From Terriglobales bacterium (GTDB lineage Bacteria > Acidobacteriota > Terriglobia > Terriglobales > Acidobacteriaceae), in assembly GCA_025936825.1 (NCBI GenBank), contig JAICSO010000011.1, positions 62,001-126,000 on the forward strand: a stretch of 64,000 bases of DNA, read 5' to 3'. The position numbers and the translations under genes were made by a program. Shown here piece by piece: positions 1 to 64,000 of the stretch (positions within the stretch are counted from its first letter, which is position 1; every line of letters starts with the position of its first letter). Below the pieces are notes generated by a model. The model did not search any database. It saw only the letters and a program-made list of their open reading frames with translations, and had not been told where the DNA came from.

Positions 1-1133
1 TGCTCGACCAGTTCGCGTCCTTGCCGAGCCAACCGTAAGGCTAGAACATCATCGGCCAGCAGGCGCGACAAAGCTGCGCTGAGCGCAGCCGCATCGCCAG
101 CCGGCACCAGCAGGCCCGTTGCGCCATCGGCAATCACTTCCAGATTTCCACCCACCGCACTGGCCACAACCGGCAATCCGGCCGCCATATATTCGAGGAC
201 CGCGTTCGGCATACCCTCGGCCGCCGACGGCAGCACCGCGATATCGCATGCTGCAAGAATGCCTGCGACGTCGTTACGCCGTCCCAGGAACATGAAATTG
301 GCGCCCACGCCCACAGCCTGAGCCGCAGCCTCAAAGTCTTTTCGCTTCTCGCCGTCGCCTACCAGAACAAAATGGGCTTGTGGGAATCGCGAGACTATTT
401 CTGGTGTTGCCGCAATCAGCGTCGGATGCCCCTTGACCTCGGTGTGCATGTTTCCCACCAGCACAATCAGCTTCGCGCGTTGCATCCCTGGAAAAAGCTT
501 GGCCCGCATGCTGGGCGAAGACTCAAAACGCTCAAGATCCACACCGTTGTAAATCACTCGAACTTTATTGGCGGCAAGCCCTTCATCGCTTACCAAGCGT
601 TCACGGATCGTGCGCGCGTTCGTCAGGACCGCCGACGACGCATTCTGCGCTTTCCGCAGCCACCTCTTCCGTTTGCTCTGGTACCAATCGCCATGAGAAA
701 GGTCGCGCTGGCTGGTCACGATGACGGGTACTCCGGCAATTTTCCCCGCAACTACCGCAATCATGTTGGACCACAAATCATGCGCATGGACGACGTCGAA
801 CTTTCCGCGTCGCAAGTAAGCGGCCATTCGGGCCACCTGATACAAGCCTCGCGGAGAATCAATGCCGCCCTTGGGATGAAACTCGACTACGTTCACTGCC
901 GAACCATTCAGTCGCTCGAGCAGAGGCCCTTCTTTACGAAGACAGGCCAGCGTGATGTCATACTTCGCCGGATCCATTCGACGCGCGAGCTCAACCGCTT
1001 GAGTCTCAGTACCGCCAACGCTGAGGGAATCGACGAGATAGAAAATTTTTCGTTTTCGCGGGAAGTTCACATCGCGCACGGGAGTCGGCGGACTCGCCTT
1101 CACTTCGCTCTTTTCCTGCTGCGCCGTGGCCAT
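1..1133 (-). CDS. Glycosyltransferase family 4 (C-terminus cut by window edge)
   Basis: Reading the minus strand from the ATG at 1133 gives an uninterrupted frame of about 377 codons to the window edge, so the gene is partial at its 3' end. Near residue 30 is the GT-B donor-site start (FYLVDSLSVGGTETQAVEL), typical of GT4 retaining glycosyltransferases. Further on come VVHAHDLW, an N-V-R-V-I-Y-N-G-V-D segment and, near the visible end, the sugar-nucleotide binding motif with A-E-G-M-P-N-A-V-L-E. The protein should transfer a sugar from a nucleotide donor to a lipid-linked EPS intermediate in the cytoplasm. It is divergent from the dehydrogenase at 1422 and belongs to the EPS locus. The overlapping plus-strand open frame at 372-1223 is an antisense shadow. 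Donor and acceptor sugars cannot be told from sequence. Confidence 0.9.
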   Translation of the reverse strand, partial: MATAQQEKSEVKASPPTPVRDVNFPRKRKIFYLVDSLSVGGTETQAVELARRMDPAKYDITLACLRKEGPLLERLNGSAVNVVEFHPKGGIDSPRGLYQVARMAAYLRRGKFDVVHAHDLWSNMIAVVAGKIAGVPVIVTSQRDLSHGDWYQSKRKRWLRKAQNASSAVLTNARTIRERLVSDEGLAANKVRVIYNGVDLERFESSPSMRAKLFPGMQRAKLIVLVGNMHTEVKGHPTLIAATPEIVSRFPQAHFVLVGDGEKRKDFEAAAQAVGVGANFMFLGRRNDVAGILAACDIAVLPSAAEGMPNAVLEYMAAGLPVVASAVGGNLEVIADGATGLLVPAGDAAALSAALSRLLADDVLALRLARQGRELVE

Positions 1134-1255
1134 AAAACTCGAACCCCGAAGGTAATCTTATCGCGCCCAGTTAACTTTGCTAGAGTTGCGAGTGGCACCG
1201 GAACTCCGAAGAAAACCAGTTGACTGTGCAACTGTTTGCATACCATTTTTGTCCT

Positions 1256-1291
1256 GATCTGAGGGCCGCTTGAGGGCGGTCGGTTCAGATC
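1256..1291. repeat. Inverted repeat / hairpin upstream of dehydrogenase operon
   Basis: GATCTGA at 1256-1262 pairs with TCAGATC at 1285-1291. Inside it GCCGC (1265-1269) can pair with GCGGT around TTGAG. It lies about 85-120 bases before the start expected from the sigma-54 element at 1349, where activator sites usually sit. Whether it works as DNA or RNA is unknown. Confidence 0.4.
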
Positions 1292-1348
1292 TAAGCTGCT
1301 GAAAATACAATACTAAGCAAGAGTGCGCTTTCGGGGGAATGGACTCTT

Positions 1349-1364
1349 CGGCAAGTGAATTGCG
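1349..1364 (+). promoter_or_regulatory. Candidate sigma-54 promoter for the dehydrogenase/EPS operon
   Basis: The sequence CGGCAAGTGAATTGCG has GG at 1350-1351 and GC at 1362-1363 with exactly 10 bases between, as required for -24/-12 promoters (consensus TGGCACG-N4-TTGCA). It matches 5 of 7 bases at -24 and TTGC at -12. Transcription would start near 1375, leaving a leader of about 47 bases before the ATG at 1422. Confidence 0.55.
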
Positions 1365-1421
1365 GTACTGATTGGTTCCGAATTCACAGACTCTAGGTGT
1401 ATCAAGGATAAAGCACGAATT

Positions 1422-2747
1422 ATGAGCCGGTCTATCAGCGTTTTTGGCCTGGGTTACGTCGGTACTGTCACGGCAGCCTGTTTAGCCAGCAAAGGAAACC
1501 GAGTGATCGGCGTGGACCTCAGCCCGATCAAAGTGAATGCCATGGAGTCCGGTAAGAGCCCGATTGTTGAGCCGCGCGTCTCCGAAATGATCGCGGAATG
1601 CAACAAGGCTTGCCGCCTGCATGCGACCAGCAGCGCCGCGGATGCGGTGATGCAGACAGAAATCTCGTTCCTGTGCGTGGGAACGCCGAGCCTCCGCAAT
1701 GGGAAGCTGGATCTCGGGCACATCGAACCGGTCTGCCGCGAGATCGGTGAAGTTTTGAAAAAGAAAGATTCCTTTCACCTGGTGGTATTGCGGAGTACGG
1801 TTCTGCCGGGAACCGCCGAAAAAATTGTCGTACCCACGCTCGAGAAAGCCAGCGGTAAGAAGTTGGGCGAGGGCTTCGGCGTTTGCGTTAATCCAGAATT
1901 CATGCGCGAGGGCACGGCAGTCGCGGACTTTTTGGAACCGTCGATGACTGTGATTGGGTCATCCGATCCGGCGCACAGCGCAATCCTTGCCGATCTTTAT
2001 AGCTGGGTGCCTGGTCGGGTCTTCCAGACGACATTCACCACTGCCGAAATGGTCAAGTATGTCTGCAATGCCTGGCACGCTGTGAAGGTCGGCTTTGCGA
2101 ACGAGATCGGCACTTTGGCGAAGCACCAGAACGTTGACGCTGAGGCCGTAACGGAAATTTTTACTGCCGACACCAAACTCAATGTCTCGCCAACGTACTT
2201 GAAGCCCGGATTCGCCTTCGGCGGATCATGCCTGCCGAAGGACGTGCGCGCGCTTACCTATCGCGCAAAGGAACTTGACCTCAGCTTGCCTCTGCTCGAG
2301 TCGGTTATGCCCAGCAACGACGAACATCTGGAGCGCGCGATCGAGTTGATTCTCGAAACCGGCAAGAAGAAGATTGCGATGTTAGGCATCAGCTTCAAAG
2401 CTGCAACCGACGATCTGCGAGAAAGCCCGCAAGTCCAGCTCGTGAAGCGCCTGCTCGGGGAGGGCCGGGATCTGAAAATCTGGGACGATAACGTCTCCCT
2501 TGGGCGCCTCATCGGATCGAATCGCCAGTACATCGAAGAAGTGATCCCGCATATCGGATCGCTGCTACGCCCAACGCTCGACGAGGTGCTGCAGGATGCT
2601 GACGTGATCGTGATCGGCACGCGCGGGGTCAAGCGCGACGAACTGCAGTCCAAGCTCAAGCCCGGGCAGGTTGTTATTGATCTTGTGAACCTCGAAAAAG
2701 ATCGCAGGCTAAAAAGCGCGGGAGCCTACGCAGGGATTTGTTGGTAG
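1422..2747 (+). CDS. UDP-glucose/GDP-mannose 6-dehydrogenase family (AlgD-like)
   Basis: This 441-residue protein should oxidise a nucleotide hexose to the uronic acid with two NAD+, supplying acidic sugar for the EPS. The N-terminal Rossmann motif GLGYVGTVTAACLA begins at about residue 9, the family signature NPEFMREGTAVADF is near 155, and the catalytic cysteine lies in the GGSCLPKD motif near 270. The C-terminal UDP-binding-type domain follows, and the protein ends in AGICW. The sequence as a whole (for example LDLGHIEPVCREIG, and NAWHAVKVGFANEIG before the catalytic loop) resembles GDP-mannose dehydrogenase AlgD more than UDP-glucose dehydrogenase, so GDP-mannuronate is a fair guess, but the substrate is not proven. 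It leads the rightward EPS gene block behind a candidate sigma-54 promoter. Confidence 0.93.
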   Translation: MSRSISVFGLGYVGTVTAACLASKGNRVIGVDLSPIKVNAMESGKSPIVEPRVSEMIAECNKACRLHATSSAADAVMQTEISFLCVGTPSLRNGKLDLGHIEPVCREIGEVLKKKDSFHLVVLRSTVLPGTAEKIVVPTLEKASGKKLGEGFGVCVNPEFMREGTAVADFLEPSMTVIGSSDPAHSAILADLYSWVPGRVFQTTFTTAEMVKYVCNAWHAVKVGFANEIGTLAKHQNVDAEAVTEIFTADTKLNVSPTYLKPGFAFGGSCLPKDVRALTYRAKELDLSLPLLESVMPSNDEHLERAIELILETGKKKIAMLGISFKAATDDLRESPQVQLVKRLLGEGRDLKIWDDNVSLGRLIGSNRQYIEEVIPHIGSLLRPTLDEVLQDADVIVIGTRGVKRDELQSKLKPGQVVIDLVNLEKDRRLKSAGAYAGICW

Positions 2748-2795
2748 CACACCGGCGCTTTAGGAATAAGATTTGATCACCGCGCAGCTCAGGCC

Positions 2796-4019
2796 ATGCG
2801 AATTCTCTGGGTCAAAGCCGGCAAGTTGCTTCCTGTCGATACGGGCGGGAAGATCCGTTCCTTCAACATCCTTAAGAAACTGGCGCGCCACAACGCCTTG
2901 ACTACCTTGTCCTATTACGGCGGCGCGAAGGATCTGAGCTACGAAGCAGCACTGGCTAAGGAACTGCCGGGAGCGCGTTGCATTCACACCGCAGCGCCGG
3001 AAGGTGGACTCGCACAAGCCTTCGATTATTTGCGTCGCTTGCCGAACTCCGCGCCGTATGCAGTGACAAAATTCACTGACCCAAAAGTTCAGCAGACCCT
3101 TCGCGAGTGGCTGCAGGCCCGCCAATTCGACGTTGCAGTTTGTGACTTTCTCTCGGCATCACTCAATTTTCCTCAGCAACTGCCGCTTCCGTGCGTGCTG
3201 TTTCAGCACAACGTGGAAAGTTCGCTCTGGGCGCGAATGGCGAAGACAGAAGCAAATCCGGTGCGAAAGATGTCGTACAAAATCGAAGCCGGCAAGATGG
3301 AGCGCTATGAGCGTGAGGCCTTGCGCCGGTTTCATCACGTCATTGCGGTGTCGGAGACTGACAAGCAGCAAATGCTGGCGATGGATCCGACCTGCTCCAT
3401 TAGCGTGGTACCGACCGGAGTGGACACGGAGAAGTACCAAGTCTTTCCTTCCGCCAGCGGCGATCCACCGCGCGTCGTCTTCACCGGTTCCATGGACTGG
3501 GAGCCCAATATTGACGCCATGGAGTGGTTCTGCCGTGAAATTTGGCCGGCCATTGTTCGGAAATTCCCACAAGCGAAGTTTCAGATTGTAGGTCGCAATC
3601 CGCATGCACGAGTGAAGCAACTGGCATCCGCAACCGTTGAGGTCACAGGCACCGTTCCGTCTGTTTCGGATTATCTGCGCGACGCCGCGGTCGTGATCGT
3701 CCCTTTGAGAATCGGCGGCGGTACGCGCCTCAAGATTTTCGAAGCCATGGCGATGGGTAAAGCGCTGGTGTCGACCACCATTGGTGCCGAGGGACTCGAC
3801 GTTACCAGCGGCGAGAACTGCATTCTGGCGGATGAACCAAGCAACTTCGGTGACAGCATCCTCACGTTGCTGAGCGATATCCAACTGCGGCGCAAGTATG
3901 AGAAGGCCGCGGCGGCCCTTGCGGCACGCTACGATTGGTCGAACATCGCGCGGCAATTCGAAGATGTTCTGCAGAACGCAATCGGTGCGGCGCAAACTCC
4001 GCAACTGGTGAATTCATGA
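2796..4019 (+). CDS. Glycosyltransferase family 4, exosortase/EPS-associated type
   Basis: This 407-residue GT-B glycosyltransferase opens with MRILWVKAGKLLPVDTGGK, the acceptor-side glycine loop, and resembles the Stp1-type sugar transferases found with exosortase EPS loci. The C-terminal half carries VVFTGSMDWEPNIDAMEWF, FQIVGRNP, VPLRIGGGTRLKIFEAMAMG and a following E residue (AEGLDV), the nucleotide-sugar binding elements. It should add one sugar to the growing lipid-linked repeat unit. Its TGA overlaps the next gene's ATG by 4 bases, suggesting translational coupling to the ATP-grasp gene. Sugar specificity is unknown. Confidence 0.9.
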   Translation: MRILWVKAGKLLPVDTGGKIRSFNILKKLARHNALTTLSYYGGAKDLSYEAALAKELPGARCIHTAAPEGGLAQAFDYLRRLPNSAPYAVTKFTDPKVQQTLREWLQARQFDVAVCDFLSASLNFPQQLPLPCVLFQHNVESSLWARMAKTEANPVRKMSYKIEAGKMERYEREALRRFHHVIAVSETDKQQMLAMDPTCSISVVPTGVDTEKYQVFPSASGDPPRVVFTGSMDWEPNIDAMEWFCREIWPAIVRKFPQAKFQIVGRNPHARVKQLASATVEVTGTVPSVSDYLRDAAVVIVPLRIGGGTRLKIFEAMAMGKALVSTTIGAEGLDVTSGENCILADEPSNFGDSILTLLSDIQLRRKYEKAAAALAARYDWSNIARQFEDVLQNAIGAAQTPQLVNS

Positions 4020-5251
4020 GAGTCCTGGTGCTCGATGGGAACCAGAACCAGGCAATCGCCTGCGTGCGCTCGCTCGCAGCGAAAGGACATACAGTTCTCG
4101 TCGGGAACACTTCGAATTGGAGCAAGGCCGGATGGTCGCGCTCCTGCGCAGGCACGTTTGTATATCCATCCCCACGCGATGGCAATCGCATGATCGCGAG
4201 CCTTGCCGAACTGGCACGGCAGGTACCCGGAACATTGGTTCTGCCGATGTCGGATGCGACCACGCTGATGATCTCTGCCAATCGTGAGGCCTTGCTAGAA
4301 GCCGGCGCGAAGCTGGTTATGCCGGCGCACGAGGATGCGATGCACGCCGCCGACAAAAGCTTCACGACCGAGCTTGCGCAGTCGCTTGGCATCGCCGTCC
4401 CGCGCAGCGTGGCCATTTCCAGCGCTGCGGAAGCGCGTGCACAAGCCACCTCGCTTCCCTATCCTGTCGTCCTCAAGCCGCGCAGTTCTGAGGAACAGGA
4501 GGGTAGTGGTGCTTCCCAAAGCACGGGGCGTCCGCTCTACGCGCGTAATCAGCATGAATTTCAGCGTGCTTATGACGAACTGAGTAAGCGGGCCAACTCT
4601 GTACTCGTACAGGAATTCATTTCGGGAGGCGGTACCGGCTATTTCGCGCTAATGCGCAACGCCGAGTTGCGGCTCGAATTCGCCCATCGTCGTATTCGCG
4701 ATGTGCACCCCACGGGCTCGGGCAGCGCGGTGCGCGCGAGCATCAAGCCTGATCCCAAACTCCGCGAGGCTTCACTCGCGATTTTAAAGGCTCTGAACTG
4801 GCATGGTGTGGCAATGGTCGAATTTCGCCAGCGTCCCGATGGCGAGCTCGTATTCCTGGAAGTGAATGGCCGGTTCTGGAACTCTCTGCCGTTGGCCTGC
4901 TACTCGGGCGCGGATTTTCCTGCGGCGCTCGCCGAAATTGCGGAGCATGGCGACTGCCCGATGGTTACGGGCTACAAGGTGGGCGTCCGTTGCCGCTGGC
5001 TTTCTGGCGACTTCCGTCACCTGCTCGCAGTTTGGCGTGGAGCTCCCGAAGGATATCCGGCGAAATTTCCCGGGCGGATGAGCACGCTTATTAACGTACT
5101 CACCCCGGTACCAGGCACATATCACGACAATTTTCAGTTAGGCGATCCTTTGCCCGAACTAGGTGACTGGGTGTCGATCGTGCAGCGCGTTTTCGAAAAG
5201 AAGAAAATGAAGGAACAGTTGAGTGCTGAAGGGCGCTATTCACATTCATAG
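4016..5251 (+). CDS. ATP-grasp family ligase
   Basis: This 411-residue protein is chosen to start at the ATG at 4016, which overlaps the upstream stop (ATGA); an earlier frame-open start at 3935 lies inside the previous gene. An N-terminal nucleotide-like fold (MRVLVLDGNQNQAIACVRSLAAKGH) is followed by ATP-grasp elements: VVLKPRSSEEQEGSG near residue 155, VQEFISGGGTGYFAL near 200, and the metal-binding VFLEVNGRFWNSLPLA near 285. It resembles carbamoyl-phosphate-synthase-like ATP-grasp proteins, which join a carboxylate to an amine or similar nucleophile. In this EPS operon it may couple an amino acid or other acid to a sugar, for instance to an amino group or uronic carboxylate. That role is inference. 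Confidence 0.85.
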   Translation: MRVLVLDGNQNQAIACVRSLAAKGHTVLVGNTSNWSKAGWSRSCAGTFVYPSPRDGNRMIASLAELARQVPGTLVLPMSDATTLMISANREALLEAGAKLVMPAHEDAMHAADKSFTTELAQSLGIAVPRSVAISSAAEARAQATSLPYPVVLKPRSSEEQEGSGASQSTGRPLYARNQHEFQRAYDELSKRANSVLVQEFISGGGTGYFALMRNAELRLEFAHRRIRDVHPTGSGSAVRASIKPDPKLREASLAILKALNWHGVAMVEFRQRPDGELVFLEVNGRFWNSLPLACYSGADFPAALAEIAEHGDCPMVTGYKVGVRCRWLSGDFRHLLAVWRGAPEGYPAKFPGRMSTLINVLTPVPGTYHDNFQLGDPLPELGDWVSIVQRVFEKKKMKEQLSAEGRYSHS

Positions 5252-6017
5252 CACGTACTCTGACGGTGAATTCACGTTGCCGGAGCTGCGCGCGCTTTTC
5301 ACCGCCGAAGGTTGCCGTTTTGTCTGCATGACCGACCACGCCGAGTGGTTCGATGAGCGCAGCCTGGCCGCCTACATCGCGGAATGTGCAGCATTATCCG
5401 ACGACAAATTCCGATTCGTGCACGGAATGGAGTATGAGTGCGAGCAGCGCATGCATATTCTCGGATATGGTGCGGAGAAGCTGGCATCGACGCAAGACCC
5501 TCAGCAAGTTATCCGACACATAGACGCGCAGAATGCGATTTCAGTGATTGCGCACCCGAAAGACGTCTTCTTTCCATGGATTGAAAGCTTCGAGACGCTG
5601 CCAGCCGGCATCGAAACGTGGAATTCCAAGTACGACAGCCGTTATGCACCGCGTCCAGGAACTTTCGCCTTGCAGCAGAGACTTCAGCAGCGCAAGCCCG
5701 GCATGCTTGCTTTCTACGGGCAAGACTTGCACTGGAAAAAACAGTTTCATGAGCTTTTTGTAGAACTGAACTGCGAGTCCAACAACTCCGCGACGATTCT
5801 CGAGACGCTGCGTCGCGGCAACTACACCGGAATCAAAGATGACCTCTCGCTGCCTTCCAGCGGCAAACTTCCCGGCGAACTGCTTGCCGAATTCGAGCGC
5901 CAGCATCGCAAGTCGGACCGCATGCGCAACGTATTCAAGTCGGGCAAAAAGGTTCTCGACCGCATCGGCATTAAGGTCCCAGCGACCGTGAAAGCCAAAT
6001 TGCGAGGAATCTTCTGA
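5223..6017 (+). CDS. PHP-domain metal-dependent phosphoesterase-like protein
   Basis: The 264-residue protein starts at a GTG (5223) overlapping the ATP-grasp gene by 29 bases. PHP motifs are clear: GAIHIHSTYSDGEFTLPEL at the N-terminus, CMTDHAEW near 36-43, HGMEYECEQRMHILGYG near 65-80 and VIAHPKDVF near 105. These histidines and acidic residues bind two or three metal ions in phosphoesterases such as histidinol phosphatase and in tyrosine-protein phosphatases of capsule loci. Here it could dephosphorylate a sugar or polysaccharide intermediate, or the tyrosine kinase encoded at 15810; neither is shown. It is flanked without gaps by the ATP-grasp and deacetylase genes, so the three probably act together. 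Confidence 0.85.
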   Translation: MLKGAIHIHSTYSDGEFTLPELRALFTAEGCRFVCMTDHAEWFDERSLAAYIAECAALSDDKFRFVHGMEYECEQRMHILGYGAEKLASTQDPQQVIRHIDAQNAISVIAHPKDVFFPWIESFETLPAGIETWNSKYDSRYAPRPGTFALQQRLQQRKPGMLAFYGQDLHWKKQFHELFVELNCESNNSATILETLRRGNYTGIKDDLSLPSSGKLPGELLAEFERQHRKSDRMRNVFKSGKKVLDRIGIKVPATVKAKLRGIF

Positions 6018-6793
6018 TGAGTGCCGGGGGCACAGTTTGCCTGATGTACCACGAGATCCAACTACCCGGGCGAAAGCTCTGCGACTCTGACCCGGGGTAC
6101 GCGAAATATGCAGTGAGTATCACAAGTTTTCGCGAACAGATGCAGTTCTTGAAGGATTCAGGCACGCCCGGCATCAACATTTCTCAACTGCTTTCCTCCC
6201 CAGGCAACGGAGTTGCGTTGACCTTCGACGACGGTTGCGAAACTGATCTGATCACGGCCACGCCACTGCTCAAGGAACTCGGATTTAGCGCGACCTTTTA
6301 CATAACTGTCGGTTTTCTCGGTAATCGCGGCTTCATGTCGAAGCAGCAGGTGCGGGGACTCGTCCAATCTGGGATGGAAATCGGCTGTCACTCCCTAAGC
6401 CATCCTTACCTCACCGATCTCGATGAAGCAGGTCTTCGCCGGGAGATTGCGGACGCCAAGAAGCAACTGGAAGATATCTCTGGTATATCGATCCACCACT
6501 ACTCTTGTCCCGGCGGCCGTTGGGACGAACGGGTTGTGGACATCGCCAGGCAGGCCGGTTATGAATCCATCGCAACGAGCGAGATTGGACTGAATACCTC
6601 CAAAACAAACCGATACTCACTGGCGCGAATCGCGGTTACTGAAGAGGTTACCTTGACCCAGTTTCGGCGTTTGTGCTCTGGAAGTGGTCTGTGGAGCAAA
6701 GGGCTCAAGAGTGGAGGCCTGAAGATCGCCAAACGAATGATGGGCAATTCTGCTTACAACCGCGTACGGTCCGTACTACTAAAGGACTCGTAA
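6017..6793 (+). CDS. Polysaccharide deacetylase (NodB-type, CE4)
   Basis: This 258-residue protein contains the NodB fold motifs: VALTFDDGCETD near residue 70 (catalytic base Asp and metal Asp), and GCHSLSHPYLTDL near 122 (the two metal-ligand histidines), followed by YSCPGGRWDERV near 160. The start of the chain (CLMYHEI) is the usual beginning of the exosortase-associated deacetylases. It should remove N- or O-acetyl groups from the EPS chain or a precursor. No signal peptide is visible, so it may act on a cytoplasmic intermediate, unlike secreted family members. Its ATG overlaps the preceding TGA (TGATG), giving a tightly coupled set. Confidence 0.9.
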   Translation: MSAGGTVCLMYHEIQLPGRKLCDSDPGYAKYAVSITSFREQMQFLKDSGTPGINISQLLSSPGNGVALTFDDGCETDLITATPLLKELGFSATFYITVGFLGNRGFMSKQQVRGLVQSGMEIGCHSLSHPYLTDLDEAGLRREIADAKKQLEDISGISIHHYSCPGGRWDERVVDIARQAGYESIATSEIGLNTSKTNRYSLARIAVTEEVTLTQFRRLCSGSGLWSKGLKSGGLKIAKRMMGNSAYNRVRSVLLKDS

Positions 6794-6905
6794 TCTCTGA
6801 GCTTTGGATTTTTGAGCCCTTCACTAGCACCAAAGTTTTACTCATGGTACAAGGAAGCTAGCCGCTTTCGTCAGACACCACATAGACTGAATAAGGGAAC
6901 CCGTT

Positions 6906-7988
6906 TTGAGTCACTTGGAAAGCGCCTTGTCTCCTCCGGATCGTAGTCCGGGAACGACAGAAATACCGCCACCGGTTTCGCAAGCCAACGACTCAGTTCT
7001 GGTCAGCGTAGTGATTCCTGCCTATCGCTGTGCTCAGTACATTGTGCAGGGGATCGACTCGGTACTGAACCAATCGTTTTCCAACCATGAGATATTGGTT
7101 GTCAACGATGGCTCGCCCGACACGGCGGAACTCGAGGCCGCGCTAGCTCCCTACACAGGAAGGATCCGCTACTTCAAGCAATCCACCAAGGGTCCCTCCG
7201 GTGCACGAAACACCGGTATCCGCAACGCCTTCGGCAAGTACGTCGCTTTTCTGGATGGTGACGATTATTGGACGCCGGATCACTTGGCCAAGAACATTAG
7301 TATTCTCGAGCGCGATCCAACCCTAGCACTGGTTTACTGTGACTGCATTCTAGTCAAGAACGACCAGCCGTACAGCCGGGTGTTCTACGTTCAAAATCAA
7401 CCGAGCACGGTGACGTTCGAAACTCTACTCCTGCAGAGTTCCACAATCAGCACGTCGTCCGTCGTGGTCTCACGCGACGCGATTCTTGCCGCTGGCGGTT
7501 TCGATGAAGCGCTCTACCGCTGTGAGGATTTCGATATGTGGCTTCGGTTGGCGTTCTCGGGTGGCCGAATGGCGTACCACCCGGACGCCGAAGTCTATCA
7601 CCGCATGCACGAAATCAGCCTGTCGGCCGACAGCCTCGCCATGATCAAAGATCGGGTTCGCGTCTATGACAAGACTGCTTCTGCCCTGAACGTTTCGAAA
7701 GAGCAAAAGCTGATCATTCGGCGGATGGTCACGAAATCTCAAAGCGACGGCTACATTGAACAGTTGAAGGATGCTCTCGATCGCCAGGATTATGCTGAAG
7801 CTCGTGAAGCCGCGGAGCGGGCCCTTTCCGTGGAGAGCACATGGAAGCTTCGATTGGCAAAGCTGGGGTTGCGCTTATCGCCGCGTGCCTTTGGACTCTT
7901 CCACCGTTCGCGATCGATCTTCCTGCAGAAGCGGCAACAGGATATTGATTCCGTTGTCAGTAACGGTCAGCCTGTAAGCCAGGGGTAG
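6906..7988 (+). CDS. Glycosyltransferase family 2
   Basis: The 360-residue protein appears to start at TTG 6906, after a 112-base gap from the deacetylase gene. It has the GT-A nucleotide binding start VSVVIPAYRCAQYIVQGIDSVLNQ near 38, VVNDGSPDT near 72 and the DXD-type metal site FLDGDDYW near 122. The acceptor-side segment CEDFDMWLRLAF contains the ED pair typical of family 2. The C-terminal third is helical without further motifs. It probably adds a sugar to the EPS repeat unit. It ends 27 bases before the convergent amidotransferase gene. Confidence 0.88.
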   Translation: MSHLESALSPPDRSPGTTEIPPPVSQANDSVLVSVVIPAYRCAQYIVQGIDSVLNQSFSNHEILVVNDGSPDTAELEAALAPYTGRIRYFKQSTKGPSGARNTGIRNAFGKYVAFLDGDDYWTPDHLAKNISILERDPTLALVYCDCILVKNDQPYSRVFYVQNQPSTVTFETLLLQSSTISTSSVVVSRDAILAAGGFDEALYRCEDFDMWLRLAFSGGRMAYHPDAEVYHRMHEISLSADSLAMIKDRVRVYDKTASALNVSKEQKLIIRRMVTKSQSDGYIEQLKDALDRQDYAEAREAAERALSVESTWKLRLAKLGLRLSPRAFGLFHRSRSIFLQKRQQDIDSVVSNGQPVSQG

Positions 7989-8015
7989 TGCACTCGGCCC
8001 GCGGTCTACAAAAAC

Positions 8016-9935
8016 TTAAGGAGTAGTTGAGTGCGCCACAGCAACCGCTTGGGTGTGCTCGCGTATCGTGGTGCGCTCAAGGAAGTTTCGGTGCCAGAGT
8101 TCGAAGATCAGCAGCAGCCATAACTCCTGGCCATAGTCGCGACGCCCGCTCAGGTGTTCATTCACCAACTGGCGAACTGCGGGCGGATTCAAATATCCTC
8201 GCTGCAAAGTTTTTGGCTCAAGCAAAATCGGCAACAGCGTGTCTCGAAGTTCCCCCTTCCACCAGTGCGTCAGTGGCATAGCAAACCCCTGCTTAGGACG
8301 ATCCAACCCGGGAACTCCAAGGCGCTCCGCCAGTTTTCGCAACAGATATTTGCGAACACCATTCCGATATTTCCACTCGGACGATAAACCGGTGACCCAC
8401 TCAATCAGCACATGGTCGAGAATTGGACAACGCACTTCGAGTGACGTCGCCATGCTCATACGATCCACTTTGGTGAGTACATCTCCGGTAAGATAACTCT
8501 TGGTGTCGAGGTAAAGAAGTCGGCTGATGCGGTCGGGCGCGCTCGCTTCAGAATACAAATGCCGGACTTCGCCGATCACGTCTTTCCCATTTGCTGCCGC
8601 AAGAAAATCCTTGGAAAACACGCCGCGCTCGCGATCGGTCGTGAGATATCCAACTGTATCCAAGTAGCGATCGCCGCCCTGCAATGATGCATTAAACAAG
8701 AAACGCCGGCCTTTGAAAGACGGCCCCAGCGCCGGATAGATGAAGGTTCGGAACGCCCCGCCAATCCAGGCCGGGATACGTTCATAGGACATGCGGTCGA
8801 GGTGCACAGGATAGCGATCGTAGCCAGCAAACAATTCGTCGCCCCCGTCTCCGGTCAGAGCGACAGTCACGTGTTCCCTGGCGATGCGGCTCACGTGATA
8901 TGTCGGAATCATGGAGGAATCGCCGAACGGCTCCTCCATCATGCGCGTGAGATGGTCAAGGGTTTCGGTAACATTGGGCTCGACGACAAACTCGTGGTGC
9001 TCGGTACCGAATTTCTCGGCGACAGCTCGCGCGTACGGAGCCTCGTTGTAGTCCTGCTTGCCGAAGCCAATAGAAAACGTCTTAACCGGCGAACTGCTGG
9101 CTCGCGCCATCAATGCGACCACCACCGAGGAGTCCACTCCGCCGCTGAGCAGGGCTCCTAGAGGAACGTCGCTGATTAAGCGAACGCGGACTGCCTCCGC
9201 AAGCTGACGCTCCAGTTCCTCAAGACATTCCTGTTCCGACGTAACCTTGGCGGTACCGTAGGCGGGCAGGTCCCAGTACTTCCGAATCGTGACCTGGCCG
9301 TTCTTGTATTCCAACAAATGCCCCGGCGGCAGTTTGGCAATGTCGCGGTATGCGGAATTCGGATCCGGGATGTACTGCAACGAGAAATACTGCAGAAGCG
9401 CGCGGGTATCAATGTTTGAAGAGAGCTCTGGCGCGACAGCCAGAATGGTTTTGATCTCGGAGCCGAAGTAGAGTCGCCCGTTCGTCTGGGCGTAATAAAG
9501 CGGCTTTTTCCCCAGGCGATCGCGGGCGAGCAGCAACGTCTGCCTGCGCTCGTCGTACAACGCAATCGCGAACATGCCACGCAATTTCGCGATACAGTCG
9601 GCGCCTATTTCTTCATACAGGTGCACGATGACTTCTGTATCGCTATGCGTGTAGAACTTGTGGCCGCGCTGTACCAGGCCTTCCCGCAACTCAGGGAAGT
9701 TGTAGATTTCACCATTGAAGACGATCCAGACGCTTTTGTCTTCGTTGTGAATGGGCTGGTGGCCACCGGCGAGATCGATGATGCTGAGCCGGCGCATGCC
9801 GAGACCAACAATTCCGGCCGCACGAACACCTTCGTCATCCGGACCGCGGTGCACGATGGTGGCACACATCTGCCGCACGGTTGCGGCGTCTATGGTTTCA
9901 TCTTTGCGGCCTACGAGGCCAGCTATCCCGCACAC
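8016..9935 (-). CDS. asnB: Asparagine synthase-like amidotransferase of the EPS locus
   Basis: This 639-residue glutamine-hydrolysing amidotransferase starts at a GTG so that the mature N-terminus is MCGIAG, whose Cys2 is the glutaminase nucleophile. The glutaminase domain covers about residues 1-210 (IVHRGPDDEG, FNGEIYN, HSDTEVI). The synthetase domain follows with the PP-loop LSGGVDSSVV near 260 and ALTGDGGDELFAGYDRY near 360. True asparagine synthase is possible, but the position at the end of an EPS operon points to the exosortase-associated group, which may amidate uronic acid carboxylates. That would fit the uronate-forming dehydrogenase at 1422. The gene overlaps the upstream methyltransferase by 13 bases. 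Confidence 0.9.
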   Translation of the reverse strand: MCGIAGLVGRKDETIDAATVRQMCATIVHRGPDDEGVRAAGIVGLGMRRLSIIDLAGGHQPIHNEDKSVWIVFNGEIYNFPELREGLVQRGHKFYTHSDTEVIVHLYEEIGADCIAKLRGMFAIALYDERRQTLLLARDRLGKKPLYYAQTNGRLYFGSEIKTILAVAPELSSNIDTRALLQYFSLQYIPDPNSAYRDIAKLPPGHLLEYKNGQVTIRKYWDLPAYGTAKVTSEQECLEELERQLAEAVRVRLISDVPLGALLSGGVDSSVVVALMARASSSPVKTFSIGFGKQDYNEAPYARAVAEKFGTEHHEFVVEPNVTETLDHLTRMMEEPFGDSSMIPTYHVSRIAREHVTVALTGDGGDELFAGYDRYPVHLDRMSYERIPAWIGGAFRTFIYPALGPSFKGRRFLFNASLQGGDRYLDTVGYLTTDRERGVFSKDFLAAANGKDVIGEVRHLYSEASAPDRISRLLYLDTKSYLTGDVLTKVDRMSMATSLEVRCPILDHVLIEWVTGLSSEWKYRNGVRKYLLRKLAERLGVPGLDRPKQGFAMPLTHWWKGELRDTLLPILLEPKTLQRGYLNPPAVRQLVNEHLSGRRDYGQELWLLLIFELWHRNFLERTTIREHTQAVAVAHSTTP

Positions 9936-10939
9936 CGTTCCACCGCCTCAAGGCTCTCTTCGGACCGCGCTCTCGGCGTACGCGGCGCCGTTCCGCGAAC
10001 TGAGATTTGAACGTTCGCGACGTGGAGGTCTTCCAGTCCGCAGCTTTCGAACCAGCGGAAGACTTCCTCGTACGTGTGCTTTGATTGATACCAGGGCGAG
10101 TACCAGTCGAACGTGTCAAGCACGCGCCACTCGGGATCGGGATCCTGGGCCAGCGGGAGGACCATGCGCATGGTGCCGCTGATAAAGCGTCCGATAAGCG
10201 GAACTTTTCGGATGGCATTGTCCACGGTGTAAAAGGGCACCGCAATCTTGCACAGCCGATGCAGAGTCTTCTGCGACATCTTGCGCGTGTATTTGCGATA
10301 AAAATCGCTGGCGCGATACCAAGGGTTATAGGCGCTGTACAGCCAGATCGCGATCCGACCGCCGGGCTTGAGTAGCCTTGGCAGACTCTTAAACGCCTTC
10401 TCGCAGTCGGGTGTGTGATGCAACACACCCAGGCTGTAAATCATGTCAAAACTCTCCGGCGCGAAGGGAAGCTTGAAAACATCGGCTTGGATGATGGTGG
10501 CGTCGCGATCCGCAAGATTTCTCGCGGCCGCCTCGACCGCCCGGCTGAGATCGATCCCTACGACATGCGCACCCCAGCGGGTGATCACCTCGGCGTAGCG
10601 TCCCATGCCGCAACCGACGTCCAGGACGAGCTTCCCTGCGAAGTCTTCGGGACCAAGCCCAGTCTTTTCCATGAAGTCGAGTTCCGACCTCCGGCTATTT
10701 TCGCCGTCGAGTTGAGTGCGATCATGCTTGAGCCACTGGAAGCCAAAACTTCCGGCATACTCCTGGGCATTTACAAAACGGACCACTCCATCCACCCATG
10801 GATATTCGCGTCCACAGTCCGAGCACGTCATCCCAGCATCGGTGGTTTGGAGATGTCCCTGGCAATCGATACAGCGAAAAATGCCGGCGACCCGATCCGA
10901 AAAGCCTGTCCAAGCTTTCTCTTTGGTTTTGATATCCAT
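9923..10939 (-). CDS. Class I SAM methyltransferase with N-terminal zinc-ribbon
   Basis: The start is taken as ATG 10939; a TTG three codons earlier is possible. Residues 20-45 hold two Cys-x-x-Cys pairs (FRCIDCQG and MTCSDCGREY), a small zinc ribbon of the Trm112-like kind. The methyltransferase domain begins with LVLDVGCGMGRYAEVI (motif I) near 115, then GIDLS, QADVFKLPF and YSLGVLHHTPDCEKAF, the usual SAM-binding order. The target is unknown; in this operon it may methylate an EPS sugar or lipid carrier intermediate. It lies between the FkbM methyltransferase and the AsnB-like gene, with a short overlap to the latter. Confidence 0.87.
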   Translation of the reverse strand: MDIKTKEKAWTGFSDRVAGIFRCIDCQGHLQTTDAGMTCSDCGREYPWVDGVVRFVNAQEYAGSFGFQWLKHDRTQLDGENSRRSELDFMEKTGLGPEDFAGKLVLDVGCGMGRYAEVITRWGAHVVGIDLSRAVEAAARNLADRDATIIQADVFKLPFAPESFDMIYSLGVLHHTPDCEKAFKSLPRLLKPGGRIAIWLYSAYNPWYRASDFYRKYTRKMSQKTLHRLCKIAVPFYTVDNAIRKVPLIGRFISGTMRMVLPLAQDPDPEWRVLDTFDWYSPWYQSKHTYEEVFRWFESCGLEDLHVANVQISVRGTAPRTPRARSEESLEAVERCAG

Positions 10940-10968
10940 GAAGTCCAATCCCCGTTAGCGGTTCAGTC

Positions 10969-11820
10969 TTAGCGTTCCTGCGGCGTGCAAAAGATGTGGC
11001 TTGGGCGACGATCGCCAAGGGTCGCGCGCGTTAGATAATCCTGGTGCTCCACATCGTAGATTTTGTATCCGTGCTCCTCCAGGAAAGCGGTTACGGCCTG
11101 CGAATTTTCGGTCTTCTCCTTGAGAGTGGCCCCGTGCATCTCGATGTACAACTCCGGCCGGCGCTCGCGAAGCAGTCGTTGCATCCCTTTCAGTGCGTTC
11201 AATTCCATGCCTTCAATATCGATCTTGATCATGTCAGGCAAGGGTAGCGAGTTTTCTTCCACTTCGGTGTCCAACGGGCGCACGGCAATGGAAGTGGTTT
11301 GCGCCGACTTCACTGAACCGCCGATCTGATTTTTAATCGCTGCGTCTCCCGAACCCGCACCGGGCATCAGGGGATCGTAAACCAGTTCAATGCTCCCGGG
11401 GACGTCAGAGATTCCCCGCTGCAGAATAGTCACATTGTTCAGGTGATTCAGTTTGACATTCACAATCGCGCGGCCATAGTTCCGCGGATTCGGCTCCCAC
11501 GAGATCACCTGCTTGGCTTTGCTCGCGAAAAAAAGCGTGACCAGACCTTCGAAAGCCCCGATGTCGTAAACCGTCTTGCCTTCCAGTGGCAACTGGCGCA
11601 GAAAATCTGTTTCCGCGGTGTCGCTGGCTTGTCCAGGAAGAAAACCGAGTCCCCCACGACGGCGCATTCCCGTCGCCAGCCCATGCCGGATGGTATATGT
11701 GTAATTCCCAAACAGCCTTTGACTGAGAAATGCCACCACCAAGTGCCGCAGCCCGAAATGCCCACTCCTGAAGCTCTTCATCGTCTCCCGCTCTGCTGTT
11801 ACAGCCTCGGAATTGACCAC
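10969..11820 (-). CDS. FkbM-family methyltransferase
   Basis: The 283-residue protein begins with GTG 11820, preceded by GGGGAG; an ATG at 11781 preceded by GGGAG is an equally plausible start. The FkbM fold is visible as VYDIGAFEGLVTLFFA (motif I), VISWEPNPRNY, the GSGD region, and DMIKIDIEGMELNALKGM near 195, then PELYIEMHG. FkbM enzymes are SAM-dependent O-methyltransferases first known from macrolide synthesis and common in surface polysaccharide loci. It probably methylates a hydroxyl on the EPS. It lies in the long leftward operon, 62 bases after the polymerase/ligase gene. Confidence 0.88.
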   Translation of the reverse strand: MVNSEAVTAERETMKSFRSGHFGLRHLVVAFLSQRLFGNYTYTIRHGLATGMRRRGGLGFLPGQASDTAETDFLRQLPLEGKTVYDIGAFEGLVTLFFASKAKQVISWEPNPRNYGRAIVNVKLNHLNNVTILQRGISDVPGSIELVYDPLMPGAGSGDAAIKNQIGGSVKSAQTTSIAVRPLDTEVEENSLPLPDMIKIDIEGMELNALKGMQRLLRERRPELYIEMHGATLKEKTENSQAVTAFLEEHGYKIYDVEHQDYLTRATLGDRRPSHIFCTPQER

Positions 11821-11882
11821 GTTCTCCCCTTGACCGATCGATATAACTACATGGCGTCCGACGCCACGCGAGCGCTGCGACT

Positions 11883-13316
11883 CTAGTAGGTGCGCGCCAA
11901 AGAAGGCTGGCGGTTCTTATATGGAAGCCCCTTGCTCGCACTTAAAGATCCATTCCCCGTTGGTTTGGATGGAACCGGTTCTGGCTCCGCAGACAAACCG
12001 ATGCGGTAGAGAGCAGCTACGTATCCAACCATGAAATAAGGAAAGAGATTGTAGGTCGTTGATGCAAAGGCGGCGCCGACAATGTAGGCGAACATCCCCG
12101 CCCGTAACGCACTCGTAAATAACCGTAGTTGCGGATCAGTTTCGAACGCCGCGCTCTTGCTCACATGCTTCAAGTTTCGAAAGGTGAGCACAATAATCGT
12201 AAGGAACAGCGCAAGCGCCGGCAGACCCGCTTCAGAACTCAGCTCTGTGTAAGTATTGTGGGTGACGTGCCAAGATTCAGTAATCGCCTGAAAGTTGCCA
12301 GGGCCGACGCCAAAAATCGGATGGTGCAAGGAAACTCGAATACTTTCCATCAACAACTCGCGGCGTGCATCGAGTGACCCGTGGTCACCCGAATTCTCCA
12401 CCTCACCGCCTTCCACAAGAGTCTTGATTCGAGCCGTATAGTTTGGCTTGGTGAGACCCACACCCAGTCCTAGCATTACGACGAAAATTGCGGCGGCAAC
12501 GACTTGCGGTCGTTTACCTCTAATTCCGAACTCCCACACGCAAATCATGAAACAAATCACCATCGCAATTAGACCGCTGCGGGAATAGGTCGCAATTACC
12601 CCGTAGAGCAAGAACAGCAAGGCCCCGCCCCAAAGTACCTTTTTGAGGATCCCCTTCGTGGCGTAGAAAAACGCCAAGCACAACGGGAAGTTGATTGCGA
12701 TGTTGATCGCGAAATCGTTGGGGTTCGAAAAAACGCCTCCCAGTCCCCACAATCGATATTGCCCGGTCAAACTTGTCTGTGGGTGGATGATGATGGAAGC
12801 AATCGTCATCACAGAGACTGAGACCGCCTGCACCCAAAGGAGGCGTCGCAGATCGTCCATCGAGCCGACGATCATGCTGATCAGCAAAGCAACGATCACC
12901 GCTTTCGAGAAGTCGTCTCGCACCACTTGGAACGCTCCCCCTCGCCAAAATGCGAAGGGCACAGTGAGGCACATGTGCACAAACAGCACGAGCACAAGCT
13001 TGATCACAAGCGGCATCTTCGTCTTGAGCCGTGCCCAACTTAACAGCAACCCGGCGAGCGCCAAGCCTCCAGAGATTTTGCCAACTGGGATGATGGCCAT
13101 TCCCGGGATAAAGTCTTCCGGGCGGGCATAATACAGAAAACTAAAAGTCAATAACGCGCCATATGCTAGTGTCGCGCGTCGCTGAACGAACTTCGGCGAA
13201 CTCGCGACGCTCTGCGCAGCCTTCGCTTGGACTGGTGAAGTACTCGTTGATTTCGGTGTCAACGCGGGCTTCTTCGCGATGGTTCCGTTCCCGAATTTCT
13301 GATCATAGAACGTCAT
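11883..13316 (-). CDS. O-antigen ligase / Wzy-like membrane protein, exosortase-associated
   Basis: The start is taken as ATG 13316, whose ATGA overlaps the glycosyltransferase stop; a TTG start at 13325 is the alternative. A cytoplasmic N-terminus of about 50 residues precedes roughly ten hydrophobic helices. The sequence YYARPEDFIPGMAIIPVGKISG is characteristic of the O-glycosylation ligase family that accompanies exosortase systems. The Wzy_C-like loop contains ESIRVSLHHPIFGVGPGNFQ and HNTYTELSSEAGL near 340-385, the conserved His-rich ligase/polymerase signature. It should polymerise the EPS repeat units in the periplasm or transfer glycans to acceptor proteins; the two are not separable from sequence. 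Confidence 0.88.
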   Translation of the reverse strand: MTFYDQKFGNGTIAKKPALTPKSTSTSPVQAKAAQSVASSPKFVQRRATLAYGALLTFSFLYYARPEDFIPGMAIIPVGKISGGLALAGLLLSWARLKTKMPLVIKLVLVLFVHMCLTVPFAFWRGGAFQVVRDDFSKAVIVALLISMIVGSMDDLRRLLWVQAVSVSVMTIASIIIHPQTSLTGQYRLWGLGGVFSNPNDFAINIAINFPLCLAFFYATKGILKKVLWGGALLFLLYGVIATYSRSGLIAMVICFMICVWEFGIRGKRPQVVAAAIFVVMLGLGVGLTKPNYTARIKTLVEGGEVENSGDHGSLDARRELLMESIRVSLHHPIFGVGPGNFQAITESWHVTHNTYTELSSEAGLPALALFLTIIVLTFRNLKHVSKSAAFETDPQLRLFTSALRAGMFAYIVGAAFASTTYNLFPYFMVGYVAALYRIGLSAEPEPVPSKPTGNGSLSASKGLPYKNRQPSLARTY

Positions 13317-14431
13317 CTGGTCCAAACCGGCTTTCTGCCGCTCACGAATTTTGCGAACGCAACCAACGCCGCTACATTCAAGAGCACAAATGTGAACGCC
13401 GCATCAGCGCCGCGCGCGAGCAGACCACGTCCAGCTTGTACAATCGCCAACAAACCGAGCGCGTAAAAGGCTAGCTGAAGGAGTAGTAGGGTTCTGAAGA
13501 ATGCTCCACTCAGCAGCGCCGACGTCACCAGTGTCGTCGCAAGCGCAAACGGCATGATCAACCGGCAGAGCTTGTGGCTCACAAACTCGAATCGGATCGG
13601 ATTCTGTCGCGTCAGAAGCCAGGGCGCAAGTTGCAGAAGTTGATAGTTGCCGGTAAGCGTCCGCACCTTGCGAGCAAACTCCCGGCCCGTACCCTGACTG
13701 GCCAGATCCCACGCATGAGCGCGTTCATCGAACACCACTCGGAAGCCCTGGCGAACCACGTTCATCGGAATAAAGACGTCATCCAGAATCGTATCGACCG
13801 GGACTGATACAAGCAGCTTTCGGCGCACCGCATAGAACGCGCCCGTCGCGCCCACGACCGAGCCGGATGCGGATTCTGCCTGGCGAATCTGCTTCTCCAT
13901 GCGCCAGTAGAGGCCGACGCCGCGCGCAGATTCGCCGGCATGCGGATCACCCAGCAACAATTCACCGCTGGCGCACCCGACAGAAGGGTCCGCGAAATTC
14001 TCCATGAGCAACTGCAACGCTCCGGACTCAATCTCCTGACGAGCGTCGGTAAACACCACCACGTCATTCGTTGCTATGTTCAGCGCTTCATTTAGCCCCG
14101 CGGCCTTACCTCGTGCTTCGGTCAGAAGTACCGACCGGATTCGGCTCGAAGCATGCTCCCGAAGCGCACGCTCTGTACCGTCCGATGATCCGTCAGAAAC
14201 GATCACGATCTCACATTTATCAGCGGGGTAGTTCAGAGATAGCAGGTTTCGCAGTTTGCGGTCGAGGATTGCCATCTCATTGCGAACAACCATCACGATC
14301 GAAATCGACGGTAAAAATTCCGCGCGACGAACGGGAGCCGATTTCCATCTCCCGCGTACCCACAGCCACGCCGGATACCCGAAGTAGGTGTAGGCAATGA
14401 CCGCAACCGAAGACCAAAAAAACCATCTCAT
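13313..14431 (-). CDS. Membrane glycosyltransferase family 2
   Basis: This 372-residue protein has one N-terminal membrane helix (FFWSSVAVIAYTYFGYPAWL) and two or three near the C-terminus, enclosing a GT-A domain. Motifs include SIVMVVRNE, IVIVSDGSSDGTE, VVFTDARQEIE (metal site region), GATGAFYAVRR and DDVFIPMNVVRQGFRV, where the acidic pair supplies the catalytic base. It resembles processive or single-transfer GT2 enzymes such as EpsF/ExoO-like proteins, with a non-canonical end motif (RKVRTLTGNYQLL). The stop overlaps the ATG of the polymerase gene, and its own ATG overlaps the stop of the priming transferase, so synthesis is coupled. Confidence 0.88.
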   Translation of the reverse strand: MRWFFWSSVAVIAYTYFGYPAWLWVRGRWKSAPVRRAEFLPSISIVMVVRNEMAILDRKLRNLLSLNYPADKCEIVIVSDGSSDGTERALREHASSRIRSVLLTEARGKAAGLNEALNIATNDVVVFTDARQEIESGALQLLMENFADPSVGCASGELLLGDPHAGESARGVGLYWRMEKQIRQAESASGSVVGATGAFYAVRRKLLVSVPVDTILDDVFIPMNVVRQGFRVVFDERAHAWDLASQGTGREFARKVRTLTGNYQLLQLAPWLLTRQNPIRFEFVSHKLCRLIMPFALATTLVTSALLSGAFFRTLLLLQLAFYALGLLAIVQAGRGLLARGADAAFTFVLLNVAALVAFAKFVSGRKPVWTR

Positions 14432-15801
14432 TGCGCGCCTCGCCCAAGCAGCACAATCTTGACGGTCTGGAACATGATCATGAGATCAAGTCCGAGCGAA
14501 GCATTCTTGATGTAGTAGAGATCGTATTGCAGCTTCTCTTTCGAGTCCTCGACGGTGTTCCCGTACTTGTACTTAACCTGCGCCCAACCCGTGATGCCCG
14601 GTCGAACCGCGCTGCGAACAGGGTAATACTGAATCACCTTGGAGAGCATTTCCACGAATTCCGGCCGCTCGGGGCGTGGTCCGACAAAGGCCATATCGCC
14701 TTTCACGACGCACCACAATTGCGGGATTTCATCGAGGCGCGACTTGCGCAGAAACTTGCCAACTCGCGTGATCCGCGGATCGTCATCACCTGCCCAGGTA
14801 GGGCCGGTATCGGATTCCGCATCCTGTCGCATGGTGCGGAATTTGTAGCAATAAAAAACTTTGCCTCCCAGCCCGACGCGTTTCTGCCGATATAAGACCG
14901 AGCCCGATGAATCCAGCTTAATCGCGAGAATCACGAATGGGATGATTGGCAGAACCACAAGCAACAGCACCGCGGATGCAAGAATCGCAATCAAACGCCG
15001 CACGACGAGAAACGTTGCGCTGAAGCGAAACCCTTCGGCGAAAATGAGCCAGCTGGGGTAAAGGTTATCAACTTCAATTCTTCCGGAAATCTTCTCCAGC
15101 CATGAGGTAGCCTCCTCGATTTTCACGCCGTTCAGACGGAGGTGCAGCATCTCCATGACTGGCAGCGTGCCGCGACGGTCTTCCATGGCGACGATCACGC
15201 GATGGACCCGATGCCCTCGAATCAATTCCATCAAGTGAGCGGCGATCGCTTCGCGCGTCGGAGCGCCTTCCACGTTGCCACTCCATCCGGCAACTTCAAC
15301 CCCGAGTTCCGTACGAGTGCGAAGTCCGTTCACCAATCGTTGCGCACGCTCACCAGTGCCCAACACGTATACCCGCTCGCGAAGGTAGGGTCCCTGTGCC
15401 AGCCAGGCGTACGCCAGACGCCACGTGAACAGCGTAGCGGTAACCAAAAGCAGCGCCAGAACAACGGTGTTATTGCCAATCAGGAGATTCGGGAAGATGT
15501 AGGCCAGAGCCGCGGTCAGCAGCGCCAGGATTCCAGGCACCATCAGCAAACGGAAATACAGTTCGCCCCGCTCGTTCCATTGCACTGGCTCATACAGATC
15601 GAACAAATGCGAGAAGATGAGTACCGCAACGGTCGCCACTACGATCTTCAGATACCCGCCCTCGTAGTTCAGCAACACGTAGGCGCTCTCTGGGTGCTGC
15701 CAAATGGTCGCAACCAGAAACGAAATCCAAACCAGCAACGCCTCGCCGCCCAAAAGCACAAGCGTGCGGATCGGATAGTAAACATTGAACAGTCGGATCA
15801 A
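14428..15801 (-). CDS. Undecaprenyl-phosphate sugar phosphotransferase (priming enzyme)
   Basis: The 457-residue protein has about five membrane helices in the N-terminal half with a CoA-binding-like domain (YVLGTGERAQRLVNGLR) between them, then the bacterial sugar transferase domain from about 270. That domain shows DSSGSVLYRQKRVGLGG, YKFRTMRQDAE, RITRVGKFLRKSRLDEIPQL, GDMAFVGPRPERPEF and VRPGITGWAQVKYKYG. It should start each EPS repeat unit by placing a sugar phosphate on undecaprenyl phosphate at the inner membrane. It belongs to the EpsB/WcaJ-like group found with exosortase loci. The first sugar is not predictable. Confidence 0.92.
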   Translation of the reverse strand: MIRLFNVYYPIRTLVLLGGEALLVWISFLVATIWQHPESAYVLLNYEGGYLKIVVATVAVLIFSHLFDLYEPVQWNERGELYFRLLMVPGILALLTAALAYIFPNLLIGNNTVVLALLLVTATLFTWRLAYAWLAQGPYLRERVYVLGTGERAQRLVNGLRTRTELGVEVAGWSGNVEGAPTREAIAAHLMELIRGHRVHRVIVAMEDRRGTLPVMEMLHLRLNGVKIEEATSWLEKISGRIEVDNLYPSWLIFAEGFRFSATFLVVRRLIAILASAVLLLVVLPIIPFVILAIKLDSSGSVLYRQKRVGLGGKVFYCYKFRTMRQDAESDTGPTWAGDDDPRITRVGKFLRKSRLDEIPQLWCVVKGDMAFVGPRPERPEFVEMLSKVIQYYPVRSAVRPGITGWAQVKYKYGNTVEDSKEKLQYDLYYIKNASLGLDLMIMFQTVKIVLLGRGAQ

Positions 15802-15809
15802 GGATTCCC

Positions 15810-16712
15810 CTAGTTCTTGCTTTCAGCCTGCCCATCGCGACCGTAAGCCGCGTAGTAGTACTGCATGTAGGGGGCGAGTTCCGGAGTAATACCATTCAGC
15901 ACGACGCCGATTACGTTGCGCTCCGCGAATTCACGGCGAGCGCGGCGAGCGGCGTCGGTAGGCGTACTGTTGGAACGCACCACGAGTAAGACCCCATCGC
16001 AGTCGTTGGCCATCAATACAGCATCGGTCACAGGAACTGCGGGCGCCGAGTCGACAATGATCCAGTCGAATGTCGCTTCCAAGCGGTTCAGCAGGTTCCG
16101 CAAGCGACCATTAGCCAGCAGTTCCGCCGGATTGGCGCTGTAATTCCCCGCCGGGATGAAGAAGAGGTTTTCCAACGGTCCGCGCTGAAGAATCGAGAAT
16201 TCGTCCGCCTCGGAGCGAAGATATTCAAACAGGCCAGGCCCGGCATCGGTGCCAAGCAATTTGTGCAATTGCGGATTGCGCAGGTCGCCATCGATCAGGA
16301 GAACGCGGCGGCCGTGCTGGCGAGCGAGCACCTGCGCAAGGTTTGCCGATGTAAAGGACTTCCCTTCCTTGGGCAGAGCACTCGTAATCAAAATTTTCGA
16401 GAGCGGCTGTTTCTCGCGCGCCTGGTATAAACGGCTGCGAAGGGTCCGGAACTCTTCCATGCCGGAGGCATGCTCCTCGGAGTTGAAGAAGAGCATGCAG
16501 TTGGTATCAGGAGCCCAGCGAATCTGGCGAGCTTGTGACAGAACAGAGTCCGCGTTGAACGACATCCCCGGTGCCGTGCTGAGGGCAGGCATAGCGGCCG
16601 TGGCCGCCTCGGCCACCTCTACAGCAGCGGGCGTGGTCTCGACTCTCGATCCGGGCTGAGACATCGCCTTCTCCTGTTCGGCCTTCTTCAATGCTTCGTG
16701 GATGCGGCTCAT
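15810..16712 (-). CDS. Bacterial tyrosine kinase, CpsD/exosortase-associated
   Basis: This 300-residue BY-kinase starts MSRIHEALKKAEQEK, the usual N-terminal helix of the exosortase-associated type. Walker A is LPKEGKSFTSANLA near 113, Walker A' LLIDGDLRNPQLHKLLG near 137, and Walker B WIIVDSAPAVPVTDAV near 215. The C-terminal tyrosine cluster YMQYYYAAYG is the likely autophosphorylation site. It has no membrane segment and should work with the separate Wzz-like protein at 17663 to control chain length and export. Its ATGA overlaps the stop of the ATPase gene. Confidence 0.92.
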   Translation of the reverse strand: MSRIHEALKKAEQEKAMSQPGSRVETTPAAVEVAEAATAAMPALSTAPGMSFNADSVLSQARQIRWAPDTNCMLFFNSEEHASGMEEFRTLRSRLYQAREKQPLSKILITSALPKEGKSFTSANLAQVLARQHGRRVLLIDGDLRNPQLHKLLGTDAGPGLFEYLRSEADEFSILQRGPLENLFFIPAGNYSANPAELLANGRLRNLLNRLEATFDWIIVDSAPAVPVTDAVLMANDCDGVLLVVRSNSTPTDAARRARREFAERNVIGVVLNGITPELAPYMQYYYAAYGRDGQAESKN

Positions 16713-17656
16713 AGTTTTCCTTCCTTGGGTAACTCGCGCTCGGGCTCTTTCAGTCGCTCTGCAAGATTAGAAAGCGTCTTCAATGCCTCGGTCAGGTCGA
16801 ACTTATCGGGACTCGGCACGGGAGCCGGGGGCAAGCTTGCGTGGTTGTCGCCCAAATCAAAATCCCTCGCCACAGCGTCGACGATTGTCGGGCCAACCAC
16901 CTTCTGCTGATCAACAAATGCGCTGACCAGGCAGTGTTCGCAAATAAGGTTCACGACTCGCGGAATCCCGCTCGAATAGCGATGGATTGCCGTCAAAGCA
17001 TCGGCGTCGAAAATCTGCTGCCCATTCGAACCGGCGATCCGCAAACGTTGCTGGATATAGGCCCTCGTCTCATCGGCGCTGAGCGGATGAGTCTTCGCTC
17101 GCAACGTCAGCCGTTGGCGCAACTGCCGCAAGTGTGGCTGCTTGAGTTTCTGCTCCAATTCCGTCTGGCCAACGAGTACGATTTGCAGCAACTTCTCGGT
17201 GAAGGTTTCCAGATTCGTTAACATTCGAATCTCTTCGAGCACTTCATCGGCGAGGTTCTGAGCTTCGTCAACGATCAGGACGGCAGTCTCACCGGCGCGA
17301 TAGCGTTCCAGGAGCCAGTTATAAAGCCGCATCAGTATCTGACTCTTAGAGCGGGTTTCGCACGGAATGCCGAAGTCAGCCATCATGTAGTCGAGGAACT
17401 GCGGCACGTTCATCCTCGAGTTGAATACGAAAGCTGTCGGGACCTGCTGAGCCCGCAGCCACTCGAGTAGTTTGTTGATCAGCGTCGTTTTTCCCGTGCC
17501 GACTTCGCCGGTAAGCAACACAAAACCTTTGCGGCTCTGGATGCCGTAGGTCAGGCAGGCGAGCGCTTCCTCCGTGTGCCGCGTCAGGAACAGATAACGC
17601 GGGTCCGGATTGACATTGAACGGGTTTGCCCGAAGGCCAAAGAATTCTTTGTACAT
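16709..17656 (-). CDS. Exosortase-associated AAA ATPase (ExeA/GspA-like)
   Basis: The 315-residue protein begins MYKEFFGLRANPFNVNPDPRYLFLT, the classical start of the ATPase family that accompanies exosortase EPS loci and of ExeA/GspA. Walker A is LLTGEVGTGKTTLINKLL near 48 and Walker B AVLIVDEAQNLADEVLEEIRML near 125. A Leu-Arg-rich sensor region and an Arg finger zone follow, then about 50 proline-rich C-terminal residues. Its cellular job is not firmly known; it probably drives assembly or gating of the EPS export apparatus. It overlaps the downstream tyrosine kinase gene and sits 6 bases after the chain-length gene. Confidence 0.9.
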   Translation of the reverse strand: MYKEFFGLRANPFNVNPDPRYLFLTRHTEEALACLTYGIQSRKGFVLLTGEVGTGKTTLINKLLEWLRAQQVPTAFVFNSRMNVPQFLDYMMADFGIPCETRSKSQILMRLYNWLLERYRAGETAVLIVDEAQNLADEVLEEIRMLTNLETFTEKLLQIVLVGQTELEQKLKQPHLRQLRQRLTLRAKTHPLSADETRAYIQQRLRIAGSNGQQIFDADALTAIHRYSSGIPRVVNLICEHCLVSAFVDQQKVVGPTIVDAVARDFDLGDNHASLPPAPVPSPDKFDLTEALKTLSNLAERLKEPERELPKEGKL

Positions 17657-17662
17657 TCGCGG

Positions 17663-19168
17663 TTAGACCCCTACCGTTTCTTTCTTGCGAGACTTGCTGG
17701 TGCCATTGCCATTGCTCGCTTCCATCCCGACCCACGGAACTTGAGTGAGCACGGGCAGATCGAGCAGTGCCAATACATCAGCTTCGTTCCGGATTGACTG
17801 GTCGCGGAATTCGAGCCACGTCGCCAGTACTAAACCGAGAACAAGTCCAGCGCCGAATCCACCACCCGCAAAAAGCACACGATTGGGAAAACTGGGGGAA
17901 TCGGGCAATCCAGCGGGCTGAAGCACGTGCATCTGCTCGCCCTGTTGCTCGCGCTCCATATCGATCTGCGTATCGGCCCTGTTTTTGTTCATGAGCAGAT
18001 CGTTGTAGTTCTTCTGAGCTGTGTCGTAGTCGCGCGTCAACTCTTTGTATTGCTGGTCAATCGCGGGACTAAGAGCTACACGGCCCTCATACACTTTGAT
18101 CTCGCCCTGGATCTTCTGCTGCGCACGAGTGGCCTGCGTAATCGTGTCCTGCTGTTGATGGATCTGAAAACGAAGCTGCTGAATCTCCGGCGGCTCCGCA
18201 AGATTGTTTGTATTGGAACTCACGGTCGCCGGACTCGCGGCAGCCGCGTTGGCTTCATCAATCTTTTTCTGCAGCGCCTTGACATCGTTCTTCGCCTTTA
18301 CGACCTCCGGATAATCGTCGGTGTAACGGGTCTTGAGCTGCAGTAGTTGACTCTGCAAATCGGCCATCTGCTTCTGCAACGTCTTGGGATCGGTACTATC
18401 GGGTGTCGATTTCCACGCGGCCAACTGTTGCGCCAGCATTGATTCGGCGTATGCCTTGTCCTGCTGTGCCCGGTTTAGCTGTTGCGTATTTGACTCAAGT
18501 TGTGAATTCAGCGCCATCAGGTACTGCATGTTCTTGTCGGAATCCGTCGGCAGCTGCCCTGGATAACGCGCCTTGAACATGGCCATTTTGCTGTCGAGTT
18601 CGTCGAGCTTGTTTTTCGCATCCTGGACCTGCCGTCCAAGGAATTCCGCCGTTTCCTGAGCGATGTGTTCGCGATCCGCAAAATTCTCACGGATCATGAT
18701 GTTGGTGATCTCGCTGCAGATCGCCTGCACCGTCTTAGGACTGTTGCCGGTGAAGTTGACGTTAAAGCCCGGCACGTCGCCTTTGTTCTGCCAGGCAGGT
18801 TGCACAACAACGGCTTGAACCGCCTGGATACTTACGCCCTTGCGAATCTGCTCCAGCGACATCCCGAGCGGGCCTTCCGAAAGCTTCAGCTTCTCGACCA
18901 TGGGACGGAGCTCTTCTGTGCTCAACGCCCGCTGCTCAAGTCGCGTGATCCGCTGGCTGAGATCTTCAGTCACCACCGGTTTCACATACCCCTCTGGGAC
19001 CTTTTGTTCTTCGACCAGCACGACGGCCGTCGAGGTGTACCTGGGCGTAAAGGCGTATGAAACGGCAAAGCCGATCGCAGGCGCCAACACAGTGGGCAAC
19101 AAGATCACCCACAGGCGACGCCGTAACATCGCCAGATAATCGTCCAGAGTCAATTCGCGATTCATCAT
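17663..19168 (-). CDS. Wzz/GumC-type chain-length determinant, exosortase-associated
   Basis: The start is placed at ATG 19168 (MMNRELTLDDYLAMLRRRLWVILLP); an upstream ATG at 19192 adds nine residues and is less likely. There is a membrane helix near residues 20-40, a long periplasmic coiled-coil stretch (about 90-400, rich in Q, E and K), and a second membrane helix (VLFAGGGFGAGLVLGLVLATWL) near 445. No kinase domain is fused, so the separate kinase at 15810 is probably its partner. The protein should set polysaccharide chain length and link the inner-membrane machinery to the outer-membrane exporter. It matches the exosortase chain-length family in length and layout. Confidence 0.9.
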   Translation of the reverse strand: MMNRELTLDDYLAMLRRRLWVILLPTVLAPAIGFAVSYAFTPRYTSTAVVLVEEQKVPEGYVKPVVTEDLSQRITRLEQRALSTEELRPMVEKLKLSEGPLGMSLEQIRKGVSIQAVQAVVVQPAWQNKGDVPGFNVNFTGNSPKTVQAICSEITNIMIRENFADREHIAQETAEFLGRQVQDAKNKLDELDSKMAMFKARYPGQLPTDSDKNMQYLMALNSQLESNTQQLNRAQQDKAYAESMLAQQLAAWKSTPDSTDPKTLQKQMADLQSQLLQLKTRYTDDYPEVVKAKNDVKALQKKIDEANAAAASPATVSSNTNNLAEPPEIQQLRFQIHQQQDTITQATRAQQKIQGEIKVYEGRVALSPAIDQQYKELTRDYDTAQKNYNDLLMNKNRADTQIDMEREQQGEQMHVLQPAGLPDSPSFPNRVLFAGGGFGAGLVLGLVLATWLEFRDQSIRNEADVLALLDLPVLTQVPWVGMEASNGNGTSKSRKKETVGV

Positions 19169-19207
19169 CGTTAATTTCCGTTCTGCCAGCATTGGGCTGG
19201 CGCAAAC

Positions 19208-20722
19208 CTAATCGAGGCGGATCGGTCTCGGGTGCCAATTAATTCCGATCTGCCCGGTATGACGCAGCGCACTCAAACCGCAGACACTCCCAGCTCCGGT
19301 GCACTGTCCAACGCCCATATCGTTGAACTGGTAGCTCACAAAGACGCTGAATTGCTGGCCCAACTGTCGCTGCAACGAGCTTCCCGCATACCAGAACTGA
19401 TAGCTGCGGGTTTGAATCCCGGCTCCTGAAGTCGTTGTTGACGTCTGCAGGTTGGAGTTATGCGAGTAGCCGACGTCAGTGTTCGTAGTCCAATGCCGAC
19501 CTAACCGATGGCCCAGGGTAAACCGCGCCGCATTGGTATTTGCGCCGGCAAAGAACCCTGAACCCGGCGTGACGAAGCGCTGATACATAACCGTCGCACT
19601 GGTCCGGGAAGAGACGGTGTAATTAAAAGTTAATGAACCATTGGCCGAGACCAAGTTTGAACTGGTCGCGGATGGGTTGCTGGCAGTCACCTGATTTTGC
19701 ACTTTAACTAATTGTGGGCCGCCCGCTATGGCAAGGTTCAGCTTTCCGGTGATTCTGCGCCCATAAAGAGCATTCCATACATGCGCGGTGATACTGCCGC
19801 TTCCTGCCCGCGGGAAGTGAAATTCTTGAAAGGCATACTGCACGCCCACTTGGTCCTTGCGTGTGAGCAAGTGGTTGAACCCAATTTGTCCTGTAGTCTG
19901 CTGGCTGTTGATGATCTTGAATGGCGCGGTCGAGTTGTTCACATTCAGATAATTCGTGAGGTCGTAGCCACCCGCGAGAGTGACCGTGCTGCGCGGGGAC
20001 AGTCCCTGCGTGATATCGACGATCGTGTCATTGCCAATTCGCGGTTGGAACCCAAGCGAACCAAACTGGCCGCCGCCGAAAAGGCCTGCTGGACTACCGC
20101 CTGAAATACCTCCGCCCAGACCTGTGCCGGCACCGCTTCCCGAGATGCCGCCGAGCGCCGAACCGACGCTTCCGGCGCCTCCATAGGAACTGAACCCAAA
20201 TGTGCCCTCGGGAAGATAGTCAAAACTGTCCCGAATGACCAACTGCCCGGTACGCCAAAGAATCCGCTGATCCGCGGCCAGCGTGTGGTTTTGCGTAGCC
20301 CGACCCTGGCCTGAAAGTATGGTTGGGCCAGCGTAAAAGTCCCCGCCCGCGATGTAATCCAAGCCGAACTGGTATCTCCTCCATATCTTCTGCATGTCGA
20401 CAGAAGCTAGAGCGCGGGAAATTTCGGCCATATGATTCTTGCTGCCGCTCGCGCCGGCTGCATTCGAATCCACGGATTCGCTTAACTGCAAACCCGGAAC
20501 CAGGTAACTCCTGCCACCGAACGCTGGTTCGGCAACCGGTTGATCCAGCCCAGAGAGAGGCGGGTTTTCAGCGTTGTTCTGTTCCGCGGGCGCAGTTGCC
20601 GCAGGAACCGCTCCGGCGTCATTGGATCCGGAACCATCCTGCGCGGCCGCAATCGAGACGCAAACAGAGGCGCTCAACAGCAGGAGGAGTACACGCCGAA
20701 CTGTAATCGTGATTTGGTTCAT
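19208..20722 (-). CDS. Outer-membrane beta-barrel protein of the EPS locus
   Basis: The start is taken as ATG 20722 (MNQITITVRR), seven bases after the exporter stop and preceded by AGGA; an upstream start at 20743 would overlap that gene. A signal peptide (VLLLLLSASVCVSIAAAQ) is followed by a low-complexity stretch and then alternating amphipathic strands ending YQFNDMG... and IGINWHPRPIRLD. Residues about 170-225 are extremely glycine-rich (GGISGSGAGTGLGGGISGG and similar). It looks like a TIGR03016-like exosortase-locus outer-membrane protein, perhaps the EPS outer-membrane channel or scaffold. Function is inferred from context and strand pattern only. Confidence 0.75.
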   Translation of the reverse strand: MNQITITVRRVLLLLLSASVCVSIAAAQDGSGSNDAGAVPAATAPAEQNNAENPPLSGLDQPVAEPAFGGRSYLVPGLQLSESVDSNAAGASGSKNHMAEISRALASVDMQKIWRRYQFGLDYIAGGDFYAGPTILSGQGRATQNHTLAADQRILWRTGQLVIRDSFDYLPEGTFGFSSYGGAGSVGSALGGISGSGAGTGLGGGISGGSPAGLFGGGQFGSLGFQPRIGNDTIVDITQGLSPRSTVTLAGGYDLTNYLNVNNSTAPFKIINSQQTTGQIGFNHLLTRKDQVGVQYAFQEFHFPRAGSGSITAHVWNALYGRRITGKLNLAIAGGPQLVKVQNQVTASNPSATSSNLVSANGSLTFNYTVSSRTSATVMYQRFVTPGSGFFAGANTNAARFTLGHRLGRHWTTNTDVGYSHNSNLQTSTTTSGAGIQTRSYQFWYAGSSLQRQLGQQFSVFVSYQFNDMGVGQCTGAGSVCGLSALRHTGQIGINWHPRPIRLD

Positions 20723-20729
20723 ATCAATC

Positions 20730-21335
20730 CTACGGGACAACAATCGTGTCTCCGGGTCTAAGCGTTATGTTCTGCTCCATGGCCTCTCCCTTGATCAGCT
20801 TCTTGTAGGGCACGGGAATCTTCTTCTGGGCGCCATTCTCGTTGCGCAGTACGTAAATCCCCTTGGTATTCGCGAATTGAGTGAAGCCGCATGTTGCCAA
20901 GGCTTGAAGCACAGTCATATTGGGCAACAGGTTAAGGGATCCTTGGTGCAGCACCTCCCCCATCGCATAAATACGCTGGCTGTTCATCTGCGTCACAGTG
21001 ACCGTGACGTGCGGATCAGAGAGGTACTTCTTGAGTTTCTCGGTGATATCAGCCGCCAACTGCATGGGAGTAAGACCAGCCGCCTTGACGTCGTTCAGCA
21101 GAGGCATGGAAATCATGCCGTCCGCACGTACCGGCAACGTAGTGGTCAGATCGGGCTCTTTCCACACGTGGATAGACAACATATCGTCGCCGCCGATGAC
21201 GTAGGTGGCATTATTGGCTTGCGGAAGCGGCATGGCTTCCGCGGCCTTCGAGGCTGGAGGATTGTTCTGCGCTAAAGCTGGCGGCAAACCTCCTATTAAC
21301 AGAACCATGAGATAAAGAGGAACAGTACGCTTCAT
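20730..21335 (-). CDS. Polysaccharide export lipoprotein-like protein (Wza/SLBB family)
   Basis: This 201-residue protein has a signal peptide (MKRTVPLYLMVLLIGGLPPALAQ) without an obvious lipobox cysteine. The polysaccharide export domain is clear: YVIGGDDMLSIHVWKEPDLTT, the VRADGMISMPLLNDVKAAG segment and LKKYLSDPHVTVTV. An SLBB-like domain follows (IYAMGEVLHQGSL, LQALATCGF), ending LRPGDTIVVP. It is shorter than enteric Wza and fits the exosortase-associated export family. It should form part of the periplasmic/outer-membrane conduit. It is 12 bases after the regulator gene and 7 bases before the barrel gene. Confidence 0.9.
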   Translation of the reverse strand: MKRTVPLYLMVLLIGGLPPALAQNNPPASKAAEAMPLPQANNATYVIGGDDMLSIHVWKEPDLTTTLPVRADGMISMPLLNDVKAAGLTPMQLAADITEKLKKYLSDPHVTVTVTQMNSQRIYAMGEVLHQGSLNLLPNMTVLQALATCGFTQFANTKGIYVLRNENGAQKKIPVPYKKLIKGEAMEQNITLRPGDTIVVP

Positions 21336-21347
21336 GTCTTCTCCTGG

Positions 21348-22412
21348 CTACGAAGCTCCAAACTCGCTGTAGCCAATCTGCTTCAGCTTATAGAGCAGAG
21401 CCTTGTAACTGATTTGTAATTCCTGAGCCGCGCGCCGGCGATTCCAGCGCGTCCGGGTTAGTACTTTCAAAATCAATTCCCGTTCGGCTTCACGAGAAGC
21501 CGCACGAGATGCCTCTTTCAACGACGTCTTTTCGCCATTGGAACGAGAATCGCCGCGCGTCAGCAACGAACGCAGCCCTCCCATAGCGACCGACTCATTA
21601 CCCACAGCGACGATGGCGCGAACTGCGGCTTCTAACTCGGGAAGGTTCCCGGGCCACGAGTGCTCCAGGAACAGCTTGTGAGTGGAGGAACTCAGCGTCG
21701 GCAGCGGCCTATGATATGCCTCGGAATATCGCTGCAAGAAAAACGTGATCAGGTGCGCGATATCTTCTCGGCGTTGGCGCAACGGCGGAACACGCAAGCA
21801 CACGCCGCTGATCCGGTAGTAGAGATCTTCGCGGAAGTCGCCGGAACGAACGTCTGCATCCAGGTCCCGTGAGTTCGCGCAAATGATTCGAAGTTCGCGA
21901 TGGCCATTGCCATTGCTTCCCTGCTTAGCCAAAATCTCAAGAAGCTTTTTCTGGCAATCATCGGGCAACTCGCTGATTTCAGACAGGTAGAGGGTGGCTG
22001 CGGGCGGCAGAAGCTTGGGATCGAGCCCGTCAGGGGTCGATTCGGCGCAACTCCGGACCTGGAACTGATCGAGCGTGCCTCCAGAGTTCAAATGAATAGC
22101 GTGGGCAATGCTCTGTTTACCCGTGCCATGCTCTCCGATCAGTAGCACCGGAACATGGCTCTGAGACAAGTCACGGATAAGAGCCACGACCGCTCGCATG
22201 CTGGGACTGATGGCATCCAGCAATGGAAGGTCGACGAATTCATCCTCCCCGAGAGTTGCCAGGGGTGACACCTGTTGGTAGTTGTGTTCCATGATCTGGT
22301 CGCGAAAAGGTTGGGGGGAACACACTTCGCGAGGCGGTGAAAATATCTTTTGCACGGCGTGTGCCACATGGGCGTCCGGGGTCACGAACAGTCCAGAAAC
22401 ACAGGTCGCCAA
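21348..22412 (-). CDS. NtrC-like AAA+ regulator lacking GAFTGA and Walker B aspartate
   Basis: The 354-residue protein, probably from TTG 22412 (ATG 22292 is an alternative), has no receiver domain. Walker A (GEHGTGK) is at about 93-99, sensor and Arg-finger parts are kept (IICANSRDL, FREDLYYRISG, VPPLRQRREDI), and so is HSWPGNLPELEAAV. But the stretch between Walker A and Walker B is about 20 residues short and contains no ESELFG...GAFTGA loop, and Walker B reads LYLSEISEL with Ser for Asp. The C-terminal Fis-type helix-turn-helix (WNRRRAAQELQISYKALLYKLKQIG) is intact and nearly the same as those of the proteins at 26865 and 30151. It should bind DNA but not remodel sigma-54, so it may repress or compete. 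It is the first gene of the EPS operon. Confidence 0.85.
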   Translation of the reverse strand: MATCVSGLFVTPDAHVAHAVQKIFSPPREVCSPQPFRDQIMEHNYQQVSPLATLGEDEFVDLPLLDAISPSMRAVVALIRDLSQSHVPVLLIGEHGTGKQSIAHAIHLNSGGTLDQFQVRSCAESTPDGLDPKLLPPAATLYLSEISELPDDCQKKLLEILAKQGSNGNGHRELRIICANSRDLDADVRSGDFREDLYYRISGVCLRVPPLRQRREDIAHLITFFLQRYSEAYHRPLPTLSSSTHKLFLEHSWPGNLPELEAAVRAIVAVGNESVAMGGLRSLLTRGDSRSNGEKTSLKEASRAASREAERELILKVLTRTRWNRRRAAQELQISYKALLYKLKQIGYSEFGAS

Positions 22413-22807
22413 ACCTTTTCAAAGACTTGCAGACACAAAAGAACAAGCCCCTGCTCCAGCTAGAGTACTTGAGGTGTGCAGAAAAGAGAAAAGTTTTTCC
22501 CACCCCGGGGTGACCTGCGCGAGGTAACTTTTGTCCTACCGGGTTCACCGAGCTGCATAAAACGTTGAAAAACAAAGGAAATACTTGGAAAAGGAAGTTA
22601 GCCAAAGTACTTCCAGGGGTGGAAATGAATTATCCCTTCGAAGGAGAAGGTGCGTTACAGTGGTCGTCGATGAGTACCCGGCCAAGTGACGAGAATCAAG
22701 CACTTGCAAGGTAAAGTCGCTTCCGTTTTCGGTTTGCGAGGCCGCTCTGCACGGCTCCAAAATTGCAACGTCTGTACAAGGCAAACCGGGACAATTTGCG
22801 CCCATTG
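22413..22807. other. Divergent control region between EPS operon regulator and exosortase
   Basis: About 395 bases with no supported gene. It holds a perfect 12-base palindrome CACCCCGGGGTG (22501-22512) and an inverted repeat GGAAGT (22593-22598) / ACTTCC (22609-22614), which coincides with a candidate sigma-54 promoter facing the regulator. No sigma-54 element of correct spacing was found facing the exosortase gene. Confidence 0.5.
22600..22615 (-). promoter_or_regulatory. Weak candidate sigma-54 promoter for the leftward EPS operon
   Basis: On the minus strand TGGAAGTACTTTGGCT has GG and GC separated by exactly 10 bases. The -24 half keeps only TGG of TGGCACG and the -12 half is TGGCT, so the match is modest. 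Transcription would start near 22589, about 177 bases before the TTG at 22412. Confidence 0.35.
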
Positions 22808-23698
22808 ATGGCTGAACTAGCACAAACAGTCGAATTCCCACGCCCGAGGATTTCCTGGCCGACAAAATGGCCCTTTTGGCAGCTTGTGGTGCTGATGGCC
22901 TTGGTCTTCTGGATCTATGCCCCGGTTTTAGGCCGACTTGTCCGTCAATGGTGGACAGATCCCAATTTTTCCCATGGCTTTTTCGTACCTGCATTTTCGC
23001 TTTACGTTCTGTGGCAAAACCGCGAGAAGCTTCGGTCAGTGCCACCTAGTCCGTCCTCGTGGGGCCTTGGACTAGTGCTCCTTTCTCTATGCACTTTGAT
23101 CCTCGGGGTATTCGGGGCGGAGCTTTTCCTTTCTCGGATTTCCCTGGTCTTTTTGCTTGCCGGCATGATCATTTTCTTGTCCGGCTGGCAGATGCTCAGG
23201 GCGGTGCTGTTCCCGCTGGCTTTCTTGGTCCTGATGGTTCCAATTCCGTCGATAGTTCTGAACGAGATCACGTTTCCCCTACAGATCCTGGCGTCAAAAT
23301 TGTCAGCATCGTTATTGCCCCTGCTCGGAGTACCCGTTCTTCGCGAAGGGAATGTGATCAATCTGCCCGCGATGCCGCTGGAAGTCGCGGATGCCTGTAG
23401 CGGCATACACTCGCTGCTTTCCCTTACCTGTTTGGCGGTGATGTACGGATACCTGCTGGAGAAGCGAGTGGGTATCAGAGTCATTCTTGCAATCGCCTCC
23501 ATTCCGATTGCAGTCGCGGCGAACGCATTTCGAATCGTGGGGACTGGATTACTGGTGCAATATTGGGACCCGGACAAAGCCGAAGGATTTTTCCACCAGT
23601 TCACCGGATGGCTCATCTTTGTCGTTTCCTTGCTGATGCTGTTTGGCCTGCATTTTCTGATCACGTTTAATGCGCGACGAAGGGAGCAGCGGGCATGA
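22808..23698 (+). CDS. Exosortase (EpsH/Xrt family membrane transpeptidase)
   Basis: The start is taken as ATG 22808; a TTG at 22763 would add 15 residues, and neither has a strong ribosome site. The protein has about eight membrane helices. The three catalytic residues of exosortases are present: Cys in EVADACSGIHSLLSL, Arg in VAANAFRIVGTGLL and His in GFFHQFTGWLIF. Exosortases are thought to cleave PEP-CTERM-type sorting signals and pass the protein on to the cell surface, in step with EPS production. No PEP-CTERM protein is seen in this window, so its substrates must lie elsewhere. It overlaps the EpsI gene by 4 bases. Confidence 0.93.
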   Translation: MAELAQTVEFPRPRISWPTKWPFWQLVVLMALVFWIYAPVLGRLVRQWWTDPNFSHGFFVPAFSLYVLWQNREKLRSVPPSPSSWGLGLVLLSLCTLILGVFGAELFLSRISLVFLLAGMIIFLSGWQMLRAVLFPLAFLVLMVPIPSIVLNEITFPLQILASKLSASLLPLLGVPVLREGNVINLPAMPLEVADACSGIHSLLSLTCLAVMYGYLLEKRVGIRVILAIASIPIAVAANAFRIVGTGLLVQYWDPDKAEGFFHQFTGWLIFVVSLLMLFGLHFLITFNARRREQRA

Positions 23699-24345
23699 AA
23701 CGACATTGGCGTTTCACTGTCGCCGCCGTTCTCCTGGCAGCTACTGCCCTTGTCCTGCAAGCACGAAACGGCAAGGAGATTATTCCGCAGCGTCCGCCAC
23801 TATCGTCTTTCCCGCGAGTTCTTGATGGATGGAACGGAAGCGATGTCCCAATCACACCGGACGTCCTTGAGGTGCTGGGGCCTGGGGACTTTCTGCTGCG
23901 GAACTATCGGGACCAGGGCAACACACAAAAACCAGACGTCTATCTGTTCATTGCCTATTTTCCAAGTCAGCGTGCCGGAGACACGATCCACTCTCCAAAG
24001 AATTGCCTGCCGGGAGCGGGGTGGGCGCCGGTCCGATCCGACCGGGTCACCGTTGACGTAGCCCATCACGCGCCCTTTCTGGCGAACCGCTACCTGATCG
24101 CCAAGGGCGATGATCGGCAGTTGGTCTTGTATTGGTATTGGGCGCATGATCGGGCCGTTGCTAGCGAATACGCTGCGAAGTTCTACCTGGTTGCCGACTC
24201 CATCCGCATGCATCGCACGGATGGTTCGCTGGTTCGTCTCAGCATGCCCCTGGCTCCGGGAGCAAGCAGTGAGAGCGCGGAACGAGACCTGATCGCTTGG
24301 GCGGGGAGAGTTGTTCCCTTGTTGGACACTTATGTCCCGAGATAA
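23695..24345 (+). CDS. epsI: EpsI family exosortase partner protein
   Basis: The 216-residue protein has an N-terminal membrane anchor (WRFTVAAVLLAATALVL) and an external domain. It carries the family pattern FPRVLDGWNGSDVPIT, YLFIAYFPSQRAGDTIHSPKNCLPGAGW and VLYWYWAHDRAVASEYAAKFYLVADSI. The motif around the HSPKNCLPGAGW cysteine is the signature of EpsI proteins, which are encoded next to, or fused with, exosortases. It probably assists sorting or EPS export in the periplasm; the molecular role is unknown. It overlaps the exosortase stop (ATGA). Confidence 0.92.
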   Translation: MKRHWRFTVAAVLLAATALVLQARNGKEIIPQRPPLSSFPRVLDGWNGSDVPITPDVLEVLGPGDFLLRNYRDQGNTQKPDVYLFIAYFPSQRAGDTIHSPKNCLPGAGWAPVRSDRVTVDVAHHAPFLANRYLIAKGDDRQLVLYWYWAHDRAVASEYAAKFYLVADSIRMHRTDGSLVRLSMPLAPGASSESAERDLIAWAGRVVPLLDTYVPR

Positions 24346-24476
24346 GTCGATTGGCAAGTGGGTGAGATCTCAAGCCGTGACGCTAGTAACTTTTGAGTAA
24401 TGGTCCATTGCAGTACGGTAGTGAATTGATGAGATTTGCCAACGAGAGCGCCCGATGCGCTCATGGGAGAGTAGTA

Positions 24477-26783
24477 ATGAAGCGTTCTTCAAGTTTGCGT
24501 CTGCTCCTGGTACTAGGGCTCGTGGCCGCGTTTTTTGCCGGCTGTTCCCGCGATCCCAATGTCCGCAAACAGAAATATTTCGAGAGCGGTGAGCGCTATT
24601 TCAGTAAGGGGAGATATCGCGAAGCGATCATCCAGTACCGTAATGCGACGGAAGTGGATGGCGCTTTCGCCGCAGCCCATTACCAATTAGGGCAGTCATA
24701 CCTGAAACTGCAGGACTGGCAACATGCCTACGCCGAATTCAGCCGCACTGTCGAACTGCAGCCGGAGAACTATAAGGCGCGATTAGACATGGCAAACCTG
24801 CTGGTTCTGGACGGCCAACCTGACCACATCAAGGCGGCTCAGGACCAAGTCGATGTGCTGCTGGATAAACAGCCTAACGATCCCGATACGCATATCGCTT
24901 CTGCAAGTATCCTTGGCAGAGAACAGCGTTTCAACGAGGCGATTGCCGAACTTCAGAAAGCGATCGCCATGGCTCCAACCAGAGGCGACGCATATTATGA
25001 CTTGGCGATCATCCAAGCGCAGGCAAACCTCCCTGACGCCGCCGAGACTAATTTCAAAAAAGCTATCGACCTTAAACCAGACGGCTTGAATCCACACCTT
25101 GCGCTAGCCGGGTTCTACCAATCGCGTAGCCGGTTCTCAGACGCAGAACAGCAGATTCGTCAAGTAATCGAGAGCTCTCCCAAGGATGTGGACGCGCGCG
25201 CGGCCATGGCGAAGCTTTATATGTCAGAAGGCAAGCGCAGCGAGGCGGAAGCCTTCTTGAAACAAGTGAAACAGGATTTCCCTGACAACTCAGTCGGCTA
25301 CCGCATGCTCGGAGATTTCTACTTCGCGATCGGCGATCTCGACAAAGCTGCTGCCGAGTACGAATCGCTGTACCGCGACCATGCGAAAGATGTGCAGGTG
25401 CAGAAGAATTACATTCAGCTGTTGATTCTTAAAAACCGCACCGACGAGGCGAATAAGCTCAACGAAGAATTCCTTAAATCCCACGCAAAAGATGAAGAAG
25501 GACTGACCTATCGCGGCGAAATCCAGATGGCGCAAGGCAAAGTCGCAGACGCCGTCCGCACTCTGCAGGCCGTGGTTACCGAAGATCCTGATATGGCCGT
25601 CGCCCATTATCAGCTCGGCATGGCGCTGAACCGAAGCGGAGATCTCGACCATGCTGCAAGCGAATGGCGCGAGGCAGTTCGACTTCGTTCCGATTTGCTT
25701 GACGCGTACCGGATGCTGGCCCTTTATTCCATGCAAAAGGCTGATCTCTCAGCGTTGCAAGGTTACGCCAGCACGATTATTAAACTTGCTTCCGGCGCTC
25801 CTGAGGGCTATGCCATGCGCGCGGTGGCGCTCATGGGGCAGAAGCAATATGTTGGAGCGGAACAAGACGCCCGCCAAGCTGTGCAGTTGGCTCCTCAATC
25901 GCCAGCCGGCTACGTGCAAATGGGAAATCTGAACGCCTTACAACAGAAATTTCCCCAAGCCGAAACCTGGTATAAGCAGGCGCTAACCCGCGATAAGAAT
26001 TCAAACGACGCCCTCCGTGGACTCGTGAATGTCTATCTGGTGCAGAAACAGCCGGACAAGGCTCTGGCTGCCGTAAACCAGCAGATTGGACAAGCGCCGG
26101 AAAATAGCTCCTTTTATAACTTGCTCGGTGTGGTCCAAACCAACAAGAAGGACTATGTGTCTGCGATTGCCGCATACAAGAAGGCCGTGGGACTGGACAA
26201 GAACAACGCAGACGCTTACATCAAGATGGGTAGCTTGCAGGCCAAAACCGGTGCCATCGACGATTCTTTGGCGACCTGCAACGAGGCTATTCAGAGTAAC
26301 CCGAACGAATACGGCTTCTATATGTTGCTTGGCGGGGTTTACGAGAAAAAGAACGATCTCCAGAAAGCCCGCTCTGCTTACGAAAAGGCCTTGCAGCTTA
26401 AGCAAGACGACCCCCTGGCCTCAAATAACCTCGCGTATATTCTGCTCGAGACCAACAGCAATCCCGATCTAGCGTTGCAACTGGCACAGACGGCCCGCCG
26501 AGGCCTTCCAGAATTGTCGAACGTTGCGGACACCCTGGGTTGGGCTTTTTACCAAAAGGGCATCTATGGTTCGGCGATCAGCATGTTCAAGGAGGCTATT
26601 CAGCTAGCCGTCAAGCACAAAGAACCGGAGAACGCCACCTACCACTATCACCTTGGACTTGCTTATGCGAAATCGGAGCAACCTATGCTTGCCAAGCAGC
26701 ACTTGGAACGCGTGCTAAAGCTGGATCCGAAGTACAGTGACGCCGATGACGTCAGAAAGCAATTAGCGCAATTGAAATCGTAA
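24477..26783 (+). CDS. Large TPR-repeat lipoprotein of the exosortase/EPS system
   Basis: The start is ATG 24477, preceded by GGGAGAG; the frame is open from 24393. Of 768 residues, the first are a lipoprotein signal, LLLVLGLVAAFFAGC, with the lipobox cysteine near residue 22. The rest is an almost continuous array of tetratricopeptide repeats (about twenty), for example YFSKGRYREAIIQYRNATEVD and ARSAYEKALQLKQDDPLASNNLAYILLE. It fits the PrsT-like exosortase-associated TPR lipoprotein family, thought to scaffold the secretion machinery at the periplasmic side of a membrane. A 131-base gap separates it from epsI, so it may have its own promoter. It ends at a perfect terminator hairpin. Confidence 0.9.
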   Translation: MKRSSSLRLLLVLGLVAAFFAGCSRDPNVRKQKYFESGERYFSKGRYREAIIQYRNATEVDGAFAAAHYQLGQSYLKLQDWQHAYAEFSRTVELQPENYKARLDMANLLVLDGQPDHIKAAQDQVDVLLDKQPNDPDTHIASASILGREQRFNEAIAELQKAIAMAPTRGDAYYDLAIIQAQANLPDAAETNFKKAIDLKPDGLNPHLALAGFYQSRSRFSDAEQQIRQVIESSPKDVDARAAMAKLYMSEGKRSEAEAFLKQVKQDFPDNSVGYRMLGDFYFAIGDLDKAAAEYESLYRDHAKDVQVQKNYIQLLILKNRTDEANKLNEEFLKSHAKDEEGLTYRGEIQMAQGKVADAVRTLQAVVTEDPDMAVAHYQLGMALNRSGDLDHAASEWREAVRLRSDLLDAYRMLALYSMQKADLSALQGYASTIIKLASGAPEGYAMRAVALMGQKQYVGAEQDARQAVQLAPQSPAGYVQMGNLNALQQKFPQAETWYKQALTRDKNSNDALRGLVNVYLVQKQPDKALAAVNQQIGQAPENSSFYNLLGVVQTNKKDYVSAIAAYKKAVGLDKNNADAYIKMGSLQAKTGAIDDSLATCNEAIQSNPNEYGFYMLLGGVYEKKNDLQKARSAYEKALQLKQDDPLASNNLAYILLETNSNPDLALQLAQTARRGLPELSNVADTLGWAFYQKGIYGSAISMFKEAIQLAVKHKEPENATYHYHLGLAYAKSEQPMLAKQHLERVLKLDPKYSDADDVRKQLAQLKS

Positions 26784-26812
26784 AGGTAAACCGATTCACG
26801 GAAGCATGAATG

Positions 26813-26838
26813 AATAAGGCGCCGCAAGGCGCCTTATT
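26813..26838. terminator. Bidirectional rho-independent terminator
   Basis: AATAAGGCGCC (26813-26823) and GGCGCCTTATT (26828-26838) form a perfect 11-bp stem with a GCAA tetraloop, flanked by A- and T-rich ends. It lies between the convergent TPR lipoprotein and response regulator genes and should end transcription from both sides. Confidence 0.85.
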
Positions 26839-26864
26839 TGCGTATATGGAAACTAGTTCTGAAA

Positions 26865-28286
26865 TTACGATGCGCCAGCCGACAAGCGATGCGTTTTCGA
26901 CTGCGCAATTCCGTATTGGCGAATCTTGTAGAGGAGCGCCTTGTAACTGATCTGCAGCAGCGCGGCAGCTTGCTTGCGGTTCCAGTTGGTCTCGTCCAGG
27001 GCTTTGGCAATTGCTTCCGCTTCGGCTTCGTCCTTAGCGCTGCGAGCCAGCCCTTTTAAGCCACCAGGATTTTCTGGAGCCCCGCCGTTGGCGCGTTGCG
27101 GTGTTGGATCGAACTGCGCACCCGAACCGTCACTGCGCGGTTGAAGCTCGTGGATTGCAAGTTTCTCGTCGCCAAGCACCAGATATCGTTTCACGAAATT
27201 GCCCAATTCGCGCAGATTGCCGGGCCATGGATAATTCAGGCAAGCCTGCAGAAGCTCCGGCGTGAACGGCAGAGGCGAGCGGGCATACTGCTCGGAGAGT
27301 TGCGTCATGAAGTGCTTCAGCAGAATCGGAATTTCTTCTTTGCGCTCGCGCAGCGGCGGAATGTGGAGAGTGAACGCATTCAGGCGGTAGTACAAATCTT
27401 CGCGTAACCGTTTGTTGGCTAGCGCTTCCGGAATGTTGATGTTGGTCGCTGCGAGGATCCGCACGTCGACCTTGAGCACCGAGCGACTGCCTAATCGAGA
27501 AAACTGCTGATCCTGCAAAACGTGTAACAGCTTCGCTTGCAGCGACGGCGGCATCTCGCCAATCTCATCGAGAAGGATCGTGCCTTTATTGCAAAGCTCG
27601 AATTTCCCCGGCTTGGCGTGAGTCGCACCAGTAAAGGCACCGGCCTCGTAGCCGAACAGTTCGCTTTCAAGCAGATCAGCCGGCACCGCGGCGCAATTCA
27701 CTTTTAAGAATGTTCTGTGAGCGCGTGGAGAAAGCTTGTGAATAAGGCGCGCCATGACCTCTTTTCCGGTGCCACTCTCGCCGAGCATGAGCACAGGAAT
27801 GTCGACATTCGCAACCAACGCCGCTTGCGACCGCAGCTTGCGCATGTTGGCGGAAGCGGCAACGAAAAACGTCTCGTCGCCAAGCTCCTCGACTTCACCC
27901 GCGTAATTCTGCTGATTCGTCCCCAGGCATTGATCGATGACGTTGTCGAGTTCGGCCTTCTGAAACGGCTTCGTGATGTAGTCGGCAGCCCCCAGGCGAA
28001 TCGCCTGCACAACCTTCTTGGTATCGTTGACGCACGACAGCATGACGACCTTCACGCCCGGACGAATCTTGCGGAGATTCTCGAGCGTTTCCAACCCATC
28101 AATCCCGGGCATCAGCAGGTCCAGCAGCACGAGATCGGGGTTCATGCCTTTTTGCACGATCTCTAGAGCTTCTTCACCGGTAGAGGCGGTTGATACATGG
28201 TGCTCTTCCACTTCTAGAAGTGTTTTGATGTACCGCAACATCCCCGGTTCGTCGTCAACGAGTAAGATTTTGGCCTTGTCGCTCAT
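26865..28286 (-). CDS. Sigma-54-dependent response regulator (NtrC family)
   Basis: This 473-residue activator has a receiver domain at 5-120 (ILLVDDEPGMLRY, LVLLDLLMPGIDG with the phosphoacceptor Asp near 56, and ADYITKPFQ). The AAA+ domain has LGESGTGKEV, ESELFGYEAGAFTGATHAK (intact sigma-54 contact loop), GTILLDEIGEMP and REDLYYRLNAF. The Fis-type helix-turn-helix WNRKQAAALLQISYKALLYKIRQYG is at the C-terminus. It should activate sigma-54 promoters after phosphorylation by the kinase at 28283, whose stop overlaps its ATG. Its recognition helix matches those at 21348 and 30151, so shared targets in the EPS locus are likely. Confidence 0.95.
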   Translation of the reverse strand: MSDKAKILLVDDEPGMLRYIKTLLEVEEHHVSTASTGEEALEIVQKGMNPDLVLLDLLMPGIDGLETLENLRKIRPGVKVVMLSCVNDTKKVVQAIRLGAADYITKPFQKAELDNVIDQCLGTNQQNYAGEVEELGDETFFVAASANMRKLRSQAALVANVDIPVLMLGESGTGKEVMARLIHKLSPRAHRTFLKVNCAAVPADLLESELFGYEAGAFTGATHAKPGKFELCNKGTILLDEIGEMPPSLQAKLLHVLQDQQFSRLGSRSVLKVDVRILAATNINIPEALANKRLREDLYYRLNAFTLHIPPLRERKEEIPILLKHFMTQLSEQYARSPLPFTPELLQACLNYPWPGNLRELGNFVKRYLVLGDEKLAIHELQPRSDGSGAQFDPTPQRANGGAPENPGGLKGLARSAKDEAEAEAIAKALDETNWNRKQAAALLQISYKALLYKIRQYGIAQSKTHRLSAGAS

Positions 28287-29215
28287 TTCGCCTTTCCTTC
28301 CGCTCTCTTGTCGTTCGATTCACTCACAGGCGGCTTCAACGGAAGGATGAAGGAGAACTTGCATCCAGCACCAGGCTCGCTTTCAACCCAGATCTTGCCG
28401 CCCATGCCATTCACCAGCCTGCGCGCGATTGCGAGGCCAAGCCCCATTCCTTCCGTTTTCTCGCTGGAAGGCAAGCGAAAGAAATCGTCAAAGATTTCGA
28501 GGTGATACTCGGGCGGCACTCCAGGCCCAGTATCGGAAACACTGATCTTCACCGAATTTGGTGTTGAAAGTGGACGCCGCCGGCGTTCCTGAGTTGCGGG
28601 TGGAACAGCTGCCGTGCGGCGTTCCCACATGTACGGCTCCGCGTGCAACCACACCGTCCCGCCCGGGGGCGTGAACTTGTAAGAATTCTCCAGGAGATTC
28701 GAAACGATTCTCTCCATCTTGGGCGCGTCAAACGGGAACTCAATGACTTTTTCGTTCGCGAGAAAGTAGAGCGCCAAGCCCTTTTCCTGGAATCGCGGCG
28801 ACCACAGCCGGCAAACTTCCGATAAGCACGAGTTCACATTCGCAGTTTCAAACCTCATCCTCAGTTCGCCCGTTTCAAGCACACTGAAGCTAAGGAAATC
28901 CTGGATGTAGTGCTGCAAGCGATGCCCGTTGGAACGCATGTCGCGCAGAACCTCGCGCTGACGATCGTTCAATTCACCCAGTTTTTCGCTCTGCAGAAGT
29001 TCCACGTAACCGTTGAGGATTGCGAGCGGCGTCTTCAAATCGTGAGCCGCAGATGCCAATGCATTCGTGGTGCGAAGATAGCGCTCGCGGAGTTGCGAAT
29101 ATTCCTGCATCTCCTTCGATTCCTGAATGGCACTGGAAAAGCCAGATTCACTCGCCGCCGCCGCTGCGGATCCTTCTTTGGCTGGTATAGAAGACACGGA
29201 AATCTCTTTCGACAC
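28283..29215 (-). CDS. Soluble sensor histidine kinase
   Basis: The 310-residue kinase starts at GTG 29215 and has no membrane helix, so it is cytoplasmic. HisKA is near 50-115 with the phospho-His in ASAAHDLKTPLAILNGYVELL. The HATPase domain has the N box (RIVSNLLENSYKFTPPGG), the D/F boxes (VSDTGPGVPPEYHLEIFDDFFRLPSSEKTEGMG) and the G2 box (LGLAIARRLVNGMGG). An Arg/Pro-rich insert near 200-215 interrupts the ATP domain. It lacks a recognisable sensory domain; the first 45 residues are Ser/Ala-rich. It most probably phosphorylates the sigma-54 regulator at 26865. A good sigma-70 promoter lies upstream. Confidence 0.93.
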   Translation of the reverse strand: MSKEISVSSIPAKEGSAAAAASESGFSSAIQESKEMQEYSQLRERYLRTTNALASAAHDLKTPLAILNGYVELLQSEKLGELNDRQREVLRDMRSNGHRLQHYIQDFLSFSVLETGELRMRFETANVNSCLSEVCRLWSPRFQEKGLALYFLANEKVIEFPFDAPKMERIVSNLLENSYKFTPPGGTVWLHAEPYMWERRTAAVPPATQERRRRPLSTPNSVKISVSDTGPGVPPEYHLEIFDDFFRLPSSEKTEGMGLGLAIARRLVNGMGGKIWVESEPGAGCKFSFILPLKPPVSESNDKRAEGKAK

Positions 29216-29290
29216 TATGGGATAACAACAATAGCGGGGGAGGGAAACTGCATTCAGGCCGGTCTCAAAAACAGCTGAGTACCAAACGAA

Positions 29291-29319
29291 ATGCTAGGGT
29301 ACACAGCCGCTTGTGTCAA
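29291..29319 (-). promoter_or_regulatory. Sigma-70 promoter for the kinase/regulator pair
   Basis: On the minus strand TTGACA (29319-29314), a 17-base spacer and TAGCAT (29296-29291) form a near-consensus promoter. Transcription would start near 29284, about 69 bases before the kinase GTG. Confidence 0.6.
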
Positions 29320-29479
29320 TGGAAAATGCAAAAGATTAGTCACTTTCGGTAAATCCTTTCCGTGACTCGAGTGCGGGAGCCCCCTTAGAGTTCGTCTACA
29401 AAACGCCAGCAAGTGGCTGATTACGCAGGAAATATCGCATCAGACGCGGGCTATTGAATCCATTGTCCCGGGTTCCCAG

Positions 29480-29941
29480 ATGGTGGCCCGAGATCTGGAA
29501 TTCGTTTGGCCCAATAGGTGCGAGAAGAACGTTTCCGTAACCACTCATGGGGGCTCCAGTTTGGATCAGCGTAAGGCGGGCATAGAACGTCGTGAGTGGG
29601 TTCGGTTGCCGCTCGCTATTCCGGTTTTTGTCCGCAGTCGGGACCAGAGCGGTAAGGACTTCCTGGAATTCGCTACCGCCTTGAATGTCTCCGCTGGGGG
29701 AGCGCTGGTCGCGGTACATCGCGCTCTCCGGCCAGCAGCGCAGGTTTCGCTCGAAATCCCAAGCGCCCCTCTGGCGGCTTCAGCGCCGGTAACAAAAAGT
29801 GCGAAAAACATCCGCGCCAAGATTGTTCGTGTAATCCACGGCGAAGGCTACCATTTATTAGGCCTCAAGTTTCAGCACCCCCTGCTCAGTCCTGCCATGC
29901 AGAGAGCCAAGACCCGAAGGAAAGTTGCTTCTTCTGTGTGA
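29480..29941 (+). CDS. PilZ-domain c-di-GMP-binding protein
   Basis: This 153-residue protein carries a PilZ domain from about residue 35. The arginine motif lies in ERREWVRLPLAIPVFVRS, and the N-x-S-x-x-G motif in ALNVSAGGALVAVHRAL. The domain ends with the HLLGLKFQHP strand, and a basic tail follows. PilZ proteins bind cyclic di-GMP and often control EPS or motility. Its position between sigma-54 regulators and the EPS locus fits that. The true start is uncertain because the first 30 residues are not conserved-looking and no ribosome site is clear. Confidence 0.85.
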   Translation: MVARDLEFVWPNRCEKNVSVTTHGGSSLDQRKAGIERREWVRLPLAIPVFVRSRDQSGKDFLEFATALNVSAGGALVAVHRALRPAAQVSLEIPSAPLAASAPVTKSAKNIRAKIVRVIHGEGYHLLGLKFQHPLLSPAMQRAKTRRKVASSV

Positions 29942-30099
29942 AAGTTTTTTCCCACTCAAATTCTTGATTTTCAAGCGCTATCAGCGCCTCCGCGCCAGGG
30001 CCAACACCCATGCGCATTACGAGAGGCATAGATGCAAGCCATTGCAGTCACACACCTTTAACTAAATGGCTCCACAAATGAACCTTTGGGTGAGAGGTT

Positions 30100-30115
30100 T
30101 GGCGCCTGGGATGCA
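30100..30115 (+). promoter_or_regulatory. Candidate sigma-54 promoter before the stand-alone activator
   Basis: TGGCGCCTGGGATGCA has GG at 30101-30102 and GC at 30113-30114 with 10 bases between. Five of seven -24 bases and four of five -12 bases match the consensus. Transcription would start near 30126, about 25 bases before the ATG, whose ribosome site is AAAGGAG. It suggests sigma-54 control of a sigma-54 activator. Confidence 0.55.
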
Positions 30116-30150
30116 CCAGAGGGTTATGTCAAAGGAGCCTCAGATTCCCT

Positions 30151-31212
30151 ATGGCAGCTACAGTGACAAATTCTGTCAGTTCCCTGGTTCAGGCGATCGG
30201 CGACATCCCGCCCGAGGCCATCGTTTTCGGGAACTCTGAGGCCATGCAGGCCCTCCGTGACCGCCTCTCAAAGGTGGCTGGCGCCAACGTTCCCGTACTT
30301 ATCCATGGTGAAAGCGGAACTGGTAAAGACATAATTGCTCGCCTGGTTCATGCCTTGTCTCCATGGAAGAGTGGCCCGTTTGTGAAGGTCAACTGCCCTG
30401 CGATCCCTGGAACGTTGCTGGAAAGCGAACTCTTCGGATACGAGCGCGGCGCGTTCACAGGTGCCTATGGTTCGAAACCTGGCCGTGTGGAGATGGCCCA
30501 CCGCGGGACGCTGTTCCTTGATGAAATTTCCGAACTCGATATGCCCCTGCAGTCGAAGCTGCTGCAGCTATTGCAGGACGGCCAGTTCTGCCGCATCGGC
30601 GCACAGGCTGACAAGAAGGTGGAAGTTCGCATCGTATGCGCCACAAATCGTCGGCTCGAAGAAGAAATCGAGAACGGGACCTTTCGCCAAGACCTCTTTT
30701 ACCGAATCAATGTGGTGAATCTCTATATGCCGCCGTTGCGCGAGCGGCGTGGCGATATCGATCCACTTGCTAACTATTTCCTCGAGTTCTACAACCGCAA
30801 GTACAACTGCAAAGCGCGTCCGATCTCCGCGGAACTTATGGAAGTTCTGCAGAAGTACCACTGGCCGGGCAATATTCGCGAGCTGGAAAATCTGATGAAG
30901 CGGTACGTCATTCTGGGCAGCGAGGACGTAATCAGCGCCGACTTACAACCGCGCGAGGCCGACCTGCTGACGCCAGAGATCAATCTCGACGGCCCTATTT
31001 CGCTCAAGAAGCTTACACGCCAGGCGACCCGTGCGCTGGAGCGCAAAATCATTCTGAAAGTCCTGCATAACCATCATTGGAACCGCAAGCAGGCGGCGCG
31101 AACTCTGAATATCAGTTACCGCGCACTTCTATATAAGATCCGGGACGCCGGCCTGCCTCCAAACCGAGCTCGGCGGACAGAAGACGCCAAGAGCCAAGTC
31201 GCGGCCGACTAG
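30151..31212 (+). CDS. Sigma-54-dependent activator without receiver domain
   Basis: This 353-residue protein begins almost directly with the AAA+ domain (IVFGNSEAMQALRDRLSKVA). Walker A is HGESGTGKDI, the sigma-54 loop ESELFGYERGAFTGAYGSK is intact, Walker B is GTLFLDEISELD, and the sensor and finger parts are RIVCATN and FRQDLFYRINV. The C-terminus has the Fis-type helix-turn-helix WNRKQAARTLNISYRALLYKIRDAG. With no sensory domain it is probably controlled by its own level, by partner proteins, or by competition. Its recognition helix closely matches the regulators at 21348 and 26865. It follows a candidate sigma-54 promoter. Confidence 0.94.
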   Translation: MAATVTNSVSSLVQAIGDIPPEAIVFGNSEAMQALRDRLSKVAGANVPVLIHGESGTGKDIIARLVHALSPWKSGPFVKVNCPAIPGTLLESELFGYERGAFTGAYGSKPGRVEMAHRGTLFLDEISELDMPLQSKLLQLLQDGQFCRIGAQADKKVEVRIVCATNRRLEEEIENGTFRQDLFYRINVVNLYMPPLRERRGDIDPLANYFLEFYNRKYNCKARPISAELMEVLQKYHWPGNIRELENLMKRYVILGSEDVISADLQPREADLLTPEINLDGPISLKKLTRQATRALERKIILKVLHNHHWNRKQAARTLNISYRALLYKIRDAGLPPNRARRTEDAKSQVAAD

Positions 31213-31268
31213 CCGGCAATTACCTTTCACGTTTTTCTGGCGTTATCTTTTCAGGTACTAACTTTTCA

Positions 31269-31297
31269 TTGACGGACCAACCTTTCCGTACTATATT
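31269..31297 (+). promoter_or_regulatory. Sigma-70 promoter for the DUF3857 gene pair
   Basis: TTGACG (31269-31274), a 17-base spacer and TATATT (31292-31297) form a good promoter. Transcription would begin near 31304, about 67 bases before the ATG at 31371. Confidence 0.6.
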
Positions 31298-31370
31298 TTC
31301 CTCCCCACGCAAGTAGCTGGTTTGCTGTCAAACAATACTGGCCCTGCCGATGCTCTACCGGGAGAACCCG

Positions 31371-33338
31371 ATGAAACCCCTACGATTGCTATGGTTCACA
31401 CTTGGCGTTTTGTGCCTTTTTTCGCCAGTCGCTCGGGCGGAAGATCACCCCGCAATCAATCCAGAAGATCTGAAAATGACCGCCGACCCCGTTGCGCCAG
31501 GCGCATCCGCAATTATTCTGTACCGCCAGGTCGATCGTGACGACCGTCAGGACGCCACTCACGAGATGAATTTCGTCAGGATCAAGATTTTAAAAGAGGA
31601 AGGCAGGAAATACGCAGACGTTGAAATTCCCTACGACAAGGGCAGCAGCACCAATATCGTCAACATTCAAGCTCGCACAATTCATCGCGACGGGTCAGTC
31701 TCGGAATTCACAAGCAAGCCTTTTGACAAATCAGTTGTCAAAGCCAGGAGTCTAAGATACATGGCCAAGACCTTCACGCTGCCTGATGTTCAAGTTGGCT
31801 CCGTGATTGAATACTCCTACACTCTCATCTTGCCCGATGGAGCGCTTTACGACTCCCACTGGATCCTTAGCGATGAGCTGTTCACAAGAGATGCCAAGTT
31901 CTCACTGAAGCCTTACTCAAGCCCGTACAGCGGTGTGCGTGTGCGCTGGTCTTGGCATCGTCTGCCTCCTGGCACGGCAGAACCTCAAGCGGGGAAGGAC
32001 AACGTAATCCGCCTAGAGGCACAGAATATTCCCGCATTTCAAACAGAGGACTATATGCCTCCCGAAAACGAGTTGAAGTCGCGGGTGGATTTCACATATA
32101 CAAGCGACCCTGAGATGGATTCAGCAAAGTATTGGAAGAACCGCGATAAGGAATTCAATGGTGCCGTCGAAAGCTTTGCTGGAAAACGAAAAGCGATGGA
32201 ATCCGCGGTTGCCGAAATTGTTTCTCCCAACGACGGACCCGAAGTAAAGCTTCAAAAGATCTACGAACGTGTTCAAAAGATGCGGAACCTCTCATATGAA
32301 CAATCTAAGACACTGCAAGAGGAGAAGCGAGAAAAACAGAAAGATAACTCCAATGTCGAGGATGTTTGGAAGCATGGGTACGGCTACGGTCGGGAGCTGA
32401 ACTGGCTCTTTTTTGCATTGGTCAAGGCCGCGGGATTCGATGCTCATGTTGTGTTCGCTTCTGATCGTTCTCGCTACTTCTTTGATCCCGCCTACCTTGA
32501 TGCGCAAAAACTGAATACCGACCTTGTTATCGTGAAGCTTAATGACGCAGATATATTCTGTGATCCGGGGGCGGAATTCACTCCATTTGGTTTGCTAATG
32601 TGGTCTGAAACGGCGATTCAGGGGTTGCAAGTGGACAACGAAGGCGGCGCTTGGCTCAAGACAATGACACCCAAAAGCAGCGCTTCTCGGACGATCAATA
32701 AGGCCGAACTTACTCTCTCGGATACTGGAGACTTAGAAGGCAAGCTCAGTGTCACCTTCACGGGACTGAAGGCCATGGAACTCCGAACCGACGAGCGCAA
32801 CGAGGACGAGGCTGATAGAAAAAAAACGTTAGAGGACGCGGTCAAAGCCGACGTACCGACCTCGAGCGAAGTCGAACTCACCAATAAGCCAGACTGGACC
32901 AATTCTTCCACACCGTTGGTTGCGGAGTTCAAGTTCAAAGTTGAACAGTGGGCATCCCCTGCTGGTCGAAAACTGATGCTTCCCCTGGGACTGTTCTCGG
33001 CTGGGGAGAGGAAGTTGTTTGAGCATCAGGAGCGCATTCATCCGATTTATTTCCATTACCCGAGTGAACAAGACGATGACATCGTCGTCACACTACCTAC
33101 AGGGTGGCACGCGGTCAGCTTGCCCAAAGAGGTCTCGCTGGATCAGCAGGTGATTGTCTACTCGATGAAAGCCGAGGACAATAAGTCCTCGCTTCGGATT
33201 CGACGCAGCCTTAGTATTGACGTGTTGTACATGCTGCAGAAATATTACCCAGCTCTGCGAAACTTTTTTCAAAACGTGAGGACGACGGATGAAGAGCAGG
33301 TCTTGCTACAGCCAGCCAGCACGACAGCCAGTAACTGA
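31371..33338 (+). CDS. Secreted DUF3857 protein with degenerate transglutaminase domain
   Basis: The start is ATG 31371, preceded by GGGAGAA; the frame is open from 31350. A signal peptide (LLWFTLGVLCLFSPVARA) leads a 655-residue exported protein. The DUF3857 domain fills the first 250 residues. The transglutaminase-like domain follows, but where active relatives have G-D-C-K-D this protein reads HGYGYGRELNW near residue 335, so the catalytic Cys is absent. The His motif is DLVIV rather than DHVI; the third element (CDPGAEFTPFG) is kept. It overlaps the next gene, a paralogue that keeps all three residues, by 50 bases. It is probably a non-catalytic partner, role unknown. Confidence 0.85.
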   Translation: MKPLRLLWFTLGVLCLFSPVARAEDHPAINPEDLKMTADPVAPGASAIILYRQVDRDDRQDATHEMNFVRIKILKEEGRKYADVEIPYDKGSSTNIVNIQARTIHRDGSVSEFTSKPFDKSVVKARSLRYMAKTFTLPDVQVGSVIEYSYTLILPDGALYDSHWILSDELFTRDAKFSLKPYSSPYSGVRVRWSWHRLPPGTAEPQAGKDNVIRLEAQNIPAFQTEDYMPPENELKSRVDFTYTSDPEMDSAKYWKNRDKEFNGAVESFAGKRKAMESAVAEIVSPNDGPEVKLQKIYERVQKMRNLSYEQSKTLQEEKREKQKDNSNVEDVWKHGYGYGRELNWLFFALVKAAGFDAHVVFASDRSRYFFDPAYLDAQKLNTDLVIVKLNDADIFCDPGAEFTPFGLLMWSETAIQGLQVDNEGGAWLKTMTPKSSASRTINKAELTLSDTGDLEGKLSVTFTGLKAMELRTDERNEDEADRKKTLEDAVKADVPTSSEVELTNKPDWTNSSTPLVAEFKFKVEQWASPAGRKLMLPLGLFSAGERKLFEHQERIHPIYFHYPSEQDDDIVVTLPTGWHAVSLPKEVSLDQQVIVYSMKAEDNKSSLRIRRSLSIDVLYMLQKYYPALRNFFQNVRTTDEEQVLLQPASTTASN

Positions 33339-35325
33339 CCGGGAATTCGTTTCGGTTGTTCTCGCAGCCTTAGTGTGCGTTATCGCTTGCGAGGCTCGCG
33401 CACACGGTGGCGATGCTCCGCGATGGATGCACGCAGCGGTAGATTCCCCGCTGCCCGCACACGATGAACAAACCAATGCGGTCCTTCTTTACTCGGAGAC
33501 TGACGTCTCGGTTATTTCCATCGACAAAATCAGAACCGTGGAGCGTCGCGTCTACAGGATCCTGCGCCCAGAAGGTCGCGACTACGGAACTGTGTTAGTT
33601 ACGTTTCGGTCACCAGGAGAGAAGGTCAACAACATTCATGGATGGTGCATACCTGCCCAAGGGAAAGACTACGAAGTCAAAGACAAAGAAGCCATTGAGG
33701 CCTCATTGCCGAAGGTGGAAGGAAGCGAACTCATTAGCGACGTTCGGGCAAAGATCCTGGGAATCCCCGCACCTGATCCTGGCAACGTGGTCGGCTATGA
33801 GTATGAATTGGAGGAAAACCCTCTGGTCCTTCAAGAGAGCTGGGTCTTTCAGCATCAGGTTCCGGTCCAAGAAAGCCACTACTCTCTGTTACTGCCACCC
33901 GGTTGGGAATACAAAGCAGGTTTTCTGAATTATCCGGAGGTCCAGCCTGTCCATTCAGGTGACAACTCATGGAACTGGGTCGTCAGGGACATCAAAGGGA
34001 TCCGACATGAAGAGGATATGCCCCCTGTCCGCGGCGTCGAAGGGAGAATGATCGTTAACTTGTTTCCGCCGGGGGGGCCGGGCAACAAAGGATTCTCTAA
34101 CTGGAGCGCGATGGGAGCGTGGTACTCAGCATTAACAAACGGTCGTCGTGATCTCTCTCCAGAGATCAAACAAAAAGTGTCGCAACTGACATCTCCAACG
34201 GCAACTCCAATTGAGAAGATGCGGGCGATCGCAAGCTTTCTGCAGCACGACATCCGATATGTCGCGATCGAACTTGGTATCGGTGGTTATCAGCCGCATC
34301 CTGCGACAGAAGTCTTCTCACATCGATATGGGGATTGCAAGGACAAGGCAACGTTGATGTCAGCTATGTTGCACGAAGCTGGCGTCGACTCTTATTACGT
34401 GGTGATCAACTCGGAGCGGGGATCAATTGTTCCGCAAATGCCAGCCGACAGTGGAGGCTTTGATCACGTGATCCTCGCAATTCAACTGCCGCAAGGTGCA
34501 TCCCTGAATGGCCTCGGGCCGGTCATTAAGCATCCCAAACTCGGCAGCCTGCTATTCTTTGATCCAACGGATGAACTCACTCCTTTCGGGCAGATTAGTG
34601 GCGCGTTGCAAGCCAACTACGGATTGCTTGTCACGCCCGACGGGGGCGAACTGACTGAAATCCCTCAGCAGCCTTCAACGATGAACAGCGTTCGACGCAC
34701 TGGCAAGCTCACGCTAGACACGCAAGGCAACTTAACTGGAGACATCGAAGAGGTTCGGCTCGGAGATCGGGCTTGGCGACAACGTTGGGAACTGCGGACG
34801 GTCACGAACAATAATGATCGGATCAAACCGATAGAGAACATCCTGGCCGGTTCGCTCTCGAACTTCGGGATTGTAAAAGCGAGCGTGCTAAATCTTACGC
34901 AATTCGATCAACCCTTTGGCTACAACTACAGCTTTCAGGCATCCAGCTACGCGAAAAATGCGGGCAGCATGCTGCTGGTGAGACCGCGCGTCATCGGCGT
35001 GAAAGCACAAGCGATCATGGAGACAAAAGATCCTCGGCAATATTCAATCGAATTTGAAGGACCTGTGCTCGATACCGATACTTTCGAAATCACACTGCCA
35101 CAGGGCTACGTGGTAGACGATGTACCGCCCGCGGTGGACGCCGACTTCGGATTCGCCAGTTATCACTCGAAGACCGAGGTCAAAGGCAACGTTCTTGCTT
35201 ATTCCCGCAGCTTCGAGATCAAGGAATTGAGCGTGCCGGTCAGTCGAGCACAGGATTTAAAAAAATTCTATCGCATCATCGCGTCAGACGAACGAAGTAC
35301 GGCGATTCTGAAACCCATTAACTGA
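33289..35325 (+). CDS. Secreted DUF3857 transglutaminase-like protein
   Basis: This 678-residue protein has a hydrophobic export segment near residues 20-35 (VSVVLAALVCVIACEARA). DUF3857 covers about 60-260. The transglutaminase core has RYVAIELGIGGYQPHPATE, the catalytic Cys in YGDCKDKATLMSAML near 350, His in FDHVILAIQL and Asp in FFDPTDELTPFG. Such proteins act in the periplasm or outside; substrates are unknown, and protein cross-linking or peptidase activity is possible. The ATG has GAGG upstream and lies inside the end of the previous gene, so the two paralogues are co-expressed and probably work together. Confidence 0.88.
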   Translation: MKSRSCYSQPARQPVTDREFVSVVLAALVCVIACEARAHGGDAPRWMHAAVDSPLPAHDEQTNAVLLYSETDVSVISIDKIRTVERRVYRILRPEGRDYGTVLVTFRSPGEKVNNIHGWCIPAQGKDYEVKDKEAIEASLPKVEGSELISDVRAKILGIPAPDPGNVVGYEYELEENPLVLQESWVFQHQVPVQESHYSLLLPPGWEYKAGFLNYPEVQPVHSGDNSWNWVVRDIKGIRHEEDMPPVRGVEGRMIVNLFPPGGPGNKGFSNWSAMGAWYSALTNGRRDLSPEIKQKVSQLTSPTATPIEKMRAIASFLQHDIRYVAIELGIGGYQPHPATEVFSHRYGDCKDKATLMSAMLHEAGVDSYYVVINSERGSIVPQMPADSGGFDHVILAIQLPQGASLNGLGPVIKHPKLGSLLFFDPTDELTPFGQISGALQANYGLLVTPDGGELTEIPQQPSTMNSVRRTGKLTLDTQGNLTGDIEEVRLGDRAWRQRWELRTVTNNNDRIKPIENILAGSLSNFGIVKASVLNLTQFDQPFGYNYSFQASSYAKNAGSMLLVRPRVIGVKAQAIMETKDPRQYSIEFEGPVLDTDTFEITLPQGYVVDDVPPAVDADFGFASYHSKTEVKGNVLAYSRSFEIKELSVPVSRAQDLKKFYRIIASDERSTAILKPIN

Positions 35326-35360
35326 GCGACAGTTCGCGCTGTGCAAGGGCAGAAGTCACG

Positions 35361-38300
35361 TTACTGCACAACCAACGTAACAGTCGTAGAGCGATTTGCA
35401 GTTCCCGACGTCGCACCAATTGTCACCGTGTAGGTTCCCGCCGGCGTTCCCGCAACAGTTTTCGTGTTTGATCTGTAATTGCTACACCCAGATTGAAGCA
35501 GCATCACTGCCAGCGCAGCGGCGATAATGAGACCCATAACCCAACGCCGCTTGCGTGTCACCCCAGCACCAATGAATGCCAATCCCGAAATTGGCAGCCA
35601 GAATCCATAAAAAATATCGCTGTGGCGGAAGAGGCTCGCCGGGGTGGTAACTCGCGCAGTCGTGGTGATCTCCATGGTGCGGTTCTGAGCGAGATTATTC
35701 AGATTCGGAATCGGGTTCTGCGCAAACGTGCAGCTAGCACCTGCCGGAAGACCAGTACAGGGACCAAGTGACACCGAATTAGGGAAGATACCCGTAGGAG
35801 TAACCGTAACCGTGTACGTTGCCTGATTGCCCGCCGTGACGGTCTGGGTTGCGGGAGCCGCTTGAACGTTGAAGTCATTGACCTGGGCTTGTTGACCTAG
35901 AGTCGCTTGGAACGAGCTTCCCGCAATGTTTAATACACCGCTGTTCCCAATCGTGGTGGTCGAAACGAGCGGCGGGTTGGGTGCCGTAGGGGTAACAGTT
36001 ATTTGCACCGACGAGGTGCTAGTTAACGTTGTGGTTGAACCGCTTGTGCTCACACCCGAGGTATTCAGTGTACCGAGATTGCAAGTAAAGCTACCGTTTG
36101 CCGCAGAGTTGGAACTCGCACATCCAGAACCGGATGCACTGTTTATGGTCGATGTAGTCCCCTGAACGCTCGACGTAAATACTGCTCCAACAACCGGATC
36201 TCCGGTGTTGTAAATGGGATAAGTAAACTTCACCTGGTTACCTACGCCAACAGGTGAAGGACTGGCTGTGGGCGCTGCCGGACTGCAAGCAGTGACCGTC
36301 GATCCATTCACGACCGCACCGACCGGGCATGTAAGCGTCAGACCGGAAATCGTCGGACCGAGTTTGCTCAGAAAAGCGTCGCTGGGGCCGGAAAGCGAAG
36401 TTTGAACGGCCGTGACTTGTGGTTGGCCAGCGGAGGCTGCAGTTGGGAAATTACCTGAATTGGTTTCTCCGACGACGTAGTTATTCAATGACACGTCGGT
36501 CGCGAGGCTTGTGCCAATGTCTGTTCCCGAGCCACCGAGAATGCTGGTTGCTGAACCACTGCCCGAACTGGTAGCAATCCGCGCGAGGAAAGCGTCCGTG
36601 CCGCCGCCTGTCACGCCCGGCAACGGGTCGGCATTCAGGGTGTTGCCCGAGGTCGTTAAGCCAGTGATGCGAACGTTCTGGCTACTGTCGACCGTGATAC
36701 CTAACCCAACATCCGTGCCACTTCCGCCAAGATAACTAAAGTAGTTGAGGGGGACCGTTCCCTGCGTAGTCCCGGTAACAACCGGGGGTCCGAACCTGGC
36801 GGCAAACGCATCGGTACCGCCGCCATTCGTAGACTGGAATGCCGTCGTGCCGGTTGGAATAGTGAAGTCCGTCGAAGTTGTGGAACCTGTAATGTACGAG
36901 TTCGTCCCATCAACCGCAGCTACACCATAGGCAACATCGTCGCCAGTTCCGCCCAAATAGGTTTCATAGACCAGCGAGTATTGCTGGGTGTTCGTGGTTG
37001 GCGCCTTCAGCTTGGCAGCCCAAATGTCGATCCCGCCTTTGAGCGTGCTTGCATACGCATTCACCACGGGCATGTCGGTGAACGTGGTACCGCCGGCGAC
37101 ATAGACGTTCAAGTTCGTGTCAACAGCGATGCCGCCACCTGAAACAGCTCCCGAAGTGGGTGTAGTGCCACCGAAGTATGTGAGATAGAGAAGGCTATTG
37201 GCGCCAATCTGGGCTGGATCAAGCTTGGCGAAGTAGAACTGGTTGGTCACGCCCGCGGGATACGCGGGCTGCAGTGCGCCGGGGGTCGTCGGAAGATCCG
37301 AAGACGAACTGATGCCCAAAACATAAGCGCGCCCGCGGCTATCGACAGCGAGGTCGCTAACGCTGTCCGCACCTGAACCTGCGATGTAGGTTGAGTAAAT
37401 CAGGTTCGCGCCCGGATCCAGTTTGGCGACAAAAGCGTGATTGCCGCTCGAGGGCACTCCGGAGAGGCCATTCGCCATCGGGAATTGCGCCGAATCCGTA
37501 TTGCCCGCGACGTAGACGTTGAAGCCGCTGTCCACGCCGATTCCGGTCGGATACTGCGTTCCCGTAGCTCCAAGATAGGTGACGTAGTCCACCCCTAACG
37601 CAGGGATCGCACCAGTGCTATTGACGCTAATGCGAGCTACGAATACGTCGGCAGTGCCGTTCAACGTCAGCCCGGGTCCAGCACCCGGAAACGAACTCCC
37701 CGGTGAAGTGGTTGCGCCCGCGATGTAGACGCGAGAGGCGGAGTCAACGGCTACTGCGGGACAGTGCGGAACGAATGAGGTCCCCGCGATGGTCGCGCAG
37801 CTCTCATCTCCTGAGCCCCCGAGATAGGTCGAATAGGTCAGAACCGGATCAATCACCAGCGCTCGGCTTCGATCATACGGACCCACTTCAAAGCCCGCGC
37901 GGCCCTTGGGCAATAGCACGAAGTTACCGGCAACCACGTCTTCACCGTTTCCGGACTTCTGATAGATATGTGGCGCCTGAAACCGAAGTTCGCGGCCTGC
38001 CGCAGAGAGCACCAGATCGCCGTTGGCAGCGAGGTGCGTATCATTCGAACCCTGGAATTGAAGTTGAATCTGGTGCGGGTCCGCGCCAGGTGCAACCGTG
38101 AAGTCATACTCCAAGCGCCCTTCTCGACCATAGAAGTCAAGGTCAATTCCGGGATAAAGGCCTGAATATCGCACACGTCCAAACTGCGAAACGTCACGCA
38201 ACCAGCGTGAGGGATCATTTCCTATGAAATAGTTGGTGTGGCCCGGCAATTCCTCAGTCGCGGCAATATCGGAAACCGCATTAGCGTTCGCAAACTGCAT

Positions 38301-38621
38301 TCTGACCGAGGTCGCCGCCTGCCCTTTTCCGCTTCCAGACAGCGTCAGCACCGCCTCCTTGGAAGTCAGAAACAGACCGTAGCCGCGCCCACGCGCGAGG
38401 AACTTTACCGGTTCCGCAGACTGGCCGACATTAGGTTCAAAAGCGAGGGGAAGGCGCGCCAACAAAGACGTCGCCACAGTAGGGGTCAGACGGGCAGAGT
38501 GTACGGATGGGGTTCGAGCATCGTGCCGAATCAGGGCGACGCCACCGAGAACCAGAAGAGCACATGCAACGGAGATGCGTCCTCGCCTGAGAACCGCTCC
38601 CCACCGACCACAATTAACCAT
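35361..38621 (-). CDS. SBBP-repeat surface protein (beta-propeller), acidobacterial type
   Basis: The start is ATG 38621, which has GGAGGGG upstream; the frame is open from 38690. A signal helix (ISVACALLVLGGVALI) is followed by a conserved domain (LAFEPNVGQSAEPVKFLARGRGYGLFL, then YPGIDLDFYG) found before SBBP repeats. Residues about 260-740 hold repeated units of the type YLGGSGTDVG-x-I-x-VDSS-x-N-V-x-x-TG, forming a beta-propeller. Ig-like segments follow. Near the end are two hydrophobic segments separated by TRKRRW, a lipobox-like LLQSGC, and a final Ig-like strand set. It should be a large extracellular protein of unknown ligand. Confidence 0.85.
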   Translation of the reverse strand: MVNCGRWGAVLRRGRISVACALLVLGGVALIRHDARTPSVHSARLTPTVATSLLARLPLAFEPNVGQSAEPVKFLARGRGYGLFLTSKEAVLTLSGSGKGQAATSVRMQFANANAVSDIAATEELPGHTNYFIGNDPSRWLRDVSQFGRVRYSGLYPGIDLDFYGREGRLEYDFTVAPGADPHQIQLQFQGSNDTHLAANGDLVLSAAGRELRFQAPHIYQKSGNGEDVVAGNFVLLPKGRAGFEVGPYDRSRALVIDPVLTYSTYLGGSGDESCATIAGTSFVPHCPAVAVDSASRVYIAGATTSPGSSFPGAGPGLTLNGTADVFVARISVNSTGAIPALGVDYVTYLGATGTQYPTGIGVDSGFNVYVAGNTDSAQFPMANGLSGVPSSGNHAFVAKLDPGANLIYSTYIAGSGADSVSDLAVDSRGRAYVLGISSSSDLPTTPGALQPAYPAGVTNQFYFAKLDPAQIGANSLLYLTYFGGTTPTSGAVSGGGIAVDTNLNVYVAGGTTFTDMPVVNAYASTLKGGIDIWAAKLKAPTTNTQQYSLVYETYLGGTGDDVAYGVAAVDGTNSYITGSTTSTDFTIPTGTTAFQSTNGGGTDAFAARFGPPVVTGTTQGTVPLNYFSYLGGSGTDVGLGITVDSSQNVRITGLTTSGNTLNADPLPGVTGGGTDAFLARIATSSGSGSATSILGGSGTDIGTSLATDVSLNNYVVGETNSGNFPTAASAGQPQVTAVQTSLSGPSDAFLSKLGPTISGLTLTCPVGAVVNGSTVTACSPAAPTASPSPVGVGNQVKFTYPIYNTGDPVVGAVFTSSVQGTTSTINSASGSGCASSNSAANGSFTCNLGTLNTSGVSTSGSTTTLTSTSSVQITVTPTAPNPPLVSTTTIGNSGVLNIAGSSFQATLGQQAQVNDFNVQAAPATQTVTAGNQATYTVTVTPTGIFPNSVSLGPCTGLPAGASCTFAQNPIPNLNNLAQNRTMEITTTARVTTPASLFRHSDIFYGFWLPISGLAFIGAGVTRKRRWVMGLIIAAALAVMLLQSGCSNYRSNTKTVAGTPAGTYTVTIGATSGTANRSTTVTLVVQ

Positions 38622-39190
38622 TAATACCCCTCCGCGTTCTCGCTGCTGGAGAAAAAGAGAATGGAGCTGAAGCGAATCCCAACTGTACATGGCAGACGGG
38701 ATGAGAGAGCTTTGCCCGCAGCCCTATGCCCATCGCCTGAATGTTCCTAAAGTAAGTAATTACTTAAACATCTGGTGAATACGGTGTCAAGTTGCGATCC
38801 CCGGAATTCGCGCCGCTGAAACGATCTCAGATGGTCAGATGCAAGCTGGTTCCTCCAGAGATGCCGGTTCTTTAGAAAAGGCGAGGTTCCCGGTCGCGCG
38901 CAGGTGGGTGAGAAAGCGCTCCAAAGTTGCGCTCGATCTGCAATGGATTGCAGACGCAGGGTTGTGACGCGACGTGGGAGTATATTTTTGACGCAAAAAG
39001 TGACTGCTTTCGCCGGATCGGATGGCAGTTCGCATGCTCGTTGATCGCGTGCGCCCGTGTGGCGCCACCCTCCCCGGCAACCGGAGGCGTTAACCGACGC
39101 TATCCCCCTCCGGTGTTTTCTGATTGCTATAAACATCGGCTTCGGCAAGGCTGGTACAGAACGCTTCTGTGCCGGCGCTCGAAACACCAA
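38622..39190. other. Long intergenic region between SBBP and PilZ genes
   Basis: About 570 bases. It contains TTGACA on the minus strand (38790-38785) and a palindrome at 38753-38766, both possible control sites for the SBBP gene. A plus-strand frame is open from 38927 into the PilZ gene, but its first 88 codons look non-coding. Nothing else is recognised. Confidence 0.5.
38753..38766. promoter_or_regulatory. Perfect 14-base palindrome upstream of the SBBP gene
   Basis: TAAGTAATTACTTA is its own reverse complement. It lies 132 bases before the SBBP start and about 18 bases downstream of TTGACA on the same strand, where a -10 element would be. It could be an operator; no regulator is known. 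Confidence 0.4.
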
Positions 39191-39624
<434 letters not shown>

Positions 39625-39693
39625 AGACGCTACAGCGGTTTACGCTTGATCTCAAAAAATTCCAGAGAAGAACCAGAGTCACCAACGCTCTCA

Positions 39694-39723
39694 GCTAGCC
39701 ACTAATCACTAGCCACTAGCCAC
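39694..39723. repeat. Inverted heptamer array (CTAGCCA units)
   Basis: Four CTAGCCA units starting at 39695, one degenerate (CTAATCA), are the reverse complement of the array at 39569. The stop codon of ccmD (minus strand, 39718-39716) is in the last unit. The pair of arrays lies between two convergent genes and may end transcription. Confidence 0.9.
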
Positions 39724-39847
39724 TTTTCTTCAGCCTTTCAATCTCTCTCCTCACCCGCTTCGCTTTGCGCGCCAGGATAAAGAGATAGGTGCCATGAATC
39801 GCCCACGTCACAATGTAGGCAGCGTAAAGATAGTGGTTGGGGTTCAT
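39716..39847 (-). CDS. ccmD: Heme exporter/cytochrome c maturation protein CcmD
   Basis: A 43-residue gene starting at ATG 39847, whose ATGA overlaps the ccmC stop. The product begins MNPNHYLYAAYIVTWAIHG, has one membrane helix and a basic tail (LARKAKRVRREIERLKKSG). This is the size, topology and position of CcmD, which helps CcmABC release heme-loaded CcmE. Order ccmA-B-C-D without gaps supports the call. The stop codon is in the inverted heptamer array. Confidence 0.85.
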   Translation of the reverse strand: MNPNHYLYAAYIVTWAIHGTYLFILARKAKRVRREIERLKKSG

Positions 39848-40527
39848 CGGGTACCCTCCATCAGCGATTGCATGGCTTCCACCTCGTGGACTGCGCGCTG
39901 CGCAACTTCAAGCCGATAGCGCGTCCAGCAGACGAGCCAGGCGAGGCACATGAAGGCAATCCAGTTGTAGAGAAGAACCCATCCCATGCGTGGATCGAGT
40001 GAACCTCCACCACCGATGACCGGCGCTGGATGCTGGGTTCGAAAGAACCAGATCGAGAAGTAAACCAGCGGTACATCCAACGCGCCAAACACCGCCAGCA
40101 CGGCGGCGAGCAGCGGCGTCTGACTGCTGGTTGAAAAACGGCGAAGTACCAGATAACTGACGTAGATGAGCCAGAGAACGAGCGTCAAGGTGAGGCGCAG
40201 GTCCCACGTCCACCAGATGCCCCATACGGGTCGCGCCCAAATGGGCCCAGTGATCAAGACGACGGTGCAGAATACGACTCCAACCTCGGCCGTTACCAAA
40301 GCCAGGATGTCGGCCTTCGCGCTTCGGCGAACCAGGTAAAAGACGGACGCAATGAAATTAATGAGAAATAACTCGAAGGCGACCCATGCCGACGGCACAT
40401 GGTAATAAAAGATGCGCTGCACATTGCCCATTGTTTGTTCAGTCGGCGCGATGACCAGTGCTGCATACAAGGCAAAGCTCAGCAATACGGCAGTAACAAT
40501 GGCGAGAATTGTGAATCCACGTTTCAT
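39844..40527 (-). CDS. ccmC: Heme exporter membrane protein CcmC
   Basis: The 227-residue protein has six membrane helices. The heme-handling tryptophan motif PVWGIWWTWDLRLTLTLVLWLIYV near 100-120 is the WWD-like signature of CcmC/CcmF/CcsA. The periplasmic histidines are seen in IFYYHVPSAWVAF and in FRTQHPAP near 165. It should pass heme to the chaperone CcmE in cytochrome c maturation. It overlaps ccmB and ccmD by 4 bases each, in the operon ccmABCD. CcmE and CcmF are not in this window. Confidence 0.94.
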   Translation of the reverse strand: MKRGFTILAIVTAVLLSFALYAALVIAPTEQTMGNVQRIFYYHVPSAWVAFELFLINFIASVFYLVRRSAKADILALVTAEVGVVFCTVVLITGPIWARPVWGIWWTWDLRLTLTLVLWLIYVSYLVLRRFSTSSQTPLLAAVLAVFGALDVPLVYFSIWFFRTQHPAPVIGGGGSLDPRMGWVLLYNWIAFMCLAWLVCWTRYRLEVAQRAVHEVEAMQSLMEGTR

Positions 40528-41198
40528 TCAGCTTCCAGTACCGCCTCGAACATCAGCAGGCAGGCGGTCGTAAAAACGACATCATACGCCACCAGCAGCG
40601 CAATCCAAAAGGTAGGAGATGTCTCTCCTGTCAGTACCGCCGCCGTAGAATTCACCATGCCCAGCAACGCTGGAATCGACAGCGGAAACAAAAGCAGCGG
40701 CAACATGATTTCTCGCGCGCGAGTGCGGAGAGACATCGCGGCGAAAAAAGTCCCGTTCACGACCAGTGCCCACGTGCCTAGGACCGCGATGGGAATAAGT
40801 TGCCAGCTAGGGCCAAGTGGACGCAACTTATAAAAGGCCACGAACAACGGCGTCATCAGCGCTTCTAGCACCGCTACGAAAATGAAGTTGCCGAAAGCCT
40901 TCGCGATGAATAATGGTGTGGCCGGCGCGGGCGATACACGGTACGCATCCAGCACCTGGTTGCGCAGTTCTCTCGCCCACGTCTGATTTAAGGCAACAAT
41001 CGCCGCGAACAGGAACGCGACCCAAACCAGCCCGCCGGCGATTCGGCGCGATTCTTCCGCGGTGGGATCGAATGCAAAGCTGAAGATCACGACTACCAGC
41101 AGCGAGAAGAACAGCATTGCATTGATCGCATCTTTCGATCGCCACTCCAGACGAATGTCCTTGGCGAGTGTTGCACGCGTGATGGCAAGGAAGCTCAT
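40524..41198 (-). CDS. ccmB: Heme exporter permease CcmB
   Basis: This 224-residue protein has six membrane helices. The family features are the start (RATLAKDIRLEWRSKDAINAMLFF), VALNQTWARELRNQVLDAYRVSPAP and a final helix pair. CcmB is the permease subunit of the CcmABCD ABC-type complex, which uses ATP to release holo-CcmE from CcmC. It overlaps ccmA and ccmC by 4 bases, so all are translated together. Confidence 0.93.
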   Translation of the reverse strand: MSFLAITRATLAKDIRLEWRSKDAINAMLFFSLLVVVIFSFAFDPTAEESRRIAGGLVWVAFLFAAIVALNQTWARELRNQVLDAYRVSPAPATPLFIAKAFGNFIFVAVLEALMTPLFVAFYKLRPLGPSWQLIPIAVLGTWALVVNGTFFAAMSLRTRAREIMLPLLLFPLSIPALLGMVNSTAAVLTGETSPTFWIALLVAYDVVFTTACLLMFEAVLEAE

Positions 41199-41875
41199 TG
41201 CCGTCCCCCCCGCGTCGCGGTGCGATCGACGATTCTTCCCAACTCCATCCAGATAAATTCGTCGGCGTAGGCTTCGAGTTGTGCCGGTTGGTGGGTGACT
41301 ACGAAGACCGTCTTTCCGCGATCACGCGCTTGCGCAACAAGAACTGCCATTTCCGCAGCCGAACGGGCGTCGACATTAGAAAACGGTTCATCGAGCAACA
41401 GCAGTTTCGGATCATTTAACAACGCCCTTGCCAGCGACATCCGCTGCCTCATACCTTGCGAGTACTGCCCCACCGGACGATCGAGGTCAGGATCGAGTTT
41501 TACCGCGTTGATAGCATCGCGGCATTTCTTATCCACATCCGCGGCAGGAATTCCATATAACTCGGAAAAATACCGCAGATTCTCCATCCCACTCATCTCG
41601 TCATAAAGAAGAGACGGGTGCGCCATGTAGCCGATCTGCGAACGCGCTTCATTTATATGTGCGAAGCCGAGGACGGAGATCACGCCTCGCGTCGCGTGCG
41701 CGAGGCCGGCGATCGTACGGAGCAATGTGGTCTTCCCTGCACCGTTGTCACCGAGGATGACGTAGAGCTTGCCTGCCGCAAATTCGCCGGTGACCCCACG
41801 CAGGGCTGCAAAGCGGCCAAACTGCTTGATCAGGCCGTCGGCCACCACCACGGGCGTGGACTGGGTCTCGCTCAT
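41195..41875 (-). CDS. ccmA: Heme exporter ATP-binding protein CcmA
   Basis: The 226-residue ABC ATPase has Walker A (LGDNGAGKTTLLRT) near 42, the Q-loop region (IGYMAHPSLLYDEMSGMENL), the signature QYSQGMRQRMSLARALL near 137, Walker B (KLLLLDEPFSNVD) and the switch His (FVVTHQPAQ). Followed directly by ccmB and ccmC, it is the ATPase of the CcmABCD complex rather than a general exporter. The signature sequence YSQGM differs slightly from LSGGQ, as in many CcmA/ABC-2 type proteins. Confidence 0.92.
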   Translation of the reverse strand: MSETQSTPVVVADGLIKQFGRFAALRGVTGEFAAGKLYVILGDNGAGKTTLLRTIAGLAHATRGVISVLGFAHINEARSQIGYMAHPSLLYDEMSGMENLRYFSELYGIPAADVDKKCRDAINAVKLDPDLDRPVGQYSQGMRQRMSLARALLNDPKLLLLDEPFSNVDARSAAEMAVLVAQARDRGKTVFVVTHQPAQLEAYADEFIWMELGRIVDRTATRGGRQ

Positions 41876-41909
41876 TCAGCAGGAGGAAGCTCTTTTATAG
41901 CATTGACGT

Positions 41910-42070
41910 AAAACCTCTACCACAGAGGAAAAGGTTAAGCAGAAACCGCAAGGAAAGTCTTCTTGCAGAGAACTAGGGACCTCCGTGGCGTTCCTTCGTG
42001 TACCGGAGCCTGCCCTGAGCGACTGAGCGCAGCGAGAGAGTCGAGTGGGTGTCCTCTGTGGTAGGGTTTT
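41910..42070. repeat. Intergenic inverted-repeat element
   Basis: AAAACCTCTACCACAGAGGA (41910-41929) is matched in reverse complement by 42052-42070 with one base deleted. The segment between contains further short repeats such as GAGCGACTGAGCGCAGCGAG. It lies between the ccmA start and the potassium channel gene, and it looks like a scattered palindromic element rather than a gene. Confidence 0.6.
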
Positions 42071-42146
42071 CTGCCGTGACCGGGTCTTGCCGCGCACCTC
42101 TCGGACGATCTGCTACTATTCCCGCACTTGGGTCATCAGATCAGCA

Positions 42147-43301
42147 ATGCACGTTGCCGCCGTCATCGCCGGAGCCCTCATCATTATTAGCGTTCTTCTC
42201 GACGCATTCGAGACGATCGTTCTGCCCCGGCGCGTACGCCGCCAGCATTTTCGCATCACCAGTTGGTTTTATCCGCTTACCTGGGTTCCAGTAGCCAAAT
42301 TCGCCAGCCGCGTGAAATCGCCGGCACGACGCGAGACTATCCTCGGCTACTTCGGTCCCCTGTCAATGATCGCCCTGCTCGGAATTTGGGCCTGCGGGCT
42401 CATCGTGGGATTCACGCTAGTTCAGTGGGGCGCCGGAGAACATCTCTCCTCCAACCTCCCGCTGAATTTTGGGGCATTGCTCTATCACAGCGGCGAGACG
42501 TTCTTCACGCTGGGCTATGGCGACATAACCCCTGCCTCGCCGTTTTCAAGACTTCTGTCTGTGATCGAAGCCGGAATGGGCTTCGCATTTTTAGGCGTGG
42601 TGATCGGATATTTGCCGACGATCTACGGCGCGTTCTCGCGGCGCGAGATTGAGATATCTCTCCTGGACGCACGCGCCGGCTCTCCCCCAAGTGCAGCCGA
42701 ACTTTTGTCGCGATCCGTGAATAGCCTCGATCAGGGCACGCTCGACCGCCTATTCGAATCATGGGAACGATGGGCAGCAGAAGTCCTGGAAAGTCATCTT
42801 TCTTATCCGGTATTGAGCTTCTATCGTTCTCAGCACAGCAACCAATCTTGGCTTGGCGCGCTGACGGTCATCCTCGACGCGACTTCGCTGGTGATCACTG
42901 GCATTGACGATATGAGAAATGAGCAGGCGCTTCGTACCTTCAAGATGGCGCGCCATGCGTTAGTGGATCTGGCGCAGGTTGTGAATGCTCACTACGATCC
43001 GAATGTTTCTGACCGCCTGAGTGCCGCCGACGTCAGCGAGATCCGCGGACAGTTGGCGCAGAAGGGCCTGAAGCTCCGCGAAGGCGTCGAAGCCGATCAG
43101 AAACTTGCCCAGTTGCGCTCCCTGTACGAACCATATGCGCAGGCTATCGCGCGCAACCTATTTATTCAGCTGCCGCCGTGGATTCGCCACGACACCATTC
43201 GCGACAACTGGCGCGGCGGTCCTTGGGACCGAATCATTCAGGCGCAAGCCCTGGGTCGCATTGGATCCGCTCAACGCGGCGGAGTGGACGAGCATTTCTA
43301 A
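42147..43301 (+). CDS. Two-transmembrane-type potassium channel
   Basis: The start is ATG 42147 (MHVAAVIAGALIIISVLLDAF); the frame is open from 42045. The 384-residue protein has a first membrane helix near 1-20, another near 65-85, a pore helix with the selectivity filter FTLGYGDITPASP near 125 (TxGYGD), and a following helix (GMGFAFLGVVIGYLPTIYG). The C-terminal 220 residues are cytoplasmic, helical and without a recognised regulatory domain such as RCK. It should conduct potassium across the inner membrane. Flanking genes give no hint of its control. Confidence 0.88.
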   Translation: MHVAAVIAGALIIISVLLDAFETIVLPRRVRRQHFRITSWFYPLTWVPVAKFASRVKSPARRETILGYFGPLSMIALLGIWACGLIVGFTLVQWGAGEHLSSNLPLNFGALLYHSGETFFTLGYGDITPASPFSRLLSVIEAGMGFAFLGVVIGYLPTIYGAFSRREIEISLLDARAGSPPSAAELLSRSVNSLDQGTLDRLFESWERWAAEVLESHLSYPVLSFYRSQHSNQSWLGALTVILDATSLVITGIDDMRNEQALRTFKMARHALVDLAQVVNAHYDPNVSDRLSAADVSEIRGQLAQKGLKLREGVEADQKLAQLRSLYEPYAQAIARNLFIQLPPWIRHDTIRDNWRGGPWDRIIQAQALGRIGSAQRGGVDEHF

Positions 43302-43307
43302 ACGGGG

Positions 43308-43724
43308 CTACACCCGCGCAACAATGCGATGTTCGCAGGTTGCCGCGTGGCACTTGCGGTGGCGCGCGACCCAGCTGTATCCCGCGTGCATGAGGCGCAT
43401 GAAGCCGGGAATTCGTGACATCCAAGTCAGCGGACGTGCCCACCAGAATTCACGTGAGAGCGCGACCAGGGCGTTCGCACCCGAATAAGTTGCGCCGTTG
43501 GGCGCGAGATAACGCACCGCGAGCAGCAATTGGTCCGGAGGCATGCCGAGCAGGCTGATCACCCGTGGATCTTGCAACGGTGCGACCCCCAATCGCCGCC
43601 GCCGCATAGGTTTTGCTACGAATCGAGCGATGCGAGTGCAGAAATCACACTCGGCATCGTAAAAGAGCCAGCCGCGAGCGTGGCGTCCTTTGCAGTCCGT
43701 CATTTCCGATGCGAGGGAAATCAT
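43308..43724 (-). CDS. DCC-family (DUF393) thiol-disulfide oxidoreductase-like protein
   Basis: This 138-residue protein has the family's defining start WLFYDAECDFCTRIARFV, with the D-x-x-C-x-x-C motif, then PLQDPRVISLLG and YSGANALVALSR. The C-terminal part (PGFMRLMHAGYSWVARHR) is also typical. Family members are small thioredoxin-fold-like proteins of unknown substrate. An in-frame ATG at 43703 would give a protein seven residues shorter. It is followed by the GbsR-type gene's end in tandem on the same strand, 18 bases apart, and may share its control. Confidence 0.85.
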   Translation of the reverse strand: MISLASEMTDCKGRHARGWLFYDAECDFCTRIARFVAKPMRRRRLGVAPLQDPRVISLLGMPPDQLLLAVRYLAPNGATYSGANALVALSREFWWARPLTWMSRIPGFMRLMHAGYSWVARHRKCHAATCEHRIVARV

Positions 43725-43742
43725 GATTCCCGTCCTGAGCTT

Positions 43743-44330
43743 TCAATCCACGAATGAGGGTGCCCCAAGTTTCGCGTTTTTCGAAACCTGGGAAGGAGTC
43801 TTCTTTGATCCAGCGAAGAGAGACTTGATCTTCCCTCGCAACCGAGCCATGCCTTTCAGCGCAGGAGCAGGCAGGTGCACCACCTCGTCGAACAGTGACG
43901 AGGTAATGGTGAGAAACTCAAGCATCTCTTCGAGTCGTTCGCGCGTGTAAGCGCTGCCTGCACCCGCGCCCTTCAAATCGTCCACGCACTCGTGCAATAC
44001 GTGCAGGGTAGGATCGATCTCCCGCCGCTTGCGTTCTTGCGAGACGATACGGAACATTTCCCAGACATTCTTCAGCGACTCGAAGTGGTCGCGCCGGTCA
44101 CCGAGTACGTGCACCACGCGAACCACGCCCCAGCCCTGGAGTTCACGAAGGCTGGTGCTGACATTTGAGCGCGCCACCGACAGCGTGGTTGCTATTTCTT
44201 CGGCATGCAGTGGCTTGGAAGAGAGAAAGAGCAGGGCGTGGACCTGGGCCACGGTGCGATTGATGCCCCAGCGAGTGCCCATTTCTCCCCAGTGCAGGAC
44301 GAACTTCTGTTCGACAGGCGAGAGCGCCAT
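43743..44330 (-). CDS. GbsR/MarR-type transcriptional repressor
   Basis: The 195-residue protein has a winged helix-turn-helix near 25-90, with HAEEIATTLSVARSNVSTSLRELQGWGVVRVVHVLGDRRDHFES. This is the GbsR pattern, including the DRRDHFE turn. The C-terminal half is helical and probably dimerises or senses a ligand. A perfect palindrome lies directly before the ATG and overlaps the likely -10 element, so self-repression is likely. The DCC-family gene follows on the same strand, and a methyltransferase gene is divergent. Confidence 0.88.
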   Translation of the reverse strand: MALSPVEQKFVLHWGEMGTRWGINRTVAQVHALLFLSSKPLHAEEIATTLSVARSNVSTSLRELQGWGVVRVVHVLGDRRDHFESLKNVWEMFRIVSQERKRREIDPTLHVLHECVDDLKGAGAGSAYTRERLEEMLEFLTITSSLFDEVVHLPAPALKGMARLRGKIKSLFAGSKKTPSQVSKNAKLGAPSFVD

Positions 44331-44366
44331 ATTCAGTAATTTCTGTACATACAGAAATTACTGAAT
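44331..44366. promoter_or_regulatory. Perfect palindromic operator of the GbsR-type repressor
   Basis: ATTCAGTAATTTCTGT (44331-44346) is the exact reverse complement of 44351-44366, with ACAT between. The 36-base site touches the repressor's start codon and covers the proposed -10 element. It also lies 54 bases before the divergent methyltransferase, so it could control both. Confidence 0.8.
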
Positions 44367-44383
44367 TAAGCTGTATTTGTCAA
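44355..44383 (-). promoter_or_regulatory. Promoter of the GbsR-type repressor gene
   Basis: On the minus strand TTGACA (44383-44378) and TAATTT (44360-44355) are 17 bases apart. The -10 is weak but lies in the right arm of the operator. The leader would be about 18 bases. Confidence 0.45.
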
Positions 44384-44419
44384 GCCGTAACAGCGGGTTA
44401 CGAAGGGGACCGCTAAGTT

Positions 44420-45379
44420 ATGCGAGAAGACAGCCTTTCGCGACAGAGGTTCGCACAGATACAACAGTTGTTACCTGCCACAAACAAGGACGAAGTCTTA
44501 AATGCGCCACCGATGGCTAATGCTGCGCGGCCTATTGGTCTGGAGCAGTACTACAGCGAGGCAGGCCCAGATTATGTAGCCTGGAGCCCCGAATTCAACA
44601 TGCACTTCGGCTATTACCGGGCCGGCGCCAATCCGTTGAATCGCGAAGCCATGCTGGAGCAAATGAATGCAGAGGTGCTTGCCCGGCTTCAGGTGGACGG
44701 GATAACCGAGCCGCGACTCCTGGACTTAGGCTGCGGACTCGGCGCAACTCTGCGCAGCTTCGCGCGTCGTCTGCCGCATTCCGAGTTGTTGGGAGTGACG
44801 CGGGTTCCGTGGCAAGTCGAGCAGGCACGTGCGCTGAATGCGTCAGCCGGGTACCGCGATCGCATTGGCGTTATTGAGGCGGACTACGAAAACACGCCTT
44901 TGGCGTCCTCCAGCTTCGACGGCGTCTATGCGCTGGAGAGCAGTTGCTACGCGCAAGGTAGCGACAAGCGCAGGCTGCTAGAGGAAGCGCACCGACTGCT
45001 GAGGCCCGGTGGACGCCTTGTTGTGGTTGACGGCTTTCTTCGTGGCCGTTTCGTTAGTAGAGCGCAGCAGCGTATCTACCGCAAAGTGTGCGCATGCTGG
45101 GTGGTCGAAGATTTCGCCGAACGACAAGCGTTCGTGCGGCGCCTGGAAAAGCTCGGCTTCAGGGAAATCACAGTTGAGCACCTGCAGATGCGAGTGGCGC
45201 CTTCCGTCATGCACGTCCCATGGGTCAGTTTGAAATTCTTGCTGACCGATGTTGTCTTCGGCACCCGGCCGATGACGCGCGCACGCTGGAACAATGTGCT
45301 GGCGCCGTTGCTATTGCCGCTAGTGAGCGCCCCGCTCGGTCCCCTGACTTATTGCATGATCACTGCGATGAAGAGGTAG
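44420..45379 (+). CDS. SAM-dependent methyltransferase (tocopherol/sterol methyltransferase-like)
   Basis: This 319-residue protein has motif I LLDLGCGLGATLRSFARRLP near 98, then GVTRVPWQVEQARAL, IEADYENTPLASSSFDGVYALESSCYA and LLRPGGRLVVVDGFL. The segment YYSEAGPDYVAWSPEFNMHFGYY before motif I is typical of gamma-tocopherol and related small-molecule C-methyltransferases. A shorter start at 44513 is possible. The substrate is unknown. It is divergent from the GbsR-type repressor and may be controlled by the palindrome at 44331. Confidence 0.85.
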   Translation: MREDSLSRQRFAQIQQLLPATNKDEVLNAPPMANAARPIGLEQYYSEAGPDYVAWSPEFNMHFGYYRAGANPLNREAMLEQMNAEVLARLQVDGITEPRLLDLGCGLGATLRSFARRLPHSELLGVTRVPWQVEQARALNASAGYRDRIGVIEADYENTPLASSSFDGVYALESSCYAQGSDKRRLLEEAHRLLRPGGRLVVVDGFLRGRFVSRAQQRIYRKVCACWVVEDFAERQAFVRRLEKLGFREITVEHLQMRVAPSVMHVPWVSLKFLLTDVVFGTRPMTRARWNNVLAPLLLPLVSAPLGPLTYCMITAMKR

Positions 45380-45413
45380 TTTCCCGGCGTGAATGTTGCA
45401 ACTTCGAGACTGC

Positions 45414-45444
45414 CAAGGGCGGACAAACGTATGACCCGCCCTTG
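45414..45444. terminator. Possible terminator hairpin between convergent genes
   Basis: CAAGGGCGG (45414-45422) and CCGCCCTTG (45436-45444) form a perfect 9-bp stem with a 13-base loop. No strong T run follows. It lies between the methyltransferase and the hypothetical gene that ends at 45463. Confidence 0.45.
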
Positions 45445-45462
45445 CCTGATTTGCAACTAGCC

Positions 45463-46335
45463 TTACTGCAACAATGCACGCGCCTGTGAGAGCTTGTCTG
45501 CGAGGTCTTGTTTTTGCTCCAGGACCCGCTTCGGATTGGGAATCAGATTCGCTAATTCCGGAGGGGCGCTGCCGATAGCGTCAGTCAGCGTTGGAAGTTT
45601 CGATTGGTCTTTGAGGAACGCGCTGTAGGAACCAACAATGCGGTCCAGGGCGGCGGAAGTCCTTGGGTCAGCAGCACTGTGCGTACGCAATGCTTCCAAA
45701 TCCCTCCTTGCGGCACTAGCCCAGTCGAGACCGTCGCCCAACGCTGAGACCGCATTCTGCAACTCCGATCTCTGTGACGTAGAAAGCGTTCCCATGCGGA
45801 GACCATCAGCGGTCGCTATGAGATGTGTCACGAGCAGGTCTTTCGCAACCAGCGTTGCAAAGAGCGAACCGCCATTGGCCACATCGTGCGAGAAACGCAA
45901 GCCAGCCGCAAGTGCGCGAACCGCACCGTCCTTATCGCCGGAGTGATAGAGATTCATCACATAAAGGATGTTCAACCGTCCGAGCACCAATGCCCTCCGC
46001 GCATAATCGACTGGAACGCTGTCTCCAAGCCCGTAGTCTAGTCCCCAATCACAGGTTGGCAGGGATGTTCCACGCGCCATGACTTGAAGCGCTAAGGTGT
46101 TTTTCTGGACCAACTCCTTGTATTTCGACATGTCAAACGGACCCATCGTTTCCAAGGCTGTGTTCAGTTCCTTTGCGTCCTGGTCAGACATGCCGGAATC
46201 TTGGATTTGTGAGAACGCAGCCCAGTAGCGCAAAGCTGCATTGTCACCGGGCGATGCAGGCCGCTGAGCAAATGCAGACCCGAGCGCCAAGAGCACCGCA
46301 AAGACGATTGGTGTGGTGTTTTTAATGGATTTCAT
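45463..46335 (-). CDS. Hypothetical secreted helical protein
   Basis: The start is ATG 46335, preceded by GAAGGAG; the frame is open much further upstream but overlaps the anti-sigma-like gene. The 290-residue product has a signal peptide (IVFAVLLALGSAFAQ) and then a helical body of no recognised family (for example ALVLGRLNILYVMNLYHSGDKDGAVRALAAGLRF). It overlaps the preceding gene by 4 bases, so it is the third gene of an ECF sigma factor operon. It is probably periplasmic; no function can be assigned. Confidence 0.75.
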   Translation of the reverse strand: MKSIKNTTPIVFAVLLALGSAFAQRPASPGDNAALRYWAAFSQIQDSGMSDQDAKELNTALETMGPFDMSKYKELVQKNTLALQVMARGTSLPTCDWGLDYGLGDSVPVDYARRALVLGRLNILYVMNLYHSGDKDGAVRALAAGLRFSHDVANGGSLFATLVAKDLLVTHLIATADGLRMGTLSTSQRSELQNAVSALGDGLDWASAARRDLEALRTHSAADPRTSAALDRIVGSYSAFLKDQSKLPTLTDAIGSAPPELANLIPNPKRVLEQKQDLADKLSQARALLQ

Positions 46336-46727
46336 AGTTTGATTTTCTCCTTCGAAAGCACTGCCACGGCGCTTTGTTGATCCTTGGGAACGGTTGAACC
46401 GCGGGCATGGAAGGCCATCTCGTCGAGCGCCGACTTGTAAGACGGTGCTGTGGCAAGCAGGGAGTTGGCGTCGCGCATCGTCAGCGGGCGCACCGGCGAG
46501 GTCAAGCCGACCCGTTGCGGATTGCCAGGCTGCCTGGGAACTCGGCTCGGGATTACGCGAAAGCCAATTACGCCCAGGATGATCACAGCCGCAGCGCTGG
46601 CGCTCCATAACCCGAATACCCAATAGCGCCGCGCACGTTGCGGCGTGCTTATGGGCAACGCATCGGGAAGAAGCGGGCGAAATTGCTTCAAATAGTGTTC
46701 GAATCGCTCATCATCTGGGATCGGCAC
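46332..46727 (-). CDS. Small membrane protein, possible anti-sigma factor
   Basis: The 131-residue protein starts at GTG 46727 with AGGAG upstream, overlapping the end of the sigma factor gene. A short charged N-terminus (DDERFEHYLKQFRPLLPD) is followed by one membrane helix (YWVFGLWSASAAAVIILGVIGF) near 35-55 and an external part. This layout, next to an ECF sigma factor, is that of many membrane anti-sigma factors, but no zinc-binding His/Cys motif is present. The role is therefore tentative. Confidence 0.65.
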   Translation of the reverse strand: MPIPDDERFEHYLKQFRPLLPDALPISTPQRARRYWVFGLWSASAAAVIILGVIGFRVIPSRVPRQPGNPQRVGLTSPVRPLTMRDANSLLATAPSYKSALDEMAFHARGSTVPKDQQSAVAVLSKEKIKL

Positions 46728-47232
46728 ACGAATTCTCCTTTGCTGACATTTCGTCCCTCAACTTCCCTAACGCGTATCGGTATCGCGAAGCTGCTGTGTT
46801 CGAATTGATGCTCAGGAGATCCGCAATTTGCGCAAACGTGAGGTCGCCCCATATGTGCAGGACAACGATCTCCCGCTGGTCATCCGGTAGAGCCGCGAGT
46901 GCCCGCCGCAAATTCCGCTCTCCCGCGATGTCTCTATGGGGAGGACTAAACCAGGCTGCGTCCATTTCAAGCGGTTCATGGCGGTCCTGGAACTTGCGTT
47001 CATTTAGAACTGCATTTCGCGTACACGCAAAAAGGTAAGCTTTCTTGTCTTGCGCTCGGCTGAGATCGCCGTTCGCAATCAATTTCAAGAACACCTGGTG
47101 GACCGCATCTTGAGCGCGGCTTCGTTCGCCCGTGATCGTCGATGCGAACAGCACGAGTGCCGCCCCGTGCTGGCGGTAGAGGAACTCGATGTCCCCGCGA
47201 CTCCCCTCAGTTCGGTCCATGTTAGAGGTCAC
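46711..47232 (-). CDS. ECF-type RNA polymerase sigma factor
   Basis: The 173-residue protein starts at GTG 47232 or ATG 47220. Region 2 is seen in IEFLYRQHGAALVLFASTITGERSRAQDAVHQVFLKL and KAYLFACTRNAVLNERK. Region 4 is seen in LAALPDDQREIVVLHIWGDLTFAQIADLLSINSNTAASRYRYALGKLR, a clear helix-turn-helix. It is co-transcribed with a membrane protein and a secreted protein, the usual pattern for envelope-sensing ECF systems. Its promoter motif was not identified. Confidence 0.92.
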   Translation of the reverse strand: MTSNMDRTEGSRGDIEFLYRQHGAALVLFASTITGERSRAQDAVHQVFLKLIANGDLSRAQDKKAYLFACTRNAVLNERKFQDRHEPLEMDAAWFSPPHRDIAGERNLRRALAALPDDQREIVVLHIWGDLTFAQIADLLSINSNTAASRYRYALGKLRDEMSAKENSCADPR

Positions 47233-47477
47233 AATGGTAAGACAACCGAGCCAGCAGAATTTGTCTAGAACAGACGCAGGGCAGGAAGTTTAATTTCTAG
47301 AAAAGGCACTTTTGTTGAAGAAGTGGGGTCTGAGGAAGGCAAGCCGCGCAGAAAAGGCGCACCTTGTCGGGCACAGGAAGCGAGCTGTGCTCCGAAAATA
47401 AGGTGCATAGGTCCTTCGCTGCGCTCAGGATGACAGTCCCGCTTTCCTGAAGGCTGATCGCTGAGAGCTGACAGCTG

Positions 47478-48479
47478 CTACTGATTTTTGAGCCGCTGTC
47501 TCGCAGTCAGGCGGTTGAGTACGAATTCCTGCACCAGCGTGCTCAGCATCCGCTCCCCTGTCGTGATGGCGAAGTTCTGAAAAATCAGGTTCGCGCCGCG
47601 GTCTGACTGCGGGTAATACAGATTGGACAGAGCCGCCGATCCCAGGTCGCCGCCCACACTAGAGTAGTTCGGCTGCAACTTGCCATTGTCTCCTCGGCAG
47701 ATGAAGGGGTATGAGATGGCGTGAAGAACACGCGACTTCGTGGTGCCCGTCCCTTGATAGTAATAGCGCGGGTCCTGACGCAGCAGCGAGGGCAGGATCG
47801 CGCCGCCGATCATGATGTCGGAAAAGCCATCCGCTGCCGCCGCACCAACGCGCTCGCCGTATCCATTCCATCCCTGAACGTAGTTCGGCCGATCGCCTGC
47901 CTGGTTGATAGCTGCAAAGGCGCCCACTCCGGCAACCGTGAAAGGATCGGTAGAGGTTTTGAGAGCCAACCGGAACTTCAACTTCGCCGTCAACGGAGCC
48001 GGGTTGGGACTGTATACGACGTAGAAATTGGGGATGATTCCGAAGACGCGCTGCTTCTCCTCCTGCTTCACCTCTTCGAACGCGATTTCGTCCGGGCGGT
48101 AGGCCACATTCACCGTGGTTGCTACTTGTGAAACGCGGAGTTTGCAGTCGGAAACAATCATGTATTGGCCGGCGGTGAGCGCCAGGTCAGGAGAACTCCA
48201 GTCGGAGAAGTCCGCTGCAGTGATTATGAGGTGATACGTCCCGGGCGGAAGCTGCTTGAAGTCGAAGAAGCCGTTGTCATCGGAAGCCAGCTTCAATGGC
48301 TGAGCGAGTTCCGGTCCCCGGAGTACGACGGTGGCGCCGGAAAGGGTGTCGCCGTTGACGTCCATTACGGTGCCGGTGATGTGGGCGCTTGCCGGTGCTG
48401 CGAGGAAATTGTCCTGCGCAATGCAAGTCACAGAGAACAAAAGCACGACTGACGAGACAAGAATCCTTAGGGTTCTCAA
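47478..48479 (-). CDS. CarboxypepD_reg-like exported protein
   Basis: The start is uncertain. TTG 48479, preceded by GGAG, puts the signal peptide (LRILVSSVVLLFSVTCIAQ) at the N-terminus; a further in-frame TTG start at 48554 exists. The first domain is a carboxypeptidase-regulatory-like fold (ITGTVMDVNGDTLSGATVVLRGPEL, DDNGFFDFKQLPPGTYHLIITAADF). The remaining 200 residues are of a type common in acidobacteria, with ARG-poor, Gly/Tyr-rich segments such as GGAILPSLLRQDPRYYYQGTGT. It is probably an outer-membrane or periplasmic protein of unknown function. Confidence 0.75.
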   Translation of the reverse strand: MRTLRILVSSVVLLFSVTCIAQDNFLAAPASAHITGTVMDVNGDTLSGATVVLRGPELAQPLKLASDDNGFFDFKQLPPGTYHLIITAADFSDWSSPDLALTAGQYMIVSDCKLRVSQVATTVNVAYRPDEIAFEEVKQEEKQRVFGIIPNFYVVYSPNPAPLTAKLKFRLALKTSTDPFTVAGVGAFAAINQAGDRPNYVQGWNGYGERVGAAAADGFSDIMIGGAILPSLLRQDPRYYYQGTGTTKSRVLHAISYPFICRGDNGKLQPNYSSVGGDLGSAALSNLYYPQSDRGANLIFQNFAITTGERMLSTLVQEFVLNRLTARQRLKNQ

Positions 48480-48604
48480 AACTAGAGGCTCCAATTGCGA
48501 AAGTAGTTGAATTTTAGGGGCTGAACTCCGGCACCCCAAGTTCCGGAAGTTCAATAGGCGGCCAGGACTTCGATTACGTCAGTAAGTGGCAGAGATTGCA
48601 AGAC

Positions 48605-49156
48605 TTACTCGTGGTGCGCGAATCCTTTGCGGCGCTGTTCGCTGTAGCGATGGAGGGCATCGCTAATAATCGGATAGGCTTCCACCGCTGGCCGGATCTC
48701 ATTAACCTCAACCGCCTTTCCTTCCAGCAGCTTGTAGTCCTGAAAGAAGCGGCGGAGCATTAGCAGACGGTGCGGCGGCATTTCTTTGGCTTCCTGGTAA
48801 CTGTTGAATTCAGGGTCTTTAGTGGCGACCGCGATGATCTTGTGGTCCTTCTTGCCGGAGTCAATCATGGTCATCAGTCCAATTGCGCGAGCATAAATCA
48901 TGGTGAGCGGAACCACAGTTTCCTGGCATAGCACAAGAACATCAAGCGGGTCGTCGTCTTCGGCAAGGGTCTGAGGAATAAAGCCGTAGTTTGCGGGATA
49001 GTAAACGGCGGAGTAGAGAACGCGATCCAGTTTAATCAGGCCGCTGGTCTTGTCCAGTTCATACTTCACGCTTGAGCCAAACGGAATTTCCACGATGGCG
49101 TTGAATTCGTGCGGAAGTTTCCCTCCGGGTGTGACGTCGTGCCAGGGATGAATCAT
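48605..49156 (-). CDS. ppa: Inorganic pyrophosphatase
   Basis: The 183-residue protein is a soluble family I pyrophosphatase. It shows the substrate-site residues in [41 protein letters not shown] (the D-D-D-P-x-D-V signature) and later [16 protein letters not shown] and [14 protein letters not shown]. It cleaves pyrophosphate released by polymerisations, including nucleotide-sugar synthesis. It is slightly longer than E. coli Ppa. It is divergent from the signalling genes starting at 49306. Confidence 0.95.
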
Positions 49157-49305
49157 AAGATTTCATTGTAGCGGACTGAGATTGCTTGCCGTATCGCTAG
49201 GCACCGGCGCGAGCCCGGTACCTAAGTTTTCACTTAACGTCTCCACCTGCACTGATTCCGTGAGTTTTCTCTCAAGATTGTTTTTCGACGACCGATGACA
49301 TAGGT

Positions 49306-50520
49306 ATGCTTCCCGCTCCTTCGCTCGCACCGGCAACAGCGCAGCGGCCCATCCCCGACGGACGTGCTGGTCAGAATTGGTCTCGCACAAACCCGCGACA
49401 AGAGCCGCAACAACTGCGCGTATTGTTCGTAGAAGATCAACCGGCGGACGTCGAACTTGCCCGACGCGCATTGCGAGAGCACGGCTTTGATGTTCAAGGT
49501 TGTGCGGTGCAGGACCCGGAGCAATTCCTGAATGAGATTCGCAAAGGCGTCTACGACATAGTTCTAGCGGACTACAACCTGCCGCAATGGAATGGTATGG
49601 AAGCAGTATGGCTGTTGCGCCGTGAAGGGCTGGATATTCCGGTAATTCTGGTGACTGGAGCGTTGGGGGAAGCAAGAGCGGTGGAGTGTCTGAAAGATGG
49701 AGCTGCGGATTATCTGCTTAAAGAGCATCTCACCCGCCTGCCGGAATCGATCCGTCAAGCTTTGCGGGAAAAAAAGTTGCGCGAGGATAACAAGCGCTCG
49801 CAAGAAGAGCTGGCACGTTCGAATCGCGAACTCGAGCAATTTGCCTACGTCGCCTCCCACGACCTCCAGGAACCGTTGCGCATGATTGCCAGCTATACGC
49901 AGCTGATCGCAGACCGTTACCGCGGCAAACTCGATGACAAAGCTGATCGGTATATTCACTATGCCGTCGATGGCGCTACTCGCATGCAGGCTCTGATTGA
50001 TGACCTGCTTACGTTCTCGCGCGTAGGACGCCAGGGTTTAGCGCTGCAAAACTCCGACTGTAATGAGGCAATCGAAATTGCCTGCAAAAACCTCGAAAAC
50101 GCGATTCGCGAAACCGGAGCTCAAGTCGAACATGATCGTCTTCCCGTGATCGTGGCTGATGGCCGTCTGCTGGTGCAGCTCTTTCAAAACCTCATCAGCA
50201 ATTCCATTAAGTTTCGCGGCACCGAAGCTCCTCACATCCAGATTTCTGCGGAAAAGCAGAAACGGGAATGGATTTTTGCGGTGACTGACAACGGAATCGG
50301 TATTGCACCCGAGCACGCACAAAGCATTTTCGGCATCTTTAAACGCCTGCACACGCATGACGAGTACCCCGGCAGCGGAATTGGTTTGTCCATCTGCAAG
50401 AAAATTGTGGAACATCATGGGGGGAGAATCTGGGTGGAATCTGCACCTGGTCGAGGTGCAACCTTCATGTTTGTTTTGCCAAGCCTGCTGGCAAAGCATA
50501 AGCAGGAGAAAATTCCGTGA
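49306..50520 (+). CDS. Receiver-histidine kinase protein
   Basis: This 404-residue protein has a receiver domain at about 37-160 (LRVLFVEDQPADVELARRAL, IVLADYNLPQWNG, AADYLLKEHL) followed by a kinase core. HisKA has the phospho-His in QFAYVASHDLQEPLRMIASY near 185, and the ATP domain has VQLFQNLISNSIKF, VTDNGIGIAPEHAQ and GSGIGLSICKKIVEHHGG. The first 35 residues are Pro/Arg-rich with no sensor. It resembles kinases whose partners are Rcp1-type regulators. Its GTGA overlaps such a gene, 50517. Confidence 0.92.
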   Translation: MLPAPSLAPATAQRPIPDGRAGQNWSRTNPRQEPQQLRVLFVEDQPADVELARRALREHGFDVQGCAVQDPEQFLNEIRKGVYDIVLADYNLPQWNGMEAVWLLRREGLDIPVILVTGALGEARAVECLKDGAADYLLKEHLTRLPESIRQALREKKLREDNKRSQEELARSNRELEQFAYVASHDLQEPLRMIASYTQLIADRYRGKLDDKADRYIHYAVDGATRMQALIDDLLTFSRVGRQGLALQNSDCNEAIEIACKNLENAIRETGAQVEHDRLPVIVADGRLLVQLFQNLISNSIKFRGTEAPHIQISAEKQKREWIFAVTDNGIGIAPEHAQSIFGIFKRLHTHDEYPGSGIGLSICKKIVEHHGGRIWVESAPGRGATFMFVLPSLLAKHKQEKIP

Positions 50521-50960
50521 CTCCCGATTGTGTTGACATTCTAATGGTCGACGACAATCCTGCCGACGTCGACTTGGCCCGGGAAGCGCTGGACGAAACG
50601 CATCGTCCTTATCGTCTTCAATCGGTATCGGACGGAGAAGAAGCGCTTTCGTTCCTCACCCATAAAGGTGCATACACGCAAGCTGTGACTCCCGATCTGC
50701 TTTTCCTGGATCTCAACTTGCCGCGCAAGGATGGACGACACGTGTTGGCAGAAATGAAACGAGATCCGCAGCTCGCGAAAATTCCGGTGGTGGTCTTCAC
50801 GACTTCGCGCGCGTTTTCCGATGTGGTCAGCAGCTACGAGTTGGGTGCCAATTGCTATGTGCGAAAGCCGGGAACATTGCCGGAGTTCCTGGCCACAGTC
50901 CGCGAGGTTTCCGACTTCTGGCTGAGGCACGCGATTCTGCCGCGAAAGGAGAACTCATGA
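50517..50960 (+). CDS. Rcp1-like single-domain response regulator
   Basis: The 147-residue protein starts at GTG 50517, overlapping the kinase stop. It is a stand-alone receiver: ILMVDDNPADVDLAREALDE, LLFLDLNLPRKDGRHVLAEM (phospho-Asp near 65) and VVFTTSRAFSDV...NCYVRKPGTLPEF. The Rcp1 features are the L-N-L-P-R-K-D-G loop and the long C-terminal helix. It is a likely phosphotransfer partner of the kinase at 49306. It overlaps the next gene by 4 bases. Confidence 0.92.
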   Translation: MTPDCVDILMVDDNPADVDLAREALDETHRPYRLQSVSDGEEALSFLTHKGAYTQAVTPDLLFLDLNLPRKDGRHVLAEMKRDPQLAKIPVVVFTTSRAFSDVVSSYELGANCYVRKPGTLPEFLATVREVSDFWLRHAILPRKENS

Positions 50961-51754
50961 GTGGTCCCTCCCCCAGTGTATTGCTCGTCGAAGATAATCC
51001 CGGCGATGCCGAACTGGTACGCGTGCGACTCGAAGAAGGCCAATCCGCTGGCGAAGTGGATTGCGTAACCCGGCTTTCTGAGGGGTTAGCGCACTTAGGC
51101 CGCAAGAAGCCCAGTGTGGTGCTGCTGGACCTCAATCTTCCCGATAGCCAGGGGGCAGACACCTTCCGCAAAATCGTAGAAACGGCGCCTGGCGTTCCCG
51201 TAGTGGTTCTTTCCGGGCACAACGATGATGCGCTCGCGATGAAAGCTCTGGATTCCGGGGTGCAGGACTACATCGTTAAAAAAGACCTGACCAGCCAAGG
51301 TCTATCGCGCGCTATGCGCTTTGCCATTCAGCGCCAGGCCCTGTTGCGATCTCTGGATACGAGGCGAACCGAGCGAGAAAATCTTAAGAAACAATTTCTC
51401 GCAAACCTGTCACATTTGGAACCGCTCCTGGTACGCATCCGGCGCTACGCGACGAATCTATTGGAGGGTGTCACCGGAATACTCAGTCCCGAGCAGCGCG
51501 ACCACTTGCGAACCATAGTTGATTCGGTAGACGAACTGAGTGCCATACTCCGTGATCTGGAACAAACGACATTTGCTGAATCCGACAAACTACAGATCGA
51601 GCAACGATGGGCAGCGGCGGCAAGTCTCGCGGGAGAGTCGCTCTCGATTCTTGTCGACCAAATTCATCGCAACAAGTTGTCACCCATGACCGATGTGGAT
51701 CAGGACCTGCTCTTCGCACTGTGTGACCCGGATATATATCTCAGAAAAATTTGA
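50957..51754 (+). CDS. Receiver protein with truncated, degenerate kinase domain
   Basis: The start is ATG 50957 (ATGA overlap with the previous stop). The 265-residue protein has a complete receiver domain (VLLVEDNPGDAELVRVRL, VVLLDLNLPDSQG, YIVKKDL) to about residue 125. Then comes a HisKA-like helix in which the usual SHELRTPL reads SHLEPLL, followed by further helices. The chain stops after DPDIYLRKI, where the ATP-binding domain would begin. It therefore cannot autophosphorylate by itself, and may be an adaptor for the kinases on both sides. Confidence 0.82.
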   Translation: MSGPSPSVLLVEDNPGDAELVRVRLEEGQSAGEVDCVTRLSEGLAHLGRKKPSVVLLDLNLPDSQGADTFRKIVETAPGVPVVVLSGHNDDALAMKALDSGVQDYIVKKDLTSQGLSRAMRFAIQRQALLRSLDTRRTERENLKKQFLANLSHLEPLLVRIRRYATNLLEGVTGILSPEQRDHLRTIVDSVDELSAILRDLEQTTFAESDKLQIEQRWAAAASLAGESLSILVDQIHRNKLSPMTDVDQDLLFALCDPDIYLRKI

Positions 51755-51908
51755 GTTGGCAAACAAGCCAGGGCCTTGCTGTGCACCTCACATCCGAGTT
51801 TCATTTTGGGAAGCCGATCCCTTCGTAAGCAGATTCTTGTGATCGTTTTTGTTACCGCCTACCTATACTGGCCTGTCAGCGCATAACTATTCCCTCGTGA
51901 GTGGTGCC

Positions 51909-54900
51909 ATGAGTGATTCCATCGATCGTGCGATTGCCGGGCGTTTGCGAATCTTGTCGATCGCCATCAGCTTTCTGACAATGTTGTTCGGTCTTTGTGT
52001 CTTAGGTGGCTGGGCCTTCGATATTCAAATTCTGAAAACAATCGTGCCTGGCCAAGTGGCGGTCAAAGCAAACACCTCCGTGGGATTCATGTTGCTCGGC
52101 TTCCTGCTGTGGCTTCGGAATGCACCCGCATTGGTTATGAGATATCGCAACACCTTGTGCGCTGGCGCGGGGTTTGTGGTCGCCACCATTGGCCTTGTCT
52201 CGTTCATAGAATTCCTGACTGGGTGGAACCCGGGGTTTGATCAGCTTCTGTTCAAAGTCCCGCCTGAAGATGCGTACGGCAGCATCAGGGCCGGCCTGAT
52301 GTCTCCCATCGCAGCGGTAGCGTTTTTCCTGCTGGCGCCTTCTTTGTGGATGATCGGAAGCAAAAATGCGATTTTGCGCTGGAGCAGTTATCTGAGCCTG
52401 CTGGCAGTGGCGATCACGTCTACTTTCGGCGTGTTGGATTTTGTACTGGACCCGAACCTTTCGCATACTTTCATCTCGCCGATCACAGCTCTCGCTCTTC
52501 TGCTCCTGACGTTTGCCATTCCTATGTCAATGCCCGACCAGGGCATCGGTTCGCTGCTCTCCAGCGATAGTTCAGGGGGCGCATTGATTCGGCGCTTGCT
52601 GCCTGCTTCCATCATCATCCCCGTGTCATTAGGGTGGTTGCGGTGGCAGGGTGAAAAGGCAGACTTGTTTTCGCCATGGATGGGTGTAGCTCTTATGGTT
52701 GTTGGCACCGCTGCTCTGCTTGCAGGCGTTATCACGTGGACAGCATACATTGCGAACAAGGCAGACTGGGACCGCGATCGCGCACATGGCAATAATCTCC
52801 GGTTAGCGTCGATTGTCACCTGCTCGAATGAAGCAATCATTGGAAAAACCATTGATGGATTTGCCACTTCATGGAACCCGGCGGCGGAGAGCATCTACGG
52901 CTATACCGCACAGGAGATGATTGGAAAGCCGGTGTCTGTGCTGATTCCTCCCGAGCACCGCGAAGAGTTTAACTCCATACTGCGAAAAATTAGGCAGGGT
53001 GAAGAGGTGCAGCACTATGAGACGGAACGTCTGCGGAAAGATGGAACCCGGATTTTTGTCTCTATTGCCGTTGCACCAATCCGCGACGCGGCCGGAAATC
53101 TCCTCGGCGCTTCGACGATCGCGCGCGACATCACCGAACAAAAGAAGGCGCAGGAAGAGCTCAAACGAGCCTCTCTTTACGCGCGCAGCTTGATTGAAGC
53201 CAGTCTCGACCCGCTGGTGACAATCAGCAAAGACGGCAAGATCATGGACGTAAACCGCGCTACGGAACAGGCAACGGGCGTGGCGCGTGACGAACTCATT
53301 GGCAGCGACTTCTGCACTTACTTCTCCGAACCGGAGAAAGCCAGGGCCGGTTATCTCCAGGTCTTCGCCGAAGAGACCGTTCGTGACTATCCGCTTTCGC
53401 TTCGTCACCGCTCGGGACAACTCGTAGATGTGTTGTATAACGCGAGTGTTTTTCGAAATGCCGCGGGAGAGGTGGAAGGAGTCTTTGCCGCCGCCCGCGA
53501 TGTGACAAAGCGCGAGTCGGCGGAGAAGGCGCTACGCCAGAGTGAACAACGTTACCGGTCTTTGGTTACTGCAACCGCGCAAGTCATTTGGACTACCGAC
53601 GCCCACGCAGAAGTATTTTGTGATATGCCGTCATGGAGATCTTTCACTGGGCTCACCTACGATCAGATCCAGGGTTGGGGATGGCTCGAATCGCTCCATC
53701 CGGATGATCGTGAACGGACTGCAGAAATCTGGAGAAGAGCGGTTACGAGCCGGAGTCTCTACGAGACCGAATATCGCCTGCGAAGGTTCGATGGCGAGTA
53801 CAGACACGTTGCCGTACGTGGAGTGCCGCTAACAGATGACAACGGAGACGTTCGCGAGTGGATCGGGGTCTGCACGGACATCACGGACCGCAAGCGTGCC
53901 GAAGTGGAATTGCGTGAAAGCGAGGAAGCGTTTCGCACGCTGGCTGCCCTAGTGCCACAGATGGTGTGGATGTGTACGCCGGATGGCCTCAACGTGTACT
54001 TCAACGAGCGCTGGGTGGAATACACCGGCCTCACACTGGAAGAGAGCTACGGCTGCGGCTGGAATACGCCCTTCCATCCTGATGATAAGCAGCCGGCCTT
54101 TAAGGCATGGAACAGTGCAGTCACGACTGGAGAGACCTACACGATTGAGTCGCGGCTGCGGGGCAAAGATGGCACGTATCGGTGGTTCTTGATGCGCGGA
54201 GTTCCGTTGCGGGATGGCTCCGGAATAATCGTCAAATGGTTTGGAACATGTACCGATATTCACGATCTCAAGGAGGCCCAAGCCGAACTGAAGCAACTTA
54301 ACCAGGAACTGGAACAGCGCGTCTCGAACCGCACGGCTCAATTACAGGCGACCAACCAGGAACTGGAAGCATTCACATATTCCGTTTCGCATGACCTGCG
54401 GGCCCCGCTCCGGCATATCAGCGGGTTTTCCAAAATTCTGAGCGAGGACTTCGCTCAGGTCTTACCTTCCGAAGCGCAGCACCTCCTTGAACGCATCGGG
54501 GAAGGTACGCGTCGTATGGGCATGTTGGTTGACGATCTCCTCAATCTTGGGCGCATTGGCCGCCATGAGGTCCGCCTGCAGGTTGCAGGCCTGGACAGCC
54601 TAGTCGCCGATGTGCTCAGAGAGTTGCAACCGGAGGCGCAGGCTCGAAATGTTCAGTGGAAAATCGGAAGGCTGCCTTACGTCGAATGCGATCCCGCGCT
54701 GATCAGGCAGGTGTTTCAGAACCTGCTGTCCAATGCGTTGAAGTTCACGCGCCCGCGGGAGAAGGCAATCATCGAGGTCGGACAGGAAATCCGAGATGGT
54801 GTCTCCGTGGTCTATGTGCGTGACAACGGCGTGGGATTCAGCATGAAGTATGCCGACAAATTGTTCGGAGTCTTTCAACGCCTGCACCGGTCCGAAGACT

Positions 54901-55088
54901 TCGAAGGCACGGGCGTGGGGTTGGCGACGGTACAGCGAATCATTCGCAAGCACGGAGGCAAAATCTGGGCGGAAGCGGAGTTGGATAAGGGCGCCAAATT
55001 TTATTTCACCCTTGGAACATCCGAGGAAGCTTCACAAGATTACCAGGCAATCAAATCGGAGAACATTCATGAACTCACGAGAAGTTGA
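51909..55088 (+). CDS. Membrane PAS-domain sensor histidine kinase
   Basis: The start is taken as ATG 51909; a TTG at 51849 would add 20 residues. The 1059-residue protein has about eight membrane helices in the first 270 residues, then four PAS/PAC units (from about 290 to 800), for example EAIIGKTIDGFATSWNPAAESIYGYTAQEM and the PAC-like KDGTRIFVSIAVAPI. A coiled coil leads to HisKA (AFTYSVSHDLRAPLRHISGF) and the ATP domain (LIRQVFQNLLSNALKF, VRDNGVGFSMKYADKLFGVF, GTGVGLATVQRIIRKHGG). It should sense several signals and phosphorylate a small receiver. The gene overlaps the broken receiver gene at 55069 by 20 bases. Confidence 0.93.
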   Translation: MSDSIDRAIAGRLRILSIAISFLTMLFGLCVLGGWAFDIQILKTIVPGQVAVKANTSVGFMLLGFLLWLRNAPALVMRYRNTLCAGAGFVVATIGLVSFIEFLTGWNPGFDQLLFKVPPEDAYGSIRAGLMSPIAAVAFFLLAPSLWMIGSKNAILRWSSYLSLLAVAITSTFGVLDFVLDPNLSHTFISPITALALLLLTFAIPMSMPDQGIGSLLSSDSSGGALIRRLLPASIIIPVSLGWLRWQGEKADLFSPWMGVALMVVGTAALLAGVITWTAYIANKADWDRDRAHGNNLRLASIVTCSNEAIIGKTIDGFATSWNPAAESIYGYTAQEMIGKPVSVLIPPEHREEFNSILRKIRQGEEVQHYETERLRKDGTRIFVSIAVAPIRDAAGNLLGASTIARDITEQKKAQEELKRASLYARSLIEASLDPLVTISKDGKIMDVNRATEQATGVARDELIGSDFCTYFSEPEKARAGYLQVFAEETVRDYPLSLRHRSGQLVDVLYNASVFRNAAGEVEGVFAAARDVTKRESAEKALRQSEQRYRSLVTATAQVIWTTDAHAEVFCDMPSWRSFTGLTYDQIQGWGWLESLHPDDRERTAEIWRRAVTSRSLYETEYRLRRFDGEYRHVAVRGVPLTDDNGDVREWIGVCTDITDRKRAEVELRESEEAFRTLAALVPQMVWMCTPDGLNVYFNERWVEYTGLTLEESYGCGWNTPFHPDDKQPAFKAWNSAVTTGETYTIESRLRGKDGTYRWFLMRGVPLRDGSGIIVKWFGTCTDIHDLKEAQAELKQLNQELEQRVSNRTAQLQATNQELEAFTYSVSHDLRAPLRHISGFSKILSEDFAQVLPSEAQHLLERIGEGTRRMGMLVDDLLNLGRIGRHEVRLQVAGLDSLVADVLRELQPEAQARNVQWKIGRLPYVECDPALIRQVFQNLLSNALKFTRPREKAIIEVGQEIRDGVSVVYVRDNGVGFSMKYADKLFGVFQRLHRSEDFEGTGVGLATVQRIIRKHGGKIWAEAELDKGAKFYFTLGTSEEASQDYQAIKSENIHELTRS

Positions 55089-55542
55089 CATTCTGTTGGT
55101 AGAAGATAATAAGGACGATCTCGAACTCGCATTGCATGCGCTGCGCCGAGAGAGGCTCGCCAATCGCATTTAAATCGCCAGAGACGGTGAAGAGGTGCTC
55201 GATTTCCTCTTTTGCCGCGGAGAATTTGCAGACCGGTCAATGGATCAACAGCCTCGGGTCGTCCTACTCGACCTCAAACTCCCCAAGGTGGATGGTCTGG
55301 AGGTTTTGAAGCAAATCAAAGAGGATGCGCGCACAAAAACCATACCGGTCGTCATTTTGACTTCGTCGAAAGAAGAGCGCGACCTGGTCAGCAGCTACCG
55401 GTTGGGAGTGAACAGCTACATTCAGAAGCCCGTCGACTTCGACCAGTTTCGCGACACCGTCAAGCAGCTAGGACTGTACTGGCTGGTGGTGAATCAGGCT
55501 CCGGTTCCCGATCCGCTGCTGCAGGAGAGCCTACACAGGTAG
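55069..55542 (+). pseudogene. Rcp1-like response regulator interrupted by an in-frame TAA
   Basis: From ATG 55069 the frame encodes a normal receiver start (REVDILLVEDNKDDLELALHAL) up to LANRI, then a TAA at 55171. The same frame continues intact with IARDGEEVLDFLFCRGEF, VVLLDLKLPKVDG (phospho-Asp), VVILTSSKEERD and NSYIQKPVDFDQF. A single C-to-T change of CAA, giving glutamine, would explain the stop. A GTG at 55195 could start a shorter protein lacking the acidic pocket. It follows the large kinase at 51909 and would be its output partner. A sequencing error or recent loss of function are both possible. Confidence 0.85.
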
Positions 55543-55577
55543 CGGAAATTGGGGGAGAACGGAACAGAGCCGGGGAT

Positions 55578-58500
55578 TTAAGATACACCCGTGCCGCTAG
55601 AAATCTCCTGTGACGAGGGTCGCCGGAGTAGTTGCTGGATCTTTCGCAACAGGTCGTGCAGGTAAAACGGTTTTTGGAGGAGAGCGACGTCGGTGTCACT
55701 CGAAATACTCTGCAGCTTGTCATCCGTATATCCCGACATGTACAAGACCCTCACTTCAGGATGAAGGTCTTTGATGTACTTCGCTAACTCTGGGCCGTTC
55801 ATTTGCGGCATGATCACGTCTGTCAAAAGTAACTCGATTCGTTCTGGGAACTGATCCGCCATATGGAGCGCGTCTATCCCGTTCTCGCCGACGAGCACTC
55901 GGAACCCGGCGGCCTGCAAGCCTTCAGTCAAGAGATCTCGAAATGCGGGCTCATCCTCCACCAAGAGAATCGTTGCCGTTTGGTTTGTCAGTATCTGCGA
56001 CTTCGTTACGGCAGTAGGCTCGGATTTTGCGGCGACGCTGGGGAAGTAGATCTTAAAGACAGTTCCCTTTCCGACTTCACTCTCCGGAAAAATGAAGCCG
56101 CCACTTTGCTTGACGATCCCAAAAACCGTCGCCAGGCCTAAGCCCGTGCCTTTGCCGACCGGCTTCGTCGTAAAGAACGGTTGAAAAATATTTTCCAGGG
56201 TTTCAGCGTTCATGCCTTCGCCTGTGTCCCGTACCGAAAGGAAAACGTAAGTTCCGGCTGGAATAACCACGCTCTGAATAGTCGTTTCTTCCGTGAAACT
56301 TACCGGCGCGGTCGAAATCGCCAGAGTGCCGCCATTTGGCATGGCGTCGCGCGCATTCACCGCGAGATTCATGATCACCTGCACCAGCTGGCCCGAGTCC
56401 GCTTTCACCATGCCGATATTTGGATCCAATTCCAGCCGGTGCTTGATATCAGCGCCTAACACGTGCTCGAGCATCTTATTGGTTTCGGTGACCAATGAAT
56501 TCAGATTCAGCGTTCGCAACTGCATCACCTGCCTGCGGCTAAACGCCAATAACTGAGCCGTCAACGACGCCGCACGCTCGCCAGCCCTCTTGATGATTTC
56601 GACTCGTGATTTCGCAGGATCATTGTCCTCAAGTGTTCCGGCGAGGAGTTCGCAATGTCCGATAATGACCGCGAGAAGGTTGTTGAAATCGTGAGCGGTA
56701 CTGCCGGCAAGCTGTCCGAGAGCTTCCATTTTTTGTGCTTGCCGCAGTTGGTCTTCGAGGGCACGTCGCGTGGTCACGTCTTCCACGATGATCTCGATCA
56801 AGTCGCCACGCTCACCCCCGAGCCTTCTGCCACTGGCGCGCAGCGAAATTGGCTTACCGTCACCTCGTTTCCACGTAAACTCGATGTCGCGGAAGAAGTC
56901 AGCCCGCGTAGGTTGCGCCCGAAATCCCGCGGACTCTCCTTCCAGATAAAGATCGCGCGACAAATTGAGGGCCAACAGCTCGCCTTCGGTCTTATAGCCG
57001 AGCATTTTCACCAGTGCCGGATTGGCGCTCAAGAAACGGTCCTCTTTCACGCTGACGCGAGCGATGCCATAGGGTGCATTTTCTACGAACGAACGAAGTT
57101 GCGCCTCGGAGCGTCGCAACTCGATCTCCGCCTGTTTGCTCGAACTAAGGTCGGTGCCAATCGCGGTGATATACGGTTTACCTTCGAGCTCGACGCGGAG
57201 CGCGTTCCAGTAATAAGGAGTTACGCTGCCGCTGGCATTCAGCATGTCTACTTCTAACTCGCCATGTCCTCTGGCGAAGGTTTCGCGGCGGGCTGTTTCA
57301 GCGGCCTCCCTGTCGTAGTCGGCGACATTCTCGAGCTGCGAAATTCCTTCAAGCCCAAACCTGGTCAACTGATCAGCGTTCTTATTCCACCGAACATTCT
57401 TGCCATCCTCGTTCTGCATGATGAACAAGCCGGGTAGACTCTCGATGACCGCGTTTGCGAGCGTCTTCTCCCGAATGAGTGCGCGTTCGGTGCGCTTAAG
57501 GCGTGTCACGCTTACGATCAATGCCATCACGAGCGAGGTTTCGACAATCGCCAGCCCCACACATGCAAGAATGACAATTCGATATCGCTCCCAGGGGCTG
57601 GGTTCGCGGAATAGTTCTACGGCGCTCGCCGGAATTCTCGTCTCACTGATATTCCAGCGTTGCAGTTGGCGCCAGTCCACCATGTCCCGGGCGGAAGTAT
57701 CCCCGACAATCGGCACGCTGGACGCGTTCTCGCCATTTAACACCCGCGCCGCCGACCCAGCCGCCATGCTCCCTAAGCTGGCAGCGTTCGTCATGTACCC
57801 GCCGACAACGTCGTGGCCAATGTAGGTGTCTTCGATTCCATAAATCGGAACCGGCGAAACACGAGCAATGATGTCCAACGCTTCTTCGGGCAGGAAAAAC
57901 TGTCCACTACCGTCTTCAAAGAAGTACGTATAAAGAATGACCGTGTGCGGCGGAAGCATCCGGACCTTCTCCAACAGCACGTCCATGGGCATGTCGTTGA
58001 AATAGGAAAACTCGATGTGATGTTCATCCGCGACGAAATCTCCCTGGAGTTCCTGCAGCCACTGATGTTCACGCGCTGAGGAACCGGTGATCACTACGAC
58101 TCGCTCGGTATCGGGTTGCAGTTTCAGCGCAAGGTTGAGCGTGCGCAACGGTTCGTCGGTAGTAGCGATGCCGGTGACACCGGCCCCCTGGTTGCGATTA
58201 GAAGACGCGAGTTTGATAGCCTCGGCGCTCCGCGTATTGAACAGCGCCACGACCGGCACATTGGCAAATGGTCCGCGGGTCGTCCCCTCGCCCAGAACAA
58301 ACTTTAGAGCCGCAAACGATATTGGGACCACAAGATCGGGCTTTACAGTTGAATATTTGGTGCTTAACAGGGAAGCCAGTTCGCGCTCATGCTCGGGAGA
58401 GTTGAAGCGGATGATGTCGAGGTATTCGGTAAAAAATTCGACGCGATCATGCGTCTGGCGCGTGAGTTCGGACCGAAACGCACGGTCGAATTCTTGAAAA

Positions 58501-58670
58501 ATTCCCTCCTCTCGGTCGTAGGAATAGAGAACGAGGACCCGCTTGGGATGGTCTTCAGAAGTTGCCCTGACGGAGAACCCGCCAAGAACCACCGCTATAC
58601 CTAACGCGAATCGAACCAGCCAAAACGGTCGAAATAACACGGAAGCCCTCACCGCGCTCAACCCCAACAT
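55578..58670 (-). CDS. Hybrid sensor kinase with periplasmic binding-protein-like sensor
   Basis: The 1030-residue protein has a signal/membrane helix near 15-35 and a periplasmic ABC substrate-binding-like domain (about 40-345; KRVLVLYSYDREEGIFQEFDRAFRSEL, VPIYGIEDTYIGHDVVGGYM). A second membrane helix (IVILACVGLAIVETSLVMALIV) comes next, followed by two PAS domains (about 395-650). HisKA contains LAGSTAHDFNNLLAVIIGHCELL, and the ATP domain LVQVIMNLAVNARDAMPNGG and GKGTGLGLATVFGIVKQSGG. A C-terminal receiver is present (ILLVEDEPAFRDLL, LLLTDVIMPQMNG). It should phosphorylate the divergent sigma-54 regulator at 58939, but this is inference. Confidence 0.93.
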   Translation of the reverse strand: MLGLSAVRASVLFRPFWLVRFALGIAVVLGGFSVRATSEDHPKRVLVLYSYDREEGIFQEFDRAFRSELTRQTHDRVEFFTEYLDIIRFNSPEHERELASLLSTKYSTVKPDLVVPISFAALKFVLGEGTTRGPFANVPVVALFNTRSAEAIKLASSNRNQGAGVTGIATTDEPLRTLNLALKLQPDTERVVVITGSSAREHQWLQELQGDFVADEHHIEFSYFNDMPMDVLLEKVRMLPPHTVILYTYFFEDGSGQFFLPEEALDIIARVSPVPIYGIEDTYIGHDVVGGYMTNAASLGSMAAGSAARVLNGENASSVPIVGDTSARDMVDWRQLQRWNISETRIPASAVELFREPSPWERYRIVILACVGLAIVETSLVMALIVSVTRLKRTERALIREKTLANAVIESLPGLFIMQNEDGKNVRWNKNADQLTRFGLEGISQLENVADYDREAAETARRETFARGHGELEVDMLNASGSVTPYYWNALRVELEGKPYITAIGTDLSSSKQAEIELRRSEAQLRSFVENAPYGIARVSVKEDRFLSANPALVKMLGYKTEGELLALNLSRDLYLEGESAGFRAQPTRADFFRDIEFTWKRGDGKPISLRASGRRLGGERGDLIEIIVEDVTTRRALEDQLRQAQKMEALGQLAGSTAHDFNNLLAVIIGHCELLAGTLEDNDPAKSRVEIIKRAGERAASLTAQLLAFSRRQVMQLRTLNLNSLVTETNKMLEHVLGADIKHRLELDPNIGMVKADSGQLVQVIMNLAVNARDAMPNGGTLAISTAPVSFTEETTIQSVVIPAGTYVFLSVRDTGEGMNAETLENIFQPFFTTKPVGKGTGLGLATVFGIVKQSGGFIFPESEVGKGTVFKIYFPSVAAKSEPTAVTKSQILTNQTATILLVEDEPAFRDLLTEGLQAAGFRVLVGENGIDALHMADQFPERIELLLTDVIMPQMNGPELAKYIKDLHPEVRVLYMSGYTDDKLQSISSDTDVALLQKPFYLHDLLRKIQQLLRRPSSQEISSGTGVS

Positions 58671-58890
58671 GACGGCACCTTCCGACGCCAGGAAATTCCG
58701 TTCGCGCTTCGGAGTGGGACAATCCTAAGGACTGCTCCCCAGCTGGTGGCATGGCACCAAGAATTCCGGCTGCTTCACCTATGTAGGTGTGGATCATAAC
58801 CCATTTAGAACCAGTTGCCAACAAGTTACCAACGCGTCATTTTCTATCCCTGTTCCTGGGGTCATGCGTTCTGTGGAGATTAATCTGGGT

Positions 58891-58920
58891 TTAACAATCG
58901 AATTCTGCGCCTCGTATAAT
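58891..58920 (+). promoter_or_regulatory. Sigma-70 promoter with short leader before the sigma-54 regulator
   Basis: TTAACA (58891-58896), an 18-base spacer and a perfect TATAAT (58915-58920) form a strong promoter. Transcription would start near 58927, only about 12 bases before the ATG at 58939. No ribosome site is visible. Confidence 0.6.
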
Positions 58921-58938
58921 TGCGCAACTCATAAATCC

Positions 58939-60288
58939 ATGGTCGCCGCATTCGTCCGCCGCAAGGTTCTGTTGCTGGAAGATGACTCAGACCTACGTCA
59001 CGCGTACGCATCTCATCTGGCCGCTAACGGATTCCTCATCTTCGAGGCAGAAACCATTTCCAGCGCCCTACAGAGTTTCGAGACCGTTGCTCCCGACATC
59101 GCGATTCTTGATTTCCGTCTCAGTGACGGAACAGCGTTACAGCTCCTGCCCAAGCTAAAAGAGCTGGACCCGACAGTGCCGGTCATCGTGCTCACTGGTT
59201 TCGGATCCATGGAACTCGGTGTTTCTTTGATTAAAGCTGGAGCCGAGCAATGTCTCGCAAAGCCGCTCGAACCTTCGGCGTTGCTGCTGGTTGTAAACAA
59301 GGCGCTTGAAAATTCGCGAAATCAACAAAGGCAATTGGCCAGCAACACTCGGCGGCGAAGGGTGGTCCTCGATCCATTTCTGGGCAAGAGTTCGGCGATC
59401 AAACGTCTTGCCGACACGGCTTTGAAAGTCGCAAAAAGTCAAAGTCCTGTGCTACTTCAGGGCGAAACCGGAACAGGCAAGGGTGTATTGGCCACCTGGC
59501 TTCATGAAAATGGACCGCGTAGCGAAGAATCTTTCGTCGATCTCAACTGCGCCGGACTGACCCGCGAGTTTCTCGAATCCGAACTTTTTGGATACGAAAA
59601 AGGCGCATACACAGGCGCAGTCAACTCCAAGCCTGGTCTCTTTGAGGTGGCTCATCGTGGAACGCTTTTCCTTGATGAGATCGGCGACGTCGATCTGAAT
59701 GTGCAACCGAAACTGCTGAAGGTTCTGGAAGAGAAGAAATTCCGCCGAATGGGAGACGTGCGTGACCGCGTCGTAGATGTGCGCCTGGTCGCCGCAACCC
59801 ACCAGGAACTGCATCGCCTTATCGATTCGAAAAGTTTCCGCAGTGATCTCTACTTCCGGATCAGCACGGTTCCCCTTGCGCTTCCGACCTTGCGCTCGCG
59901 TCAGGAAGATATTCCGGAGATCGCCTCGACCCTGCTGCAGCGGATTTGCTCCGATATGGCTAGGCCACAAGTTGAGCTTTCGACTAAAGCGATCGAGCGA
60001 TTGCAATCCTACTATTGGCCCGGCAATATTCGAGAACTGCGCAACGTTCTGGAACGTGCGCTTTTGCTGCATGAAAGTAACGTGCTGGAAGCCAACCACT
60101 TCGGCTTCGATTCTCCTCATCAGACTCAGCCAGCGTACAACGCGAATTGGACGCTGGAGGAGATCGAGAGCTTCCACATCAAGTCGACCCTTTCAGCCGA
60201 GAATGGCAATGTAGAGAAGACCGCGAAACGCCTGGGCATCGCGAAGAGCACCTTGTATCAGAAGTTGAAGGCGCTGAACCTCACTTAG
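58939..60288 (+). CDS. Sigma-54-dependent response regulator with GAYTGA loop
   Basis: The start is ATG 58939 (MVAAFVRRKVLLLEDDSDLRH); the frame is open from 58789. The 449-residue protein has a receiver domain (phospho-Asp in IAILDFRLSDGTAL), then an AAA+ domain: LQGETGTGKGVLA, ESELFGYEKGAYTGAVNSK (GAYTGA, an accepted variant of GAFTGA), GTLFLDEIGDVD and FRSDLYFRISTV. The C-terminal helix-turn-helix is NVEKTAKRLGIAKSTLYQKLKALNL, unlike the other three in the window. It is followed by a strong sigma-54 promoter candidate before the chemotaxis-like genes, which it probably activates. Confidence 0.94.
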   Translation: MVAAFVRRKVLLLEDDSDLRHAYASHLAANGFLIFEAETISSALQSFETVAPDIAILDFRLSDGTALQLLPKLKELDPTVPVIVLTGFGSMELGVSLIKAGAEQCLAKPLEPSALLLVVNKALENSRNQQRQLASNTRRRRVVLDPFLGKSSAIKRLADTALKVAKSQSPVLLQGETGTGKGVLATWLHENGPRSEESFVDLNCAGLTREFLESELFGYEKGAYTGAVNSKPGLFEVAHRGTLFLDEIGDVDLNVQPKLLKVLEEKKFRRMGDVRDRVVDVRLVAATHQELHRLIDSKSFRSDLYFRISTVPLALPTLRSRQEDIPEIASTLLQRICSDMARPQVELSTKAIERLQSYYWPGNIRELRNVLERALLLHESNVLEANHFGFDSPHQTQPAYNANWTLEEIESFHIKSTLSAENGNVEKTAKRLGIAKSTLYQKLKALNLT

Positions 60289-60373
60289 TGGTTCCGTTCG
60301 ATTTCCAGACTGCAGCGTTCGAAAATCAGAAATCCTATTCGCCTGCCCTTGCCCTTCTACTCCTTCGAGTAAC

Positions 60374-60427
60374 AGCAACTCCTTGCTCCGCAGCAACTTC
60401 ATGCGTTCGAGTTGCGGAACAGCAACT
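60374..60427. repeat. AGCAACT repeats upstream of the chemotaxis-like promoter
   Basis: AGCAACT occurs at 60374-60380, 60392-60398 and 60421-60427. An inverted AGTTGC at 60410-60415 pairs with GCAACT at 60422-60427. The first two copies lie about 60-80 bases before the expected transcription start, a usual place for sigma-54 activator sites. Confidence 0.5.
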
Positions 60428-60428
60428 T

Positions 60429-60444
60429 TGGCAGCACGTTTGCC
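60429..60444 (+). promoter_or_regulatory. Candidate sigma-54 promoter of the chemotaxis-like operon
   Basis: TGGCAGCACGTTTGCC has GG at 60430-60431 and GC at 60442-60443 with 10 bases between. It matches TGGCA of the -24 and TTGC of the -12 consensus and is the best sigma-54 match in the window. Transcription would start near 60455, about 47 bases before the ATG at 60502. Confidence 0.65.
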
Positions 60445-60501
60445 TTATCTCCTAGAAATAACCCGTGGGTGTACACCCCATTTGTGAATCAGGAAAACCC
60501 A

Positions 60502-60873
60502 ATGCCTAAAAAAGTTCTGCTCGTGGACGATTCAACGACCACTTTGATGATGGAAGAAATGATTCTGAAGCAGCGCACGACTTACAACTGTGTGACTGCA
60601 AAGGACGGCCTCGACGCCATCTCGCGTGCCGTGGTTGAGTCCCCGGATTTGATCCTGATGGACGTCGTCATGCCACGCATGAATGGTTTCGAAGCTTGCA
60701 AGCGCATGCGATTGGAAGATTCGCTGAGGGAAGTCCCAATCATCCTGGTCACCACACGAGGCGAGGAAGAATACGTCGAAGCCGGATATCAGAGCGGCTG
60801 CAACGACTACATCACCAAGCCAATCAATGGTCATGAACTGGTAACGCTGCTCCACAGCTATTTGGGAGAGTAG
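60502..60873 (+). CDS. CheY-like response regulator
   Basis: The start is ATG 60502 (MPKKVLLVDDSTTTLMME); the frame is open from 60412. The 123-residue stand-alone receiver has the acidic pair DD near 9-10, phospho-Asp in LILMDVVMPRMNGFEACKRM near 53, and Lys in CNDYITKPINGHEL. It is of the PilG/CheY type used downstream of CheA. It opens the operon GAF, cheD, cheD, cheA, behind a sigma-54 promoter. It probably receives phosphate from the CheA at 62533. Confidence 0.92.
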   Translation: MPKKVLLVDDSTTTLMMEEMILKQRTTYNCVTAKDGLDAISRAVVESPDLILMDVVMPRMNGFEACKRMRLEDSLREVPIILVTTRGEEEYVEAGYQSGCNDYITKPINGHELVTLLHSYLGE

Positions 60874-60915
60874 CCGGCCTGCTATGCAGGGGGACCCATT
60901 CTGTTTGGACATAGC

Positions 60916-61437
60916 ATGGCAAAACATTTTCGCTCCAAGTCAAAGATGAACGCACACGACACAACCCACGATCTGACCAACCAGGCCAAGGTGTATGCAG
61001 CGCGCATGCGTCTGCAGAACACTATCGATCAGGCCGACGCCCTGGACGCCATTCGTGAAATCGCCGGAAACCTGATTGGGACTGAGCAGGTGGCGGTTTT
61101 CAAAGTTGATAAGCGGCGGTCTGAGCTTTGGCTTTATTGGTCGTTCGGAATCGACCCGAACAAGCATGTACTGCTCGACGTTCGCCAGGAACCGCAACTC
61201 CACCCGGTGCTCAAAGGCAAACCGGTGTTTCGCGAACACCCTGGCAAGAACCTGCTCTCGACCGACGAACCGGTCAACGCCATCGTGCCGATTCTCGTGG
61301 ATGGCGCGGTTGCGGCTGTGGTGGTCTTGTTTCGGCTGGTGACTCACAAACCTGCTTTAGAACCTGTCGACCGGCAAATTTGTGAAGTGCTGTCGAATTG
61401 CGCGGCTCGGGCTGTTAGCCCGCAGTTCGCGAAGTGA
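60916..61437 (+). CDS. GAF-domain protein
   Basis: The 173-residue protein has a helical N-terminus and a GAF domain of about residues 40-165 (ALDAIREIAGNLIGTEQVAVFKVDKRRSELWLYWSFGID, VPILVDGAVAAVVVLFRL, EVLSNCAARAV). It has no output domain. ATG 60946 is an alternative start. GAF domains bind small molecules or link proteins; within a chemotaxis-like operon it may feed a signal to CheA or to the cheD products. It is followed directly (no gap) by the first cheD. Confidence 0.85.
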   Translation: MAKHFRSKSKMNAHDTTHDLTNQAKVYAARMRLQNTIDQADALDAIREIAGNLIGTEQVAVFKVDKRRSELWLYWSFGIDPNKHVLLDVRQEPQLHPVLKGKPVFREHPGKNLLSTDEPVNAIVPILVDGAVAAVVVLFRLVTHKPALEPVDRQICEVLSNCAARAVSPQFAK

Positions 61438-61995
61438 ATGGGAAGGAATGTTCGCATGAATTCGCACTCGAAACCTCCTCAGTTTAATCCGGCTGTGCTG
61501 CCCATGGAGTTCCGCCCGCGGATGGCATACGTGTCCGACGAAAACCACACCAAGCACTACCTGATTCCCGGCAAGATTTTTGCCAGCGCGCAGCCGTTTG
61601 CGATCAGCACGATCGTCGGCTCCGGGGTCGCCGTTTGCTTGTGGGATTCCGTACATCGAATTGGCGGCGCTAATCATTTCATGTTGCCGGAAGGTCCGGA
61701 GCATGGCGACAACGCAGCTCGGTACGCCAACGTCGCCAATCCCGCGTTGTTGCAGCGCATGCTCGAACTTGGCGCAGAGCGCAAGAACCTGGAAGCGAAG
61801 GTCTTCGGCGGCAGCGTTTCCGGAATCAATTTTGGCGGCGAAGGTGAGCGTCTCGGCGAGCGGAACGTCCAAGCGGCCGAGCACTTCCTGCGCATGAATG
61901 GAATTCGAATTGGCCACAACGAAATTGGCGGCACGCACGGCCGCAAGTTGGTCTTTCAGACCGACGACGGAAAGGCTTGGTCCGAAGAACTGTGA
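61438..61995 (+). CDS. cheD: CheD-like protein lacking the catalytic cysteine
   Basis: The 185-residue protein begins right after the GAF gene's stop. It matches CheD: YLIPGKIFASAQPFAISTIVGSGVAVCLWD, GGANHFMLPEGPEHGDN, LEAKVFGG and the GTHGRKLVFQTDDG end. In CheD deamidases the motif is G-S-C-V with the nucleophile Cys; here residue 63 is Gly (codon GGG), while His80 is kept. The paralogue encoded next to it keeps Cys. It is therefore probably not a deamidase and may instead be a binding or regulatory partner. Name use is by family only. Confidence 0.88.
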   Translation: MGRNVRMNSHSKPPQFNPAVLPMEFRPRMAYVSDENHTKHYLIPGKIFASAQPFAISTIVGSGVAVCLWDSVHRIGGANHFMLPEGPEHGDNAARYANVANPALLQRMLELGAERKNLEAKVFGGSVSGINFGGEGERLGERNVQAAEHFLRMNGIRIGHNEIGGTHGRKLVFQTDDGKAWSEEL

Positions 61996-62528
61996 TGGGC
62001 GCCGCTGATTTCAAGTCTCGCCCGGACCGCCTGATGGTTCCCGCCAACGATTTTGCCGAGGGGGCCGTCCCGGGAACCCGGCAGCGAGTGTACCTCCTGC
62101 CGGGCCAGCTTCTCGCTAGCGCGGGACCATGTCGGATCACGACCATTCTCGGATCTTGCGTGTCGATTTGTTTGTTCGACGCCACGCGTTTGGCCGGAGG
62201 GATGAATCATTTCCTCCTGCCAATCTCTCAGAACGCCGAACCGGGGTCGCTCCGTTACGCAGACCACGCAACCGTAGCGTTGCTGGAAAAGATGATGGCG
62301 ATCGGCTGCCGTCTGGAAAACATGACAGCAAAAATCTTTGGCGGAGCGGCGTTGTTTCAGAGTGCCGGCCAATATCCCGACAGTCTCGGCGCAAAGAACG
62401 TGACCGCCGCCATTCAGATGTTGAGAAACGCGGACATCCCGATCGTGGCGCGGGAAACCGGCGGAAAACATGGCCGCAAAGTAATTTTTGATACGGAAGA
62501 AGGCGTGGCCTGGGCCCGCCGCGTATAA
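61995..62528 (+). CDS. cheD: CheD chemoreceptor glutamine deamidase
   Basis: The start is ATG 61995, overlapping the previous stop (TGATG); an in-frame ATG at 61977 lies inside the other gene. The 177-residue protein has the complete CheD core: YLLPGQLLASAGPCRITTILGSCVSICLFD with Cys55, GGMNHFLLP with His72, and the KIFGGAALF and GGKHGRKVIFDTEEG parts. It should deamidate glutamines on chemoreceptors, tuning signalling. It follows a catalytically dead paralogue and precedes cheA by four bases. Confidence 0.92.
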   Translation: MGAADFKSRPDRLMVPANDFAEGAVPGTRQRVYLLPGQLLASAGPCRITTILGSCVSICLFDATRLAGGMNHFLLPISQNAEPGSLRYADHATVALLEKMMAIGCRLENMTAKIFGGAALFQSAGQYPDSLGAKNVTAAIQMLRNADIPIVARETGGKHGRKVIFDTEEGVAWARRV

Positions 62529-62532
62529 ACAC

Positions 62533-64000
62533 ATGGACTTCGATCGCGAAAAAATCGTCGCTTCGTTTCTGGCGGAATCCGAAGAAGGGTTGGATCGGAC
62601 CGAGCAGTACCTGATTGCTGCCGAAACGGACCCCGAGAATTCCGAACTTCTCGAGGAAATGTTCCGCGTCGCCCACACCATCAAGGGCAACGCCGCAGCG
62701 CTTGACTTCCCTGAGCTCGCCGGATTCGCGCATGTCATGGAAGACCTGCTCGAGTCAGTACGCGCCCAAACGGTGCCGCTCTCGCATGATGTGGTTGCCC
62801 TTCTATTGCACGCGGTCGATGCGTTGCGCGCGCTTGTACCCGCAGCCGGCGAAGGAAACGATCGGCTCAGCCCATCGCACCAGGAAGTAAAGCGCTTGAT
62901 GACCGCGCACGCTTCTGGACTAGCCGTGGCTACGCAACCTTTTCCGGATTCGACTTTTGCTGAGGTGCCCTCCCCGGCACCGGTTCCGGGAGCCGCAGTA
63001 CTGGGCTCCCGGAGCCGTACCCTTCGCGTCGACGTTCAAAAGCTGGACGAGATGCTGAACCTGACTGGAGAGATCGCTGTTGTCTGCGGACGCGTCCGCA
63101 GCATGATTGCCGACCTTCCTGGCGAGCAAGGGCGACGCCTCCTCGACATACACCGCGAGGTAGAGGACCTGCAGCGCAATCTGCAAGAGAGCGTCATGGG
63201 TGTCCGCATGGTTCCGATCGGGCCACTGTTCCAGCAATTCGCGCGCTCGGTCCGCGACATCTCGCGATCTCACAACAAGCTGGCCCGCCTGGAAATATCA
63301 GGCGCCGACGTGGAAGTCGACACGCGGGTGCTCGAAAACTTAAAAGATCCTCTGCTTCACATGATCCGCAACGCAATTGACCACGGCATTGAGATGCCGG
63401 ACGTGCGTCACGCCAAGGGCAAAAATCCTTGCGGGCTACTGAAGCTGAGCGCGTCGCACTCAGCCGGAACCATTGTCATCCAGCTATCCGACGATGGCGC
63501 AGGATTCAATCGTGACCGCATTCGCAGCAAAGCTCGTGCTCTGAACCTGACCTCCGAGGAAGAGCGACTTTCAGATCAGGAACTTTTCAACCTGGTTTTC
63601 ACCGCTGGTTTCTCGACCGCCGATCACGTCAGCGACCTTTCCGGGCGCGGCGTCGGGATGGACGTGGTTCGCCGGAACATCGATCTTCTCCGCGGCACGA
63701 TCGAGATACGCAGCACCGAAGATCAGGGGACAACGCTGTTCGTCCGTCTGCCGCTGACGCTCGCCATCATTGACGGCTTTTCTGTTGTGGCCGGCGGAGA
63801 AACATATGTCATTCCTCTCGAACTGATTAAGGAATGCGTGGAACTTCCCGCAGATCAAATTTCGCACGAGCGGTCAGGAGTTATCAACCTGCGCAGCGAA
63901 CCTTTGCCGTTCATAAGGCTGCGCAAAGCTTTCGACTGCTCTAATGGCGCGTTGCCGACACGGGAAAACATCGTGGTTCTTCGTCATGAAGACGATTTCG
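62533..64000 (+). CDS. cheA: CheA-type histidine kinase (partial at window end)
   Basis: The gene starts at ATG 62533 and runs off the window after 489 codons. The Hpt domain has the phospho-His in RVAHTIKGNAAALDFPELAGFAHVME near 48. No P2 domain is seen; a linker rich in Pro/Ala leads to the dimerisation domain from about 155 (RTLRVDVQKLDEMLNLTGEIAV). The kinase domain has LLHMIRNAIDHGIE, IQLSDDGAGFNRDRI and SGRGVGMDVVRRNIDLLRG. The CheW-like domain begins near 415 (LAIIDGFSVVAGGETYVIPLELIKE). It should autophosphorylate and pass phosphate to the CheY-like protein at 60502. Confidence 0.95.
   Translation, partial: MDFDREKIVASFLAESEEGLDRTEQYLIAAETDPENSELLEEMFRVAHTIKGNAAALDFPELAGFAHVMEDLLESVRAQTVPLSHDVVALLLHAVDALRALVPAAGEGNDRLSPSHQEVKRLMTAHASGLAVATQPFPDSTFAEVPSPAPVPGAAVLGSRSRTLRVDVQKLDEMLNLTGEIAVVCGRVRSMIADLPGEQGRRLLDIHREVEDLQRNLQESVMGVRMVPIGPLFQQFARSVRDISRSHNKLARLEISGADVEVDTRVLENLKDPLLHMIRNAIDHGIEMPDVRHAKGKNPCGLLKLSASHSAGTIVIQLSDDGAGFNRDRIRSKARALNLTSEEERLSDQELFNLVFTAGFSTADHVSDLSGRGVGMDVVRRNIDLLRGTIEIRSTEDQGTTLFVRLPLTLAIIDGFSVVAGGETYVIPLELIKECVELPADQISHERSGVINLRSEPLPFIRLRKAFDCSNGALPTRENIVVLRHEDDF

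Follow-up and report, generated by a model that had tools for sequence, protein, structure and literature searches.

How can a protein of the NtrC kind serve the EPS operon that it heads when it has no GAFTGA, the motif needed for contact with sigma-54? The question arises in the 64,000-nucleotide stretch of DNA analysed here (the window), where a row of EPS genes begins with a gene for an AAA+/Fis-HTH regulator of this sort, hereafter the leader protein (Table 1). Pfam profiles recognized Sigma54_activat AAA+ homology in the leader protein (PF00158, 86.4 bits, cut-off 20.2; PF14532, 89.8 bits, cut-off 25), with PF00158 matching in two pieces at profile positions 5-64 and 95-165, the second being the better. 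AAA_lid_14 and HTH_8 also exceeded their cut-offs, and Response_reg gave no Pfam match in the protein. Scores against PrsR (TIGR02915, 148.5 bits) and TyrR (NF008085, 129.2 bits) fell below the curated cut-offs of 502.6 and 576, respectively. An AlphaFold2 model (mean pLDDT 79.5, pTM 0.60) has an ordinary bEBP AAA+ fold and matched the structures of PspF (Z 19.0), NtrX and NtrC1 best, with VpsR (7v2b; Z 17.7, rmsd 4.2, 216 residues) slightly behind.

Motif comparison confirmed the anatomy described in the first-pass annotation, which had reported a protein lacking GAFTGA, with Ser in Walker B and an intact DNA-binding helix. Walker A (GEHGTGKQ), the two arginine fingers (FREDLYYR) and the HTH (ELQISYKALLYKLKQIG) are preserved, and no GAFTGA-like motif is present in the leader protein. 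From Walker A Lys59 to Walker B position 104 there are 45 residues, versus 65 in 43 of 44 canonical relatives, and the earlier description of this interval as about 20 residues short is therefore correct. Overlooked until now were a shorter pre-sensor I stretch, the replacement of sensor I Asn by Ser and that of sensor II Arg (GNxREL) by Pro. With the contact loop missing and the ATPase site eroded, the leader protein is very unlikely to activate sigma-54, in line with the first-pass expectation that it should not activate.

Table 1 Features of the window discussed in the text (residue numbering from ATG 22292)
Feature	Position	Strand	Remark
Rest of EPS operon	14428..20743	-	components named in the text
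Polysaccharide export protein (Poly_export; TIGR03027-like)	20730..21335	-	155.8 bits, under its 180 cut-off
GAFTGA-less AAA+/Fis-HTH regulator (leader protein), proposed true frame	21348..22292	-	ATG 22292, 314 aa
Fis-type HTH, residues about 283-306	21375..21446	-	HTH_8 profile match
Walker B position 104	21981..21983	-	Ser replaces Asp; LYLSEI
Walker A Lys59	22116..22118	-	kept
5' extension of the first-pass ORF	22293..22412	-	probably untranslated promoter/leader; internal sigma-54 site; in-frame stops here in many orthologues
Sigma-54 -24/-12 site TGGCACACGCCGTGCA (GG-N10-GC)	22351..22366	-	one mismatch to the consensus used
Enhancer-like palindrome GGGAAAAACTTTTCTC (read on -)	22486..22501	.	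about 150 bp upstream of predicted start
Divergent exosortase, EpsI, PrsT-like TPR protein	22763..26783	+
PrsR-like response regulator bEBP	26865..28286	-	GAFTGA present
Histidine kinase adjoining PrsR-like	28283..29215	-
Palindrome upstream of orphan GTGAAAGTTTTTTCCC	29938..29953	+	two mismatches to strict pattern; chance 0.87 per window
Sigma-54 site of orphan TGGCGCCTGGGATGCA	30100..30115	+	two mismatches
Canonical GAFTGA+ paralogue without sensory domain ("orphan")	30151..31212	+	divergent from PrsR-like/kinase pair

The reading frame at 21348-22412 (-) is present and encodes 354 amino acids when counted from TTG 22412, the start adopted in the first pass. That codon is very probably not the start, as the -24/-12 site at 22366-22351, from which we predict transcription to begin at about 22340, lies within the frame; a sigma-54 promoter inside the frame makes ATG 22292 the likelier start. 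The open reading frame opens only 3' of the -24 element in 49 of 75 family loci (from the best 80 of 384 relatives), and all 75 have an in-frame start codon between the predicted transcription start and the domain.

We searched 61 genomes with the whole protein and, in addition to the query itself, recovered 12 proteins that are clear orthologues (49-65% identity) and one divergent member, L014 (45%); the loop is missing in all 14 proteins. A scan of named contigs, seeded on HTH-derived patterns, retained the best 80 of 384 relatives, nearly all of them on MAG contigs. One of these, L112, gave no Walker A pattern match and was dropped from the shuffle, start-codon, motif-table and dN/dS analyses. 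Two others (L040 and L111) lie on contigs titled Verrucomicrobia and Bacillota, which are probably misbinned MAGs. The first pass had proposed looking for the same deletion in relatives: among the window protein and the best 80 of 384, Walker A Lys is present in 81 of 81 and GAFTGA in 0 of 81. A sequencing error is very unlikely, since every orthologue compared has the same loss.

Walker B Asp occurs in 44 of 44 canonical proteins versus 18 of 80 family members (from the best 80 of 384), and sensor I Asn in 41 of 44 canonical proteins versus none of the 79 family residues listed (of 80). Walker B Glu is found in 76 of 80 members (Ser-Glu in the window protein), sensor II Arg in 61 of 80, and the arginine fingers in 76 and 71 of 80, compared with 44 and 44 of 44 in canonical proteins; the pre-sensor I stretch is 34-41 long in the family versus 42. 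In the AAA+ part, dN/dS is 0.06-0.31 over 12 close pairs, indicating purifying selection. Low dN/dS and conservation together argue that the protein is selected for something of which the sigma-54 contact loop is not part. A pseudogene is rejected because the loss is common to all compared orthologues and dN/dS is low. That the gene is a decaying relic without function is hardly credible to us: several catalytic residues are indeed gone, but the frame stays open, and in one fixed position, in dozens of genomes, the ratio just given is low and the HTH is conserved. What emerges is a family of disarmed bEBP paralogues, conserved in Acidobacteria. Its members retain the lid and the HTH along with Walker A and most of the arginine fingers; the loop for contact with sigma-54 and sensor I Asn have disappeared, and Walker B Asp is usually missing as well.

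An export gene comes next downstream of the leader in 76 of 80 loci (best 80 of 384 relatives), the other 4 having at most 110 nt of downstream sequence, and a divergent exosortase gene lies upstream in 68 of 80, within 1 kb in 64 of these. Of the 12 loci without exosortase, 7 have less than 1.3 kb of upstream sequence; none was found in L040, L054, L059, L060 and L113 despite 2.8-9.9 kb. The OMP, chain length, ExeA-like, kinase-like and EpsB genes then follow as far as the contig reaches, with few exceptions (e.g., L100). In the window, the row at 14428..20743 (-) holds an OMP-like protein without a family match, a chain-length determinant-like protein and the sugar transferase EpsB, along with two proteins that we take, by names not drawn from a family search, to be a putative ExeA-like ATPase and a putative tyrosine kinase-like protein. 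The first pass had considered a regulator of this kind unusual in such loci; the same gene in fact sits at the same place in dozens of acidobacterial EPS loci.

The DNA upstream of the leader is conserved as well. A sigma-54 site scoring at least 8 was found there in 77 of 80 loci (window included; from the best 80 of 384 relatives), L069 being omitted from the promoter count because its upstream DNA is too short. In L099 the site stands at an odd distance. Three loci (L056, L087 and L091) keep the gene and its neighbours with no recognisable sigma-54 site. Dinucleotide shuffles served as the control for 77 loci: sites scoring at least 9 occurred in 61 of 77 loci versus 3.3% of shuffles, and sites scoring at least 8 in 74 of 77 versus 15%. 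Palindromes of the type GRGAAAAnnTTTTCYC typically lie 120-160 bp before the sigma-54 site in family loci, and a match of at least 12 of 14 was found in 62 of 77 loci versus 1.7% of shuffles, an enrichment that is partly circular because the same loci supplied the palindrome consensus and were then scored with it; the sigma-54 consensus is independent. The palindrome is weak in several loci, such as L045, L099 and L110. We do not claim a sigma-54 promoter for the exosortase gene itself (22752-22767, +), as candidate sites on that strand are inconsistent among loci, and before prsK we found no sigma-54 site in the window and no consistent position across 17 loci (scores 0-9). The genome has an RpoN gene.

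This promoter bears on two other ways in which the leader protein might work. It might still activate sigma-54 through an unconventional surface, as the sigma-54 type of the promoter above its own gene could suggest, and the authors who describe a D. vulgaris EBP with GVATGV predict that it remains an activator (PMC4641369, in the excerpt available). The leader protein and its family, however, are missing the entire loop as well as sensor I Asn, and most members no longer have Walker B Asp; we consider such activation very improbable. Alternatively, the protein may be a sigma-70 regulator, as the first pass also proposed, and resemble TyrR, R. capsulatus NtrC or VpsR in binding ATP and DNA to activate or repress sigma-70 promoters in or beyond the EPS locus. 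GAFTGA-less bEBPs for which there are data do act at sigma-70 promoters (PMC3162934 and PMC10274813, in the parts available), and our structural model fits that of VpsR, which controls EPS. Yet what is conserved in cis at this operon is a sigma-54 site with a palindrome upstream of it, and VpsR is structurally no closer than PspF, NtrX or NtrC1; on balance we think a sigma-70 role unlikely.

The leader protein shares 36% identity with the window orphan and 34% with the PrsR-like regulator, whose own score against TIGR02915 (354.7 bits) is also under the 502.6 cut-off. The recognition helices of the three are nearly identical (ISY[KR][AG]LLYK, with the bias of an HTH-pattern search): LQISYKALLYK in 78 of 80 parsed family members, whose invariance is partly built in because these loci were found by HTH-derived patterns, ISYKALLYK in 18 of 18 parsed PrsR proteins and ISYR[AG]LLYK in 16 of 19 listed canonical leaders and orphans. 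An intact orphan-type GAFTGA+ paralogue accompanies a family member in 11 genomes (G000, G002, G003, G004, G005, G006, G013, G017, G021, G034 and G055). One further bEBP in the window, a response regulator at 58789-60288 (+) adjoining a large histidine-kinase-like gene, was also flagged by the no-GAFTGA pattern; it has GAYTGA and was not counted as a loss.

The leader operon and the intact window orphan have a palindrome-promoter layout in common, and 14 of 15 orphans have a palindrome scoring at least 11 upstream of a sigma-54 site scoring 7-9. Searching eight genomes for the combined module gave 31 matches versus 5 in a reversed control, and 11 of the 31 are leader or orphan promoters (11 being those examined). 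Position 2 of the palindrome is G in 48, A in 18 and T in 7 of 73 leaders versus T in 14 of 14 orphans, so the palindromes may not bind the same protein equally. A regulon defined from the palindrome alone was rejected, as the genome contains 4 copies of the strict palindrome, and the 3 others lack a good sigma-54 site beside them. These GAGAAAACCTTTTCTC-type palindromes away from a good sigma-54 site are at G000:C51:9354, C60:63897 and C74:4409, and those on C51 and C74 have similar proteins around them.

The reading that we tentatively favour, with belief and doubt close to balance, is that the leader protein would be a negative-feedback brake that sets EPS output and is made from the very sigma-54 EPS operon that it heads. 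The promoter would be fired by PrsR, by an intact orphan bEBP or by both; its activator is presumably PrsR-like or orphan, given recognition helices that nearly match that of the leader protein. The leader protein would then be made alongside the EPS genes and could occupy the same or overlapping enhancer palindromes, to which we infer that it binds from the similarity of the HTHs. On DNA it might form an ATP-stabilised oligomer or a mixed oligomer with its intact paralogues, and either enhancer occupancy or mixing would limit further activation. An antagonist had been proposed in the first pass; that proposal fits everything observed and coincides with our leading reading, which we likewise infer. 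A positive helper would join mixed rings with the orphan or PrsR, or organise DNA for them, and so assist activation without touching sigma-54. Retention of Walker A and most arginine fingers suits such a helper, as does the presence of an intact orphan-type paralogue in the genomes named above. But a location inside the target operon suits feedback better than initiation, and G012 yielded only a response regulator and G031 only fragments, and we judge a helper improbable. A helper and a sigma-70 regulator, the two main alternatives and in our view equally probable, would leave similar anatomy.

Among 32 regions with an export gene, 24 have a same-strand bEBP directly upstream, 13 of them canonical and 11 GAFTGA-less. 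The other 8 have no leader bEBP by the pattern used, which can miss some: the bEBP at G029:C32 is present and was not picked up. A tree of 79 rows that includes the loop columns implies 4 changes of GAFTGA state, 3 of them forced by well-supported branches, and a tree with outgroups and without the loop columns implies 4 changes, all 4 forced (bootstrap not settled). The trees thus point to loss of GAFTGA about four times among EPS-operon leaders, a recurrence that also sits poorly with the notion of an unusual role: once in the window family with L165 (=L014), once in L145 and L147, once in L152 with L157/L159/L161, and once in the PrsR-related group L176, L178 and L180. The window family, PrsR and the leader/orphan group each form one side of a branch, with split support of only 56/10 for the branching order of the family, canonical leaders/orphans and PrsR. 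All 35 GAFTGA-less tree rows are leaders, yet 24 of them were chosen as leaders; a fairer count, drawn from regions chosen around export genes and PrsR pairs, places 11 of 11 GAFTGA-less versus 13 of 44 canonical rows in the leader position.

The groups other than the window family differ in detail. In L145 (G025) and L147 (G028), GAFTGA is scrambled by substitutions (FGCERAAGINGHEPGR and FGYGEATSAGTIGAIPGR) with little or no shortening and the remaining tabulated ATPase residues are retained, and these two leaders may possibly represent an early stage of disarmament. The leaders of L152, L157, L159 and L161 (family f2) lie divergent to genes for a kinase and for a PrsR-like regulator with GAFTGA, and their Walker A to B distance is 43 in three of four, as short as in the window family. 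L176, L178 and L180 head a second EPS operon in G034, G004 and G012, and L178 keeps a putative receiver-like stretch and has Arg for the Walker A Lys. No sigma-54 site was found upstream of L178, L180 and L147, and only a weak one (score 7) upstream of L176 and L145, so that the promoter model leaves these loci out. We propose, with more doubt than belief, a generalization in which acidobacterial leaders of sigma-54 EPS operons would have been converted independently about four times into disarmed, operon-encoded DNA-binding proteins that put a dominant-negative brake on the sigma-54 promoter; the PrsR kind would account for at least one of these conversions and the leader/orphan kind for two. 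Enhancers of the bEBP type would thereby gain a built-in negative-feedback subunit, and the leader protein would be a natural example of how an activator can become a regulator of the circuit to which it belongs.

TyrR, DhaR, HupR and YplP resemble the leader protein as bEBP homologues with a broken GAFTGA, and have other domains and targets. VpsR of Vibrio cholerae is likewise a bEBP-derived EPS regulator without a proper GAFTGA and with the same AAA+ fold. VpsR has a receiver domain. The leader protein gave no match to such a domain and also lacks sensor I Asn, and the EPS row that it heads has a sigma-54 site. VpsR binds c-di-GMP, according to the title of its structure, and acts at sigma-70 promoters; an aspartyl phosphorylation site is mentioned for it in the part of PMC10274813 available. 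The excerpt of PMC3162934 assigns sigma-70 roles to TyrR, DhaR and HupR and lists VpsR and YplP as also lacking the motif. Deletion of the L1 loop links the leader protein to NtrC of R. capsulatus and Caulobacter, which, unlike the leader protein, are response regulators of nitrogen metabolism; these proteins and VpsR act at sigma-70 promoters, R. capsulatus NtrC requires binding but not hydrolysis of ATP, and Caulobacter NtrC reportedly depends on both Walker A and Walker B (PMC10274813, excerpt). The same excerpt describes no paralogue-and-operon arrangement of the leader kind for either NtrC.

Proteobacterial PEP-CTERM exosortase/EPS systems are like the leader locus in pairing an exosortase/EPS locus with an NtrC-like activator, here PrsK-PrsR, and sigma-54 sites (Haft 2006; PMC1569441, in the part available). 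PrsR, unlike the leader protein, combines a receiver domain with a domain for sigma-54 interaction, and its site, which ends in TTTACA, is separated from the sigma-54 motif by about 63 nt (same excerpt); the leader operon instead has a GAAAAnnTTTTC palindrome that lies about 120 nt upstream. In Aquincola, RpoN1 is required for pepA but seemingly not for transcription of EPS biosynthesis genes (PMC9850573, excerpt). Canonical leaders such as L148, L149 and L151 head the EPS row in other lineages with a similar palindrome-promoter layout; unlike the leader protein, canonical leader/orphan bEBPs keep GAFTGA and the ATPase motifs. Among the literature matches listed, we found no publication on an acidobacterial EPS regulator of the leader kind, and within that scope the present work is a first sketch of how exosortase EPS loci are regulated in Acidobacteria. 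It also indicates that the Pfam name Sigma54_activat would mislead annotation of the leader protein. Previously known GAFTGA-less bEBPs are scattered cases, and those for which there are data act at sigma-70 promoters. The family described here is large and conserved, its genes lie under a sigma-54 site and have intact paralogues nearby, and loss of GAFTGA has recurred independently at this one gene position.
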